This document shows positions 1 to 48,870 of a stretch of 48,870 nt of DNA, one piece after another (position 1 is the stretch's first letter; each line of letters begins with the position of its first letter). The stretch spans positions 1 through 48,870 of the IMG/VR virus record IMGVR_UViG_3300043446_001953; one strand, written 5' to 3'. Source of the stretch: a virus. The position numbers and the translations under genes are program-made. Under the pieces are notes generated by a model. It was given only the letters and a program-made list of their open reading frames with translations. It was not told the origin of the DNA and did no database searches.

Positions 1-350
1 TCCTACGGACCGCTTCAAGACAGGAATAGCCATCGATGCGGGCCATCCAATCACCACGTTGGTGAACTTAGCCACCATCCTAGCCTCTTCGCTGAGCGGA
101 ATCCTAGAGCCGTTCTTCAGCGAAAGCCTTTCGAGCATGGACCTGCCCATGTGCTCTGGACGGATTGCCACGACACCCTGAGCCCTATCGACGATTTCCT
201 GACCAAGTGCGCTGGCGTATTCAGTCAATGGCTTAACACCCAGTGAGAACAGGGTAGAACGGATAGGGGAAAGGGAAGCCGCACCGCCTCCGACAATCGT
301 CTCTCCAGCGTCTGCCAGCATCGTATTTGCGGCGTTCCTGATGACGTTTG
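1..350. repeat. Terminal direct repeat, left copy
   Basis: Bases 1-350 repeat at 48521-48870 with 346 of 350 identical. The differences are at 94, 175, 220 and 223 in this copy, all transitions. The repeat lies inside the giant gene and both copies keep the same reading frame. It shows that the contig closes on itself, through a circular map, terminal redundancy or headful permutation. Confidence 0.95.
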
Positions 351-1320
351 GATTGGCACCAGTGGTCTCGGAGATGTTTCTGGCTCCACTGGCAATCTTC
401 TGCTCAAGAACCTTGAAAGGTGTACCTACGACTTCTGCCGTTCCCCTGATTGTCTGACCAGTGACCTGAGCGGCAAACCTCTTGCCCCTTTCGGCTACGT
501 TGTTCCAATGTTCCTTGATTGGATTGATGACCTCGCTCATAGCGGAGGCTACATCTGCGGCTTGAGCCGCTTTAAGTGCATCTACGCTCTTGAAAGTGTG
601 TACAGAAGCGGACAAAGCCTTCCTAGCGGAGAACGGCTTCAGCAACAGGTGAGGCGTCTCAAGACCAATGTAGGATAAGGCATTAGCCAACTTTGGGTCG
701 ATGAGGCTCTTGATGAACTCTTTGTGTTCCTCTGGAACGAAGTCCTCAAGCATGGTGCGCTTTCCGTCCTGCAATTCTTGGGACTTGTTTGCGAACATCC
801 TAGCCTCATTGAACTGGTTGATTTCGTCCTCAATCGTGCCGTTTCCAGTCAGGTATGCCCTGAACTTGAAAAGGGGAGATTCTGGGTCGTTTGACTCTGC
901 AAAAAGACCGAACATGTCGTTCACATCCCTAAGCATGCCATCCAATCCAGACATAGGTGCTTTAAGGGGATTAGTGGCTACGCCTACGACGATGTCCTTA
1001 GGAACGGACCCCACCAAGTTCGCCATCTCCTTCACCATCTGGAAGGTGAAGTGGTTCTTCTCCTTGTTTGCTACCTTGAAAATCTCATAGAGCCTACGAC
1101 CTTCAGCCGTGGTAGCGTCGAACGTCCTAGTCGGATTTTCAGCCATGTAGTTCCACACCTCGTCTGGCGTAGGCTCATAGCCTTCCGTGACGGCTGGCTG
1201 GGTCTCTGGCTGAGCCCCTCCAAAGTCCATCCTCAACCCGCCTTGAGCGATTTGGCTCAAGCCTTGGTTGATGATTTCGTCTGGGATTTCTGGTTGTTCG
1301 GGGATGTTGCTGTCAATCAT
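1..1320 (-). CDS. Giant polyvalent protein, N-terminal part (gene continues at 48520)
   Basis: This is the 5' end of the giant gene that the contig break splits. The ATG at 1320-1318 overlaps the TGA of the upstream gene (ATGA), and the frame stays open to base 1. Frame phase matches the right-end part exactly: the Met codon at 48841 corresponds to 321 here. Residues 1-333 of the joined 5,673-residue protein lie upstream of that codon. The first ~60 residues are acidic and rich in Pro/Gln, beginning MIDSNIPEQPEIPDE. The rest looks helical, and I recognise no enzymatic motif in it. Arginine is encoded almost only by AGG (11 of 14 codons before residue 334). It follows three internal-virion-type genes, which suggests virion packaging and ejection with the genome. 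Confidence 0.9.
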   Translation of the reverse strand, partial: MIDSNIPEQPEIPDEIINQGLSQIAQGGLRMDFGGAQPETQPAVTEGYEPTPDEVWNYMAENPTRTFDATTAEGRRLYEIFKVANKEKNHFTFQMVKEMANLVGSVPKDIVVGVATNPLKAPMSGLDGMLRDVNDMFGLFAESNDPESPLFKFRAYLTGNGTIEDEINQFNEARMFANKSQELQDGKRTMLEDFVPEEHKEFIKSLIDPKLANALSYIGLETPHLLLKPFSARKALSASVHTFKSVDALKAAQAADVASAMSEVINPIKEHWNNVAERGKRFAAQVTGQTIRGTAEVVGTPFKVLEQKIASGARNISETTGANPNVIRNAANTMLADAGETIVGGGAASLSPIRSTLFSLGVKPLTEYASALGQEIVDRAQGVVAIRPEHMGRSMLERLSLKNGSRIPLSEEARMVAKFTNVVIGWPASMAIPVLKRSVG

Positions 1321-2246
1321 CTAGGTACGGAAGTATCTCGGGTACCCCTCTCAAGGAGGGAATTAGCCATAGTACCGCCCCTAGGAGCATCGATTTGCAA
1401 CCCATTGGCGGAACCAAGTTCAAAAAGTTTCTCCATGGATGCCTTTCGAGCCATGTTCAAGATGTTCATCTCGTTTCCACCAAGCCTAGCAAAGGCATTG
1501 GATGCTCGCTGTGGCACCATGTACTCGGCAAGCAACATGTCGTTGTCGGATACGTTGCCTCCCATGCCTTTGGTGTCTTTCATGATGCCCAAATAGTCAA
1601 CTTTTATGTTGGATTCCAGCGCCCTTGCTTCAGCGGATGCATTGCTTGGGTCAAGGGTACCAAGATAGGTGTTGTTGCTGTAAATCTGCTGTAGCCTATT
1701 CAGGTCCCTGTGGAACTTCTGGACCTTTGAAATCAGGTTCCTGTAGTTGGTAGCCCCCATGTCACCGCTCTTGAATGGGACTACGCCGATGTTAGCCCTT
1801 TTAGCCAACAGACCGAGAGGCACCTTTACCCCATTGATGTTGTACTCGCCCTTAGGGGAGATGAAGTAGGACTTTTGGACTGGATTCCCGCTTGCGTCCA
1901 TTTCCTCCAAATCAAAGGATTCGTTGTTCTGGAACAGCGAGGCACCTTTGCTCTTCATGATGGTCTCGACGGCACCAAAGTCTCCCAAGCCAGCATAGAA
2001 CTGAGCATCCCTAGACCTAGGGTCTGGGGCTTTTGCCCTAGCGCTGGCGTTGCCCATGGCGGTCATGGTTTCGGCATACTTCTTGGACTCTGGGTTGTTG
2101 CCCACGTGAGCCCAAGGGCTGAATCCCATGGCTTCGTTCTGCTGTGCCATGGTAGCGTACTGCCTACCAGCGACCTGATTAGCCAGACCAGCCCACTGAG
2201 AGACGTCAGTCGTGTCTTGGCTTTCCTGTTCGTAATCGCCTTCCAT
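1317..2246 (-). CDS. Internal-virion-type protein, unknown function (309 aa)
   Basis: No family recognised. The start at 2246 is chosen because the junction reads TAACATG with the upstream stop. A start at 2282 would overlap the upstream gene by 35 bases. The product begins MEGDYEQESQDTTDVSQW, and residues ~15-90 are Gln/Ala/Met-rich and helical. A middle segment (YFISPKGEYNINGVKVPLG) looks beta-structured, and the C-terminal third is helical and ends TRDTSVPR. No signal peptide or transmembrane segment is visible. Its stop overlaps the giant gene start (ATGA), implying coupled translation. Position between the tail genes and the giant gene parallels the ejected core proteins of T7-like phages, so an internal or ejected virion role is inferred. 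Confidence 0.8.
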   Translation of the reverse strand: MEGDYEQESQDTTDVSQWAGLANQVAGRQYATMAQQNEAMGFSPWAHVGNNPESKKYAETMTAMGNASARAKAPDPRSRDAQFYAGLGDFGAVETIMKSKGASLFQNNESFDLEEMDASGNPVQKSYFISPKGEYNINGVKVPLGLLAKRANIGVVPFKSGDMGATNYRNLISKVQKFHRDLNRLQQIYSNNTYLGTLDPSNASAEARALESNIKVDYLGIMKDTKGMGGNVSDNDMLLAEYMVPQRASNAFARLGGNEMNILNMARKASMEKLFELGSANGLQIDAPRGGTMANSLLERGTRDTSVPR

Positions 2247-2247
2247 G

Positions 2248-2958
2248 TTATTCGTCGAAGACAACTCCCTTGCCCATTTCAATCTTCACAAGAGTGGGCT
2301 TTTCCTTCTTGGTGACGCCAGAAGCGTCGATTGCGTATGCGTATTGCTTGCCATCTTTTTCGAAGACCCCTGGGATATACAAGGGTTTCGAACTGTTAAT
2401 CGGCTTGCCTTGAGCCCTAGCCTTACGTGCAACGGAATTCCAAAGACCTAGTACGTCATTCGAGTCGATAGCCGACTTAGCCATCTTGTTGAACTCTTCC
2501 TTTGAGAACGCACTAATGCCCTTTCTCCAGCCTTCGTCTGAATTCATGTGGGCGTGGTCTAGGTCTTCTGGCTGATAGTCTCCGCTGAGACCACCCATGA
2601 CGTCCTTGTAAATCTTGTCCCTCTTTTTTTGCTCTTCTTGAGGGATGACCTTTGTGCCATCAGCCTTTTTGCCACCGCCCATCAGTTCGTAAGCCTTGGG
2701 AGCGAGGTATTTTCCAAGCAGGTTCAGGGAACTAATGCCCATTCCAGCCTGACCCAAGGCACCGCCGATTCGACCAGCCGTCTTGCTACCGAATGCGGAC
2801 TCGAACATAGGTCCACCGATGTCTCTTCCCCATCCACCACCGACAGTACCCTTGAACGTTTCGCCCAATGACGTGCCGATTTTCGGTCCAAGTGTCTTTA
2901 CAGGAGAGCCAAGTGCTTGACCGACTTTCCCAAGGAATTTTCTAGGAGGTTTTGCCAT
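2248..2958 (-). CDS. Gly-rich internal-virion-type protein (236 aa)
   Basis: No family recognised. The N-terminus is basic (MAKPPRKFLGKVGQALG). Residues ~20-105 are Gly/Ala/Leu-rich with small-residue helices (RIGGALGQAGMGISSLNLLG), of the kind seen in amphipathic or membrane-inserting ejection proteins. The second half is more soluble and charged, with a probable beta hairpin (GKQYAYAIDASGVTKKEKPTLVKIEMG) before the acidic end FDE. It sits between two other putative internal proteins and joins the next gene by TAACATG. A role in DNA ejection is inferred from context and composition. It could instead be a minor tail protein. Confidence 0.8.
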   Translation of the reverse strand: MAKPPRKFLGKVGQALGSPVKTLGPKIGTSLGETFKGTVGGGWGRDIGGPMFESAFGSKTAGRIGGALGQAGMGISSLNLLGKYLAPKAYELMGGGKKADGTKVIPQEEQKKRDKIYKDVMGGLSGDYQPEDLDHAHMNSDEGWRKGISAFSKEEFNKMAKSAIDSNDVLGLWNSVARKARAQGKPINSSKPLYIPGVFEKDGKQYAYAIDASGVTKKEKPTLVKIEMGKGVVFDE

Positions 2959-2962
2959 GATT

Positions 2963-5056
2963 TTAGTATTTCTTTAGATTTTTAGGGTCGTTGAAAATTC
3001 TGTCAACTTTGTCGAGTACCCATCCAGTTGCGTTGTATGCCGCTTTTCCAGCGCCGAATGGGTCTCTGTTGATTCCAGCCTTTCTGGAGTAGTCCTTGTC
3101 GAACATGTCTCCGATGGTTCCTGCGACGACATCTGAACCACCAGCGGTAAGGGAGTTTGCTCCAGCCTGAATCGCACCCATAGCCCTATGCCATGCGTTT
3201 GGCTTGCTTCCACCTCCAGCGAGGTTCGACAAGGCTGCAGCCCTTCTTCCCTTCATGCCTTCTTGGTATCCAAAGTTTTGGTCGATGGCTTCGTCGTAAG
3301 CGTTTAATGCACCTTCTGCTCCATTTTTATAGGCACCAATTCCAGTATTGATTGCGCCCTGCATGGCACCACCCATTGGGTCAAATGCATAACCAGTTAA
3401 TTCCTGCGAAATGTCCGATGCCCCAGAAAGCAGACCGCCTAATAGGAATGCTTTATTGGCTCCAGTCATTTTACCAAAACTGGCGTTCTTTGCCGCTTTT
3501 GCACCCCTAGCACCAGCCGCACCAGAGACATTTCCTTCACCCCTAAGCAGTCCCTTAACTCCAACGTTTGGGTCTCCAACGGCACTTAGACCACGCTTGA
3601 TTTCGTCTCCAGACATCGCCCAGTTAAATGCGGCATGTCCAGTGTCATAGATGTCCCATGGAGTTGTCATTTCATCCCTGTATGGTGCATCCCAGTCGTA
3701 GTCGTCTGGGTTGTAAATTTGTCCCCTCCTTAGAATGTCGGATAAATTTCCTTCTTCTGGAGTAGGGCTTGGAGTGGCGCTAGAGGCAGGTCCTTCCATA
3801 CCAGAAGAACCAGTATCTCCCCTAGCGCCAGCATCAAAAGGGCGTTGGATGTCGAAACCCCTCCAAGGCATGGTATCTGCCCTTGGCGACGGAGCGTTTC
3901 TCCTTAGCGGAGAAGGAGGACCTTCCCATGGTCTAGATGGTGCTGGTGGAGTTTCCCACGAAGGAGTAAATTCTCCGTCACCGAGAGACAAATAGTCAAA
4001 CGCATCAGCATGTGACATGAACGCATCGGTTCCAGTTGGTGCGTTAGGTGGAGTAGAAGAAGTAGAAGGACGATTAGCCCTAAGTTCCGCTAAACGCTTA
4101 GCATGCTCTGCCGTAGCCCTATCTGGGTATGCACCAAGTTCCTTGCTTTGTGCAAGTGACTTAGCCTGAAGTGCGGAATACTCTTCTTTCTTCCTAAGGT
4201 CGTTGTAGATTTGAGTGCTAAACACTCCAGTCCTTGCCGTGGCGTTCTTTAAGTAAAACTCGGAATCAGAAAGACCAGTATCGTCGCCACCCCTATCCCA
4301 TTCATTCAGATTAGGCATGGGCATCTGGTCTGGCTGAATCATCTGGTCCTTATACAGACCATAGCCAGAAGCCTTCCTAGCCACAAATTCATCTGTGGTT
4401 TCGTTTGGTCGCTGGTATGCGTTTTGACGTGCTTGCTGAACCCTCGCTTGCATGTCGGCAAGTCCAGTGTTGATGGAACTCTGTGGGTTAGCCAACTGCC
4501 TGTTAAGATAGTCTTCGTACTGCTTTGCGCCCATAGTTCCATTAGGCATTGTCTGGTTCGGATAGTTCTTTTCATCGCCAGTCAATTTACCAGTAGGACC
4601 ATATGGATTCTTAGCCTCTTCTGCGGCTTTTGCTTCTGCTTCGGCTTTTGCTTGAGCGGCGGCGGCTGCTTGTTGGGCTGGAGTTAAAACACCAGTATCA
4701 ACGGCTGGGGTTGGTGCAGATGCGGCTTTTTGTGCTTCAACATAGTCCCTGAGTGAGGACATTGCCTTTGGAGCGGCATAAAGACCAAGTCCACCATAGA
4801 TGTACTTGTTCGCATGCGTTCCAAAATGAGAAGCAATGCGTTGACCAACAGATGGCTTCGGAGCAGGTGCTGGTTTCGGAGTACTTGGTGGTGGAGTATT
4901 CGGCTTCGGTCCACTTGGTGGTGGAGTATTCGGCTTCGGAGTCCTTGGAGGTGGATTGTTCGAACCTCTTGGAGGTGGATTATTTGCGCCCCTTGGTCTT
5001 TGATTTCCGCCATTACCTCTTGGCTTTGGCTTTGGCTTTGGTCTTGGTTTTGCCAT
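2963..5056 (-). CDS. Proline-rich internal-virion-type protein (697 aa)
   Basis: The second largest late product after the portal and giant proteins. Residues 1-70 are a basic, Pro-rich repetitive tail (KPKPKP, then PPPRG/NTPPPS/PKP units). Next come a short hydrophobic stretch (YIYGGLGLYAAP, ~85-96) and an Ala/Glu/Lys coiled region (~125-150). A long low-complexity Pro/Ser/Asp region (~320-440) follows. A Gly/Ala-rich helical end (~520-640) contains AFLLGGLLSGASD and GAMQGAINTGIGAYKNGAEGA. No catalytic motif is visible. Composition and position fit a protein ejected with DNA or lining the internal core, as inference. The start at 5056 follows the upstream stop as TAACATG. Confidence 0.8.
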   Translation of the reverse strand: MAKPRPKPKPKPRGNGGNQRPRGANNPPPRGSNNPPPRTPKPNTPPPSGPKPNTPPPSTPKPAPAPKPSVGQRIASHFGTHANKYIYGGLGLYAAPKAMSSLRDYVEAQKAASAPTPAVDTGVLTPAQQAAAAAQAKAEAEAKAAEEAKNPYGPTGKLTGDEKNYPNQTMPNGTMGAKQYEDYLNRQLANPQSSINTGLADMQARVQQARQNAYQRPNETTDEFVARKASGYGLYKDQMIQPDQMPMPNLNEWDRGGDDTGLSDSEFYLKNATARTGVFSTQIYNDLRKKEEYSALQAKSLAQSKELGAYPDRATAEHAKRLAELRANRPSTSSTPPNAPTGTDAFMSHADAFDYLSLGDGEFTPSWETPPAPSRPWEGPPSPLRRNAPSPRADTMPWRGFDIQRPFDAGARGDTGSSGMEGPASSATPSPTPEEGNLSDILRRGQIYNPDDYDWDAPYRDEMTTPWDIYDTGHAAFNWAMSGDEIKRGLSAVGDPNVGVKGLLRGEGNVSGAAGARGAKAAKNASFGKMTGANKAFLLGGLLSGASDISQELTGYAFDPMGGAMQGAINTGIGAYKNGAEGALNAYDEAIDQNFGYQEGMKGRRAAALSNLAGGGSKPNAWHRAMGAIQAGANSLTAGGSDVVAGTIGDMFDKDYSRKAGINRDPFGAGKAAYNATGWVLDKVDRIFNDPKNLKKY
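4873..4995 (-). repeat. Tandem coding repeat for the Pro-rich N-terminal tail
   Basis: Two adjacent, nearly perfect 30-base units (around 4883-4942) encode TPPPS-(G/T)PKPN. They are followed by shorter degenerate units encoding PPPRG-S/A-NN. The array lies inside the 697-residue protein gene and gives a flexible, positively charged tail. Such arrays vary readily in length by slippage. Confidence 0.7.
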
Positions 5057-5057
5057 G

Positions 5058-5648
5058 TTATTTGATTACGTTAGAAGATGGATTGTTGTGCCAGTCGTTT
5101 TCCTTGGCTTCTTCTGGCTTCTTAGCGGTTTCTCCTTGTTCTGGTTTTTCCTTGGGGTTGTATGGTCTGTCTACAAGAGCAGCCTGAACCTGAGGGCTAA
5201 GGCTACCAGTTGTGGCGTTCCTACCCAAGATTGCGGCTAGGTACTGAGGGTTTCTGCCACCAAGTTCCAGCAACCTCTGTAGTTGCTCCCTCTTTCGCAT
5301 GACCGCTGGCATCTTCCTAGCGACGGCAGGGTCGTTCATGTTCGCATTGACGATTGCATCGTCGAACTCGTTGATGATTGCGGTAAGGGTGCCGATTTGA
5401 CCCCTTTGGAAGTCCCTGTCTGCACGTCGCTGGTCAAGGTCTTCACGCCTGTACCTTTCTTTGGTAGCCGCTTCAGCACTGTTAATCGAAGCCATGTGCC
5501 TGTTAGTTTCGGATGCGTTGCTGAAACCTTGCTCCATCAACTTTGTACCAAGGTCCATCTGGTACTTAAGAGGAGCGTACTCAGCGGCTTGCAAGGAGTT
5601 TGCAATGTTCTCTCCTTGACCGACGTTAGCCTGTTGTAGTTGTTCCAT
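5058..5648 (-). CDS. Coiled-coil internal-virion-type protein (196 aa)
   Basis: No family recognised. The product is largely helical and rich in Gln, Ala, Glu and Arg. It includes a strongly charged stretch at ~62-85 (KERYRREDLDQRRADRDFQR) and a Leu/Arg helix (MRKREQLQRLLELGG). The last ~40 residues are disordered and Lys/Glu/Pro-rich (PKEKPEQGETAKKPEEAK). No signal peptide or membrane segment is visible. Size, helicity and position just after the tail genes resemble the smaller internal core proteins of podoviruses. That is inferred, because nothing diagnostic is present. Its stop is separated by one base from the next start. Confidence 0.8.
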   Translation of the reverse strand: MEQLQQANVGQGENIANSLQAAEYAPLKYQMDLGTKLMEQGFSNASETNRHMASINSAEAATKERYRREDLDQRRADRDFQRGQIGTLTAIINEFDDAIVNANMNDPAVARKMPAVMRKREQLQRLLELGGRNPQYLAAILGRNATTGSLSPQVQAALVDRPYNPKEKPEQGETAKKPEEAKENDWHNNPSSNVIK

Positions 5649-5651
5649 AAA

Positions 5652-6401
5652 TTAGGTGGTAGATGCGGCTCCGTGCTGAGCCATTGCTCCGACAACAATA
5701 GAAGTTCCGTCCCAAGTTGCGCTATCAGCCCAAGTGTTGTTGAGCGAATTAATCGTAAGTGCAGAGGAAACAAGCGTCTGCCTGATTTGCTGGTCCCTGA
5801 TTTCACCCATATTCTTCGCTTCTACAGCGGAGGCATGAGCCTGTGAAATCAAAGCCGACTCGAACGGCGTGATGACAGGAAGACCATTGGCGATGGTCAT
5901 TGAATCTTTAGCCATTTCCATGTCCTGTGCGACAGTCAAAGAAGTAGCCAAATAGGTTGTGTTCTGACCTCCACCCATTGATGCGCTCAATCCAAGTACG
6001 TATTGCTGGTTGGAGTCTTGATTGGGAGCCTTGCTTTTAAGGTAGGTGTAAATCGTGCCAGCGCTTGTCGTGTTTCTAGACGCAAGATAGGCGGTAAGCG
6101 TGGTATCTGAGGCAATGAACTCCTCGGTGTTCTGCTTGTACGCATCGATTGTTTGGGCGATTTCGAACCTTGGGTTCCTTCCATAAAGAACGTATTTTTG
6201 ATTAGCACTTTGGGTTACTCCAATGTACTGACCATAATGACCCATGGTTGGAACTGTCTGCCCATAAGTTGGGCTTGCTGGGGTCGTATCTACGTGGGTT
6301 AACCCAGCAATAGTCAGACCCTTCAGATTCTGCTCATGAATCTGAACATACGACTGACCGCTGTATGGCGGGTAGAGTTCTGGATTGGGGTCTAGAGGCA
6401 T
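5652..6401 (-). CDS. Structural protein, probably tail or internal (249 aa)
   Basis: No family recognised. The product begins MPLDPNPELYPPYSGQSY and is Thr/Ser/Ala-rich. It contains helices (FEIAQTIDAYKQNTEEFIA) and a central segment with LGLSASMGGGQNTTYLATS. The last 50 residues are rich in small residues and lack charge (SALTINSLNNTWADSATW). The start codon overlaps the stop of the upstream tail gene (TAATG). The position between a beta-rich tail protein and the putative internal proteins suggests a tail-distal or internal virion component. No catalytic motif is seen. Confidence 0.8.
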   Translation of the reverse strand: MPLDPNPELYPPYSGQSYVQIHEQNLKGLTIAGLTHVDTTPASPTYGQTVPTMGHYGQYIGVTQSANQKYVLYGRNPRFEIAQTIDAYKQNTEEFIASDTTLTAYLASRNTTSAGTIYTYLKSKAPNQDSNQQYVLGLSASMGGGQNTTYLATSLTVAQDMEMAKDSMTIANGLPVITPFESALISQAHASAVEAKNMGEIRDQQIRQTLVSSALTINSLNNTWADSATWDGTSIVVGAMAQHGAASTT

Positions 6402-7783
6402 TAGAATGATGAGAAGATTGAACGACCTACGAGCGAGGCGTCTACACCTACGCTGTAAATGCTAGGCTTTCCTGACTTAACGACAACTTCCAACTTTGCG
6501 CCCATGCACTTTTTGTTAGCCAAAGCACGTCTAACCGCTGTGCCTAGATTCTGATTGGTAAATGTATCCAATGTCCACTTACCATCTGGGTTGACGGCGA
6601 TGAAATTCAGGTCAATCGAGGCGCTCCCATTGGTATTGAAGTAGACGTATGTCTCATCGTACTTCTTGTCCGAATGGGACTTGAACAGGTAGTTCCTAGT
6701 CCTGAACTTGGACTGGAAGGCTGTTCCTGCGTCAGAACCAGCATAGACGTAGTCCAGCAGGTAAATAGAGCCAGTGGCGTAGTTTACGCCCCAAAGCCTA
6801 GGGATGCCGTTTTTGCGGGCGACCACCAAAGTATCCATGCTATGGGCATAAACGTTCAGGGACTCGAACATGACCTTGGTTTCAGTGTTCAGCACCAATA
6901 CGCAGGTCTTGTTGTAGGTGCCCAAAAGGGGCAAAGTGATGTAAATACGCCCTTTTAGTGAAACAGCGGTGATGTCACTGTACTTAAGAGGGTCGATTTG
7001 GTCCCAAATGTCCTGAATCAGCAGTGAAATAGGCTTCGAGCCGTCATTGTACTTGTCCTGCTCGATGACCTTGATGCCGTCTTGGTCGACAAACACCAGT
7101 TTCCCATTGGTTTCAGCCCAGCCGTCCTTGCAGGACAACCCATCTTGCGCTGACATCCTAGCAACTGTGTGGAATACCTGCTCATTTGGCTTCCTGTCTG
7201 GGTTTGCCTGACGACCAAGACCTGCTTTTACCATGTAGATGCTACGTTTTCCGAAGGCAAGAAACGAGTTCATCCTTGGGACGATGGCTTGTACAGGGTC
7301 ATAGGTGCCCTGAATGAGCCTAAGGTCGTCTGGCTCGTAAGGAAGGTTTCCAGTGTAGAGCGTAAACCTGCACCTGTCGTCCTTTGCCGTAACCAGACGC
7401 TCAGTGATGTTGGCTCCAGCGACCCAATCGGAGTCCAAGGTCTCCATGGTGATTGCGTCGGCGTAGCCCTGACCTCGGGCTTTTTGCTTTGACGCCAGAT
7501 TGACGCTGGTGGCAACGCTTGAGTCGCAGTTGAAACGGACGTTTGCGCCCCAAAGCAGGATGCTGTCACCGCTTGGACCATGAGCCGCACAAGCGTAGGT
7601 GGCTGGATTGACTCCAGAGTACGCCAGCAGGTATCCGTTTCTAGGGGTGATGACCCCCTCGTTGATGGTCACGTTCTCAGCGTACTCTAGAATGCCTTCG
7701 TCAGGATTAAAAGCGGCACTGTTTGGGAACGAAGCGAAGCCCTCGAATCGAAGGTCTCCGTCTGATTTGATTTCTCTTGCCAT
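6401..7783 (-). CDS. Beta-rich tail protein, nozzle/stabilisation type (460 aa)
   Basis: The start is taken at 7783 (MAREIKSDGDLRFEGF), 13 bases after the upstream stop. The longer reading from 7849 runs into the previous gene. The product is beta-rich with repeated aromatic/Gly strands (NSFLAFGKRSIYMVKAG, GRIYITLPLL, IPRLWGVNYATGSIYLLDY), consistent with a propeller-like fold. The opening segment (N-terminal FPNSAAFNPDEGILEYAENVTI, about residues 18-39) resembles the start of phage tail hub or nozzle proteins, whose members (T7 gp12-like, P22 gp10-like) close the portal channel. Length fits those families (about 450-800 aa). Assignment rests on fold impression and gene order, not a diagnostic motif. 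Confidence 0.75.
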   Translation of the reverse strand: MAREIKSDGDLRFEGFASFPNSAAFNPDEGILEYAENVTINEGVITPRNGYLLAYSGVNPATYACAAHGPSGDSILLWGANVRFNCDSSVATSVNLASKQKARGQGYADAITMETLDSDWVAGANITERLVTAKDDRCRFTLYTGNLPYEPDDLRLIQGTYDPVQAIVPRMNSFLAFGKRSIYMVKAGLGRQANPDRKPNEQVFHTVARMSAQDGLSCKDGWAETNGKLVFVDQDGIKVIEQDKYNDGSKPISLLIQDIWDQIDPLKYSDITAVSLKGRIYITLPLLGTYNKTCVLVLNTETKVMFESLNVYAHSMDTLVVARKNGIPRLWGVNYATGSIYLLDYVYAGSDAGTAFQSKFRTRNYLFKSHSDKKYDETYVYFNTNGSASIDLNFIAVNPDGKWTLDTFTNQNLGTAVRRALANKKCMGAKLEVVVKSGKPSIYSVGVDASLVGRSIFSSF

Positions 7784-7796
7784 TTGTTTTAAGGTT

Positions 7797-8417
7797 TTAG
7801 CCCAACTCGTAGTTGGGAGGAGTGATTGAGACCAGATTCCATGGACCAAGTGTCGCCGTCATCTGGGTGTAGTTTGGTAGCGGAAACCCACTTGCTGTCT
7901 CCGTTCTTTCTAAGGTTACGATTTCCTGTCCGTATGGAAAAATTCCATTGTAAACGTTAGGGGGACTTAAACCTGCGTCTAACTTGAAGTCTGATGCAAC
8001 AAACGTCCTGCTATAGTCGTAGACCTTGCTTTGGGTGCTGTCGTTGTACTGCCACTCTCCTTCTCCAATCTGGTAGGCGACCCTAGTCAACTCAGACACA
8101 ATCATCCTGAACAGGATTGTGACCCCATCCCAAGGTCTGTGCAGTTCATCGCCCTCGATGATTTGATAGTACGGAAGTGGTCTTACTTTCTTTAGGTTTG
8201 GCGTGTCCAAAGTAAGCATGTTTACAAGCGTTATGGAAGCAGAGCCCATTGTGGGCGCTCCATAAGGGCTTATTTCGCCACGCTTGTTGTCCATCTTCAA
8301 CGTAGGAATCTTGGTCGAATCCACCTGTATGTTGGAGTCTCCAAACGAAGAAGCACCAAAAGGCATTGTTTGGAAAAAGAACGGAACCCTTCCGAATGGA
8401 ATGTCTGTTTCGTCCAT
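7797..8417 (-). CDS. Tail-associated structural protein (206 aa)
   Basis: No family recognised. It begins MDETDIPFGRVPFFFQTM and is mostly beta-structured with Pro/Gly turns and few charges. An aromatic-rich C-terminal half contains VYNGIFPYGQEIVTLERT. No signal peptide or membrane segment is visible. The start overlaps the upstream stop (TAATG), so translation is probably coupled to the fibre-like gene before it. Lying between fibre-like genes and the beta-rich tail gene, it is probably a tail hub or adaptor subunit. Function is unknown. Confidence 0.75.
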   Translation of the reverse strand: MDETDIPFGRVPFFFQTMPFGASSFGDSNIQVDSTKIPTLKMDNKRGEISPYGAPTMGSASITLVNMLTLDTPNLKKVRPLPYYQIIEGDELHRPWDGVTILFRMIVSELTRVAYQIGEGEWQYNDSTQSKVYDYSRTFVASDFKLDAGLSPPNVYNGIFPYGQEIVTLERTETASGFPLPNYTQMTATLGPWNLVSITPPNYELG

Positions 8418-8917
8418 TACACCCTGTAGTAGTAGTACGACGCAGTATTTGGCGTCGAGTATTTGTGCCTTTCAGCCCTTAGACCGCCAGTAACCATCTG
8501 GGTCACTGTAACGGAATTACCGCTAGTCGTGACAAGTGCGGCAGCAATGTACCCAACAGAGTCAGAATCGACAGGAATAACAGTATCGTGGACAATGCTT
8601 ACGCTGGTAGGGAAATTTGCTGGCGCTGGAGATGCGTTGCACCTTATCAGAATGTAGTGCCAGCCGCCACCGATTGGGAAGGTAAGGTTTACAGCAGAAG
8701 TACCTACGCTGTTTACTGTCCCAGCATTAACGTCCACGGAAAGGTTGTCCCCATCGATGCTAGCGGAAACGCCGAACGCAGTTACATAGGCTGTCCCACT
8801 GCCACCGCCTCCAGTTGACTCCCCCCTTTTTGTTCCACGCTGGAGCAGTTCCCCATCGCCTGTCGTCGTAAGCCAGCCGTGAGGAGTCCTGAACGTGCCG
8901 AACTTACGGAAAGCCAT
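8417..8917 (-). CDS. Fibre-like or tail-tip protein (166 aa)
   Basis: Begins MAFRKFGTFRTPHGWLTTT. A Gly-rich linker follows (~35-42, STGGGGSG), then a beta-sandwich-like, Ser/Thr/Val-rich region (~43-150) with low charge. The C-terminus is unusual, ending ASYYYYRV. This composition, a small beta domain after a glycine hinge, is typical of tail fibre or decoration modules. No enzymatic motif is seen. It joins the preceding gene by TAACATG and the following gene by TAATG. Confidence 0.75.
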   Translation of the reverse strand: MAFRKFGTFRTPHGWLTTTGDGELLQRGTKRGESTGGGGSGTAYVTAFGVSASIDGDNLSVDVNAGTVNSVGTSAVNLTFPIGGGWHYILIRCNASPAPANFPTSVSIVHDTVIPVDSDSVGYIAAALVTTSGNSVTVTQMVTGGLRAERHKYSTPNTASYYYYRV

Positions 8918-8918
8918 G

Positions 8919-9437
8919 TTAACCGATAGCCCAGTAGTAACTGCTGTTGTTAGAGTCGTAATTCACCAAAACGCACCAATGAACAGCGGCGTTGTTGATG
9001 CTGTGGGACGTATTGCTTCCATTAATCCAGTTGTTCGTATTGGCGTTAATGGTCGAATTTGGGTACCCAGTGCTAGCAACTGCGAACCTATCACCGACCT
9101 GCCAAGAGCCAGACTGTCCATCAAGATTGATGTAGTTGCCCATGCCACCTCCAAGGGTGATGGTTCCGTTGTTGATTGAAGCCCTGTCTGGGGTCCAAGT
9201 CGAATCTACGACGTTATAGGTTGGAACAGTGTACGAGTACGGAGGGATGTTTCCGATTGCCTGATTTACTACGTACGAGATGTTGCTGTCTGTCTCGCTT
9301 GTTGAATAGACACCAAGGTTAGTCCTAGCGGTACCAGCGTTTTGCAGGTCCGCAAGGTTCTGAGCCATCTTCAGGGCTGAAGGGTCTTCTTCGACAGTGA
9401 TGCCCCCTACACCACCGCCACCGCTATAGATAGGCAT
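8919..9437 (-). CDS. Tail fibre-like protein (172 aa)
   Basis: The N-terminus is Gly-rich (MPIYSGGGGVGG). It is followed at ~27-43 by NLADLQNAGTARTNLGV, a classic phage tail-fibre motif (NL.DL.NA.TAR.NLG). The remainder is Asn/Ser/Thr/Tyr-rich and beta-structured, and ends NNSSYYWAIG. The motif is well known from trimeric fibre shafts, so a receptor-binding or fibre-attachment role is likely. At 172 residues it is short for a full fibre, and receptor recognition may be shared with the neighbouring fibre-like products. The start overlaps the preceding stop as TAATG. Confidence 0.85.
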   Translation of the reverse strand: MPIYSGGGGVGGITVEEDPSALKMAQNLADLQNAGTARTNLGVYSTSETDSNISYVVNQAIGNIPPYSYTVPTYNVVDSTWTPDRASINNGTITLGGGMGNYINLDGQSGSWQVGDRFAVASTGYPNSTINANTNNWINGSNTSHSINNAAVHWCVLVNYDSNNSSYYWAIG

Positions 9438-9730
9438 TACTGTGAGTAGTGGTACACGTAGCCGTTGCCAGTAGTCCAGACCTGACCATTGTAGCCATTG
9501 AACTCAAGGGAACCGCCGTCGTATGAGGTGAGCGTGGAAGCAGCCTTAAGGTAGATGGGATTGCCACTGCCATCGGGCTGAAGGTACACCGCAAGGGCGG
9601 TAGTGCCAGTGTTCATGATGCCGAACAGCCTTCGGTTGCGGACGGAGTCAAGGACAAGAGCCTTGGAAGCGTTCGCAAACGTCGTGACGTCGACATTCGG
9701 GATTTGGTTAGGTAGATAGACGTGGGACAT
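9437..9730 (-). CDS. Small beta-rich structural protein (97 aa)
   Basis: Begins MSHVYLPNQIPNVDVTTFAN. It contains RNRRLFGIMNTGTTALAVYL, then a Gly/Tyr-rich C-terminal half ending YVYHYSQ. The pattern (arginine-rich strand, NTGTT turn, hydrophobic strand) resembles small beta-sandwich proteins seen next to phage fibre genes. No family can be assigned with certainty. It follows the adaptor gene after a 4-base gap and overlaps the fibre gene as TAATG. Confidence 0.7.
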   Translation of the reverse strand: MSHVYLPNQIPNVDVTTFANASKALVLDSVRNRRLFGIMNTGTTALAVYLQPDGSGNPIYLKAASTLTSYDGGSLEFNGYNGQVWTTGNGYVYHYSQ

Positions 9731-9734
9731 TTGA

Positions 9735-10487
9735 TTAGTATGTTCTGAAATTGATGCGTCGGGTTTGACCTTGTTGCCTGAGGGCTTGGTCTACCGCTTG
9801 GTCGAGCGCTTGGTTGCAGTCGGCTTCCGCACTTTGGGCAAGTTCCTGTTGACCTTGCGAGCGCTGGTAGTCGGCATGGACTCCGTGGATGACATAGGAG
9901 TGAAAAAGTTTAGGAATTTGAATCTTTTGCCAAGTACCGAGAGGAGGGGTGACGCCAGTCGTAGGAGTCGTGCCAGTGTATTCATAGAAATCCCCCAAGG
10001 AAGGAGTGCCTTCCTTCGGGACAAGTGCAGTCTGGATGGTGTCAGCGGCTCCAGCATCGTAGTAAACCTGAGCACCAGTGCTGTAAGTCACAGTGGACGA
10101 CCACGGATTGCCGAAAAGCCTAGGAGCATCTAGACGATACTCGACCCAGACATCAGTATCCATGTCGTTCGCTAGGTAAAGGTCCCCATTGTAGATGGAG
10201 AAGTCCTTTTCGATGCAGTTATGGGCTAATGGGTCCCTGTTCCAGACGGCTTGAATCTGACCGACTCCCGCTGGAAGTGTGACCTTGCGCCTCTCGTCGA
10301 CGATTTCGCTGGAGCATTTGACGTACCTTTTGAGGTCGTACCAGTCTTGGGCTTCCCAGATGGTCTGGAGACGCCTAGAAGCGAAATCACGGACAGTAGC
10401 GAACCTGTCGAGGGTAGTAAGGTTCCTGTCCAGACCGCAGAGTTGCAGTGCCGTGTACAGGATGTCGCTGAAATAGGTGGTCTTCAT
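9735..10487 (-). CDS. Head-tail adaptor/tail tubular-type protein (250 aa)
   Basis: Begins MKTTYFSDILYTALQLCGLD, with a helical N-terminus (RFATVRDFASRRLQTIWEAQDW), a beta-rich middle (VWVEYRLDAPRLFG, WSSTVTYSTGAQVYY) and a helical Gln/Ala-rich C-terminus (ADCNQALDQAVDQALRQQG). Helix, beta insert, helix is the layout of podoviral adaptor proteins (T7 gp11-like, P22 gp4-like) that bind below the portal. Gene order after the capsid gene supports this. The start overlaps the preceding stop (ATGA). The assignment is inferred from architecture, not from a signature motif. Confidence 0.7.
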   Translation of the reverse strand: MKTTYFSDILYTALQLCGLDRNLTTLDRFATVRDFASRRLQTIWEAQDWYDLKRYVKCSSEIVDERRKVTLPAGVGQIQAVWNRDPLAHNCIEKDFSIYNGDLYLANDMDTDVWVEYRLDAPRLFGNPWSSTVTYSTGAQVYYDAGAADTIQTALVPKEGTPSLGDFYEYTGTTPTTGVTPPLGTWQKIQIPKLFHSYVIHGVHADYQRSQGQQELAQSAEADCNQALDQAVDQALRQQGQTRRINFRTY

Positions 10488-10855
10488 TTGATTTCGACGC
10501 CGTAGGCATCGTACAGTTTCCTGTTTCCGTTCACACGGACAGTCGTGTTGACCGCTTTGGAGTTAACTTTGCATTCAGGATTGTCCCGCATGAATTCTGC
10601 GACGAACTTCTTATCCTTCCAACAGGCGTAACCAAGCCTTTGTCCCCAGTAATGATACGAATCCGCAGGGATTCGCATGGAAAGTTGACCCAACCCTTCG
10701 ACATGACCATGGTGGAGCCTGTTTAACTCCCCCATCATCTTGCGTTGGGTATGGGCTTGAACTTTACGGAGTTCCCATCCCGTCCGAAACTCTTTTAGCA
10801 TGGGGACTAAAAGGTCGGACGGAATGGATTCATGGATGGATTGAATACCAGCCAT
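10484..10855 (-). CDS. Small conserved phage protein downstream of the capsid gene (123 aa)
   Basis: Mainly helical, begins MAGIQSIHESIPSDLLVPML, and contains YHYWGQRLGYACWKDKKF followed by REFxRDNPEC-like text (AEFMRDNPECKV). That HYWG.+LGY.CW.D..F...F..DNPE pattern occurs in small phage proteins next to capsid genes. Their function is not established as far as I know. The start has AAAAGGAGC directly before ATG, one of the few SD-like stretches here, though only two bases away. The stop overlaps the adaptor start (ATGA). No signal or membrane segment is visible. Confidence 0.8.
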   Translation of the reverse strand: MAGIQSIHESIPSDLLVPMLKEFRTGWELRKVQAHTQRKMMGELNRLHHGHVEGLGQLSMRIPADSYHYWGQRLGYACWKDKKFVAEFMRDNPECKVNSKAVNTTVRVNGNRKLYDAYGVEIK

Positions 10856-10867
10856 GCTCCTTTTGCT

Positions 10868-12295
10868 TTAGGTCAGCAAACCGCCGTTAGCCGTGGACGC
10901 CCTGTAGTCGAACATGCCGAAGGTCAGGGGCGAGTTGACGACCAGAGCCGCCATCGCTTCCATCATTCGACGAGGACCACCACCATTTTCGGTGAGTTCA
11001 CGGACCTGAGCGATGTTACCGCCGTAGCGGATTTCGAGCATGTCCCAAGGGATGATGAAGCCCTTGCACTTGGCGTTGTTGGCGTGGAGGTTGACGTAGA
11101 CCTTGGCTTCGGCTTCGGTGGCGAAGCGAGCCGCAACAGCATTGGCGGTGTTATAGGCGACACGCTCATACTTGTTGGTGGTAGCGTCCTTCAGCCAGAC
11201 GAGGTTCTTGTTTGCGCCGTTAAGACCAGCGCCATTGGAGGCGACGTCTGCGGCACTGTAGACGCCATCGACGACGGCATAGCGACCAGTGGTGGTGTAA
11301 GAAGCACCAGTAGCACCAGCACCGCAATCAACGATGGTGTAGGGGTTCACGCCAGCATGGAGGAACTGGGAAGGAACGAGAGCCAACTTACCGAAGTCGC
11401 CTTCGAAGTAGTCGACGGACGCCTTGATGATGTCCGAGTTGCCGTCACGATTGACGTTAATCTTCGAGGTGAGGGCAGGTTCAGTCTTCGTGTAGACGAG
11501 GTTGGTAAACTGACGCTTTAGGGCAGTACCAACGACGGCTTCATGGTTCTTGAACTGACCAGTCTGCTCGTAGACCGAGGTCATGACGTCCTGAACGTCG
11601 TTTTCACCGAGTTGGTCGACAGTCTGACCAGTACCGATGATGGACGAGGCAGGGGTGCGGAAGTTGGCACCGATGGAACGGATTTCCTGTTGCTGGGAGC
11701 CATACTTCTGCTGGGTATTGGTGCTAGCAGAGAGAAGGTCGCTCTTAATCCAAGCCGTGAGGCATCGGGTGCGGTACGGAGTAACGCCATCGTCGAGAGC
11801 AGGGAGAACGTCGGACGTGAAGGTAAGTTCCATCGAACGCTTGAGGTCGATGGTAGCCTTAGCCAACTGACGGCTGAGTTCATCCTTGACGCCAGCGATG
11901 TTCAGGAGGTCCTGCGTCAGGTTAGAGACGTGGACAGCCCTACGGAACATGTGGATGTTGTTTTCCACTTCTTCCCTGTAACCAATGGTGTACTGCTTGA
12001 ACGCAGAATTGGTCGAAGGATTCGTTGGGTCGACGTCAGCGCCGTCAAGGACGCCGAGTTCGATGGATGGGTCAGGGTTGCGGTCGACCTGCCAGCGGAA
12101 CGTAGTATTCCCAGGCTTGGAACCACGCTTTGCCATCGAGGTGATGGGCGTGTCCTTGGCGTCGACGTTGGCGATGAGGTCCGAGAGTTCTTCACGGATA
12201 CCGATGCGACCAGTCTTGACGCCACTGCGGGTGTCGATGTCGCCCTGCGGAAGCGGACGCTTGTTCTGGAATTGGGACTCGAATAGAGAAGCCAT
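10868..12295 (-). CDS. Major capsid protein, SU10/DUF5309-like (475 aa)
   Basis: Forms the icosahedral shell. The N-terminal part has REELSDLIANVDAKDTP (~35-51) followed by TSMAKRGSKPGNTTFRWQVD, a hallmark of SU10-type (DUF5309-like) HK97-fold coat proteins. A beta/alpha region with VDQLGENDVQDVMTSVYEQT (~220) and a C-terminal domain with GFIIPWDMLEIRYGGN (~415) follow. Length is within the usual range. It lies directly downstream of the scaffold-like gene, as expected. The leader is SD-free (ATCACACACACATG). Arginine codons at the 5' end are mostly CGT/CGC (8 of the first 10), unlike the AGG-rich giant gene, which fits high expression. Confidence 0.9.
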   Translation of the reverse strand: MASLFESQFQNKRPLPQGDIDTRSGVKTGRIGIREELSDLIANVDAKDTPITSMAKRGSKPGNTTFRWQVDRNPDPSIELGVLDGADVDPTNPSTNSAFKQYTIGYREEVENNIHMFRRAVHVSNLTQDLLNIAGVKDELSRQLAKATIDLKRSMELTFTSDVLPALDDGVTPYRTRCLTAWIKSDLLSASTNTQQKYGSQQQEIRSIGANFRTPASSIIGTGQTVDQLGENDVQDVMTSVYEQTGQFKNHEAVVGTALKRQFTNLVYTKTEPALTSKINVNRDGNSDIIKASVDYFEGDFGKLALVPSQFLHAGVNPYTIVDCGAGATGASYTTTGRYAVVDGVYSAADVASNGAGLNGANKNLVWLKDATTNKYERVAYNTANAVAARFATEAEAKVYVNLHANNAKCKGFIIPWDMLEIRYGGNIAQVRELTENGGGPRRMMEAMAALVVNSPLTFGMFDYRASTANGGLLT

Positions 12296-12315
12296 GTGTG
12301 TGTGATAGATTAGGG

Positions 12316-13332
12316 TTAGACGAACTTTGACTTAAACACGTCGGCTAATGCGTCGATGGTGCCAGTGCGTCGGAAGTTTTCGGAACTACGTTGCGCTTCG
12401 ACTTGGTCACGACGTGGGGTCGGACGTGGTGCCGAAGACATTGCCCTAGGCTGAACAGGTGCGGTAGGCTGGATACCCTGCCTAGCATTCTGCTTTTGCT
12501 TTTGGTACATGGACATGCCCAATGCCAACTGTGCCGCATAAATCTCGTAGTCTGGGAACTGCTTGATTTGAGGAACCGCTTCGATAAACTTCTTGGCGAT
12601 GTTCGCCCTCTTGTCGGTCGGGTCGTCGAGCCATGGGAACTCCTGCTTAGCCTTAACCTTGTATTCACGCTTTGCGGTGACGTACTGGGCTTGTTCTGGC
12701 AGGTATTCTTCAAGAGCCCTAAGAGATTCGACCTTCGCCTTGGCGATTTCCTCTCTGGACATGTGGTGCTGGGGGTCACCTTCGTAGTAGCCGTCGGGAT
12801 AGCGCTCGCAAAACAAGCGGACCTTCCTGAATTTCTCGTACTCGGCAGTGATTTTATCCTCGGAATCCAGATTTTTGTATGGGTTTGGACTCCTTGGCTC
12901 TGCCTGTGAACGCTTGAGACTTTCAAGTTCTTCCTCTAGTTTCTTAGCCCTTTCCTCTGCTTCACGACGCAAGGCGGTAAGTTTGGAAATCCGCTTGTCC
13001 ACGCCCCTTGGGACGTGTTCTTCGTGGGTTTCTGCTTCATTTTCCGCTTCGCTTTCGTTTGCCATCTCTGGTTCTTCGGAAGCGGTTTCATCCGAGGAAT
13101 ACAATTCCCCAGTTTCTACCTCTTCTTCTTCACCATTGTAGGCGTTTTCCGACTCATTCGTTTCGGTGCTGTCGGGCACCGCCTTGGTCTGTCCGTCAGA
13201 CAGGGCTCGCATGAAGAAATCAGCGAGATTTGATGCTTGGGAAGCGTCGGAGTTCGCTTCTTGCGTGGTCATGGAGGAATTAGGCTCGACCCCAAGTTCG
13301 AGTTCAGCGTTTGGCTGTTGGTTGTTGTCCAT
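12316..13332 (-). CDS. Scaffold-like capsid assembly protein (338 aa)
   Basis: Residues 1-115 are Asn/Gln/Ser/Glu-rich and very acidic (NGEEEEVETGE, SEAENEAETHEEH). A highly charged coiled coil follows (~118-150, LRREAEERAKKLEEELESLK), then a helical region, and finally a Gln/Pro/Arg-rich basic tail ending DVFKSKFV. An acidic disordered start, long coiled coil and basic C-terminal coat-binding tail are the classic scaffold layout. The position between portal and capsid genes agrees. A scaffold guides procapsid assembly and leaves before packaging. No protease motif is visible. Confidence 0.85.
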   Translation of the reverse strand: MDNNQQPNAELELGVEPNSSMTTQEANSDASQASNLADFFMRALSDGQTKAVPDSTETNESENAYNGEEEEVETGELYSSDETASEEPEMANESEAENEAETHEEHVPRGVDKRISKLTALRREAEERAKKLEEELESLKRSQAEPRSPNPYKNLDSEDKITAEYEKFRKVRLFCERYPDGYYEGDPQHHMSREEIAKAKVESLRALEEYLPEQAQYVTAKREYKVKAKQEFPWLDDPTDKRANIAKKFIEAVPQIKQFPDYEIYAAQLALGMSMYQKQKQNARQGIQPTAPVQPRAMSSAPRPTPRRDQVEAQRSSENFRRTGTIDALADVFKSKFV

Positions 13333-13433
13333 AGTCAGGGTTTTGTGCTCCCAGAAGCGAGAGTAGTTGAATGCCTATGTCTTGATGAATCAAGACGACA
13401 GCACGTTGTTGAGCGGTTTGAGTCGCTTTCCGT

Positions 13434-13685
13434 TTAAGACATGTGCTTTTGAGCCTCTTCACGGAGTTTCTGAAACTCCAAAAGCAGGTCATTGATTGCG
13501 TCCATGCGTCCAGCGGAGTGGATTCGTGCCTCACCAAGCGTATTTGCCGACATGACCTTGCTCATCTCGATTTGAAGAGCCAAGTCGCACACGACAAGCA
13601 TGCCCTTATACAGGTCAGCGGACTCCTGAGACCTGAACATGAAGGCTTTGATGGCGTCTACCTTGGCGTTGTTCTGTTCGCTCAT
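13434..13685 (-). CDS. Small helical protein between portal and scaffold (83 aa)
   Basis: Begins MSEQNNAKVDAIKAFMF. All-helical with an amphipathic pattern and ends EFQKLREEAQKHMS. No family recognised. The start overlaps the portal stop (ATGA), so the two are probably translated together. A 101-base space (13333-13433) with no convincing gene separates it from the scaffold gene. A head-assembly role is inferred from position only. Confidence 0.75.
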   Translation of the reverse strand: MSEQNNAKVDAIKAFMFRSQESADLYKGMLVVCDLALQIEMSKVMSANTLGEARIHSAGRMDAINDLLLEFQKLREEAQKHMS

Positions 13686-15907
13686 AGAAGGGTATTAGGG
13701 ATTTGTGGCTGTTGTGAGCCCTGCTCCTGAGGTTGCGCTTGCGCTTGCTCTTCCTGAACCTTTCCGAATTCCTCCTGAATCTTTTCGGAGGCTGGAGAAA
13801 CGCCAATCCTTCCGATTTGGGCGTTCTTTTCTTGGTCTACAGAGAACTGCAACTGCTTCATGTAGTTCTGGAACAGGATTTGGAAGATTTGGTCGCTTTG
13901 CAAAGCCTGTTGTGCCTTCGGGTTCTTCTGTAGGACGTCCTGAGCAAACTGCAACTTGCTGGAAGCGGCTGGGTCGTTTTCGACGTACGAAGCCTCGTTG
14001 CCAAGCATCATCAAGCCTATGTCGCTGACGACGTCCTTGTACAGTTTCTGGGACGCAGTGGCTTGGTCGATGACCAGTTCACGTGCCGCATCTGGGCTGA
14101 TGGACTCGATGACCAACTTGACCAACTTGTTCCTGTCGATGATACCGCCAGAATCAAGCGGAACGACAGTCTTGATGATGGCTTCGAGTTTCTTCTGCAC
14201 AAACTCAGGGTCGGTGTCCCTGACGTCAAACCTGACGTTGAAGTCATACTGGCTGTGGATGTCAGACATGCCCTGCTTTAGCGGGGTATTGGTGACTCGG
14301 ACAATCTGCTCTTCTGGCATGAACTGAAGGCAAAGGGCGAACATCTGACCGAAGACCTTGGTCCAGAACGAAAGCCAATGGTCGACCTGAAGTTGCTTAA
14401 GCATCTGGATTTTGGTCGGGTCAATGGCTTCGCCTACCGCAAAACCATAGTAGTTTCCTAGGTTCTGCTCAACCTGTGCGATTACTTGGAACGCCATGTT
14501 TGCGTCACCGCTTGGGCGGTCTAGCCAAGTGTAGTCGTCCTTGTTCGAAACAGGCAGGATTTGCGCTGGAGCGATGCGGTTAAGGGCTCCGATACGCTTG
14601 ACCACCTTGATGGGAGGCACGACCTCAAAGGCAGTCCTATCCCTGATGGCGTCATGCTGAGCCTTAACTTCGTCCTGCTCGGTCTTGTTGATTTCTGGGA
14701 TGCCCCTAGACTCCGCTACAGCCCTGCGATGCCTTTCACGCCTGAACTCTGTGAACGGATACTCTCCATGAGCGTAGTTAAGAATGTCCTGCTTTGCGTA
14801 AAGACCTTCCCCCACCCTAGGAGAAAAGACAGTATAGTAGATGGCAGGAATGTCATCGTTGTCCAACTGCCTGTAGTATGCCCAAACGACCTCGCAAAGG
14901 TTGTCGCCACGCTGGATGTTCGAGTTGAGCATCGTGGTGGTTGGAACAAGGTTGGGGTCGTTGAAGTAGTAGTGGTTTCCTAGGTTGTTGGCGACAGCCT
15001 CAACCCATTCCTGATTCCATCCAGCGACCTTGGCGGTAGACCTTAATTCCACTTCGGTCATGTACTGCCTACGGAAGATTACTCGGGCTTTTTGCAAATC
15101 CGTCGTCTCAGGTGGGAAACAGATTTCGTCGAATGGCTTGAGAGCCTCGACCACAGGAAGGTTCTTGCTTAGGTACTGTTCTGGCATCTCGCCTACGCCA
15201 GTTTCCCTCATCTGTTTGACGAACTTCCTGAGGTCCTTCACCTTCATGTCCTTTAAGTAGTCCCTTACGAGGGATACGGCATACTCTTCCTTGGAAGGGT
15301 CCATGATGGCTTCCACCAACTTCGAGAAGTTCCCTTCACCTCCCTGCTGTTGTTCTTCAATAGCCATCTGCTGAAGTTCGGTCATCTGCATCGACTGGAT
15401 TCGCACGGACATCTGCTGTTCCCAAGTAGTCTGAACGACAGACCATCCATAGGTAAGGGCATAGTCAGCCGCAAGTTCGGCTTCCCTGTGCAGTTCCTGC
15501 TTCATCTTGGTCTCTACCAGCCAGCGCATCAGGTTGGTCGCAGAAGCAGCAGCCATGGTGTCGCTGATTTCGGTGCCACCGACCTTTAGAGTACAGCCCT
15601 TGAAGGACGTCATCAACAGAGCCTTCTGGTCGTTGATTAGCCTGTCGACGAGCCTGACACGAACGTCGGACGCACCCTCGAATGGGAATGCTGGGTCGCC
15701 GTCAGGACGTGCCCAAGAGTGCTTCTTGCCGTCTTCGGTCTGACCAGACCAGCGGGCAAGCCTGATGTCGTCGGCGATGTTCATCTTCGACACCATCGTG
15801 CCGAAGTACGCAGAACGCTCGTACTCTTCCGTCAGGAGTTGGATGTCTGGCTTTTCCTTGTGGTATGCCAGTTTGTCGGCGTTAGGTGCGGGGCTGTTGA
15901 ATTTCAT
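13682..15907 (-). CDS. Portal protein (741 aa)
   Basis: Forms the dodecameric ring through which DNA enters and leaves the head, and to which terminase and the adaptor bind. The length (741) matches large podoviral portals. Residues ~60-110 contain SGQTEDGKKHSWARPDGDPAFPFEGASDVRVRLVD, a P22-like portal opening. Further features are VSLVRDYLKDMK (~215), FDEICFPPETTDLQKARVIFRRQYMTEVEL (~255-285) and a long helical stem toward the C-terminus. A Gln-rich tail follows (EEQAQAQPQEQGSQQPQ), typical of barrel-forming portals. It lies between terminase and scaffold genes. The leader lacks an SD (CAAATCCAATTCCAATG). Confidence 0.9.
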   Translation of the reverse strand: MKFNSPAPNADKLAYHKEKPDIQLLTEEYERSAYFGTMVSKMNIADDIRLARWSGQTEDGKKHSWARPDGDPAFPFEGASDVRVRLVDRLINDQKALLMTSFKGCTLKVGGTEISDTMAAASATNLMRWLVETKMKQELHREAELAADYALTYGWSVVQTTWEQQMSVRIQSMQMTELQQMAIEEQQQGGEGNFSKLVEAIMDPSKEEYAVSLVRDYLKDMKVKDLRKFVKQMRETGVGEMPEQYLSKNLPVVEALKPFDEICFPPETTDLQKARVIFRRQYMTEVELRSTAKVAGWNQEWVEAVANNLGNHYYFNDPNLVPTTTMLNSNIQRGDNLCEVVWAYYRQLDNDDIPAIYYTVFSPRVGEGLYAKQDILNYAHGEYPFTEFRRERHRRAVAESRGIPEINKTEQDEVKAQHDAIRDRTAFEVVPPIKVVKRIGALNRIAPAQILPVSNKDDYTWLDRPSGDANMAFQVIAQVEQNLGNYYGFAVGEAIDPTKIQMLKQLQVDHWLSFWTKVFGQMFALCLQFMPEEQIVRVTNTPLKQGMSDIHSQYDFNVRFDVRDTDPEFVQKKLEAIIKTVVPLDSGGIIDRNKLVKLVIESISPDAARELVIDQATASQKLYKDVVSDIGLMMLGNEASYVENDPAASSKLQFAQDVLQKNPKAQQALQSDQIFQILFQNYMKQLQFSVDQEKNAQIGRIGVSPASEKIQEEFGKVQEEQAQAQPQEQGSQQPQIPNTLL

Positions 15908-16091
15908 TGGAATTGGATTTGATGAATGCCACTAGGTCGTCTCGGTAGAACATGTGCTGACCTCCGACTGTCTTGAAGGTCTTTACGAGGCACTTGTTCC
16001 TCATCCTGACGAGCGTGGACTTGGAAAGGTTGAAGATGCGTACGGCGTCAGCCAGACGCAGGAGCGGAGGGGTTTCTTTGGGGATTTCCAT
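15882..16091 (-). CDS. Small MerR/excisionase-type HTH protein (69 aa)
   Basis: A compact winged-HTH: PPLLRLADAVRIFNLSKSTLVRMRNK (~8-33) gives helix-turn-helix, and VKTFKTVGGQHMFYRDDLVAFIK (~36-58) gives the wing and final helix. This layout is shared by HTH_17-type excisionases and small DNA-binding proteins. It sits between the terminase large subunit and portal genes, joined to the former by TAACATG and overlapping the latter by 26 bases. No integrase is present, so excisionase is unlikely. A packaging-recognition (small terminase-like) or late regulatory role is possible but unproven. Confidence 0.8.
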   Translation of the reverse strand: MEIPKETPPLLRLADAVRIFNLSKSTLVRMRNKCLVKTFKTVGGQHMFYRDDLVAFIKSNSNEIQQPRT

Positions 16092-16092
16092 G

Positions 16093-17721
16093 TTAGTAAG
16101 AGCCTCCTCCGACGGCTCGGTACGAGTCCGTACCGCCGTATTCTGGGTTCATGACCGCCAGATACCTAAGGGTATCGATTGGGTCCTTGCTTGCGCCCTT
16201 TTCGGCGTCCAAGCCAGTCCACTCCCTTAGGCACCAAATCAGGTTATGGCAGTCTTCCGAGATGAAAAGTTTTGGTTGATTGACCGCACTTATGGGCTGA
16301 TTTGGGTCATACGAAAACCAGTCGTTGATGATTGAGATGCCCTGCTCCAACTTGAGACCTGCGGCTGGTGTGAAGTACATTGGGATTTCGCCATCGTCCA
16401 GCAATTGAATCAACGTACTACCGCCTTCCTTCTGGATGACGTTCGTACCGCCAGCCCTAGGGTCGATGAACCTATCGGCGATTTCCTCGCCGTTCTCAAG
16501 GTCTAGGATGTGAGCCTTGATTTCATCGAGACCCATCCCAGAGCCTTGACGCTGTGCTGGACCCTGTTTGCCGTCGTGCTTTTCGCCAGCCATAGCCCAC
16601 TCACCCATACTTATGTCAGGCCATTCTCGATACACAAACTTGTTGCCAAACTCGTCCACACGCATCCATAGCATGAACCAGTTTCTTGCGCCCGCAGGGT
16701 CGACAGCCATGTAATTTGTGCCTTCCTCTGGGATTTGGTCCTGTGGGATGATGTTTGGTTCGCCGAACCTAGGGAACTGCGAGCCAGAAAGAGACTCTGC
16801 CCAGCCATAGGCACGAATCTTGACCTCGTAAGGACCACGACCACGCAGGGCTAACTTGATTTGCTCGAACGGAGAGTACTTGTTCAGTTCCGAATGGAAC
16901 CAGATTACCCCAGCCGCACCCTTTGAGCACTTAGCCGTGTACGGCATATGACCCTTTGGGATGCTAGGTACGTTCTGCGTATCAGGTAAAAGGGTAGCAG
17001 GTAGGGTCTTTTTGATGCGACAGCCAGCGATGTAGTCCTTGACGACTGGCGTGAATCCAGTGATTGGCGTGAAGGTGATAATCATCTTACCGCTTCGGGT
17101 AGCCAAGCGGTACCTGAGGGTTTCCACCCAGTCTGACGGAACCAACTCGTCGCACCAAATCAGGTCAGGTTCGCCACCTTCGATGACCTTCTTTTCCTGA
17201 CCATAGTTCATGAAGAAGCACTGGGAGCGATTCGGCAAAACGAACGTCGCATCCGTAAATCCGTTCTTCTGAGAGTACTGGATGTTCGTGACCTTCGTCT
17301 TCTTGGCGTTCTTGAACTCAGGAGGCATGTATTTCCAGATGACCGCCTGTTGCATCTGGATGGAAGTCTGGGAAGTCGTGTGTAGGCACCAAATTCGGCT
17401 TTCTGGTCTAGTGCACAGCAACTGCATAACACGCTTTGCGGCGTATTCCGTCTTTCCAGCGCGATTACCGCCCATGATGAGCAGTTCCGTGCCATTCATC
17501 AGAATCTCGTCGGCGTCAGCCCAGCAATCTGGCTCAAATCCATGCCTGTATGGGTCTTGGGTCTCCGCTTGAATCTTTTCCTCACGTCGCTTGAGGATTT
17601 CCGCAACGGCTTCTGGACCGATTTCGTTGGCAATACCTACCAACTCATCCTCAGTTGGCAAATGAATGACAGGATGCTTGGTAAGTTCGATTCCACCGAT
17701 TTGTACCTTGTCGAACCCCAT
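16093..17721 (-). CDS. terL: Terminase large subunit (542 aa)
   Basis: ATPase-nuclease motor that packages DNA into the procapsid. Walker A is MGGNRAGKTEYA (~77-88), and Walker B with catalytic Glu is PDLIWCDELVP (~190-200). RNase H-like nuclease acidic residues appear in YMAVDPAGARNW (~348) and FIDPRAGGTNV (~435). The start is set at 17721, where ATG overlaps the upstream stop (TGATG). A longer reading from 17832 has an unlikely His/Asn/Arg-rich start. Length fits podoviral TerL. It lies just upstream of the small HTH gene and portal. Ends VGGGSY. Confidence 0.95.
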   Translation of the reverse strand: MGFDKVQIGGIELTKHPVIHLPTEDELVGIANEIGPEAVAEILKRREEKIQAETQDPYRHGFEPDCWADADEILMNGTELLIMGGNRAGKTEYAAKRVMQLLCTRPESRIWCLHTTSQTSIQMQQAVIWKYMPPEFKNAKKTKVTNIQYSQKNGFTDATFVLPNRSQCFFMNYGQEKKVIEGGEPDLIWCDELVPSDWVETLRYRLATRSGKMIITFTPITGFTPVVKDYIAGCRIKKTLPATLLPDTQNVPSIPKGHMPYTAKCSKGAAGVIWFHSELNKYSPFEQIKLALRGRGPYEVKIRAYGWAESLSGSQFPRFGEPNIIPQDQIPEEGTNYMAVDPAGARNWFMLWMRVDEFGNKFVYREWPDISMGEWAMAGEKHDGKQGPAQRQGSGMGLDEIKAHILDLENGEEIADRFIDPRAGGTNVIQKEGGSTLIQLLDDGEIPMYFTPAAGLKLEQGISIINDWFSYDPNQPISAVNQPKLFISEDCHNLIWCLREWTGLDAEKGASKDPIDTLRYLAVMNPEYGGTDSYRAVGGGSY

Positions 17722-18344
17722 CACTGAGTTGCCTCCATGTTTATGCCCTTGCCGATTGTCATGGTTTCTGGGGCATTGGACTGCATTGCGGCTCCAGTGA
17801 AGTTCATGGTTCCGATGATTGCTGGACCGCAAATCCTAGGATGTGGACCAATCGAAGGGACATTCGCAATCGGCATCTCCATCATCTCCTTAAGCGTCGA
17901 CATCCCAGTGAAACTCTTCGACAGGGACGGAATGCTGAAATTGGAACTTACCCTAGGTGCGCTAGGTGGTGAATAGGACGGAGCACTTTCCTCCTCGTCT
18001 CCTGCCTGTTCGTCCCCTTGGGACGAACCACGTTTTTTGGAAACGTTGAGCGAATCCAGATAATCCATGTCCCCTCGGTCCTGAAGGGATTCGACGGACA
18101 TGACTCCTTGGTCTGGTTTCTTCGAAAACCTGTTGAGAACCTGATAGGACTCTACGTTCTGGTACAGGTCTGACCTTCTGGTGAGAAGACCGCTCTGGTT
18201 CTTCACCCAACCAAAAGACTCCAGCCTCCTGCTGGTCGCCTTTTCTCTGGCGAACACAACAGGCTCTGGTCCCGAACCAGACTTTTTGGTGGGGTCAAGT
18301 TTTGGGTTCCCCTCGGAGGGAACCATCTTGTCCCCATCAGCCAT
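17721..18344 (-). CDS. Unknown protein upstream of terminase (207 aa)
   Basis: No family recognised. The N-terminal half is charged and disordered (MADGDKMVPSEGNPKLD). It includes a segment with SRRLESFGWVKNQSGLL and an acidic Ser/Pro linker (~105-130). The last ~70 residues are Met/Ile/Pro-rich with low charge (IANVPSIGPHPRICGPAIIG), perhaps a small membrane-interacting or beta region. Joined to both neighbours by TGATG overlaps, it probably belongs to the head-assembly or packaging set. No small-terminase HTH is seen. Confidence 0.75.
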   Translation of the reverse strand: MADGDKMVPSEGNPKLDPTKKSGSGPEPVVFAREKATSRRLESFGWVKNQSGLLTRRSDLYQNVESYQVLNRFSKKPDQGVMSVESLQDRGDMDYLDSLNVSKKRGSSQGDEQAGDEEESAPSYSPPSAPRVSSNFSIPSLSKSFTGMSTLKEMMEMPIANVPSIGPHPRICGPAIIGTMNFTGAAMQSNAPETMTIGKGINMEATQ

Positions 18345-18790
18345 CAGTAGCCCCTACCTTCTCGCTTGCGGTCAGCCCACCAACTGGAAGGCGTAGGAGC
18401 CTTTGGTTCATTAGCCTTGCGTAGGTCGTTTTGAAGATTCTCGTTGGCTTTCCTTTGCTCGTTGTACTTCTGATAAAGCACTGAACCACCAGCGGCTGCG
18501 GCAGTTGCGCCGACACCGCCGATTACACCTGCAGTTACCCTGTCCATCGCACGACCCTTCTGCTCCGCTTCGACGTTCTTCACGCCTTGCTTGGTGGCTT
18601 GGGTAGTCGCACGTCGTGCGGCTGTGCGTTCGGCTTTTACTTGGTCAATCTGAGCCTGAGATTGACGCTGATTGGCCCGAGAGGATGCCCTAGCCTTGTT
18701 CAGAGCGTCCAGTGCAGACTTTGCTTTTGCCCTTTCTTTCAGGAGTTGAGCCTGAATTCTCTTCATTTGAGGCGATGGTGGTTTTGGCAT
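18344..18790 (-). CDS. Basic coiled-coil protein with a central hydrophobic segment (148 aa)
   Basis: Residues ~8-80 are a Lys/Arg/Gln/Ala coiled coil (QAQLLKERAKAKSALDALNK). Residues ~86-105 are Gly/Ala-rich and hydrophobic (AGVIGGVGATAAAAGGSVLY) and could insert into a membrane. A second charged helix follows, and the end is basic (WWADRKREGRGY). No family recognised. The C-terminal RGY is shared with the next gene's product. Coiled coil plus a membrane-active segment resembles ejected virion proteins. That is inference. Confidence 0.75.
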   Translation of the reverse strand: MPKPPSPQMKRIQAQLLKERAKAKSALDALNKARASSRANQRQSQAQIDQVKAERTAARRATTQATKQGVKNVEAEQKGRAMDRVTAGVIGGVGATAAAAGGSVLYQKYNEQRKANENLQNDLRKANEPKAPTPSSWWADRKREGRGY

Positions 18791-18806
18791 GGTATTGGTT
18801 TAAAGA

Positions 18807-19226
18807 TTAGTAGCCTCGTTGCTGTTTCTTGTGTTCTGACCAAGCGGAACCTGCTTGAGCCGCACCATAACCTGCGGCACCGCCTAGGGCGATTTTTCCA
18901 GCAGTCTTAAGTGCTTCCTGCCTTCCGATTGCGTTCCTCTTAGCCATGTCCGCTTCGCTGTAAGCGGTGCCGTTTAATCCAGTGGGACGAACTAGGTCAC
19001 GAACATCCTTTGTCTTGTTGTACTGGTCGAGAACGGACTGGTTAACTTTAGCGGTCCTCCACTTGTCCTTCATCCTAGCGGATGGGCTCTTGTATCCTTC
19101 GTCGCCCCAACGAAGCGGACTTGGCTTCTTTGGGGTGGGCTTTTCACTAACCCCATAACCCTTCATTTCCTTTGTGAACTGCTTGATTGCAGACTTTGAT
19201 GCTTTTGGTAATTTAATGGGTTTCAT
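18807..19226 (-). CDS. Basic protein with a C-terminal Gly/Ala hydrophobic segment (139 aa)
   Basis: Begins MKPIKLPKASKSAIKQFTKE, strongly basic, with Lys/Pro-rich and Asp/Arg-rich stretches. A Gly/Ala-rich hydrophobic segment (~113-130, IALGGAAGYGAAQAGSAW) precedes the basic tail HKKQQRGY. No family recognised. The layout (basic, then Gly/Ala-rich helix, then RGY end) matches the downstream neighbour's C-terminal half, so the two may be distant paralogs or functional partners. The leader is A/T-rich (TTTTTTAGAAAATG) without an SD. Confidence 0.75.
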   Translation of the reverse strand: MKPIKLPKASKSAIKQFTKEMKGYGVSEKPTPKKPSPLRWGDEGYKSPSARMKDKWRTAKVNQSVLDQYNKTKDVRDLVRPTGLNGTAYSEADMAKRNAIGRQEALKTAGKIALGGAAGYGAAQAGSAWSEHKKQQRGY

Positions 19227-19237
19227 TTTCTAAAAAA

Positions 19238-19573
19238 TTAGAATCCAGCCCTCTTGAGCCTGACGACGTCGGCTTCCACCCGACTAGCAAGACCCTTTTT
19301 GTGTGGTGCCGCATAGCGGACTGGCTTAGCCCAAGTATCTTCTAGGGCTTTCTTTTCTTCAGGAGTGTGAGTGGAGTACCAACGTTCGTACTCGGACATG
19401 TTTGGGTCCCGAGGGGCTGACCTCATGCGTTCTTGGAACTCGCCCTTGTTCTTGATTTCAGGAAAAACCTGCGCCCCCTGAACAGTCACGTTCTTGCCGA
19501 GTTTCTTGGCGGTCCAAGAGGACGTCTGATGCGGAAGGGCACCAGCGATTTTTTTGATTTTGAATGGTTTCAT
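19238..19573 (-). CDS. Small basic protein with AGALPHQTSSWT motif (111 aa)
   Basis: Begins MKPFKIKKIAGALPHQTSSW. The motif AGALPHQTSSWT (residues 10-21) is also found in the upstream gene's product. The rest is charged (FQERMRSAPRDPNMSEYERW, TPEEKKALEDTW) and ends VRLKRAGF. No family recognised and no membrane segment is visible. It belongs to a run of small basic proteins before terminase. The shared motif suggests binding to a common partner. Confidence 0.75.
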   Translation of the reverse strand: MKPFKIKKIAGALPHQTSSWTAKKLGKNVTVQGAQVFPEIKNKGEFQERMRSAPRDPNMSEYERWYSTHTPEEKKALEDTWAKPVRYAAPHKKGLASRVEADVVRLKRAGF

Positions 19574-19588
19574 TTTTGTACTTGAGAA

Positions 19589-20044
19589 TCAGTAGCCGCC
19601 TTCGGGGAAACCCTTGTATTTCCAAGCCAAATAATTCCCGATTTCAGCGGACGACTTCTGCTTGGTCCAAGAAGAAGTCTGATGGGGAAGGGCACCAGCG
19701 CTCTGACTAGTAATTCTATTTTGCAGACGTTGATGATAGTCTGGCGAAAGTTGCGGTTGCTTCCAAGCGTTCTGAGGATGCTTGATGCGACCAGTCTCTT
19801 GGACGCTAGGAGTACTCTTTGGACGAGTGACTTCAGCCCTGACTGCGGCGACGTCCTTCTTCGGGTAATACCTTGATGCTCCCTTGACGTCGTCCTTGTA
19901 CATCGGAGCCTTGCCAGCCTTGATTTTATCTCCTGCCTTGTAGAGTTTGCTTACGCCAGCACCAAACTCCCGACTGCCAGCCTTGAACGTCTTCTTCGAC
20001 ATTCCTAGCGTGGCTTTCGAAACAGCCATTAACCCGATGGGCAT
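19589..20044 (-). CDS. Small basic protein with AGALPHQTSSWT motif near its C-terminus (151 aa)
   Basis: Lys/Ala/Gly-rich N-terminus (SKKTFKAGSREFGAGVSKLY), then a basic middle (KGASRYYPKKD). The motif AGALPHQTSSWT follows at residues 116-127, and the end is KGFPEGGY. No family recognised. The start at 20044 follows a run of seven A residues on the coding strand. An internal Met at residue 6 is an alternative. The same motif opens the next gene's product, with 34 of 37 bases identical between 19511-19547 and 19664-19700. Confidence 0.75.
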   Translation of the reverse strand: MPIGLMAVSKATLGMSKKTFKAGSREFGAGVSKLYKAGDKIKAGKAPMYKDDVKGASRYYPKKDVAAVRAEVTRPKSTPSVQETGRIKHPQNAWKQPQLSPDYHQRLQNRITSQSAGALPHQTSSWTKQKSSAEIGNYLAWKYKGFPEGGY

Positions 20045-20083
20045 TTTTTTCTTAGTCGGGGGTTTTTGTTTGCGACGGAGCGG

Positions 20084-20209
20084 TTAGCAACGCTTACCGC
20101 CACGCATGGGCTTGTTGCCCTTGCGCTTGTACTCGGGTTCGGAACGCATGGACTTCTCCTTGCGTTCGTAGGACTTGGATTCCTTGGCTTCGTGCTTCTT
20201 GGTGCTCAT
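20084..20209 (-). CDS. Very small Lys/Arg/Glu-rich basic protein (41 aa)
   Basis: Product begins MSTKKHEAKESKSYERKEKS and ends MRGGKRC, with roughly 40% Lys, Arg and His. The ATG overlaps the upstream stop (ATGA), which decides this start. No family recognised. Such tiny basic proteins may bind nucleic acid or be packaged in the head. That is inference. The following 39 bases to the next gene contain no gene. Confidence 0.65.
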   Translation of the reverse strand: MSTKKHEAKESKSYERKEKSMRSEPEYKRKGNKPMRGGKRC

Positions 20210-20637
20210 CGTGATTTGCGTGTGTTGAAAAGTCTGATACGTGATTCTGGTCGTTGCGAGCAGAAAAATTGGGTACCCTTCTGGGTTATCTGGACCTTGG
20301 CTCCAGAGTAAAAGTTCCGAGCGTCGGCGACGTTGGCGAAGACCACCCTGCCGTCCTCCAACTTGACCGCCATCCGCTTGTAGTTCGGGAAGTCGCACCT
20401 GAACACAACGGCGTCGAGTATCTGGGACTCTTGCTGAACTGGTTTAGCCTGAACGACGCCAAACCGCTCCAAAGCCTTCCTAACGCCTTGTTCGGTAAAA
20501 ATGACAGGACACAACTTGGCTGGCTTGGAGCCGACCACCTCTCGTTCCCAGTCAGCGCCCTCCGTCAGGGTCTTCCTGAACTCCCTAAGTTCGTCCTTGG
20601 GAAGCCCATAAGCCTCAATCAGTTCATACTCCTTCAT
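20206..20637 (-). CDS. Unknown soluble protein (143 aa)
   Basis: The start at 20637 (MKEYELIEAYGLPKDELREF) overlaps the resolvase end by 14 bases and is preferred. The frame stays open upstream to 20712, entirely inside the resolvase gene. An N-terminal helical region is followed by TLTEGADWEREVVGSKPAKL and TEQGVRKALERFG (~52-64, possibly a small HTH-like unit). A beta-rich second half follows (RMAVKLEDGRVVFANVAD). No family recognised. Coupling to RusA suggests a DNA-related role, but this is not shown. Confidence 0.7.
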   Translation of the reverse strand: MKEYELIEAYGLPKDELREFRKTLTEGADWEREVVGSKPAKLCPVIFTEQGVRKALERFGVVQAKPVQQESQILDAVVFRCDFPNYKRMAVKLEDGRVVFANVADARNFYSGAKVQITQKGTQFFCSQRPESRIRLFNTRKSR

Positions 20638-21115
20638 TCTTGAGATGTTCTCGGGTTGCATGGCAAAAGGCGTCATCGATGAAATTGCAGGGTTTGAGTT
20701 CGATTCCGACAAAAGGCACCTGTGTGCGGAATTTGAACACCTTGCCGAAAACGACCTGTGAGTCGTCGTTCCAGAAATGGGTCGCAGTGAGCGAATCGCA
20801 CACCGCCTTAGCCAGATTGTCGAAATCGGGCTTGGTCGTCATTGGAGCCGATTTGCCCTTGTCTGACTTGATTAGCGGGAAACCGAAGTAAATGCTCAGT
20901 TCCAGCGGACCCTCGAAAGGCTGGTCAGGAGCCTTGGACTTCACCGCCAACTGGAAAGCCCTCATCCACTGCTTAATGGCTGACTTCTCGGTCTTGCCGA
21001 TGAACTGCCTTCCGTCCCTTGTCCTCAGGATTCGGAGGTCTGCTTGGTGGGTCGTGCGAATCGGCTCGATTTCCACTAGGAACTTGCGTTGGTGGTAGTT
21101 GGGCCTATCTTCCAT
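20624..21115 (-). CDS. rusA: RusA-family Holliday junction resolvase (163 aa)
   Basis: Cleaves Holliday junctions and branched DNA, probably clearing replication intermediates before packaging. The RusA signature is clear: a basic strand region, then TTKPDFDNLAKAVCDSLT (~93-110) with the catalytic Asp pair and conserved Asp-Asn, followed by FWNDDSQVVFGKVFKF (~113-128), where DD is the third acidic site. The start at 21115 (MEDRPNYHQRK) gives the usual length. The frame is open upstream to 21475 but only inside the divergent gene. It appears to be the first gene of the late leftward train. Confidence 0.92.
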   Translation of the reverse strand: MEDRPNYHQRKFLVEIEPIRTTHQADLRILRTRDGRQFIGKTEKSAIKQWMRAFQLAVKSKAPDQPFEGPLELSIYFGFPLIKSDKGKSAPMTTKPDFDNLAKAVCDSLTATHFWNDDSQVVFGKVFKFRTQVPFVGIELKPCNFIDDAFCHATREHLKNEGV

Positions 21116-21143
21116 TAAACCGAGATTCGGCACAACACTACCT

Positions 21144-21773
21144 ATGTCAATGGATAACGAACGTCTGGACACGAACCCATCCAGCAACCACAACGCCTCA
21201 AGGATGTCCCCCGACAAGCGCAAGTCCATCGAGACCATGCTCAGGGAAGGCACCCCCATACTCGAAATCGCCAAAGCCAACAAGACCTCCCCCAACAACG
21301 TCATGGCGGTAAAGAAGTCCATGCCAGAGACCACTGGGCTACAGGATGAGTTCAAGGCTACCACTGTCCGCAACCTGAAGTCCTTCGTCCAACGTGCCTC
21401 CCAGAAGTTGAGCGACAACCTAGACGACCTGCACGTCTCCCAGATACCCATCGCCATGGGCATCGCCATCGACAAGATTCAGACCCTCCAAGACCAAGCC
21501 ACTTCGGTTGTAGAACACCGCTTTTCCATTTCCCACGATAGCATCAACAAATTATTGACTTCTAGGGGTTTTGACCTGAAAAAGGCTAAGGAAGTCGTCA
21601 TCGACGCCGAAACAGTCTCTGAGAAGCCCAAGCCAACCCAAGTCTACCTCGATTGGGCTAAGAATCCGAAGGGTACTTTTTTGCCCATAACGGAAAAGGC
21701 TGATGACCCGTCACAAAATCTCAACTTCCAGCCAATCGACCCCCCTCCCCCCCATGTTGACCATGAAGAATAG
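21144..21773 (+). CDS. HTH DNA-binding protein, regulator or small-terminase candidate (209 aa)
   Basis: Residues ~20-55 form a helix-turn-helix (RKSIETMLREGTPILEIAKA, then NKTSPNNVMAVKKS). A long helical region follows with QIPIAMGIAIDKIQTLQDQA (~107-126) and HRFSISHDSINKLL (~130-143). This HTH-plus-helical layout occurs in phage proteins annotated as small terminases or HTH proteins. The C-terminus is Pro-rich (PPPPHVDHEE). The start at 21144 (MSMDNERLD) leaves 28 bases to the divergent resolvase. An earlier in-frame Met (21099) would overlap it. It stands alone on the plus strand, so it could also be a regulator of the late train. Confidence 0.75.
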   Translation: MSMDNERLDTNPSSNHNASRMSPDKRKSIETMLREGTPILEIAKANKTSPNNVMAVKKSMPETTGLQDEFKATTVRNLKSFVQRASQKLSDNLDDLHVSQIPIAMGIAIDKIQTLQDQATSVVEHRFSISHDSINKLLTSRGFDLKKAKEVVIDAETVSEKPKPTQVYLDWAKNPKGTFLPITEKADDPSQNLNFQPIDPPPPHVDHEE

Positions 21774-22001
21774 TTCATGTCGGGGCTTGGACATGACTTC
21801 GCACAAGATGTATTATGTCTAATCTACCCCAACTTGGGCATGGTCTTGAACTGAATGTGCATCAAACCACTCATCCAATCGATTGACCACTTGACATGGG
21901 GTCAGTTTGTTTAGGATTACCATGGGGGTCGCACGATGGGTTAATCAATCACCCTTGGCTTCAGTGACCAGATGATGGCGAGTTGATGTAAACCCTTGTC
22001 C
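21774..22001. other. Convergent intergenic region with an inverted repeat
   Basis: 228 bases between two convergent genes. Just after the plus-strand stop a perfect 7-bp inverted repeat (TCATGTC at 21775-21781, GACATGA at 21790-21796) could fold into a hairpin with an 8-base loop. No U-tract follows on either strand, so termination is uncertain. No gene is seen in the remainder. Confidence 0.5.
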
Positions 22002-22439
22002 TTACGTTGATGTAGGCTTCAACAGGCGACTACAGGGCAAGGATGATGTGGCAATCAGATGGAGGCTTGAGATGGGCACGATTACCAGTTCAGAGGTATG
22101 GTCATCGCCACCATTGGTAATGCGTGAGCCAGCATAGCCCTTGGTTCGGTAGCAGGTGCGGAGGAAGTCCTTGAGGTCTTGGATGGGGAACACGAAGGTG
22201 AGCATGGTGCGCCCATTGAGGTGAAAGTTGTGTACCCAGTAATCGGCTTGTGTGACGGCGATGCCTGATGGCTTGCCACGTGATGTGAACTCGAACACGG
22301 CGTTGCCTGTGGTAGCCCATTGGTCTCGCTCGGTCTTCACTTCGACCTTGGCTTGGTCTGTGCCTAGCCAAGCGAGCCAGCGCTCGCCTTCCTGTCCGTA
22401 CTGAAGGTCTAGGTCGAACTTGTTGTGGTTGGTTGTCAC
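22002..22439 (-). CDS. PD-(D/E)XK-like nuclease (145 aa)
   Basis: Begins MTTNHNKFDLDLQYGQEGER. Residues ~12-45 read as a restriction-endonuclease-fold core: a Glu in the first helix (GQEGERWLAWL), then KVEVKTERDQW (~31-41) with the EVK catalytic strand. AVFEFTSRGKPSGIAVTQADYWVH (~47-70) follows. That E...(E)xK...Q-rich helix pattern suits a small phage PD-(D/E)XK nuclease, possibly for branched DNA or host DNA degradation. The ATG overlaps the lysozyme-like gene's stop (ATGA), so the two form a short minus-strand unit. The family call is an inference from motifs. Confidence 0.65.
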   Translation of the reverse strand: MTTNHNKFDLDLQYGQEGERWLAWLGTDQAKVEVKTERDQWATTGNAVFEFTSRGKPSGIAVTQADYWVHNFHLNGRTMLTFVFPIQDLKDFLRTCYRTKGYAGSRITNGGDDHTSELVIVPISSLHLIATSSLPCSRLLKPTST

Positions 22440-23080
22440 TTGTAGAGCAGGGGTATGCCTGTGGTCTCCATCTGCAGTTTGTGTGCGGCTATGAGGGCTG
22501 AGTAGCGAGAGCCTGTATCGACCTTCCTAGTGGCGGTTCGATAGGGGATGCCGATTGACGTCAGAAACAGGTATGGTCGGTCGAACTGTGGGCACCACAT
22601 GAACTCGTCGCTGGGGATGGGATTGAGTTCAAGCCCACGCATTGACTTGATGCGAGGGATGATGGACGGACCAAGCGAGTAGCAGGAATAGAGGATGATT
22701 GGGCTAGGGCTATGGCTGTGGTGCTTGATGAACGTAGCCCGAATAGCCATCAACAAAGTGTAGGCATAATCCTCTGATACGTTGGCGTCGTATGCACTGT
22801 GATACGGATGTATCGTCATGGCATTTGCCTTACGGATGATGTCTATGTCCATCCAAGCGGATTGGTGTATCTGGAAGCGACCAAGGGCTGGACCATCGGG
22901 CGAACGCCTGTCGCCTACGGCATGGTCGTCGTTGCCCGACTCGATGAGGGACAAGCCACCTGTCATGGCTCGCCTGTCATCGTACATCTTGATTTGCTTG
23001 CCCACTCGCACAGGTTGCGCCTGTGTGTGGGTCATGGCAAAACATAAGACGACCAAACCCAAGAAGAACGTTCGGGTCAC
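22436..23080 (-). CDS. Exported lysozyme-like muralytic enzyme (214 aa)
   Basis: Probable peptidoglycan-cleaving enzyme of the transglycosylase/lysozyme fold. With the GTG start at 23080, the product opens with a signal peptide (VTRTFFLGLVVLCFAMTHTQA, cleavage near residue 21). Residues ~42-72 carry GGLSLIESGNDDH with presumptive catalytic Glu47, then PALGRFQIHQ, the G.(F/Y)Q(I/V) motif of SLT-type enzymes. A longer start at 23107 (MYFVCQATG) is possible but spoils the signal. The signal suggests sec-dependent release, so lysis timing could follow export as well as holin. It lies far from the holin/spanin genes and overlaps the divergent gene at 23034. Confidence 0.75.
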   Translation of the reverse strand: MTRTFFLGLVVLCFAMTHTQAQPVRVGKQIKMYDDRRAMTGGLSLIESGNDDHAVGDRRSPDGPALGRFQIHQSAWMDIDIIRKANAMTIHPYHSAYDANVSEDYAYTLLMAIRATFIKHHSHSPSPIILYSCYSLGPSIIPRIKSMRGLELNPIPSDEFMWCPQFDRPYLFLTSIGIPYRTATRKVDTGSRYSALIAAHKLQMETTGIPLLYK

Positions 23081-23432
23081 GCCTGTGGCTTGGCAAACGA
23101 AGTACATAGACGACCTAGTTAACGATGAGTTGCATGACGTCAACATTGCGATACTTGAGCCAAGGGAATGGCTCGACCACTGCATCGTGGACGTGGTGCA
23201 GGACATGAAGGATTGTTCATGGCACGTGAACTACAGCAGGTCGCTGCTGGTGTATTGGTATGCCCATTACTTCGCATGCAGTAAGTGCAAATCACATACA
23301 TGGGCGTGTGTGGAAAATGAATACAACAATGACGTGGATAAGTACCACGACTTGGCTAGTGAGTGGGTAGATGCCAATACCATGCGTGGGGCGCCCTACA
23401 TGGGCGAAAATCGACCCATGTTCAGCCTGTAA
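23034..23432 (+). CDS. Unknown small protein with Cys/Trp-rich middle (132 aa)
   Basis: Begins MAKHKTTKPKKNVRVTPVAW, with a basic start and then an acidic helical region (EWLDHCIVDVVQDMKDCSWH). The segment YFACSKCKSHTWACVENEY (~85-103) carries a CxxC plus a third Cys, perhaps a small metal-binding site. No family recognised. The start overlaps the lysozyme-like gene's 5' end on the opposite strand by 47 bases. It is the first gene of the rightward arm. Confidence 0.65.
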   Translation: MAKHKTTKPKKNVRVTPVAWQTKYIDDLVNDELHDVNIAILEPREWLDHCIVDVVQDMKDCSWHVNYSRSLLVYWYAHYFACSKCKSHTWACVENEYNNDVDKYHDLASEWVDANTMRGAPYMGENRPMFSL

Positions 23433-23757
23433 TAGGGCTAAATACCCATCTTTATTTCGTTGGTAATCAACGACTTACGTACAATCAACAAATTGTAGTT
23501 GCACCTGACCGCCTGAGCGTCATGTTGGGTTATGTCAGTGCAACCCAAGGCTAACGCCGATGGTTGAAAGCGAAAGGTAGGGGTAGGTCCTACTGCATCA
23601 AACTCGTAAAAGCACTGACTCGTTCTTTCCAACAACATGAGCACCAGAAGAGTCTAAGGGTTCGGGTATACGTGAAGGATACCCGACGCAAGTGGTTCGC
23701 CCAGCCCTATGACTTGACTTTCGCCAGCAATGGCATAACCCAACACAACATACAACA
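23433..23757. other. Structured intergenic region upstream of the tRNA cluster
   Basis: 325 bases with no confident gene. Four perfect short inverted repeats lie in it: CGTTG/CAACG (23458-23472), TTGGGTT/AACCCAA (23525-23548), GTAGG/CCTAC (23577-23593) and CGGGTAT/ATACCCG (23663-23685). A TACAAT hexamer at 23480-23485 resembles a -10 box but lacks a well-spaced -35. A TTG-start frame (23564-23791, 75 codons) could be coding but I do not trust it. The stretch may be a structured 5' leader or a small RNA. Confidence 0.5.
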
Positions 23758-23859
23758 ATGCTCAACACAACCACAGCACTGCTCGTCGTAGCGTCCGTGA
23801 TTGATGTCCTCACCCTCATCGGTGTGTACATCCTCATCGGTAGCCACTTCGCCAAGTAA
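23758..23859 (+). CDS. Tiny single-pass membrane protein (33 aa)
   Basis: Begins MLNTTTALLVVASVIDVLTL and continues IGVYILIGSHFAK. One hydrophobic helix (~7-28) is interrupted by Asp16, and the end is short and basic. The leader CAACACAACATACAACA before ATG matches the CA-rich leaders of other early genes, which supports translation. A UUCG hairpin follows six bases after the stop. No family recognised. It may be a small membrane-active early protein. Confidence 0.6.
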   Translation: MLNTTTALLVVASVIDVLTLIGVYILIGSHFAK

Positions 23860-23864
23860 GTGCG

Positions 23865-23880
23865 ACTGCCTTCGGGCAGT
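23865..23880 (+). terminator. UUCG-tetraloop hairpin after the small membrane gene
   Basis: ACTGCC (23865-23870), TTCG loop, GGCAGT (23875-23880), followed by ACCCTTTC. The stem is perfect and capped by the very stable UUCG loop, but the downstream tract is only partly U-rich. It could terminate weakly, or protect or process the RNA before the tRNAs. A similar hairpin with a CCCTTTC tail lies at 29722-29739. Confidence 0.6.
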
Positions 23881-23890
23881 ACCCTTTCAT

Positions 23891-23965
23891 CGGGACGTAG
23901 CCTAGTGGTCAGGCACTAGTTTTGGGAACTAGTCCACGCAGGTTCGAACCCTGTCGTCCCGACCA
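23891..23965 (+). tRNA. tRNA-Pro (anticodon UGG)
   Basis: Complete cloverleaf. The acceptor stem CGGGACG/CGTCCCG begins with the C1-G72 pair typical of bacterial tRNA-Pro. The D arm is GCCT/AGGC, the anticodon stem CTAGT/ACTAG has loop TTTGGGA (anticodon TGG at 23923-23925), and the T arm has loop TTCGAAC. CCA is encoded at 23963-23965. It reads CCA and, by wobble, CCG. It is the first of two tandem tRNA-Pro genes. Confidence 0.95.
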
Positions 23966-23970
23966 TTTAA

Positions 23971-24045
23971 CGAGATGTAGCCTAGAGGACAGGCACTAGC
24001 ATGGGGTGCTAGGTCACGCAGGTTCGATTCCTGTCATCTCGACCA
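23971..24045 (+). tRNA. tRNA-Pro (anticodon GGG)
   Basis: Complete cloverleaf. The acceptor stem is CGAGATG/CATCTCG with C1-G72, and the anticodon stem CTAGC/GCTAG has loop ATGGGGT (anticodon GGG at 24003-24005). The T loop is TTCGATT and CCA is encoded at 24043-24045. It reads CCC and CCU. Only five bases separate it from tRNA-Pro(UGG), and the two share much of their D and T arms, so they probably arose by duplication. Confidence 0.95.
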
Positions 24046-24073
24046 TTTCCCTGCTCCAATCAGCGGGGCTTAA

Positions 24074-24115
24074 CACCAACCAAACCAACCAAAAAAACCA
24101 AACCAACCAACCAAC
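24074..24115 (+). promoter_or_regulatory. CCAA-repeat translation leader
   Basis: Eight CCAA units, with short A runs between some, lie directly before the ATG at 24116. No Shine-Dalgarno sequence is present. Similar CCAA/CA-rich stretches precede the ATGs at 24587, 24924, 27541, 29478 and 31034. The arrangement suggests an SD-independent ribosome-recruiting leader, which is an inference. Confidence 0.6.
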
Positions 24116-24391
24116 ATGTCTAACGACAAACTAACCAACAAACTGCTGGCACTCGACTACATGGGCGCCATCGCATCGAGCAAGCAGAAGCGGAAGAGCA
24201 TCAACGTGATTACCATCACTGCCATGTCCAGCCACTCTGTGGAGCGATACAACCAGTTGCTTGAACTCGACGCTAGGCTCAATGCCGTACGCGAAAAGTG
24301 CAAGAAGAACGGCGTACGTTTCAGCAAGACCGCATTCGCCATCGTAGCCGTCACCAAGGCTCTCGAAGAACTCGAAAAGAAAATCGACTAA
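24116..24391 (+). CDS. Small helical early protein, paralog A (91 aa)
   Basis: No family recognised. An N-terminal region with SKQKRKSINVITITAMSSHS precedes a helical, charged C-terminal half (YNQLLELDARLNAVREKCKK, then NGVRFSKTAFAIVAVTKALE). The C-terminal ~60 residues resemble the product of 24587-24877: KQK(R/K), AVR+xxKK, G(V/L)(R/K)F and a final Leu-rich helix align without large gaps. The CCAA leader is the richest in the window. It follows the two tRNA genes and begins a run of small early genes. A regulatory or host-takeover role is possible but not shown. Confidence 0.8.
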   Translation: MSNDKLTNKLLALDYMGAIASSKQKRKSINVITITAMSSHSVERYNQLLELDARLNAVREKCKKNGVRFSKTAFAIVAVTKALEELEKKID

Positions 24392-24392
24392 C

Positions 24393-24563
24393 ATGGCTAA
24401 GAAAAAGCACACCAACAACCAAGTTTCCGCAGACGACGTTCTGGCGTGGCTGGGCACGGATGCAACAATCGAAGAGGTTGCTGACATCTTAGCCGACATC
24501 GCCAACGGCAAATACCTAGCAAGCGACTTGCGTCAAGAAGTGAGCGACTATAACGAAGAATAA
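24393..24563 (+). CDS. Small acidic early protein (56 aa)
   Basis: Begins MAKKKHTNNQVSADDVLAWL and ends RQEVSDYNEE. After a short basic start the product is acidic and helical, with DATIEEVADILADIANGKYL. It starts one base after the upstream TAA, so translation is probably coupled. No family recognised. The codon pattern (C-rich third positions) matches its neighbours, supporting a real gene between the two paralogs. Confidence 0.7.
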   Translation: MAKKKHTNNQVSADDVLAWLGTDATIEEVADILADIANGKYLASDLRQEVSDYNEE

Positions 24564-24586
24564 TCTCCAACCACACCAACCACACA

Positions 24587-24877
24587 ATGTTTGACCACAA
24601 CAAGTCCGTTAACCTCTCGCAGTTTTCGTCATTCGTGACGATTCCAGAGGCTTCCAATACGCTCAAGCAAAAGAAGTTCAAAGCCATCACCTTGGCTTCT
24701 CTTTCCGCACAGGGTCACAACTCGCCCGAATGGAAGGAACGTATCTTACTGCTCAAGGAACGTACGGATGCAGTCCGTGATTGCCTCAAGAAGCGTGGTC
24801 TCAAGTTCAACCAAAGCAAGATGGCTCTGGACGCTTACGAGCAGATGCTCGCCCGCATCGAAGCGGAACTTGCCTAA
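24587..24877 (+). CDS. Small helical early protein, paralog B (96 aa)
   Basis: Begins MFDHNKSVNLSQFSSFVTIP. The C-terminal ~70 residues (KQKKFKAITLASLSAQGHNS, then RILLLKERTDAVRDCLKKRG) align with the product of 24116-24391. The N-terminal ~28 residues differ, so the paralogs may have distinct targets. No known family recognised. The leader is CA-rich (CTCCAACCACACCAACCACACA) with no SD. Retention of both copies around a third small gene suggests separate functions. Confidence 0.8.
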   Translation: MFDHNKSVNLSQFSSFVTIPEASNTLKQKKFKAITLASLSAQGHNSPEWKERILLLKERTDAVRDCLKKRGLKFNQSKMALDAYEQMLARIEAELA

Positions 24878-24923
24878 CAACATTCCAACCCAAATAACAA
24901 CCACACCAACCACACACAACAAC

Positions 24924-25826
24924 ATGAGTAAAATCAAAGCATACACCATCGAACAGGTCAAACAGCCTGTCGACCTGCAGTTCGTAACCAATGCCGAAGG
25001 CAATGGCGTAGACTGCACTATCCTCTCGCAGACCCTCAAGGGCATCTTCGAGTCCACCATCGAGAACTACACCACCTTCAAGGAAGCGTACCAAGCGCAC
25101 TGCAAGGCTGTAGGCTACGACTCGGTGCTGTTCGCTTCACTGCACGAACAGGCTGACACCAAGGGCAAGCGTGCCTTGACCAAACTGAAGAAGTCGGTCG
25201 AAGCATCATCCCAATACAAGTCGTACATCGACGCCCAGAACGACGAGTACAGCATCAAGGAGAAGATTACCGATGAGTACTACAAGTGCATCAAGCGTCA
25301 CCATGCCGAACTTGCCAACCAACTGTTCGTGAACTTCGCCCGCAAAGACCATGTCATCGACGTGGAAAAGTTCGCCAACTGCGGGGACCACTGGGACGAC
25401 AAGATTTTCCACGTAACGCTCGAAGACAGCCCTCTCGCAGAGTTGGCTGAAGCCGACAAGTGGCTTAAGCAGAACGACTACAATGGACTGTTCCTTACCA
25501 TCGAGTTTGAGTGGGGCACTCGTCGTTGCATCAAGCAACTGAAACTGCACAACGGCGTCACCGCCTACTATACCTTCAACATGGAGGGATTGCAGGGCGA
25601 GAAGGATTACGATGCCATCATCGGCTCAGAGGTCAATGGGTTCTACCTAACCGAACAAATCAAGGAAAAGGGCATCTGCCAAGTGAACGCATCGCTCAAG
25701 GCTCTGTCGCTCATCACCAGCGTGTTGTTGGGCATCGAGACCACCTTCAATGAACTCGCTTGCAAGCAGGTCTACAAACGTGCCAAGCGCTACGAGTTCA
25801 AGGTCGTAAATGCCACTGCGTCCTAA
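24924..25826 (+). CDS. Unknown early protein (300 aa)
   Basis: No family recognised. Begins MSKIKAYTIEQVKQPVDLQF, with an alpha/beta N-terminal region, a charged helical middle (SIKEKITDEYYKCIKRHHAE) and a beta-containing region with NGLFLTIEFEWGTRRCIKQL (~190-210). The C-terminus is helical and ends RYEFKVVNATAS. The leader is CA-rich over about 40 bases with no SD. It lies before the exonuclease gene, so a role with recombination or nucleotide handling is possible. No catalytic motif stands out. The end overlaps the next gene by 17 bases. Confidence 0.8.
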   Translation: MSKIKAYTIEQVKQPVDLQFVTNAEGNGVDCTILSQTLKGIFESTIENYTTFKEAYQAHCKAVGYDSVLFASLHEQADTKGKRALTKLKKSVEASSQYKSYIDAQNDEYSIKEKITDEYYKCIKRHHAELANQLFVNFARKDHVIDVEKFANCGDHWDDKIFHVTLEDSPLAELAEADKWLKQNDYNGLFLTIEFEWGTRRCIKQLKLHNGVTAYYTFNMEGLQGEKDYDAIIGSEVNGFYLTEQIKEKGICQVNASLKALSLITSVLLGIETTFNELACKQVYKRAKRYEFKVVNATAS

Positions 25827-26034
25827 CAGCATCGACGAGGAAACCATCGCCAAGGACTGTGCCGACGACATAAATCGTCGTCGTCAATGGCAAGCCTATC
25901 GCCACCTGTGCCACGTCGCACAGGCTCTCGATAAGGGACTTGAGTCCAAGGCGATGGAGTCCACCATCGCTTCCGCAAAACATCTAACCACCAACATCAA
26001 TGATACCATACAACGACATACTGAAGTCGGCTAA
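25810..26034 (+). CDS. Small early protein (74 aa)
   Basis: Begins MPLRPNSIDEETIAKDCADD. It is helical with alternating charges (INRRRQWQAYRHLCHVAQAL) and a polar C-terminus. No family recognised. It overlaps the preceding gene by 17 bases and the exonuclease gene by 35 if that starts at 26000, or stops 7 bases before it if it starts at 26042. Its size and setting resemble small accessory proteins placed next to phage exonucleases. Confidence 0.65.
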   Translation: MPLRPNSIDEETIAKDCADDINRRRQWQAYRHLCHVAQALDKGLESKAMESTIASAKHLTTNINDTIQRHTEVG

Positions 26035-26893
26035 TCCGACCATGACCATCCTCAAGGCTGAACTGATTGAGGACGTGAACGACATCGACTATCGCAACAA
26101 CGATGGGCTCAACCAGTCGTATCTGAAAACTGTATACATGCGTGGCGTACCTCACGCCCAAGCCGACAAGGTCGCTCCACGTGAGGAGACCAAGGCTCTG
26201 ACCATCGGGTCTGCCTTCCACTGCATCACCCTTGAGCCAGACAAGTTCGCATCCAAGTTCGCCGTCTGCCCCAAGGTCGACAGGCGCACGAACGCTGGCA
26301 AGGAAGCCTTCGCCAACTTCGAAGCCGAGAGCGTGGGCAAGACCATCATCATGCACGACGACTACATGCTGGCACGTCGCATGAGCAAGTCCACCAAGCC
26401 TTACTCGATGGCTGGTTGCTACGATGCCTACGAATGCATCGACGAGAACACCAAGACCGAGATTGCGTTCTTCGCCCAAGCCAAGGTGTTGTACTTCTGG
26501 GATGGTCGTGAGGAGTACTACCCTGTGCAACTCAAGGGTCGTCTTGACATTCTCACTACACAGAACGGCAAGGTAATCATCCGTGACCTCAAGTCGCTGG
26601 ACAGCCTGTCCGACTACAAGGTGAGCAAGTCCGCACGTGACAGCCTGTGGTCGATGCAGTCAGCCTTCTACTCGGACATCGTATCCCATGCCACAGGCAA
26701 GCCTGTGTCCTTCGAGTACTACTGCACCGAGAAGGATGAGCCAGTCATGACCCGCCAGTACAACGTGTGCGACGAGATGATTGCACGTGGGCGTGGTCAG
26801 TACCTAACCGCACTGGTCAAGCACCTCGACTGGGAACAGCGTGGCAAGCCAGCCGACTACGACTACGTCGGTCCAACCATCCTCAACGCATGA
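26000..26893 (+). CDS. Exonuclease VIII-like PD-(D/E)XK nuclease (297 aa)
   Basis: Probably resects DNA 5' ends to give single strands for the ERF protein. Features fit the phage RecE/exonuclease VIII-like PDDEXK family: NNDGLNQSYLKTVYMRGVPH (substrate-entry helix), ALTIGSAFHCITLEPDKF (~67-84, conserved G.A.H...LEP), PVQLKGRLDILTTQNGKVII (~175-194, catalytic Asp) and RDLKSLDSLSDYKVSKSARD (~195-214, DxK with a Tyr/Arg helix). An alternative start at 26042 (MTILKAEL) would avoid overlap with the upstream gene. The CACCAACATCA leader before 26000 favours the longer form. Arginine codons are almost all CGT/CGC. Confidence 0.85.
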   Translation: MIPYNDILKSANPTMTILKAELIEDVNDIDYRNNDGLNQSYLKTVYMRGVPHAQADKVAPREETKALTIGSAFHCITLEPDKFASKFAVCPKVDRRTNAGKEAFANFEAESVGKTIIMHDDYMLARRMSKSTKPYSMAGCYDAYECIDENTKTEIAFFAQAKVLYFWDGREEYYPVQLKGRLDILTTQNGKVIIRDLKSLDSLSDYKVSKSARDSLWSMQSAFYSDIVSHATGKPVSFEYYCTEKDEPVMTRQYNVCDEMIARGRGQYLTALVKHLDWEQRGKPADYDYVGPTILNA

Positions 26894-27534
26894 GTGGGGA
26901 ACTGCCATTCAAGGGCGTCTGGATACCAGCCGTCATCTTCAACGACGAGCGTCTGAGCGCCACCTCCAAGTTCCTTTGGTCGGTCATCCACGTGCTCTCC
27001 AACGAGCGTGGGTGCTTCGCCACCAAGCAGACCTTGGGTCGCTACATCGACGTCAGCGAGCGCCATGTCTACACCAACATAGCGTCCTTGCAGAAGTGCG
27101 GGTACATCAAGGTGGTCGACGGCGTCATCTGGGACTGCGTGACTGAAAGTTTCGACACTGATGGAAAGTTCATGCCCACCATGAACAATCCTTCAGAGAC
27201 ACCCTGCACAAAACTTCATACAGAAGGAAACAAGGTTAAAGAAACGAAGAAGGTTAAAAAGGACGTCCCTCTGGACGACTCGTTTATCCGCTCCGACAAG
27301 AACCTGTCCAAGATGTGGGATGAGTACATCGACTGGCGTCGTTCCAAGAACAAGCCTGTTGACAACGCCTACGTGACTCGTTGGAACAATGAGTTCAAGA
27401 AGGCTGGAGTCCAAGACTCCGTCATCGCCGTCACCAATAGCCTGTACAACGGATACCAAGGCATCTTTATTAAAAGTGTTGCAAAACCTGCGACACGCAT
27501 CAACACAAGCGAAGACCACGCTAAAGGCTTCTAA
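26890..27534 (+). CDS. Replication-type HTH protein (214 aa)
   Basis: The start is decided by the ATGA overlap with the exonuclease stop. The N-terminal domain (~5-85) is a winged HTH of the phage replication-initiator type: VWIPAVIFNDERLSATSKFL, then RGCFATKQTLGRYIDVSERH and VYTNIASLQKCGYIKVVDG. The middle is Ser/Lys-rich (KVKETKKVKKDVPLDDSF). The C-terminal region (SKMWDEYIDWRRSKNKPVDN) resembles segments in DnaD/O-type loaders. It may bind the origin and recruit the DnaC-like protein encoded 1.2 kb downstream. That functional link is an inference. Confidence 0.75.
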   Translation: MSGELPFKGVWIPAVIFNDERLSATSKFLWSVIHVLSNERGCFATKQTLGRYIDVSERHVYTNIASLQKCGYIKVVDGVIWDCVTESFDTDGKFMPTMNNPSETPCTKLHTEGNKVKETKKVKKDVPLDDSFIRSDKNLSKMWDEYIDWRRSKNKPVDNAYVTRWNNEFKKAGVQDSVIAVTNSLYNGYQGIFIKSVAKPATRINTSEDHAKGF

Positions 27535-27540
27535 CCAACC

Positions 27541-27921
27541 ATGAGTAAAAAACCAACCAAGGGCATCCTCATCGATGCCAAGAACAACAAACTGTCGTAT
27601 GTGGAAATCAACGACCACACCGACATCAGCAAGCACGGAGGCTACAAGTACTTCGATGTAGTCCACCTGTCTGGCAAGGACGACATCTACGTCGACGACG
27701 AGGGGCTAATCAACGGCACCCAGTACGGCTTCGAGGTGCTCAATCCGCGCAAGTTCAACGTCGCCGTCTATTTCGGCAACGGCGTCGTGCTGGGGCACAA
27801 TGGGCATGGGGACAGCATCGACTGCTCCATGACCATCGAGGAACTGTCCAAGAAAATCCGTTGCTTCCAGACTGTCGCCAACACGCCTGTCTGGTTCGCC
27901 AAGCATCCTGTGACCGCATGA
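27541..27921 (+). CDS. DUF3846-like small phage protein (126 aa)
   Basis: Begins MSKKPTKGILIDAKNNKLSY. It has alternating beta strands with FDVVHLSGKDDIYVDDEGLI (~39-58) and FGNGVVLGHNGHGDSIDCSM (~78-97). This order (GILID...., DDIYVDDEGL, GNGVVLG) matches small phage proteins of the DUF3846 type, whose function is unknown to me. The leader TAACCAACC lies between the previous stop and ATG. The end overlaps the next start (ATGA). Confidence 0.65.
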   Translation: MSKKPTKGILIDAKNNKLSYVEINDHTDISKHGGYKYFDVVHLSGKDDIYVDDEGLINGTQYGFEVLNPRKFNVAVYFGNGVVLGHNGHGDSIDCSMTIEELSKKIRCFQTVANTPVWFAKHPVTA

Positions 27922-28175
27922 GCCAAGACAACCAAGAGCCAAGCCTAGAGGTGCAACTCGCACGTGCCAAGGTAGGCAACGTCATGCGTGACTCACGCAT
28001 CGACGCCCTTGAGTCAGCCCAGCGTTTCGACCAGCAACTGATTGAGGCATGCCATCGTGCCATGACAGTGCTGGGCGAGAAGAGCAAGGCGCTCAACGAA
28101 CTCATCGCCCACCAAGACGTCGAAATCAAGAACCTCAAGGAAGAGATTGAACGCCTTAAGGCTTCCAAGCCATGA
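27918..28175 (+). CDS. Coiled-coil early protein (85 aa)
   Basis: Begins MSQDNQEPSLEVQLARAKVG. It is almost wholly helical, with a charged coiled coil toward the end (VEIKNLKEEIERLKASKP). The ATG overlaps the preceding stop (ATGA), fixing the start. No family recognised. Its length and composition are like other small coiled-coil products in this arm (28517-28702, 29478-29714), so they might pair. That is inference. Confidence 0.7.
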   Translation: MSQDNQEPSLEVQLARAKVGNVMRDSRIDALESAQRFDQQLIEACHRAMTVLGEKSKALNELIAHQDVEIKNLKEEIERLKASKP

Positions 28176-28426
28176 TTGACAAACTTCTGAACCACCACGG
28201 CTTCGAGGTCTGGGCTGACAACAAGATTGTCAACTTCATCGAAGACCATGGACAGACCATGGCTATCACGTCCTTCGGTCACATCACCAAAGAGGATGAT
28301 GAGTATTCAATCTCTGCCCATCATTCAACAGGCGAGGTAGGTCAATACGTGAACATCGTCCTCCGTGCCCACGTCGAGCACCTAGGCGGTTGGAAGACAC
28401 GTGAGTGGAGCATCAAGCGCACATGA
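28172..28426 (+). CDS. Small unknown early protein (84 aa)
   Basis: Begins MIDKLLNHHGFEVWADNKIV. Mostly beta-structured, with His-rich positions (ISAHHSTGEVGQYVNIVLRA) and a basic end (REWSIKRT). No known family. The ATG overlaps the preceding stop (ATGA), and its own stop overlaps the next ATG. No membrane or signal segment is visible. The tight packing implies it is a genuine member of the early operon. Confidence 0.65.
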   Translation: MIDKLLNHHGFEVWADNKIVNFIEDHGQTMAITSFGHITKEDDEYSISAHHSTGEVGQYVNIVLRAHVEHLGGWKTREWSIKRT

Positions 28427-28527
28427 AGTTCCTAGACGTCATCGAGCCAGAAGAGGTCATGCTCTTCTTCGGAGCATTCACTGTCGTACTTGCCCTTTGG
28501 GTATTCCATTTCGACGATGAGCGATAA
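28423..28527 (+). CDS. Tiny single-pass membrane protein (34 aa)
   Basis: Product begins MKFLDVIEPEEVMLFFGAFT and continues VVLALWVFHFDDER. An acidic start precedes a hydrophobic helix (~13-28) and an acidic end. It is packed by ATGA overlap with the previous gene and an 11-base overlap with the next. No family recognised. It may be an early membrane-active protein, comparable with the 33-residue product of 23758-23859. Confidence 0.6.
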   Translation: MKFLDVIEPEEVMLFFGAFTVVLALWVFHFDDER

Positions 28528-28702
28528 CCAAGAGCAGGATAAAATCATCCCATACGACGAACTCTTGCGTATGTTCTTGAACGTGGCTGACTCGGCACAA
28601 AAGTCCTCCGACAAGGTCATGGAACAGGAGACACGCATCCAGAACCTGCTGATGCAACTGCATCTGGCACGTGAGGAACTCAAGCGCTACAAAAATGGCT
28701 AA
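28517..28702 (+). CDS. Small coiled-coil early protein (61 aa)
   Basis: Begins MSDNQEQDKIIPYDELLRMF. Helical and charged, ending REELKRYKNG. No family recognised. It overlaps the upstream tiny membrane gene by 11 bases and the helicase-loader start by 8. That arrangement next to a DnaC-like gene suggests a possible accessory role in helicase loading, but nothing in the sequence proves it. Confidence 0.65.
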   Translation: MSDNQEQDKIIPYDELLRMFLNVADSAQKSSDKVMEQETRIQNLLMQLHLAREELKRYKNG

Positions 28703-29390
28703 AGGCAAATGCGTACACTGCGGAGAGGAAACCAACTCCGTGCCAGTCAACTTCCTTGGTCTCAAGGAACTCCCACCAGCCGAGGTGTGCTTCAATCCGA
28801 AGTGCGTCGAAGCCGAGTCCGAGTCCGTCCGCAAGATTAACGACGAGGTCTGGAAGCGTACGCATCCTTTGGATACGCCAGTGCCACCGCTGTTCGCCGA
28901 CACCGACCTGCGTCGTCTGCCAGAGCCATTGCCCACCATCGCCTCCACATGGAAGCCAGACGGCAAGGGGCTGGTCATCCACGGCACCACACGCAAGGGC
29001 AAGACCCGCACCGCATGGTATCTGGCTAAGCGTCTGTATGACGAAAGCCCTTACGCCAATCGCTTCCTGTTCCTCACCATGTTCGACCTAGAGGTTCGCC
29101 TCGTAGGTGCATGGGGTACGCACTCATGGGACAAGGAGATGACCAAGATGGTTAACATCCCTCTCCTGTTCCTCGACGATTTGGGCAAGGAGAAGATGAC
29201 CGACCGCATGGCATCCGTCCTGTTTGCCCTCATCGACCAGCGCACCCAGAACAAGCGTAGCACCATCATCACCACCAATCTGACTGGCGACCAACTGCTG
29301 GAACGCTTCCACGACAAGGAAACAGGCAACGCATTCGTCGCCCGACTGAAGGACGATAACCTGTTCGAACGTGCTGGCGTAAAAAACTGA
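28695..29390 (+). CDS. DnaC-like replicative helicase loader (231 aa)
   Basis: AAA+ ATPase that likely loads the host DnaB-type helicase at the phage origin. An N-terminal Cys cluster (CVHCGEE, ~6-12, with Cys at ~33 and ~39) suggests a zinc ribbon. Walker A is IHGTTRKGKTRTAW (~94-107) and Walker B is LLFLDDLGKEK (~157-167). Sensor-I-like STIITTNLTGDQL (~192-204) is present, and the arginine-finger region AFVARLKDD follows (~216-224). No helicase is encoded in the window, so the host enzyme is probably used. The start at 28695 avoids a longer overlap with the upstream gene. Confidence 0.88.
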   Translation: MAKGKCVHCGEETNSVPVNFLGLKELPPAEVCFNPKCVEAESESVRKINDEVWKRTHPLDTPVPPLFADTDLRRLPEPLPTIASTWKPDGKGLVIHGTTRKGKTRTAWYLAKRLYDESPYANRFLFLTMFDLEVRLVGAWGTHSWDKEMTKMVNIPLLFLDDLGKEKMTDRMASVLFALIDQRTQNKRSTIITTNLTGDQLLERFHDKETGNAFVARLKDDNLFERAGVKN

Positions 29391-29477
29391 AAATAGTTGT
29401 TGACCCAGCAAACAATAGCACTTTACCTCCATTTCGTTGCCAATCACGGCACGACTAAACCAACCAAAAAAACAACC
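29391..29477 (+). promoter_or_regulatory. CCAA leader and short intergenic before the coiled-coil gene
   Basis: The 87-base gap contains TTGACC near its start (29400-29405) but no convincing -10. The last 27 bases (CTAAACCAACCAAAAAAACAACC) match the CCAA-type leader seen elsewhere. No Shine-Dalgarno sequence occurs before the ATG at 29478. Confidence 0.45.
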
Positions 29478-29714
29478 ATGAGCGAAATCAACATCAACGA
29501 CATCAACAAGCGTCTTAAGGACATCGAGTCCAACCTCGAAGCCCTCAAGAACCAGAAGACCGAAATCGAGAACCCTACCATCAAGGGTCTCGACAAGAAG
29601 TACTCTGAACTCGGACAGGGCGATGCCTCCAAGGTCATCCACCTCCACAACGCCATCATCGAGCGTCTGGAGTCGCTGACCAGCAAGGTCAAGTCCCTCG
29701 AAGAGCGTCTGTAA
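29478..29714 (+). CDS. Coiled-coil early protein (78 aa)
   Basis: Begins MSEININDINKRLKDIESNL. Continuous heptad-like helices run through it (EALKNQKTEIENP, then AIIERLESLTSKVKSLEERL). No family recognised. The start is fixed by the CCAA leader immediately upstream. A UUCG hairpin (29722-29739) lies 7 bases past the stop, so this mRNA segment may end or be protected there. Probably oligomeric. Its role is unknown. Confidence 0.75.
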   Translation: MSEININDINKRLKDIESNLEALKNQKTEIENPTIKGLDKKYSELGQGDASKVIHLHNAIIERLESLTSKVKSLEERL

Positions 29715-29721
29715 GTCAAGC

Positions 29722-29739
29722 GCTCCCCTTCGGGGGAGC
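29722..29739 (+). terminator. UUCG-tetraloop hairpin
   Basis: GCTCCCC (29722-29728), TTCG, GGGGAGC (29733-29739), then ATCCCTTTCC. A perfect GC-rich stem with a UUCG loop but a poor U-tract. The CCCTTTC tail repeats that of the hairpin at 23865-23880. It probably attenuates or stabilises mRNA between 29714 and 29753. Confidence 0.65.
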
Positions 29740-29752
29740 ATCCCTTTCCAAC

Positions 29753-30067
29753 ATGAAGGCAACCAAAGCCCAGCCTGTCGAAGGCTACAACGGCTACAAG
29801 AACTACGAAACGTGGTATCTTGCCCACTGCATCCAGAACGACGAGGCACTGTACAACCTGTGCGGTGAACTCTACAAAGACGGATACAAGTTCGGCGGTA
29901 CCATCCTCAACAAACTCCGTGAGTACGGACCTTTCTGGTCTTCCATTTACACAGGATGCAACCGCATCGACCTGCGTAAGGACGAAATCAGCCAAGCCGA
30001 AATCACCAAAGTCCTCAACTCTCTCTATGCAACCAAACAACCACGAACCAAAGCCGAAAACCCATAA
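29753..30067 (+). CDS. Phage protein of the NYETW-type family (104 aa)
   Basis: The signature GYNGYKNYETWYLAHCIQND (~11-30), followed by EALYNLCGEL, matches small phage proteins beginning NGY.NYETWN...W..NDE.LY (DUF7249-like). Their function is not known to me. A charged C-terminal half follows (RIDLRKDEISQAEITKVLNS). It sits just after the UUCG hairpin, with ATTCCAAC-type bases before ATG. The end overlaps the RHH-like gene by 41 bases. Confidence 0.75.
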   Translation: MKATKAQPVEGYNGYKNYETWYLAHCIQNDEALYNLCGELYKDGYKFGGTILNKLREYGPFWSSIYTGCNRIDLRKDEISQAEITKVLNSLYATKQPRTKAENP

Positions 30068-30227
30068 ACTCGTCTGGATTAAGGTCACTAACGAAAACGC
30101 CAGCGACCTCGACAAACTCGCCAGCAACTGGTCGCTCACCCGAGCGTCCCTCTGCCGACTCATCGTCCTCCAGTTCCTCTCCGAAGAAAACCCTTCCCTC
30201 AACATAACCAACACCGATGCAAAATAA
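30027..30227 (+). CDS. Small ribbon-helix-helix-like protein (66 aa)
   Basis: Begins MQPNNHEPKPKTHKLVWIKV. After a basic, Pro-rich start, the segment LVWIKVTNENASDLDKLASN followed by WSLTRASLCRLIVLQFL resembles a ribbon-helix-helix DNA-binding fold (strand, helix, turn, helix). The start at 30027 gives a 41-base overlap with the previous gene and an 11-base overlap with the ERF gene. It may regulate the recombination genes, which is inference. Confidence 0.6.
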   Translation: MQPNNHEPKPKTHKLVWIKVTNENASDLDKLASNWSLTRASLCRLIVLQFLSEENPSLNITNTDAK

Positions 30228-30930
30228 CATCACACCAGAACTGGCTTCCGCACTCGTCAAGGCTATCGCCGAAACGAAGGACGTAAAAGCCGACGCCACC
30301 AATCCGTTCCACAGGAACACCTACGCCACCCTCGGGGCGCACCTCGAGGCTACCAAAGGAGTGTTCGCCAAGCATGGGCTCGCCATCGTGCAGTTCCCTC
30401 ATGGCGACGGCAACCAAGTGGGCGTGAACACCATGGTCATCCACAAGGACGGAGGCTACATCCAGAACTACGTCACCATCCCTGTCGCCACCGAAGGCTT
30501 CAAGGGTCAAGACGCAGGTAGCCTGTTCTCGTACTTGAGGCGTTACGCATTGGCGTCCGTAGGCGGTATCGCTACCACGGACGACGATGCAGAAGCCGAC
30601 AGGGTCGTGCGTTCCGCTCCCAGCACCACGCACAACACTGGCGTATTCGCCCAGCCCACGACCAAGGTAGTCAGCGCACCTCAGTCCGCTCCTGTCATCC
30701 ATGCCGACGGCGACCTCAACGTGGTCATCCACTTCGGCAAGAACAAGGGCAAGACGCTCGGTGAACTGCCCACCAACTCGCTCGATTGGTACATCAAGGA
30801 GTTCCAGCCCAAGCCCTACAACGGCAAGATTTCCCCTGCCGACGTAGCCTTGCGTGACGCCCTTGACCGCATCAACGCCAAGCGTGGCGAGACGTCCAGC
30901 GACGAGCCAGAGGACAACGTTCCCTTCTAA
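30217..30930 (+). CDS. erf: ERF-family annealing protein with ExoX-C-like tail (237 aa)
   Basis: Single-strand annealing protein that pairs homologous strands made by the exonuclease. The ERF domain covers ~10-140: NPFHRNTYATLGAHLEATKG (~28-47), GLAIVQFPHGDGNQVGVNTM and GQDAGSLFSYLRRYALASVG (~102-121). The last motif is diagnostic of ERF proteins. After a Ser/Pro linker, residues ~170-225 carry FGKNKGKTLGELPTNSLDWY, the signature of the small exonuclease X C-terminal (DUF3820-like) domain. That domain order is recognisable, but its partner here is unknown. It lies upstream of tRNA-Arg. Confidence 0.9.
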   Translation: MQNNITPELASALVKAIAETKDVKADATNPFHRNTYATLGAHLEATKGVFAKHGLAIVQFPHGDGNQVGVNTMVIHKDGGYIQNYVTIPVATEGFKGQDAGSLFSYLRRYALASVGGIATTDDDAEADRVVRSAPSTTHNTGVFAQPTTKVVSAPQSAPVIHADGDLNVVIHFGKNKGKTLGELPTNSLDWYIKEFQPKPYNGKISPADVALRDALDRINAKRGETSSDEPEDNVPF

Positions 30931-30938
30931 CATTCTCC

Positions 30939-31010
30939 AGCCTCATCGTTCAACGGATAGGACAGGCGTTTCCTAAACGCTTAATCTAGGTTCGATTCCT
31001 AGTGGGGCTA
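30939..31010 (+). tRNA. tRNA-Arg (anticodon CCU)
   Basis: Complete cloverleaf. The acceptor stem is AGCCTCA/TGGGGCT (one G-U pair), the D stem GTTC/GGAC and the anticodon stem GGCGT/ACGCT with loop TTCCTAA (anticodon CCT at 30972-30974). The T stem CTAGG/CCTAG has loop TTCGATT. CCA is not encoded, unlike the two tRNA-Pro genes. It reads AGG, the main Arg codon sampled in the giant late gene. Confidence 0.95.
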
Positions 31011-31033
31011 AAGAAAACCAAACACCAACCAGC

Positions 31034-31303
31034 ATGAGTAAACCATACACACCCATGTGCATCGCACTGAACAAGGAACTGCTTGCTCGCCTTGACGCCG
31101 TCGCTACGGCTAACGGCGTGACTCGTTCCGACATCGTGCGAGCCGCTATCTTCCAAGAGGTAGCCGTGCAGGAAGCCATCCTCAGCGCAAAGGCGAAAGC
31201 CTCTGACGTGGGTCGCTCCTACATCGCACAGAAGACCAAGGTGGACGAAGGCAAGAAACTCGCCAAGTCCATCGAGAAGGTCATCGCAGGGTACGTCAAG
31301 TAA
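31034..31303 (+). CDS. Ribbon-helix-helix-type early protein (89 aa)
   Basis: Begins MSKPYTPMCIALNKELLARL. An N-terminal strand (MCIALNKELL) followed by DAVATANGVTRSDIVRAAIF gives the strand-helix-turn-helix pattern of RHH (CopG/MetJ-type) regulators. A Lys-rich helical tail follows (KAKASDVGRSYIAQKTKVDE). A CAAACACCAACCAGC leader precedes ATG. It is the last gene before the strong terminator at 31329. A regulatory DNA-binding role is likely from fold alone, and the target is unknown. Confidence 0.8.
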   Translation: MSKPYTPMCIALNKELLARLDAVATANGVTRSDIVRAAIFQEVAVQEAILSAKAKASDVGRSYIAQKTKVDEGKKLAKSIEKVIAGYVK

Positions 31304-31328
31304 CGCATCCAACATGCGGATACGACAA

Positions 31329-31352
31329 GGGAGCCAAGTGGCTCCCTTTTTT
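31329..31352 (+). terminator. Rho-independent terminator of the early arm
   Basis: GGGAGCC (31329-31335), AAGT loop, GGCTCCC (31340-31346), then six T (31347-31352). Two A residues before the stem can pair with the T-run. This is the clearest intrinsic terminator in the window. It ends plus-strand transcription 26 bases after the last early gene and faces the end of the late train. Confidence 0.9.
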
Positions 31353-31430
31353 GTGCCCATTTGAGAGGCTGGCCCACCAACCAAGGAAAGCCATTTAACC
31401 CGCTAGGGCACCTCCCAACATGAGACACTC

Positions 31431-32192
31431 CTACTGTGCCGTCGTCGTATTTGGGGTCAAGCGACACTTCATGTCCTTGTGGGAAATCCAGTACGCCCAA
31501 GAGCCCCAAGCCAAAGCGACCAAAGCCACGCCAGCGGAAGCCCAAGGGAACCAAGCAGACTCAACGACGTCACGGATGACGAATGGGGCGCCACCGAAGA
31601 AGAGCGATAAGCCGATGAGGATGAAGCCACCGCCCTTGCCCTTACCGCCTGTGAAGGTCGAGATGACCAGCAACCCAGCACCAGCGAACGCAAAGACGCC
31701 AGAGAGCATCAGGAACTTGCTCCTGAGGTCTGCCCACTCCATCTCCTTGTGCTTGGCGTCCAAGGCTGTCTTCAAGTCCCTGTTCTGCCTATCTAGGTCG
31801 TCCACCATGCCGTAAAGGGCTGTGGTCTCGGCGTCTACCCTCTCTGCCCTCTCCTGCTCGGCTTTGAGGGCTTTGTCGTCCTGCATAGCCTTGGCGTACC
31901 GCTCCAAGCCTTCCTTGGTAGCCTTGCGGATGCCAGCCAGCCTGTCAGCCGTAAGGACGACCAGAGCCTTGCCCTTGCCGTCGATGTGCTCCTTGGCGAC
32001 TGTGAGGGCTGATGCGCCCTCTTCGGCTTCACGTTCCAGTTTCTCCACGTACTCGTCCTTCTTGGCGTTGTCCACGACCTTGACCTCTGGGAGGTCAATG
32101 GACGGACAGCCAGTTAGAAGAGCAACGAGCCCAACACAAGACCAGCGAAGAAGGAACCTGCGAAGAGGACCTTGTACTTGTGGTTCGTCCAT
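31431..32192 (-). CDS. Lipobox-containing spanin-like membrane protein (253 aa)
   Basis: An N-terminal signal with lipobox LVALLTGC (Cys at residue 28) predicts an outer-membrane-anchored lipoprotein. Residues ~45-145 are charged, helical and coiled-coil (VEKLEREAEEGASAL, ALKAEQERAERVDAETTALYG). Then come about three hydrophobic helices: LMLSGVFAFAGAGLLVIS, GGGFILIGLSLFFGGAPFVI and WASAGVALVALAWGSWAYWI. A lipoprotein end plus a C-terminal membrane anchor is the logic of unimolecular spanins, which fuse inner and outer membranes. Classical u-spanins have one C-terminal anchor, so extra helices are unusual. It is the last gene of the late train. Confidence 0.65.
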   Translation of the reverse strand: MDEPQVQGPLRRFLLRWSCVGLVALLTGCPSIDLPEVKVVDNAKKDEYVEKLEREAEEGASALTVAKEHIDGKGKALVVLTADRLAGIRKATKEGLERYAKAMQDDKALKAEQERAERVDAETTALYGMVDDLDRQNRDLKTALDAKHKEMEWADLRSKFLMLSGVFAFAGAGLLVISTFTGGKGKGGGFILIGLSLFFGGAPFVIRDVVESAWFPWASAGVALVALAWGSWAYWISHKDMKCRLTPNTTTAQ

Positions 32193-32198
32193 AGGTAG

Positions 32199-32540
32199 TT
32201 AGCGATTTCCTTTAGTTTTTCCATAGATGCGTATGTAGTTTCTACCTACGACGCCAGCAAGTACAATCAGCCCGATACAGGCAATCATGTAGCAGACCAG
32301 TTCGTAGTTCTGTATGATTTTCTCAACAGTCCGTAGGTCGACTGTCACCTTGTCCGTGGTGATGCCGTTGTCCGTGACGATTGCCACTGCACTGTCCCTG
32401 TCCCTCAAGGCATGGAAGCCGTCGTTGACAGGCGATGTAGCCATGTACCCAGCCAAGCCGACCAAGAACAGGATGGTCGCTTGGACTGCGATGATGAGTT
32501 CAGATACGTTTGCGCTTTGGCTTGGTTTCTTGCGTGACAT
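32199..32540 (-). CDS. Membrane protein with two transmembrane helices (113 aa)
   Basis: Begins MSRKKPSQSANVSELIIAVQ. Helix one is ~13-33 (SELIIAVQATILFLVGLAGY) and helix two ~82-100 (VCYMIACIGLIVLAGVVGRN). A soluble loop of about 45 residues (DSAVAIVTDNGITTDKVTVD) lies between them, with a basic tail. No family recognised. It overlaps the holin-like gene by 41 bases. Location between holin-like and spanin-like genes suggests a lysis accessory (antiholin or second holin) role, by context only. Confidence 0.6.
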   Translation of the reverse strand: MSRKKPSQSANVSELIIAVQATILFLVGLAGYMATSPVNDGFHALRDRDSAVAIVTDNGITTDKVTVDLRTVEKIIQNYELVCYMIACIGLIVLAGVVGRNYIRIYGKTKGNR

Positions 32541-32847
32541 GGTTGAGGAGTCTCCTTCTTGCGATTTCTACGAGTTCTGGTGCGCAAGTACCGCACAAGG
32601 AATAGAACAGGGCTTCGTGCAACGGCTCGATGCGACCATGCACCACGAAGTACCCGAGCACACCGACGATACCGCCAGCGATGATGCGTCGTATCCAGAT
32701 GACCACAGGCAGGTGCTCGTCCGTCAGCAACAGACGGCACAATGCACCAGCCATACCAAGTATGGACACAATCCAGCCACCCTGCTTAAGGTCCTTAGCC
32801 GCATTCAGCAGGTCGTCATTAGGGGGTTTCGTCATCGGTGTATGCAT
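32500..32847 (-). CDS. Holin-like membrane protein (115 aa)
   Basis: Begins MHTPMTKPPNDDLLNAAKDL. Hydrophobic stretches lie at WIVSILGMAGALCRLLL (~26-42), VVIWIRRIIAGGIVGVLGYFVV (~47-68) and LHEALFYSLCGTCAPELVEI (~75-95), with a basic tail. The pattern GGW..S..G...R.L....+....RR...G...G resembles phage holins of the P21/LydA-like group, which make the membrane lesion for lysis. A shorter start at 32835 (MTKPPNDD) is equally plausible. It overlaps the giant gene's end by 29 bases, or 17 with the shorter start. Confidence 0.7.
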   Translation of the reverse strand: MHTPMTKPPNDDLLNAAKDLKQGGWIVSILGMAGALCRLLLTDEHLPVVIWIRRIIAGGIVGVLGYFVVHGRIEPLHEALFYSLCGTCAPELVEIARRRLLNHVTQETKPKRKRI

Positions 32848-35800
32848 TGCTTGCCCTGTTGGTGAACGTTGCGACCCTCTTCAGAGTCTCTAGGAGCATC
32901 GGGTTAGCCTTCGGCTTCTCAAGCGGGTCACCGCCGACCATCAGGTGGGCGATGCCGTCGATAGCCTTCTTCCTCCATGCTTGCCTATGCTGTTCGGTCG
33001 GGAATCGAGGCTTGAACCTCATCAGCGTGACGCTGGCTACGTCCATGGATGCGATTAACTTCTTAGCCTGTTCGCTCTTCATCGGGATACCGCGCTTCAT
33101 CAGCATCAAGGCAAGAGCGGAGGCGGTGCTTTGGTAGCCAGTGTACAGACCTTTGTACTGCGGTCCAGTAGGTGCGTCTTCGATTTGCGATGCGTCCTTG
33201 CTGATTAACAGCGTCTTCTTTCCTCGTTCCCTAGTCTGTGCGGTGTAGTCCTTGAAATCGGGGAACTGAGACAGTCCGTTCCTAGCATCTTCCGTAGGAG
33301 TTCCAGAGAAGACGCTGATGTTGTCGGAGATGAGTCCATCCTTGGACTGACTGCCCCAGTTGAAAGCCGTCTTGATGTAACCGCCTAATGGTCCGTACTC
33401 CTTCTCGAACATCTTGATGTAAGGATTCCTGCCCCTGTATCTGGACAACTGGGAGTACAGTTCGATGGCATGCTCCTTGTCCCTAGTCCTGCCGATTTCC
33501 TTTGCGGTCTTCGGGTCTAGGAAGATGAACTCACCATCCCTCATGTCCATAACTGGTCGGTCGAACGAGTCCGTGCTGAGCGCCTCAAGAGCCTCCTTGG
33601 ACTGACCAGTGAAGTGGAGTTCCATGTAATGCATCGGCAAGCCATAGTTGCTTGCGTAGCCCCACTTGTTGCCAGCCTCCACAATCATAGCCATCTGACC
33701 GATGTTCATGGCAGATTGGTCGATGAGCCTTTGGTTCTGGTTCTTTTCGCCACCCACCAACTTGCCGTACTGATTTGTGAAGAACTTCGAGCCAGCCTGA
33801 CCATCTGGAGTCTTGTACTTGATTGGCTTTCCGTCAGGACCGAGAAGGTTGGACTTGCCAATGTAGGCGGTACCCATCATCGCCTTGAACCTCAAATCGG
33901 ACGGAGTCGAGAAACTTGAGTTGACCAAGATGATGTGCTTGCCGTGCTCTGGGTGCTCTTCGTTCAGGATTCTCTGTGCGTCCATGAGCATGCCGAACAC
34001 GTGCTTGTCGATGTCACCAGAGGAGCCAGCATGGTCGAAGATGAATCCACCGCTCATCTGCTTTACCTCCTCGCTCGTCAGGTTCTTCAGCCTTTCGTAG
34101 AAGTTGCCATAAGCCCTTTCCTTGATGTCCTGAGGAAGCGACTCGAACAACGCCAGCGCTGGCAAGACTCCGCTATGCGAAGACAACAGCATGTACCTAT
34201 CCTTGCCTACGAAACCAGACGCAATGTATTCGCTATGGTTGCCACGTGTGAAGTGGTGCCTTGCGTCGGTCATGCCAATCTGGTCGTAACCTACAGCAGC
34301 AGCCTTCATCACAGTGCTATGCAACGATACGTTCCTGTAGATGTCCTCGACGCCGAAGAACATGGACGTAGAGATGTGAGGTTTTTCACCGCTAGAAAGC
34401 GGCACAATCTTCTGCATCTCCTTGATTTGAAGTTGGATGGCATCGAGTTTGGCCCTAGACGTGGCACCGCTGTTGTAGTTAGCCACAGGCAACGCCACGC
34501 TAGCGATGGTCTTGCCTAGTGCGCTGACGTAGTTGCCCCTAGGCATCAGACCATAAGACCAGTCATGCCTGTCGCTAACAGGAATCCTGAAGTCAGGTCC
34601 GTAGTTACCGAAGCCGACCAAGTTTCCGAGGAACGAGGCGTTGCCGTCGTAAGGGTCCCAAGAGGCATTGAACAGCCTTTCGTCGGAAGCGAAATGATTG
34701 AAGATTTCGCTCCTTGCATCGAAGTTGTTGGTGCTTAGCGAGTTTCCGTCATGGAAAAGAGCGGTCAACTTCATGGAGTTTCCTTGAGTCTTGAGCATAG
34801 CCTTCATTTCGTCGGATGCGGCTCGCATAATCCTAAGATGGATTAACTTGTCGGCTCCTTCAAGGTTGTGACCACCGCTCAAGGCGTATTGCTCGATTCG
34901 CTTGTCAACCTCCGCAATAGCCCTTTGAGCAAGCGACTCGAAGTCGAACGTGCCATACTCGTAGTTCATGTTCCAACTTTCGAGTATCTGGGGAGAAGCC
35001 ATTGCGAACGCCTCATCGTCTGCGATGACGTCCATCAACAAAGACCTAATGGTAGCCTCCGAGGAGCCAACCTTTTCCTTGGTGCTCATGTGCAACTCAT
35101 GGAGTGCATGTGCAATCTTGAAATGCACGGAGCGCACCAACTTATCAATAACCCAACTATCGCTCACGCTCTGGGCAATCTGCCTAAGTTCGGCGGTTGC
35201 GTTTCCGTTCTTGGCGTAGACTCCAGCCATTCCCTGACCATCGAAGTCGAACTCATACACAGGAATCTCTGGTTCGCTGATGACAGACCTGTAGGACTCT
35301 GGGACTTTTAGCCTACGACCAGTGTCCTTGATGAACCTGCTTTGGTTGCGCAGTTCCATGACCTTGAATCCGTTCACGAACGCATACATCTCGAACGGAG
35401 AAATCATCTCCATTGTCCTCCTGATTAGACCTCGGTTAACCTGTCTGCTCAAGCCCTTCCTGTTGCCCTTGATTTCTTGGGTGCCTTGTTCGATTGCGTG
35501 TGCGCAAGATTCGGTATTGGCAAGCAGTTTGTCATAGGACTCCTTAAGAGCCACCAGTTCGTTGCTCTTAAGCAAACCTTCGATTTGGGCGAAGTCTTCT
35601 GGTAGCGTCTCAGTTGGTTCGGACGGAAGACCAAACCTCTTGTACTGGAATGGGTCGGACTGGATTTCCTCGATGACGATGAGCGGTTCCCTAGAGGGCT
35701 TGGTGCCAGCAAGAGGATACCTTTCGTCGGTGAAATGGTCTTCGTGGATTGCGAGACCATTGGTTTCGTTCAACGAGATGCCTTCGGTCACACGCAGGTG

Positions 35801-38800
35801 ACCAAGTTGCAACGTACCATGGGGATTGTTTCCGTAGTGACCTGCGTCCCAGACGTTGCCAGCCCTGACAATCCTATCCCTGATTTCCATGACAGCCCTT
35901 GCTCCAGCGATGATTTTGTTGATGCGCTCCTTCTCCGCTGGGTCGAGCGGGGTTTGGGTAAGGGCGGTGAGTTCGTCGATGTACTTCTTGTACTCAGCCT
36001 TCTGCCTAGTGGTATGCTGTTCTACCTGCATGACCTGACTGGTGTAAGGTCCGTAGGTGGAAGCCCAGTCGGAGTGGTCTCTGTCATGCTTGAACAACAG
36101 ACCCATGTTCCAAGCGGCAGATGGGTTTGTAGGGAAGGTGTTACCTAGCGTACCGCTCTTTCCGTAAGGACCGCTTTCCTTTCCGTAGGTGATTAACTGT
36201 GAGTAGGTAAGGTTGGTCATCTCCTGACCGATGGTAGCCAGAGAGTAGTCCCATGGGTCTACAGTGGCTACGTTGCCTAGGATTTCGTTTACAGTCTTGC
36301 CGATTGACTCGACCTTCTTTGCAAGGATTTCCTCCTGAATGGCATGCAGATAGGCAGGTCGGATGGTGATGTTCGGACCAGTCTGCATGTTCTCTGGGGA
36401 CATGTCGGTGCGCTGAAGCATGTAATGAGCCTGTAGAGCCTCGATGTTCTCCTTGAACGTGCCACCCCTAGTGTCTGGCATCTCGTTCACCAGTCCATGT
36501 TCGACCGCAATCCTAGAGAGAGAACCGCTTGCGGCTTCCTCAGCCAACTTGCTCTGTGCGACCACAGTCTCGTCTCCGCTGGCTTTGCCTTGCTCGATTG
36601 CCTGTGCGATTGCATGCAGATTACCGAAGTACCTTTCGGTTGCCGTCTGTGCGTTCTTCGCCAAGTCGGAGATGAATGGGAAGTGGATTCTGCTTGTGCT
36701 ATTATGTTGATGGGTATTCGGGTCAACAGCCGCCCTGATTTCGTGCTCAAGCCTTGTGTTCCTGCTAATCCTCATCGTCTGCGGATACAGGGTGTAGAGG
36801 AACTCGGCAAGTTCCTGCCTAGACAGTTGCTGGTCGTACATGTGGTGTAGCAACACCGCCAGACCGCTCTGCCTGATTTCATCCTTACTGACTTGGTTCT
36901 CCTTGATGTGCTTGAACCATTCTGCACCAGTCATCGAGTGCGGGAACAGGTCCCTGCCAGTCTTCTTCTTGGCGTAAGCGACCACCTTCATCAACTTCGA
37001 CGAGAACTCGAATGGTCCGTAACCAGAGCCGAAGTTCAACTTAGCCCTAGTGAGGTTTTCGAGTTCAGATGGGTTCCTGTCGCCAACCATCAGGTTGGTG
37101 CGGGACGTGGACAGCGCGTCTGGGGTTTCGAGCATCTTGGCTACAGCCTGAGCGTCAGCCTTCTTCTCGAACACCTTGTCCAACTCGCCTACTCGGAAGC
37201 CAGTCCTTGCGACGCTACCGACAATGCCGTATTCGTTTGCTCTGACAGAGGAGAAATCGGTAATCAAAGCCTTAACCATCGGGCTGTTCTCGCCATGCTG
37301 TTCGATTGTCCTGATGTCCTTCTGGGTCTCGTTGCTCATGGAATCCAGAAGCATAGCCAACTCAGCCTTGCTGGTGGACACGGAGAACTTAGCCCTGAGA
37401 GCCTCAGCCTCTGGCATCGTCTTGACCATGACGACCTTTCTGGAAACCACAGGTCTGCCAATCTCGTCCATGCCAGTGACAGTATTGTAGCCGACCAGAT
37501 AGCCAGACACCTTGCCCCTAGCGCCAGCGGTGTAGTCCTTCTTTGGGACGATTGACACGTTCGCATCCGACCTTCCATCCCATGCGTAGTTCTGGAGTTC
37601 TGGTCGGTTAGGGAACATCAGTTCGATTGCGGATGCCTTGTCTCCGTTCATCGCAAGGATGCGCTCCGTGGGGGGCAGGAAGTAACCGCTGTCCTTGGAC
37701 GCAATCATACCGCATAGGTTATCCAAGTCATCCATCAGATGCGGATGCATGGCAGACGCCAACTGTGCATGGGCGCTGAGTTTGCGGTAATGAGCCGAGG
37801 ACGCTTGGGATGTTTCTCCCCTCCTGAGTTTAGCAACCACAGACGAGAACGGCATGACAGACTCTTTTTGAACGACAGGCTGAGAAGGGTTGTCTGCGAA
37901 CTCTAGGGATTCGCCAATCCTGTACCTTTGGGACGAGGAATCCAGATGGGACATGCTTGCTAGTTCTGGGTTAACTCGGACGATGTTCGAGTTCGACAGG
38001 ATGGAATGCATGCCGTTGCCTACCACCAGATGATGGAGGCTAGCCCTGATAGCCTCGATTGGGGTATTGGGTCTGAACGTGACTGTCACGTAGTCAGCAC
38101 CAGTGTTGTGGTGGATAAGACCATACGCACCAGAGACGTGGTCCCTGTTTGATGCGTCCGCTTCTCCTGCAAACACGGCTTCGTACGCCTGATAAGACCT
38201 TAGTGCGAAACCTTCCATGCCCAATGCGGACGCCCTGAAGTCCCTAGTTTGTGCATACCCGCCCTTGGCAATCTGGTTCGAAGCCTTGACGATTTCCTTA
38301 GCCCAAGCAGGACCGCCAACCTTATGGGTGAGGTTATTGAACAAGTCGATGCCTTGAGGAATGCTACCAGAGTTGATGTGTGGGCTGTGTGGAAGGATTG
38401 TATCCGTGTATGGGTCGAATCCGACGCCTTCCTTGATGCTGAAACCTAGGTTGAACTTGCCTTCCTTGAAGAAAGTCCTGTCGGAGCGATGGTGGGTTGC
38501 GTACTTGGGGGAATGGATGTCACCGCTGACGTTGACGACGATGCTTCCATCCTCAAGTTTCTTGAAGGCGAATCCATACTGTGGCTTGAAGCCAAACGGA
38601 GCATGCCTGTAGGGGTCGCCACTTCCTTGAGCAGCCTTCCTCTTGACTTCTGCACTGTATTCTTGGTTTCCAGAGAAATGTGCACCTGTCATTTCGGTCA
38701 TTTCGGGATTGGCAAGACTTGAATAATCAGAGGCTCCAACGCCGATGGACATTGCTCCGATGTTAAGGAGGTTATGGGTGAACTCCACACCACGCCTACC

Positions 38801-41800
38801 AGAAGCGCCCATAGATACCACAGGTGTGCTGAACTCACGACGACCAGACATGGAGAACCTTGCTGGCTCGATGGCTACGTTCCCATTGCCCCTGCTTGCT
38901 AGTGAGGAAAGGTATTCGGTCATACGCTTCCTTACGAACATCCTAGACAAGGAGGTGCCAGCGGAGATTATGTTGCTGTTGGAAACGTTGCTCTGAATCG
39001 CTTCCTGTGTGATTGAAGCGGACCTAGAGTTGGAATCCGACAGGACGTCCACAGGTTGGAGGAAGGTCTGTCCCATGCCCATACCGCTCCTGACCAACTT
39101 CTCCTGCTTCCTGTTGGACTTCTGGTCGAAATGCCTGACGAACCTCTGGTTCTCAAGGGCATGCAACCTCTCACGGAGGTTAGCACCATCGACGGAAATT
39201 TTGTTGTGGTCATAGGTATTGTCGATGCCAGACGAAGCCGCTTGGGTCTCGTCGATTGAAACGTAAGAATAACTTTCCCTGTTCACGAACTGCATGGAGT
39301 CGGAGTGAAGCACTCCAGCGCCGTCCGTCTTGCTCAACGATGCGATTCCTTCTGGCGTGGTGACGTTCTCATGCTTTACGCCCTCAAAGTGGTCCATGTT
39401 CTTTAGAGCCATGACATACGAGAAGAAGAACTCCCTGTTCATGCATGCCAATGCGCACTCCCTGAGGTAGGAATGCGAATAGCCCTCCATCGAGTTGTCA
39501 GATGGGCTGACGTCCTCGTTTAGTCCCTTTTCCCAGAAAGAACCGCCATCCCTAACGTACGTTCCGATAGCCTTCTTGAGTTCCTCCTTGAAGTTTCCGT
39601 TGATGAGTGCGTCAAGGTGGACGAACTCTGCGTCTGGAATGCCGTCAAGGACGCTGAAGGCACTGAGGATGCCGACCGATGCGTCTACATGCGTACCGAT
39701 GGTTCCGTTGGCTACGTTGTTTGCGATGCACGACGCCTGAGTACTGCTCAAGGAATCGACGAAACTTCCCACATCCCTGTATAGTTGTGCAGCCTTCTCT
39801 GGGTCTGCCACAAGTTCTGCGTAGGTGCTCTTGAACATGTCGTTGTACCACTCCCTTTGCGTTGGAGTGAAGATGTCTGCGGTATCGGCTAAGCCATCCC
39901 TGAAAATGACCTGCTTTTCGGACATAGCCTTGGCGAAGAACGGAGCGAACACAGGGGCTAGTTGAGCCATGCTGTGGAATTCGTAGTCACTCATCCCATA
40001 CTCCCTCTCCATGGCAGAGATGTAATGGTTCGAATGGTTCTTCAGCATGTCGATTAACCTGCTGTTCGCACCACCCTGAACTAGGGCATTTGAGATAACC
40101 TGTGCTGAAATGCCCCTTCTTGCGCAAAGTTGGTACAATGCCGAGTGAATGGCGTGGTTACCGCTACGCATCAACTTCCTAGAAGGACGCAACCTAGCGG
40201 AAGGTTGAGACCTCGACCTACCATCGATTCCCCACGGAGTCAGCATGTTAAGATGACCGATTGAAGCCCTAGAGGAATCCAGCATGTTCTGGTAGAACTC
40301 ACGTGCAGTCCTGACCACGTTTCCATTCTCGTCGACGATGTCTCCGTTCATGAGCACGACTCGCTCGTAGTCATTCCTCATGAATGCGGTGCTCATGTCC
40401 CCAAGTTTCCTCACGGACGTAGGGCTCTGTACGGCTGTCTTCTTGCCAGAATAGATGTATGGCAAGTTGGTCAGACCAGCATGGCTCTGGTATGCGTTGA
40501 CCCTGACAGGCTCAAGGTTGGAAACAACGTAGGTGCCATCCTTGGCGACGAACGCATTGGTACCAATCAGGCTCTGGACGCTACGAACCCTAGAGTGCGG
40601 ACCAGCGGTTCCCCTATCCAGACGTGCAATCTCCGTGAGAGCATCGTACCTGATGGAAACGTGAATGGCGATGTCAGACAAGTCCCTGACCTTCTTAATT
40701 AACTCATCATACGTTCCCCTGCTTGCGTCATCTCGGTCCAAGTACGACAACGCAGATACGTATTCATTTGCGATTTTGCTCAGCGCTAGGATAGTCTGGT
40801 TAATCGAACCATAGTGCCTACCGACGCTTTCCATCATGAAGGCGGCAACCTGCGAGTTGGATGGCTCTTCGTATCCGTAGATTGTGTTCGCTAAGTTAAA
40901 AGTACCCCTACCTCTGCTCAAGTTAAGCGGAGTGTCTGAATGCCAGTTGTATTGACCAGAGTCATAGCCCCAAGCGGATGGAATGTGCATGCCTACCGCT
41001 GGATTTTGCACGAACCTTGTTGCTACCATGCTTACGTCTGAAGCAGCCATGGTTCCAAGGGCATTGATGTTAAGGGCAAGCGCACCAAAGGGTCTAGGAG
41101 ACGTTTCGTAACCAAACCTCTTGTTTCTGGACGCTACGTCAGAAGACGGATTCGGGATGTTAGTAGGTAGCATCCTGTCGCTCTGACCATTGCTCAACAG
41201 CATCGCTTCCTGCTTCATCGCCACTTCGTTGAGAAGCACGTCGCTAAGCATGGAAACCTTCATTTCGTTCACCTTGTCCTGCGAGACGTTGACCTTGCCT
41301 TCGTCGATTGCCTTAGCCATCTGCTCGTAGAACGGCTTGATTAGGAAGAGTTTCCTAGCGAACCTTTCGTTAAGTTCGCTAGCCTTTTCATGCATCGCAT
41401 TGATTACGCTTTGAGGGATTCCGTCCATTAATTCCGTAGACAGGCTTGTGAACCTGCTGGCTTCAGCACTTGGGACGATGCCCTTTTCCCTGAGCCTTTC
41501 GCTGAGCGAAGCCCAAGCATCGGCGTCAATCCAATCGGGTCTTGCGCCCATGTTGAACGAAATGCCAGAACCAACCGCCGAGAAGAACTTGGTCCTCTTG
41601 GTGGCAAGTTCCACTTGAGACTGGAAGCCAAGGTCACCTTCCCCATTGAACACCTGTTTGACGATGGACGTCAAATCGCTAGAATTAAACGTCTTGATGA
41701 GACCGAATCCGATTTGCTGAGGATTCAGTTTCGCATCCTTGATTGCATTCATGAGCCTATCCTTGCCGAAGGAACTGCCCATGACGTACTCTGCGGTGAT

Positions 41801-44800
41801 AATCTGGTGGTTGATTGCCAGAATGTTGACAAGTTCCTGCTTGGTGTACGTTACGTCTTGGCTCGATACCCTGTCCGTAATCGCATCGATGTTGCCGAGC
41901 ACCAGACCATCCTGACTGATGCCCCTTTCGAGCAACAGGTTCTTGAGGTCTTTTAGTTTTACGACGGCTGGGAAGTCATCCTGCATGACCAAATTGATGG
42001 ACTCAATTGGGGTCTCGATGATTTTCTCCATCGTGATTTTGGCGTCCAGCAACTTTGCTAGGCTTTCGAAGGACATCGTGTTCTGATTACCTTCGTCCAA
42101 TAGGTTGGCGATGATTGCGCCCTTAGGAATTCCAGAATCAGAAACCCTGTCGCCAGAGTTGCTAATCGACGAGAACCACGGAACTCTCCTCAGGATTTCC
42201 TTGCTCCTTTCGGAGGGCTCACTGTCCAATTCGTTGTTTATGTTCTTACGCTCTTCAAGGTCGGGAATCCTTTCCTTGATGACGTCGCCAATCCTGCCTT
42301 CTTCCTTAAGTTTGGACATCACCTCATTGGACGGCTGAATCTCAGCGGTCCTGAAGATGAGCCTGACCTTTCCGTTCTTGTCCACCTCGAAGCCAGAACT
42401 GGTCACGGCAATCCTCCTCAACAAGGCATAGTCCTTGTTAATCATCGTGAGGTGGTGGGACACAGTCGAAAGCCTACCAAGATAATTGAGGGCGTCCTCT
42501 GGGGTGTAAGACTTCTTGTATTCCGTTACGCTCTCGCCCCTGCCAAGACCGCCGACCATCAGATTGGAAGTGCCGTAGGTGCCGTAAGCCCTAGCCAAGG
42601 CATGGCTATCCGCTCCGTCGTTCAGCAACCTGCCTAGTTCTGCGATGCTTGGACCAAAGCCGTTGCTTTGGGTGACGACGCTTTCGAAGCCTTCGATGCC
42701 AGACCTGACGTAGCCAGTCTCGGTTGCGGAAGCGTTGAGTTGCTTCTGGGTCAACTTGCGCCTCTTGCCAGTCTGGGAAGCCTGAACCTCATGGGGCTGA
42801 GCCAAGTACTGCATCCAGCCGAAGTTATCCACCATGGTCTTCAGGACGATGGAACCAGAGGTCTCGTCGGAAAGCCATGCTTCGTCTCCAGACCTTTCGT
42901 AGGCGGTCATGGTACCGATGACCTTGTTCAGGTACATTGAATCCCAAGGTTCGTCCAGAATGATTGTCCTTCCAAGTGGTGTTCCGTTAAGTTCCTGCTC
43001 AGCCGCAGTGCGAGCCTCTAGGAACCTGTAGTAGACGGAGTCGGCAGAGCCAGCAATTCGGACTGCGGCAGTAGCCTCGTCGATTTCGCCCCTAGTCAGC
43101 ATGTCGCCGACTTCACGTGCTTCCTTGGCAATAGCCATTAGGATGTTGGAGTGCTTGATTGCCAGTTCCTTGTCTGGGAATCCGTCTGGGGCTTGGGCGT
43201 ACTCATCGTGCAACATCATCGCAAGCGACGAGGCTACCCTGTGCATGGCAGGAACAGCCATCTTACGCACCCTATGGTGCATAGGGGAATTGAACATCTT
43301 CCTGACGGAATCGATGGCGTCGTATGCCGAGACGTCAGCCAAGGAATTGGCGTCACCAGTAATCATCTCGATTGCTTCCTTGTCCAACTTGGAGCCTTCC
43401 TTGTCGTAGGTGATTCCGTCTGCACCAGAAATCTTGCCCATCAGATACTTGAACACGCTCTTGTAGGCGTTCAGGTTGCTGATTGAGGAACTGTCAATCC
43501 AGCCTTCCTCCATCTGGATGGCATGCTGAACCTCATGCAATAGGACTTCGGTTGCGCCCCTGTCTGTATCGATGCCGAACTTCTGTGCGTCTAGAGCCCT
43601 CTGGGTTTCGGTAAGTTCCGAATCCAGACCAATCTCATGACCGATGAACCTATCGATGCCTAGCGTGATTGATTTGTCGCCCCTGTTGAACGAAGCACCA
43701 TAGCCTTGGGTAAACCTGACCTTGATGTCACGTGCCTTAGGATAGAACTTGTACAGCAGGTCATGGTGTAGGATTTCCTCCAAGTCCATGACTGGAATGC
43801 TATTGGCAATCAGACCTTCGACACTGGTGCCAAACTTCCACATCATTAGGGCTTTTGCAGCGTCTACATTGCCAATCTTCTTTGACGTTTCCCTAGCCTG
43901 TAGATAACGCTTAAGGAATTTCTGCCTCTTGTCCTCGTCGGCAATCCTGATGAACGGCAACTTGGAGATAGAGCCTTCAGCCGCATGCATGTTCAAGGAC
44001 GCAGAAGCGTCGGTGAACTCGAAGGACTTGTAGACGTTGCCCCTGCTGTCCCTGAAGTAACGAAGCATGCCAGCGCCTTCCATCTCCATTTCCTTGGCGG
44101 TAGATGCCCTGAAACCACCGACCATCAGGCTTGCACCATTGGTGACTACAGGAACTGGTCGGTCAATCTTCATTCCAGAAGCGTCCATGCCTTTCCTGAT
44201 TTTGGCTACGACCTGAGCAATCTTGAACGCATTCTTATCCTTGCTGGTGTTTGCTAGGGTCTGTGGAGAATAGACGTTCTTCCCCAAGTTGAATAGGGAC
44301 TCCTCGCCATTTTCTGTAAGCGTAAGCACAATCTTGGAGTAACCATCGTTGATTAGGTTAGGTCCAAGAACGTCAGCAACGGCTATTGGGTCGTAGATTC
44401 TGCTTTCGTCTAATTGATTGCCAGTGTTCGCAACGTCGTAGGCATCCTTGTAAAACTTAAGCAATCTCTGACCTTCGGCAGTCTGGTTCCTGATTTCGAT
44501 GCCTTTCATGATTTCCATGGCACCCTCAGCCATGTTGAAAGCCATCCTACTTCTGGCGTCTTCAAGACCCCTGTCCCAAAGAGCATCCTTAAAACGCTCA
44601 ACGCCACCAATAGTAGTCAGTTGCTGTAGGTCGTCCTTGCTGATGAATTGGAACGTCGATGCAACCTCCTGAAGCATCCTGATGTGCTCAGAATCCCTGA
44701 TGATTGAAGTGTAGGATTCGCCATGCCTTTCGGAGCCAAGGCTGATGTCGTTCAGTTCAAGGAATGGAGCGGAACCAGAGAACAGAAGCGCGGTTCCGAT

Positions 44801-47800
44801 GTCGGTCATCACATGGTCTGCCTTGTATCCAGCCTTCGTAAGGACGTGCTGGTCCAAGGAAACTCCTTCAGTAGTTTGAGAGCCTCCTTGAAGTTTGTTA
44901 CCTTGGTGCTTTGCTATGGTTTTCTTGTCAATCTTGACGAACGAAGAGGTAGAAACCCCGCCATGAGTTCCGATTAACGCAGAATTAAGCGACTCATTGA
45001 AAGGACCAGCAAACGACAGGAACAGGAAGTCCTGAAGACCATCTGCTAGGTTTTCGTTCTGGATTTCAAAGTTTGGAATCTCTGGTCTGCTGGCAAGAAC
45101 GTTGTTACTGGAATTCCATGCCTTGTCCCTTCTTTGTTGCGCTGGGTCGAAGATGGTTGTTTTCGCAATCCTGAAATTACCTTGTTGGTCTACCCTGTCT
45201 CCGACCTTGCTGATTCCATGGAAGAACCCGCTTGCTCGCTGAAGGAAAGTCTTTACGGCATCCCATTTCTTGCCAGAAGCGTCCGCATTGCATGCCTTTA
45301 CGATGGATTCTGGAAGTTTGAGCAACGCCCTATCCGCTACAAAAATAGAAGCCTTGCCTTGTGAAATGATGAAAGAACTGGGATTTTGCCCAACAAACGA
45401 ATTAACCAAAGTCCTAGCCCAGTTGTCTATTTCTTTCCTAAGCGTAGTTCCCTTTGTGCCAAACTCACCTGCGAGCGTATTAAAGTAATCCTTCTTTGGG
45501 TCGTGGTAGGAATTGTAGATGTCTTGAGCGGCAACCTTCTGCTCTTCCTTGAGCCATTCCTTGAACGTTCCGTTCTGATTTCCGTTCTTTCTCCACTCCT
45601 TGAACCTGTGGTTGATGTTTGCGACACCCCTAATTGCGGCAAAGTAAGCCAGCCCGCTTGGGGTGTTCGACCTTACCTGAAGCAGGTGGGCTGGTAGGTC
45701 TCCCTTCTTGTGCGAGAGGATTTTCTGGAACTCTGGCTGAAGAAGCGTAATGATGTTCTTCACGAACTTCTTGGAGCGAACGAGCCTCTTGCTTACGCCC
45801 AAGAACAGTTCATGGTTCCTTCCGAAAGGAAGACTTTGGTACACGTCTCCTGCGACGCTTTCATGGCTGTAGACCTTAAGTTCCTTGAAGTAAGGATGTA
45901 CGTCTAGGAACCTCCTGCCGTCTGGATTGTCGCCAACCAACTTGTCGATGGTGATAGTAGGGTAGTCAAAGGTATATGCTTCGGTTCCATACTCGTTGCC
46001 AGTCGGAGACAACTTCAGGGTCTTGTTGATGAACTCAATCAGGTCGATGTTGTTCTTTTCCTGAATCCCAAGCCTATGTCGCTTTCCGTCATCTCCTACC
46101 ATCAGGTTTGTCCTGCCAGAGAACACTTCGGCAAAGGATGGGTTCGTGTCTACTTCCTTGTCTGGGATTGGGGACTCGCCAGCGACGCTTGGGGAGAAGT
46201 CTAGTGGGTCGGATTTACCAGCATGCTTGGAGGCTCCGATGAACGCCTTTTCGACGCTTGGGTAGATTCCAACTGAATTACCGAATGGGCTGAACAGCCT
46301 GAACCTAGTGCCGTCAGTCCTTACCTCGTAGCCAGCGCCGTTGGACCAGAACTTTTTCTTGTTGTCCAATTCATGTTCCCTGAATCCAGAGCCGACCATG
46401 AAGTTCCTTCGGATGCCTTCGTAAGCCTGTTCATGACCATATGGAAGGTTGCCTAGGTTGTTGCCAAAGGTCTCTTGGAAGACGCTGGTCTGCTTCTCAA
46501 GGTTAGCCAACAGTTCGAACCTGAGGGAGTGGAACGGATAGTTTGGACCATCCGCATTGCCCTTGTATCCGTCCGCAGGGATGTTGATGAAGCCTTCGTC
46601 GACTCTCTTGCGACCACCGAAGGTTTCGTACATGATGTCCCTGACCTTAGCCGCATCGGAGCCAAACTCCTTTTCGAACAACTTGGCGGTCTCGACCCTG
46701 ATTCCAGTGGGCTTCGACATGTTGTGCATGTAGTCCGTGAAGGTCCTAGTGAAGTGACCGAAGTCCCTGAAGATAGCCCTCACGTCAGCCCTCTGGTACA
46801 TCCTAGTGCGACGCCTGTTAAGGACGGCTACGTCGACGGCATGCAGGGTAACGTGACCCTTTGGCTCCCTAAGTTGCTTCCCATTTTCGTCGAACTTGTC
46901 GAACCTGAGTTCTGCGGCAAACGGCGAGAAATGCCTGTAGGTAACAGGAACGTCCTTGCCAGTGAGCCTTTGGACCAGACTGCCCCTCTGTACTTGATGG
47001 GTCCTTCCTAGGTACTGACCCATGAAGACGTTGAAGACTGGCTTGCCAGAACGGATGTCTCGGATGGTTTCGCAGATGCCACGAAGTTCGTCGATTTCCG
47101 ACTTGGTCATGTTGATGTTTCCGACCAACGAATCCCAAGCGTCCTTCGGAACGTTCGTTAGGTCGACCTTTAGGTTGCCTCCCCTGTCCGTTTCGAACTT
47201 TGGTCGCTTGGAAGGGTCCATGCCCTGCCAGATTTTGACCATCTTTTCTGCATTCTCCGTGATGAGGGCGTCGATTTCCTTCCTGTCCTTCATCACCTTT
47301 CCTCCCTTTGCAGCCGTACCAAAGCGAACCTTGTTGGTGGACTTAAGGAAGGCATCCGTGCGCTCTGGAGACATGGTATAGACGTCTACGTCTCCATTCC
47401 TGAGGCATCGCCTCATCACAGTCTCGCTCCACTTGTCCAATGCGGGAAGGCTCCTATACGTGCCGTCTTCCCACATCATCGTCTCAAATACTGGTGCTCC
47501 ATCCTTTCCGACGTTCCTCAAAATCAAACCAGACATCTCAGCCTTAGAAACGAGCCTCTGGTTAATCATCGTATGGAAGTTCTCCAGATGATGGCTAAGG
47601 TTTCTTGCGTCTTCTGGATTCCTAATGAAGAAATCTGGAGCCCTCAGCAGTTGCTGATTCGAGATGTTGTAAGCAAAGGTTTCGTGAATTCCATGCCAAA
47701 TGTCGGCATAACCAATGTTCTGCTGTGGGTTAATTTCGTGAATCTTAATGCTTCCAGAAGCCCTTTGCTGCCTGATGGACTTAATTTGAGTGAGAATCTT

Positions 47801-48870
47801 ATTTGCCCTGTCCGTAATCAAAAGTTCTTTCACCTTTGTCGGAGCGTCAGCGGGCATTCCTTCAGCCCTCAACCTTTGTTCAGCAACCAATGCGGCAATG
47901 GCTTCGTCCTTGAGTATGCCTTCCCCAGATTCATTAAATCCATAGAACTGTTCCATGAACGAATAGAAGTCCATGGAATCGGTCTTTTCCAAGTGGTGGA
48001 GCATGCCGTGTGCAGACTCATGAAGCATGGCTTCTGGAACAGCCATGTCCTTGTTAATCCAAATGATTTGCTTGGTTACTCCGTCCTTATCTCTGGCAAA
48101 ATCGAATGTACCCTTAGAGTTGTTTAAGACCTCAACAGGCGTAGTTCCACCAAAAGCGGGAAATTCCTGCCTAAGTTCTTGAGCGGATACGAACCGAAGT
48201 TCCTTTTCCTTGTCAACAGACCACAACTGCATCCAGTTAGCCCTGACAGTTGCAGAGACCCTCTGGTCGTTAAGTTTGTCCGTGAACTCGACGATAGCCC
48301 TTAAATTGGCACCATGCCTAGGAGAATTCTTTTCGATTTCGTTTACTTGGCTTTCCCAGTTGTCGATGATTGCGCTGTGTACAGAGTCTCCATTGTACAC
48401 GTTATGCATGTGCCTCAGGGCTCCACTAATGCCACCCCAAGCGAAACCAACGCCCATTGCACCAGCCGCACCTTCGCCTCTGGCGTTCAGGTAGCCAAGG
48501 ACGCCCATGTATGCGGCGTCTCCTACGGACCGCTTCAAGACAGGAATAGCCATCGATGCGGGCCATCCAATCACCACGTTGGTGAACTTAGCCACCATCC
48601 TAGCCTCTTCGCTAAGCGGAATCCTAGAGCCGTTCTTCAGCGAAAGCCTTTCGAGCATGGACCTGCCCATGTGCTCTGGACGGATTGCCACGACGCCCTG
48701 AGCCCTATCGACGATTTCCTGACCAAGTGCGCTGGCGTACTCGGTCAATGGCTTAACACCCAGTGAGAACAGGGTAGAACGGATAGGGGAAAGGGAAGCC
48801 GCACCGCCTCCGACAATCGTCTCTCCAGCGTCTGCCAGCATCGTATTTGCGGCGTTCCTGATGACGTTTG
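32819..48870 (-). CDS. Giant polyvalent protein, main part (joined length 5,673 aa)
   Basis: Open from the right window edge to a TAA at 32819. Joined to 1-1320 it encodes 5,673 residues, and the numbering below uses the joined protein. Residues ~430-480 are hydrophobic and Gly/Ala-rich, possibly membrane-active. HESAH at 607-611 is a zincin-type HExxH. A second zincin-like module around 2030-2110 ends in LLHEVQHAIQ (His2102, Glu2103, His2106), matching the HE(V/I)QHAIQ site known from large polyvalent proteins. A HLRVTE segment followed by IVIEEIQSD (Glu4724-Asp4729) matches another module of that group. LMVG(G/D) recurs around Met1247, 1906, 2428, 4251 and 5634, with FMVGS at 1148. Polyvalent proteins are thought to be packaged, injected and possibly processed to counter host defences. 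That role is inferred here, and the enzyme activities are predictions from short motifs. The C-terminus overlaps the holin-like gene. Confidence 0.9.
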   Translation of the reverse strand, partial: NVIRNAANTMLADAGETIVGGGAASLSPIRSTLFSLGVKPLTEYASALGQEIVDRAQGVVAIRPEHMGRSMLERLSLKNGSRIPLSEEARMVAKFTNVVIGWPASMAIPVLKRSVGDAAYMGVLGYLNARGEGAAGAMGVGFAWGGISGALRHMHNVYNGDSVHSAIIDNWESQVNEIEKNSPRHGANLRAIVEFTDKLNDQRVSATVRANWMQLWSVDKEKELRFVSAQELRQEFPAFGGTTPVEVLNNSKGTFDFARDKDGVTKQIIWINKDMAVPEAMLHESAHGMLHHLEKTDSMDFYSFMEQFYGFNESGEGILKDEAIAALVAEQRLRAEGMPADAPTKVKELLITDRANKILTQIKSIRQQRASGSIKIHEINPQQNIGYADIWHGIHETFAYNISNQQLLRAPDFFIRNPEDARNLSHHLENFHTMINQRLVSKAEMSGLILRNVGKDGAPVFETMMWEDGTYRSLPALDKWSETVMRRCLRNGDVDVYTMSPERTDAFLKSTNKVRFGTAAKGGKVMKDRKEIDALITENAEKMVKIWQGMDPSKRPKFETDRGGNLKVDLTNVPKDAWDSLVGNINMTKSEIDELRGICETIRDIRSGKPVFNVFMGQYLGRTHQVQRGSLVQRLTGKDVPVTYRHFSPFAAELRFDKFDENGKQLREPKGHVTLHAVDVAVLNRRRTRMYQRADVRAIFRDFGHFTRTFTDYMHNMSKPTGIRVETAKLFEKEFGSDAAKVRDIMYETFGGRKRVDEGFINIPADGYKGNADGPNYPFHSLRFELLANLEKQTSVFQETFGNNLGNLPYGHEQAYEGIRRNFMVGSGFREHELDNKKKFWSNGAGYEVRTDGTRFRLFSPFGNSVGIYPSVEKAFIGASKHAGKSDPLDFSPSVAGESPIPDKEVDTNPSFAEVFSGRTNLMVGDDGKRHRLGIQEKNNIDLIEFINKTLKLSPTGNEYGTEAYTFDYPTITIDKLVGDNPDGRRFLDVHPYFKELKVYSHESVAGDVYQSLPFGRNHELFLGVSKRLVRSKKFVKNIITLLQPEFQKILSHKKGDLPAHLLQVRSNTPSGLAYFAAIRGVANINHRFKEWRKNGNQNGTFKEWLKEEQKVAAQDIYNSYHDPKKDYFNTLAGEFGTKGTTLRKEIDNWARTLVNSFVGQNPSSFIISQGKASIFVADRALLKLPESIVKACNADASGKKWDAVKTFLQRASGFFHGISKVGDRVDQQGNFRIAKTTIFDPAQQRRDKAWNSSNNVLASRPEIPNFEIQNENLADGLQDFLFLSFAGPFNESLNSALIGTHGGVSTSSFVKIDKKTIAKHQGNKLQGGSQTTEGVSLDQHVLTKAGYKADHVMTDIGTALLFSGSAPFLELNDISLGSERHGESYTSIIRDSEHIRMLQEVASTFQFISKDDLQQLTTIGGVERFKDALWDRGLEDARSRMAFNMAEGAMEIMKGIEIRNQTAEGQRLLKFYKDAYDVANTGNQLDESRIYDPIAVADVLGPNLINDGYSKIVLTLTENGEESLFNLGKNVYSPQTLANTSKDKNAFKIAQVVAKIRKGMDASGMKIDRPVPVVTNGASLMVGGFRASTAKEMEMEGAGMLRYFRDSRGNVYKSFEFTDASASLNMHAAEGSISKLPFIRIADEDKRQKFLKRYLQARETSKKIGNVDAAKALMMWKFGTSVEGLIANSIPVMDLEEILHHDLLYKFYPKARDIKVRFTQGYGASFNRGDKSITLGIDRFIGHEIGLDSELTETQRALDAQKFGIDTDRGATEVLLHEVQHAIQMEEGWIDSSSISNLNAYKSVFKYLMGKISGADGITYDKEGSKLDKEAIEMITGDANSLADVSAYDAIDSVRKMFNSPMHHRVRKMAVPAMHRVASSLAMMLHDEYAQAPDGFPDKELAIKHSNILMAIAKEAREVGDMLTRGEIDEATAAVRIAGSADSVYYRFLEARTAAEQELNGTPLGRTIILDEPWDSMYLNKVIGTMTAYERSGDEAWLSDETSGSIVLKTMVDNFGWMQYLAQPHEVQASQTGKRRKLTQKQLNASATETGYVRSGIEGFESVVTQSNGFGPSIAELGRLLNDGADSHALARAYGTYGTSNLMVGGLGRGESVTEYKKSYTPEDALNYLGRLSTVSHHLTMINKDYALLRRIAVTSSGFEVDKNGKVRLIFRTAEIQPSNEVMSKLKEEGRIGDVIKERIPDLEERKNINNELDSEPSERSKEILRRVPWFSSISNSGDRVSDSGIPKGAIIANLLDEGNQNTMSFESLAKLLDAKITMEKIIETPIESINLVMQDDFPAVVKLKDLKNLLLERGISQDGLVLGNIDAITDRVSSQDVTYTKQELVNILAINHQIITAEYVMGSSFGKDRLMNAIKDAKLNPQQIGFGLIKTFNSSDLTSIVKQVFNGEGDLGFQSQVELATKRTKFFSAVGSGISFNMGARPDWIDADAWASLSERLREKGIVPSAEASRFTSLSTELMDGIPQSVINAMHEKASELNERFARKLFLIKPFYEQMAKAIDEGKVNVSQDKVNEMKVSMLSDVLLNEVAMKQEAMLLSNGQSDRMLPTNIPNPSSDVASRNKRFGYETSPRPFGALALNINALGTMAASDVSMVATRFVQNPAVGMHIPSAWGYDSGQYNWHSDTPLNLSRGRGTFNLANTIYGYEEPSNSQVAAFMMESVGRHYGSINQTILALSKIANEYVSALSYLDRDDASRGTYDELIKKVRDLSDIAIHVSIRYDALTEIARLDRGTAGPHSRVRSVQSLIGTNAFVAKDGTYVVSNLEPVRVNAYQSHAGLTNLPYIYSGKKTAVQSPTSVRKLGDMSTAFMRNDYERVVLMNGDIVDENGNVVRTAREFYQNMLDSSRASIGHLNMLTPWGIDGRSRSQPSARLRPSRKLMRSGNHAIHSALYQLCARRGISAQVISNALVQGGANSRLIDMLKNHSNHYISAMEREYGMSDYEFHSMAQLAPVFAPFFAKAMSEKQVIFRDGLADTADIFTPTQREWYNDMFKSTYAELVADPEKAAQLYRDVGSFVDSLSSTQASCIANNVANGTIGTHVDASVGILSAFSVLDGIPDAEFVHLDALINGNFKEELKKAIGTYVRDGGSFWEKGLNEDVSPSDNSMEGYSHSYLRECALACMNREFFFSYVMALKNMDHFEGVKHENVTTPEGIASLSKTDGAGVLHSDSMQFVNRESYSYVSIDETQAASSGIDNTYDHNKISVDGANLRERLHALENQRFVRHFDQKSNRKQEKLVRSGMGMGQTFLQPVDVLSDSNSRSASITQEAIQSNVSNSNIISAGTSLSRMFVRKRMTEYLSSLASRGNGNVAIEPARFSMSGRREFSTPVVSMGASGRRGVEFTHNLLNIGAMSIGVGASDYSSLANPEMTEMTGAHFSGNQEYSAEVKRKAAQGSGDPYRHAPFGFKPQYGFAFKKLEDGSIVVNVSGDIHSPKYATHHRSDRTFFKEGKFNLGFSIKEGVGFDPYTDTILPHSPHINSGSIPQGIDLFNNLTHKVGGPAWAKEIVKASNQIAKGGYAQTRDFRASALGMEGFALRSYQAYEAVFAGEADASNRDHVSGAYGLIHHNTGADYVTVTFRPNTPIEAIRASLHHLVVGNGMHSILSNSNIVRVNPELASMSHLDSSSQRYRIGESLEFADNPSQPVVQKESVMPFSSVVAKLRRGETSQASSAHYRKLSAHAQLASAMHPHLMDDLDNLCGMIASKDSGYFLPPTERILAMNGDKASAIELMFPNRPELQNYAWDGRSDANVSIVPKKDYTAGARGKVSGYLVGYNTVTGMDEIGRPVVSRKVVMVKTMPEAEALRAKFSVSTSKAELAMLLDSMSNETQKDIRTIEQHGENSPMVKALITDFSSVRANEYGIVGSVARTGFRVGELDKVFEKKADAQAVAKMLETPDALSTSRTNLMVGDRNPSELENLTRAKLNFGSGYGPFEFSSKLMKVVAYAKKKTGRDLFPHSMTGAEWFKHIKENQVSKDEIRQSGLAVLLHHMYDQQLSRQELAEFLYTLYPQTMRISRNTRLEHEIRAAVDPNTHQHNSTSRIHFPFISDLAKNAQTATERYFGNLHAIAQAIEQGKASGDETVVAQSKLAEEAASGSLSRIAVEHGLVNEMPDTRGGTFKENIEALQAHYMLQRTDMSPENMQTGPNITIRPAYLHAIQEEILAKKVESIGKTVNEILGNVATVDPWDYSLATIGQEMTNLTYSQLITYGKESGPYGKSGTLGNTFPTNPSAAWNMGLLFKHDRDHSDWASTYGPYTSQVMQVEQHTTRQKAEYKKYIDELTALTQTPLDPAEKERINKIIAGARAVMEIRDRIVRAGNVWDAGHYGNNPHGTLQLGHLRVTEGISLNETNGLAIHEDHFTDERYPLAGTKPSREPLIVIEEIQSDPFQYKRFGLPSEPTETLPEDFAQIEGLLKSNELVALKESYDKLLANTESCAHAIEQGTQEIKGNRKGLSRQVNRGLIRRTMEMISPFEMYAFVNGFKVMELRNQSRFIKDTGRRLKVPESYRSVISEPEIPVYEFDFDGQGMAGVYAKNGNATAELRQIAQSVSDSWVIDKLVRSVHFKIAHALHELHMSTKEKVGSSEATIRSLLMDVIADDEAFAMASPQILESWNMNYEYGTFDFESLAQRAIAEVDKRIEQYALSGGHNLEGADKLIHLRIMRAASDEMKAMLKTQGNSMKLTALFHDGNSLSTNNFDARSEIFNHFASDERLFNASWDPYDGNASFLGNLVGFGNYGPDFRIPVSDRHDWSYGLMPRGNYVSALGKTIASVALPVANYNSGATSRAKLDAIQLQIKEMQKIVPLSSGEKPHISTSMFFGVEDIYRNVSLHSTVMKAAAVGYDQIGMTDARHHFTRGNHSEYIASGFVGKDRYMLLSSHSGVLPALALFESLPQDIKERAYGNFYERLKNLTSEEVKQMSGGFIFDHAGSSGDIDKHVFGMLMDAQRILNEEHPEHGKHIILVNSSFSTPSDLRFKAMMGTAYIGKSNLLGPDGKPIKYKTPDGQAGSKFFTNQYGKLVGGEKNQNQRLIDQSAMNIGQMAMIVEAGNKWGYASNYGLPMHYMELHFTGQSKEALEALSTDSFDRPVMDMRDGEFIFLDPKTAKEIGRTRDKEHAIELYSQLSRYRGRNPYIKMFEKEYGPLGGYIKTAFNWGSQSKDGLISDNISVFSGTPTEDARNGLSQFPDFKDYTAQTRERGKKTLLISKDASQIEDAPTGPQYKGLYTGYQSTASALALMLMKRGIPMKSEQAKKLIASMDVASVTLMRFKPRFPTEQHRQAWRKKAIDGIAHLMVGGDPLEKPKANPMLLETLKRVATFTNRASNAYTDDETP
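48521..48870. repeat. Terminal direct repeat, right copy
   Basis: Right copy of the 350-base end overlap. The four differences from the left copy fall at 48614, 48695, 48740 and 48743. Each is at a third codon position of the giant gene and keeps Leu, Gly, Glu and Thr respectively. Synonymous differences look like strain variation rather than sequencing error. The unique genome is therefore 48,520 bp. Confidence 0.95.

Follow-up and report, generated by a model that had tools for sequence, protein, structure and literature searches.

The virion RNA polymerase of phage N4 is a protein of about 3,500 aa. According to the survey by Iyer et al. (2017, PMC5512222), this polymerase belongs to the polyvalent proteins, the zincins of which are predicted to process them; P1 DdrB is processed, and the N4 polymerase, which carries such a zincin, is packaged uncut. 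The giant phage protein analyzed here resembles the polyvalent proteins of that survey in being very long and apparently multi-modular and in the position of its gene beside virion and lysis genes, as well as in a zincin of the form HE.QH...Y.....E..A preceded by an LPD23-like region, an EEIQSD block and a second zincin with an HExxxH variant in one clade.

The giant gene and the phage family that carries it

The window, that is, the whole stretch of DNA that was analyzed, comprises the 48,870 nucleotides of IMG/VR virus record IMGVR_UViG_3300043446_001953. Its two ends (1-350 and 48521-48870) are the same 350 bp with 4 differences, all synonymous, and the window therefore looks like a circular assembly from a phage population with a unique genome length near 48.5 kb; the four differences between the copies suggest that this population was mixed. 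Similar end overlaps occur in several relatives. Across the contig join, a minus-strand frame leads from 1320 to 32819 through 17,022 bases, from ATG to TAA, and its 5,673 codons (32819-48520 joined with 1-1320) contain no internal stop. Translation thus bears out the uninterrupted frame put forward in the initial annotation, with the start of the gene at 1320 and its end at 32819 because the coding strand is the minus strand. The full-length chain would weigh about 620 kDa. The annotated setting, after genes of internal-virion type and before lysis genes, was likewise recovered, the neighbors being the 236- and 321-aa genes on one side and the holin- and spanin-like genes on the other:

1..1320, minus strand: giant gene, start ATG at 1320 and codons 1-440; single open frame
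32819..48520, minus strand: giant gene, codons 441-5673 and TAA, continuing from 1-1320 over the contig join; single open frame
1317..2282, minus strand: conserved 321-aa gene just upstream of the giant gene, in 20 of 21 relatives, without family hit
2248..2958, minus strand: gene for a Gly-rich 236-aa protein, from position and composition
10868..12295, minus strand: major capsid protein (PHROG 1328, E=6e-34; 77 related loci)
16093..17832, minus strand: large terminase (PHROG 2, E=3e-17)
31431..32192, minus strand: spanin-like lipoprotein or coiled-coil gene, from sequence and position
32500..32847, minus strand: holin-like small membrane protein just downstream of the giant gene, from sequence and position; in 14 relatives

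The 321-aa product is a probable internal virion protein, and the Gly-rich product, by position and composition, is probably an ejection-type or internal virion protein. The virus is a tailed phage, probably short-tailed. Elsewhere in the window, a 697-aa gene (2963-5056) and its 196-aa neighbor (5058-5648) are not conserved in relatives even though they lie inside the conserved virion gene block, and are perhaps host-recognition genes. No separate prohead protease gene was recognized; the 338-aa gene that precedes the capsid gene has an acidic, scaffold-like product. Three tRNA genes are present (23891-24045 and 30939-31010), tRNA-Pro(TGG) and tRNA-Pro(GGG) in tandem and tRNA-Arg(CCT), the last of which adjoins an ERF-family recombinase gene.

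A search of IMG/VR with the capsid protein yielded 77 related loci, about twenty of them on contigs of 46-52 kb. Of 28 related IMG/VR contigs, 27 have a match to the central half of the giant protein, and the long frames of these contigs are free of stops, which rules out a chance open frame. Compared with its nearest relative (dN 0.13, dS 0.54), the frame is subject to purifying selection. In the 18 near-complete genomes, window included, the frame encodes 5,563-6,459 aa and takes up 34.6-39.8% of the contig, in agreement with the third of the genome annotated here; the supposition that a single genome was exceptional in this respect has to be given up, since a whole uncultured phage family has the giant gene as a fixed trait. 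None of 50,697 GenBank phages matched the giant protein by megablast or tblastn, and no relative emerged when genome contigs of bacteria and archaea were scanned for a host. Among cultured phages, the nearest capsid proteins are about 23-29% identical, and the nearest terminase 33%.

Junction peptides and their clade dialects

The tetrapeptide LMVG, which the initial annotation did not remark on, occurs five times in the giant protein, against 0.06 expected, and a sixth place reads NFMVG. Alignment of the protein to 20 and then to 38 relatives placed these peptides at six orthologous positions in near relatives, five of which are found in all clades:

46388..46405, minus strand: junction site 1, NFMVGS, aa 1146-1151; orthologous in alignments; pLDDT <50
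46091..46108, minus strand: junction site 2, NLMVGD, aa 1245-1250; left edge of segment 3; pLDDT <50
44114..44131, minus strand: junction site 3, SLMVGG, aa 1904-1909; right edge of segment 3; pLDDT <50
42548..42565, minus strand: junction site 4, NLMVGG, aa 2426-2431; orthologous in alignments; pLDDT <50
37079..37096, minus strand: junction site 5, NLMVGD, aa 4249-4254; orthologous in alignments, with concerted letter changes
32930..32947, minus strand: junction site 6, HLMVGG, aa 5632-5637; 36 residues before the C-terminus

Only the first three clades (A-C) show site 2 clearly, and it cannot be placed in the four more distant ones, although G009, G013 and G014 have a similar FM[LV]xG a few columns upstream. 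The overall consensus is [L/M/F]-[M/Q/S]-[V/I/L]-[G/A/S/T]-[G/D], and its letters vary between clades while agreeing between the sites of one clade, so that each clade can be said to use its own dialect:

NLMVGG: the window, G001, G002, G021
NMMVGG: G003, G004, G006
NLMIG, with LMLGG and LMPSG: G005, G007, G008, G022
FMIGG/LMAAG: G009, G011
xQITG at sites 1, 5 and 6: G010, G019, G020
FQLTG/LMASG: G013, G014
xSIGG/xSVGD at every alignable site: G012, G015, G017, G018 and eight more (the 12-member clade H)

Thirteen alignment columns hold M in clades A-C, and six of these are junction-motif columns. In clade H, all five alignable motif columns have changed to S in every sequence, as against none of the seven other M columns; similarly, L in clade A has become M in clade B in 5/5 motif columns and in 11/202 other L columns. 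The former contrast (Fisher p=0.0013, by hand arithmetic) and the agreement between sites by clade (permutation p<=5e-5, clade labels shuffled site by site) carry p values that are only indicative, because the clades are few and genome pairs overlap. Clade-specific matrices turned up no convincing further copy in other open reading frames, and the motif is confined to the giant protein.

The motifs might be thought a structural signature of module starts, kept for folding or as duplicated linkers, with nothing that reads them, and at sites 3, 4 and 5 they do adjoin conserved downstream starts. The flanks, however, are unlike between sites, for which reason gene conversion cannot explain the concerted letters either, and letters that change together at five places in the same lineages are not what independent folding constraints predict. 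We therefore regard such a signature as very improbable.

AlphaFold models were obtained for aa 540-1260 (pLDDT 73) and aa 1860-2470 (pLDDT 66). All four modeled sites (1-4) fall in segments with pLDDT<50, which make up 13% and 22% of the residues in the two models, and are thus predicted to lie in low-confidence, disorder-like linkers, a low pLDDT that may also reflect shallow alignments. Site 1 is flanked on either side by conserved sequence, which makes it a less typical free linker. In most of the near genome pairs subjected to change-point analysis, identity switches at aa 1194-1264 and 1890-1924, and 16 of 32 divergence breakpoints lie <=30 aa from a junction site (1.8 expected), in pairs that share genomes and are hence not fully independent. 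These breakpoints concentrate at sites 2 and 3, and the segment between them is therefore a hypervariable or exchanged cassette:

44132..46090, minus strand: segment 3, aa 1251-1903, hypervariable cassette between sites 2 and 3, without PDB match

Between G007 and G008, for instance, identity is 62%, then 26% (aa 1194-1917) and then 95%, and the switch to near identity falls on the junction motif itself. Segment 3 is nearly unrecognizable between phages that are otherwise 95% identical downstream. As a candidate host-specific effector cassette, it is worth screening for effector function. Taken over the whole protein, the sites are repeated, co-vary and stand at module boundaries, as in a processed polyprotein of viral style.

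Zincins and the proposed processing

Sites 3 and 4 bracket a segment that carries one of two zincin motifs in the protein, and an EEIQSD block lies further downstream:

42551..44116, minus strand: segment 4, aa 1909-2430, LPD23-like region and zincin metallopeptidase bracketed by sites 3 and 4, from hhalign; candidate processing protease
43523..43537, minus strand: zincin 2, HEVQH, aa 2102-2106, invariant as HE[VIAM]QH
42761..42808, minus strand: Y.....E..A.....R block, aa 2345-2360, with invariant Y, E, T and R
48008..48022, minus strand: zincin 1, HESAH, aa 607-611, in the conserved N-terminal segment; HExxxH in one clade
35654..35671, minus strand: EEIQSD, aa 4724-4729, in segment 6, with invariant E, E, Q, S and D

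The core residues of HEVQHAIQ (aa 2102), EEIQSD (aa 4724) and the second HExxH (aa 607) are invariant in 21 genomes, except that the motif at aa 607 is HExxxH in one clade (G012, G015, G017 and G018), a variant described for polyvalent zincins (Iyer et al. 2017, PMC5512222). Searches of Pfam, PHROGs, NCBIfam and PDB with the window protein and its alignments returned chance-level hits only, in keeping with the annotated impression that most of the sequence matches nothing, and no catalogued LPD or other Pfam domain reaches its cut-off in the window protein. No RNA polymerase domain was recognized by the Pfam, PHROGs, NCBIfam and PDB profiles, a very diverged one being possible. Both polyvalent motifs named in the initial annotation, HEVQHAIQ and EEIQSD, are nevertheless present, the latter within a region H-R...IEEIQSD that is common to the giant protein and two other polyvalent proteins. 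Kinship of segment 4 with polyvalent zincins is visible only profile to profile: in a single hhalign comparison with a set of ten zincin regions of other phage giants, in several of which Pfam LPD23 exceeds its cut-off immediately ahead of the zincin, it gives Prob 99.5 and E=3e-23, with a match that spans both LPD23 and HEVQHAIQ. Zincin 1 does not match this set. The Y.....E..A block of segment 4 has its counterpart in the Y....GEVEA of other polyvalent zincins, and Glu2351 within the former is the probable third zinc ligand of zincin 2, so that segment 4 has both the HExxH and the C-terminal Glu of a polyvalent-type zincin. In structure prediction, advised at the outset together with profile-profile comparison, Foldseek found no significant PDB match, and no solved zincin, for either model. 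The HEVQH helix of the segment 4 model (pLDDT 66) is preceded by three strands, an arrangement described for the zincin fold, and a viral structure library gave polyvalent-protein domain hits with E 9e-5 and low TM-scores.

A zincin between two copies of its own putative site, four more sites in the same chain and co-variation by lineage are best read together as a self-processing polyprotein, and we consider it reasonably probable that the giant protein is a polyvalent polyprotein cut at its junction peptides, probably by its own zincin. The six short peptides would mark the joints between modules and be read by one shared factor, the likeliest reader being a protease and most likely the zincin metallopeptidase of segment 4. 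About seven products would result, with roughly 1150, 100, 655, 520, 1825, 1380 and 37 residues; cutting would take place prior to packaging into the head, in the course of it or after entry, and the products would be carried in the capsid and injected. Carriage and injection are suggested by the position of the gene and by the precedent of polyvalent proteins such as the N4 virion RNA polymerase and the P1 Dar proteins; like cleavage and the role of zincin 2 as the protease, they are inferred. Of the one long, probably injected protein that had been proposed, size and polyvalent kinship hold, whereas the evidence points to a segmented polyprotein instead of one functional chain. If correct, this would show how a phage with a 48-kb genome delivers many proteins from one gene.

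The peptides could also be cut by another protease, be it zincin 1, a host enzyme or an unrecognized phage protein. Zincin 1 comes close to zincin 2 in conservation, and no part of the protein is better conserved than the N-terminal segment in which zincin 1 lies, but it is zincin 2 that sits between two sites. Among the conserved genes we recognized no separate protease, though most of these genes are without family hit, and dialects that differ between phages do not suggest one fixed host specificity. We give this alternative a low probability.

The main rival is somewhat less improbable, yet still unlikely: the six peptides would be docking motifs by which an intact chain tethers its modules to one shared partner, such as the portal, the core or a neighboring virion protein (e.g. 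the 321-aa product), for packaging or ordered ejection. Concerted change and restriction to one protein would be expected of a common binding partner as well, and the unprocessed packaging of the N4 virion RNA polymerase both favors docking and counts against cutting. On the other hand, a chain with six docking motifs, the last of them 36 residues from its end, would be unusual, and the placement of the peptides at module edges and around the zincin segment fits cutting better.

Other phage giants and known systems

Peptides of a comparable kind are found in an unrelated phage giant of 4,821 aa (L259; the same frame is held by L195, L198 and L261), which has nine ILKASGAxP-like peptides ([DE][IL]L[KRNM]AS[GA]A.P-like), most of them in linker-like stretches. 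A 57% relative (L262, 3,477+ aa) keeps at least six, and three HExxH motifs occur in these giants. Possible junction peptides of their own were also noted in other zincin-bearing giants, namely YQAS (five copies, L293), RFSLAPA (three, L289), and, in L275 and L277, P.G.TFS (three) and PxILxQ (five, three of them in one N-terminal stretch). Across about 25 distant polyvalent proteins, fixed patterns of the FS[LIV] type were not significantly repeated in most, and the remaining polyvalent giants examined gave no significant repeat, so that a general polyprotein claim stays a lead. It may tentatively be put as follows: phage polyvalent giants would generally be modular polyproteins with lineage-specific peptide codes (NLMVGG here, ILKASGAxP in L259 and L262, perhaps YQAS in L293 and RFSLAPA in L289), a co-evolving internal zincin that reads these codes, and effector cassettes swapped at the joints by recombination.

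The polyproteins of adenovirus and African swine fever virus are cut at (M/I/L)XGG|X-like sites by cysteine proteases, which belong to another family. The polyprotein logic and the hydrophobic-x-Gly-Gly look of the clade A motif are reminiscent of these sites, a resemblance only; an adenovirus-type cleavage motif was discarded, since it does not accommodate the sites of clade H (xS[VIL][AG][GD]). The prohead proteases of tailed phages, such as SPN3US gp245 with its A-X-E motif (PMC10052503), likewise apply one specificity to several sites and are coupled to head maturation, but they cut many separate head proteins, mostly removing propeptides, at a different motif, whereas the motif of the window is confined to one protein. 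In the Hollowayvirus (F116-like) phages, the PLxRFG giant (e.g. 3,782 aa in Baskent_P6) similarly precedes holin, lysozyme and spanin genes and has two HExxH motifs, one of them HELQHAIQ; in contrast to the protein studied here, no repeated junction peptide was found in it, and its C-terminal family NF032893 went undetected in the window protein. PLxRFG itself was dismissed as a repeated motif, being present only once in Baskent_P6 and F116. With the N4 virion RNA polymerase the giant shares late expression, a zincin region and, presumably, carriage in the capsid, which is established for N4; it differs in its lack of a recognized RNA polymerase domain and, if it is indeed processed, in not being packaged uncut (PMC5512222).

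Compared with the polyvalent proteins in the available part of the same survey (PMC5512222), most of the chain matches no catalogued domain, its 5.6-6.5 kaa are encoded in genomes of 46-52 kb, and it has co-evolving junction peptides, of which that part holds no description. Neither such peptides and their agreement with cassette borders nor the sequence recognized by polyvalent-protein zincins was found described in the literature searched, the coverage of which is incomplete. With six natural sites, clade-specific dialects and a candidate protease between two of them, the family makes zincin specificity addressable. Polyvalent proteins and their zincins are already known, and what the present family would add to them is co-evolving junction peptides that agree with the borders of a variable cassette.
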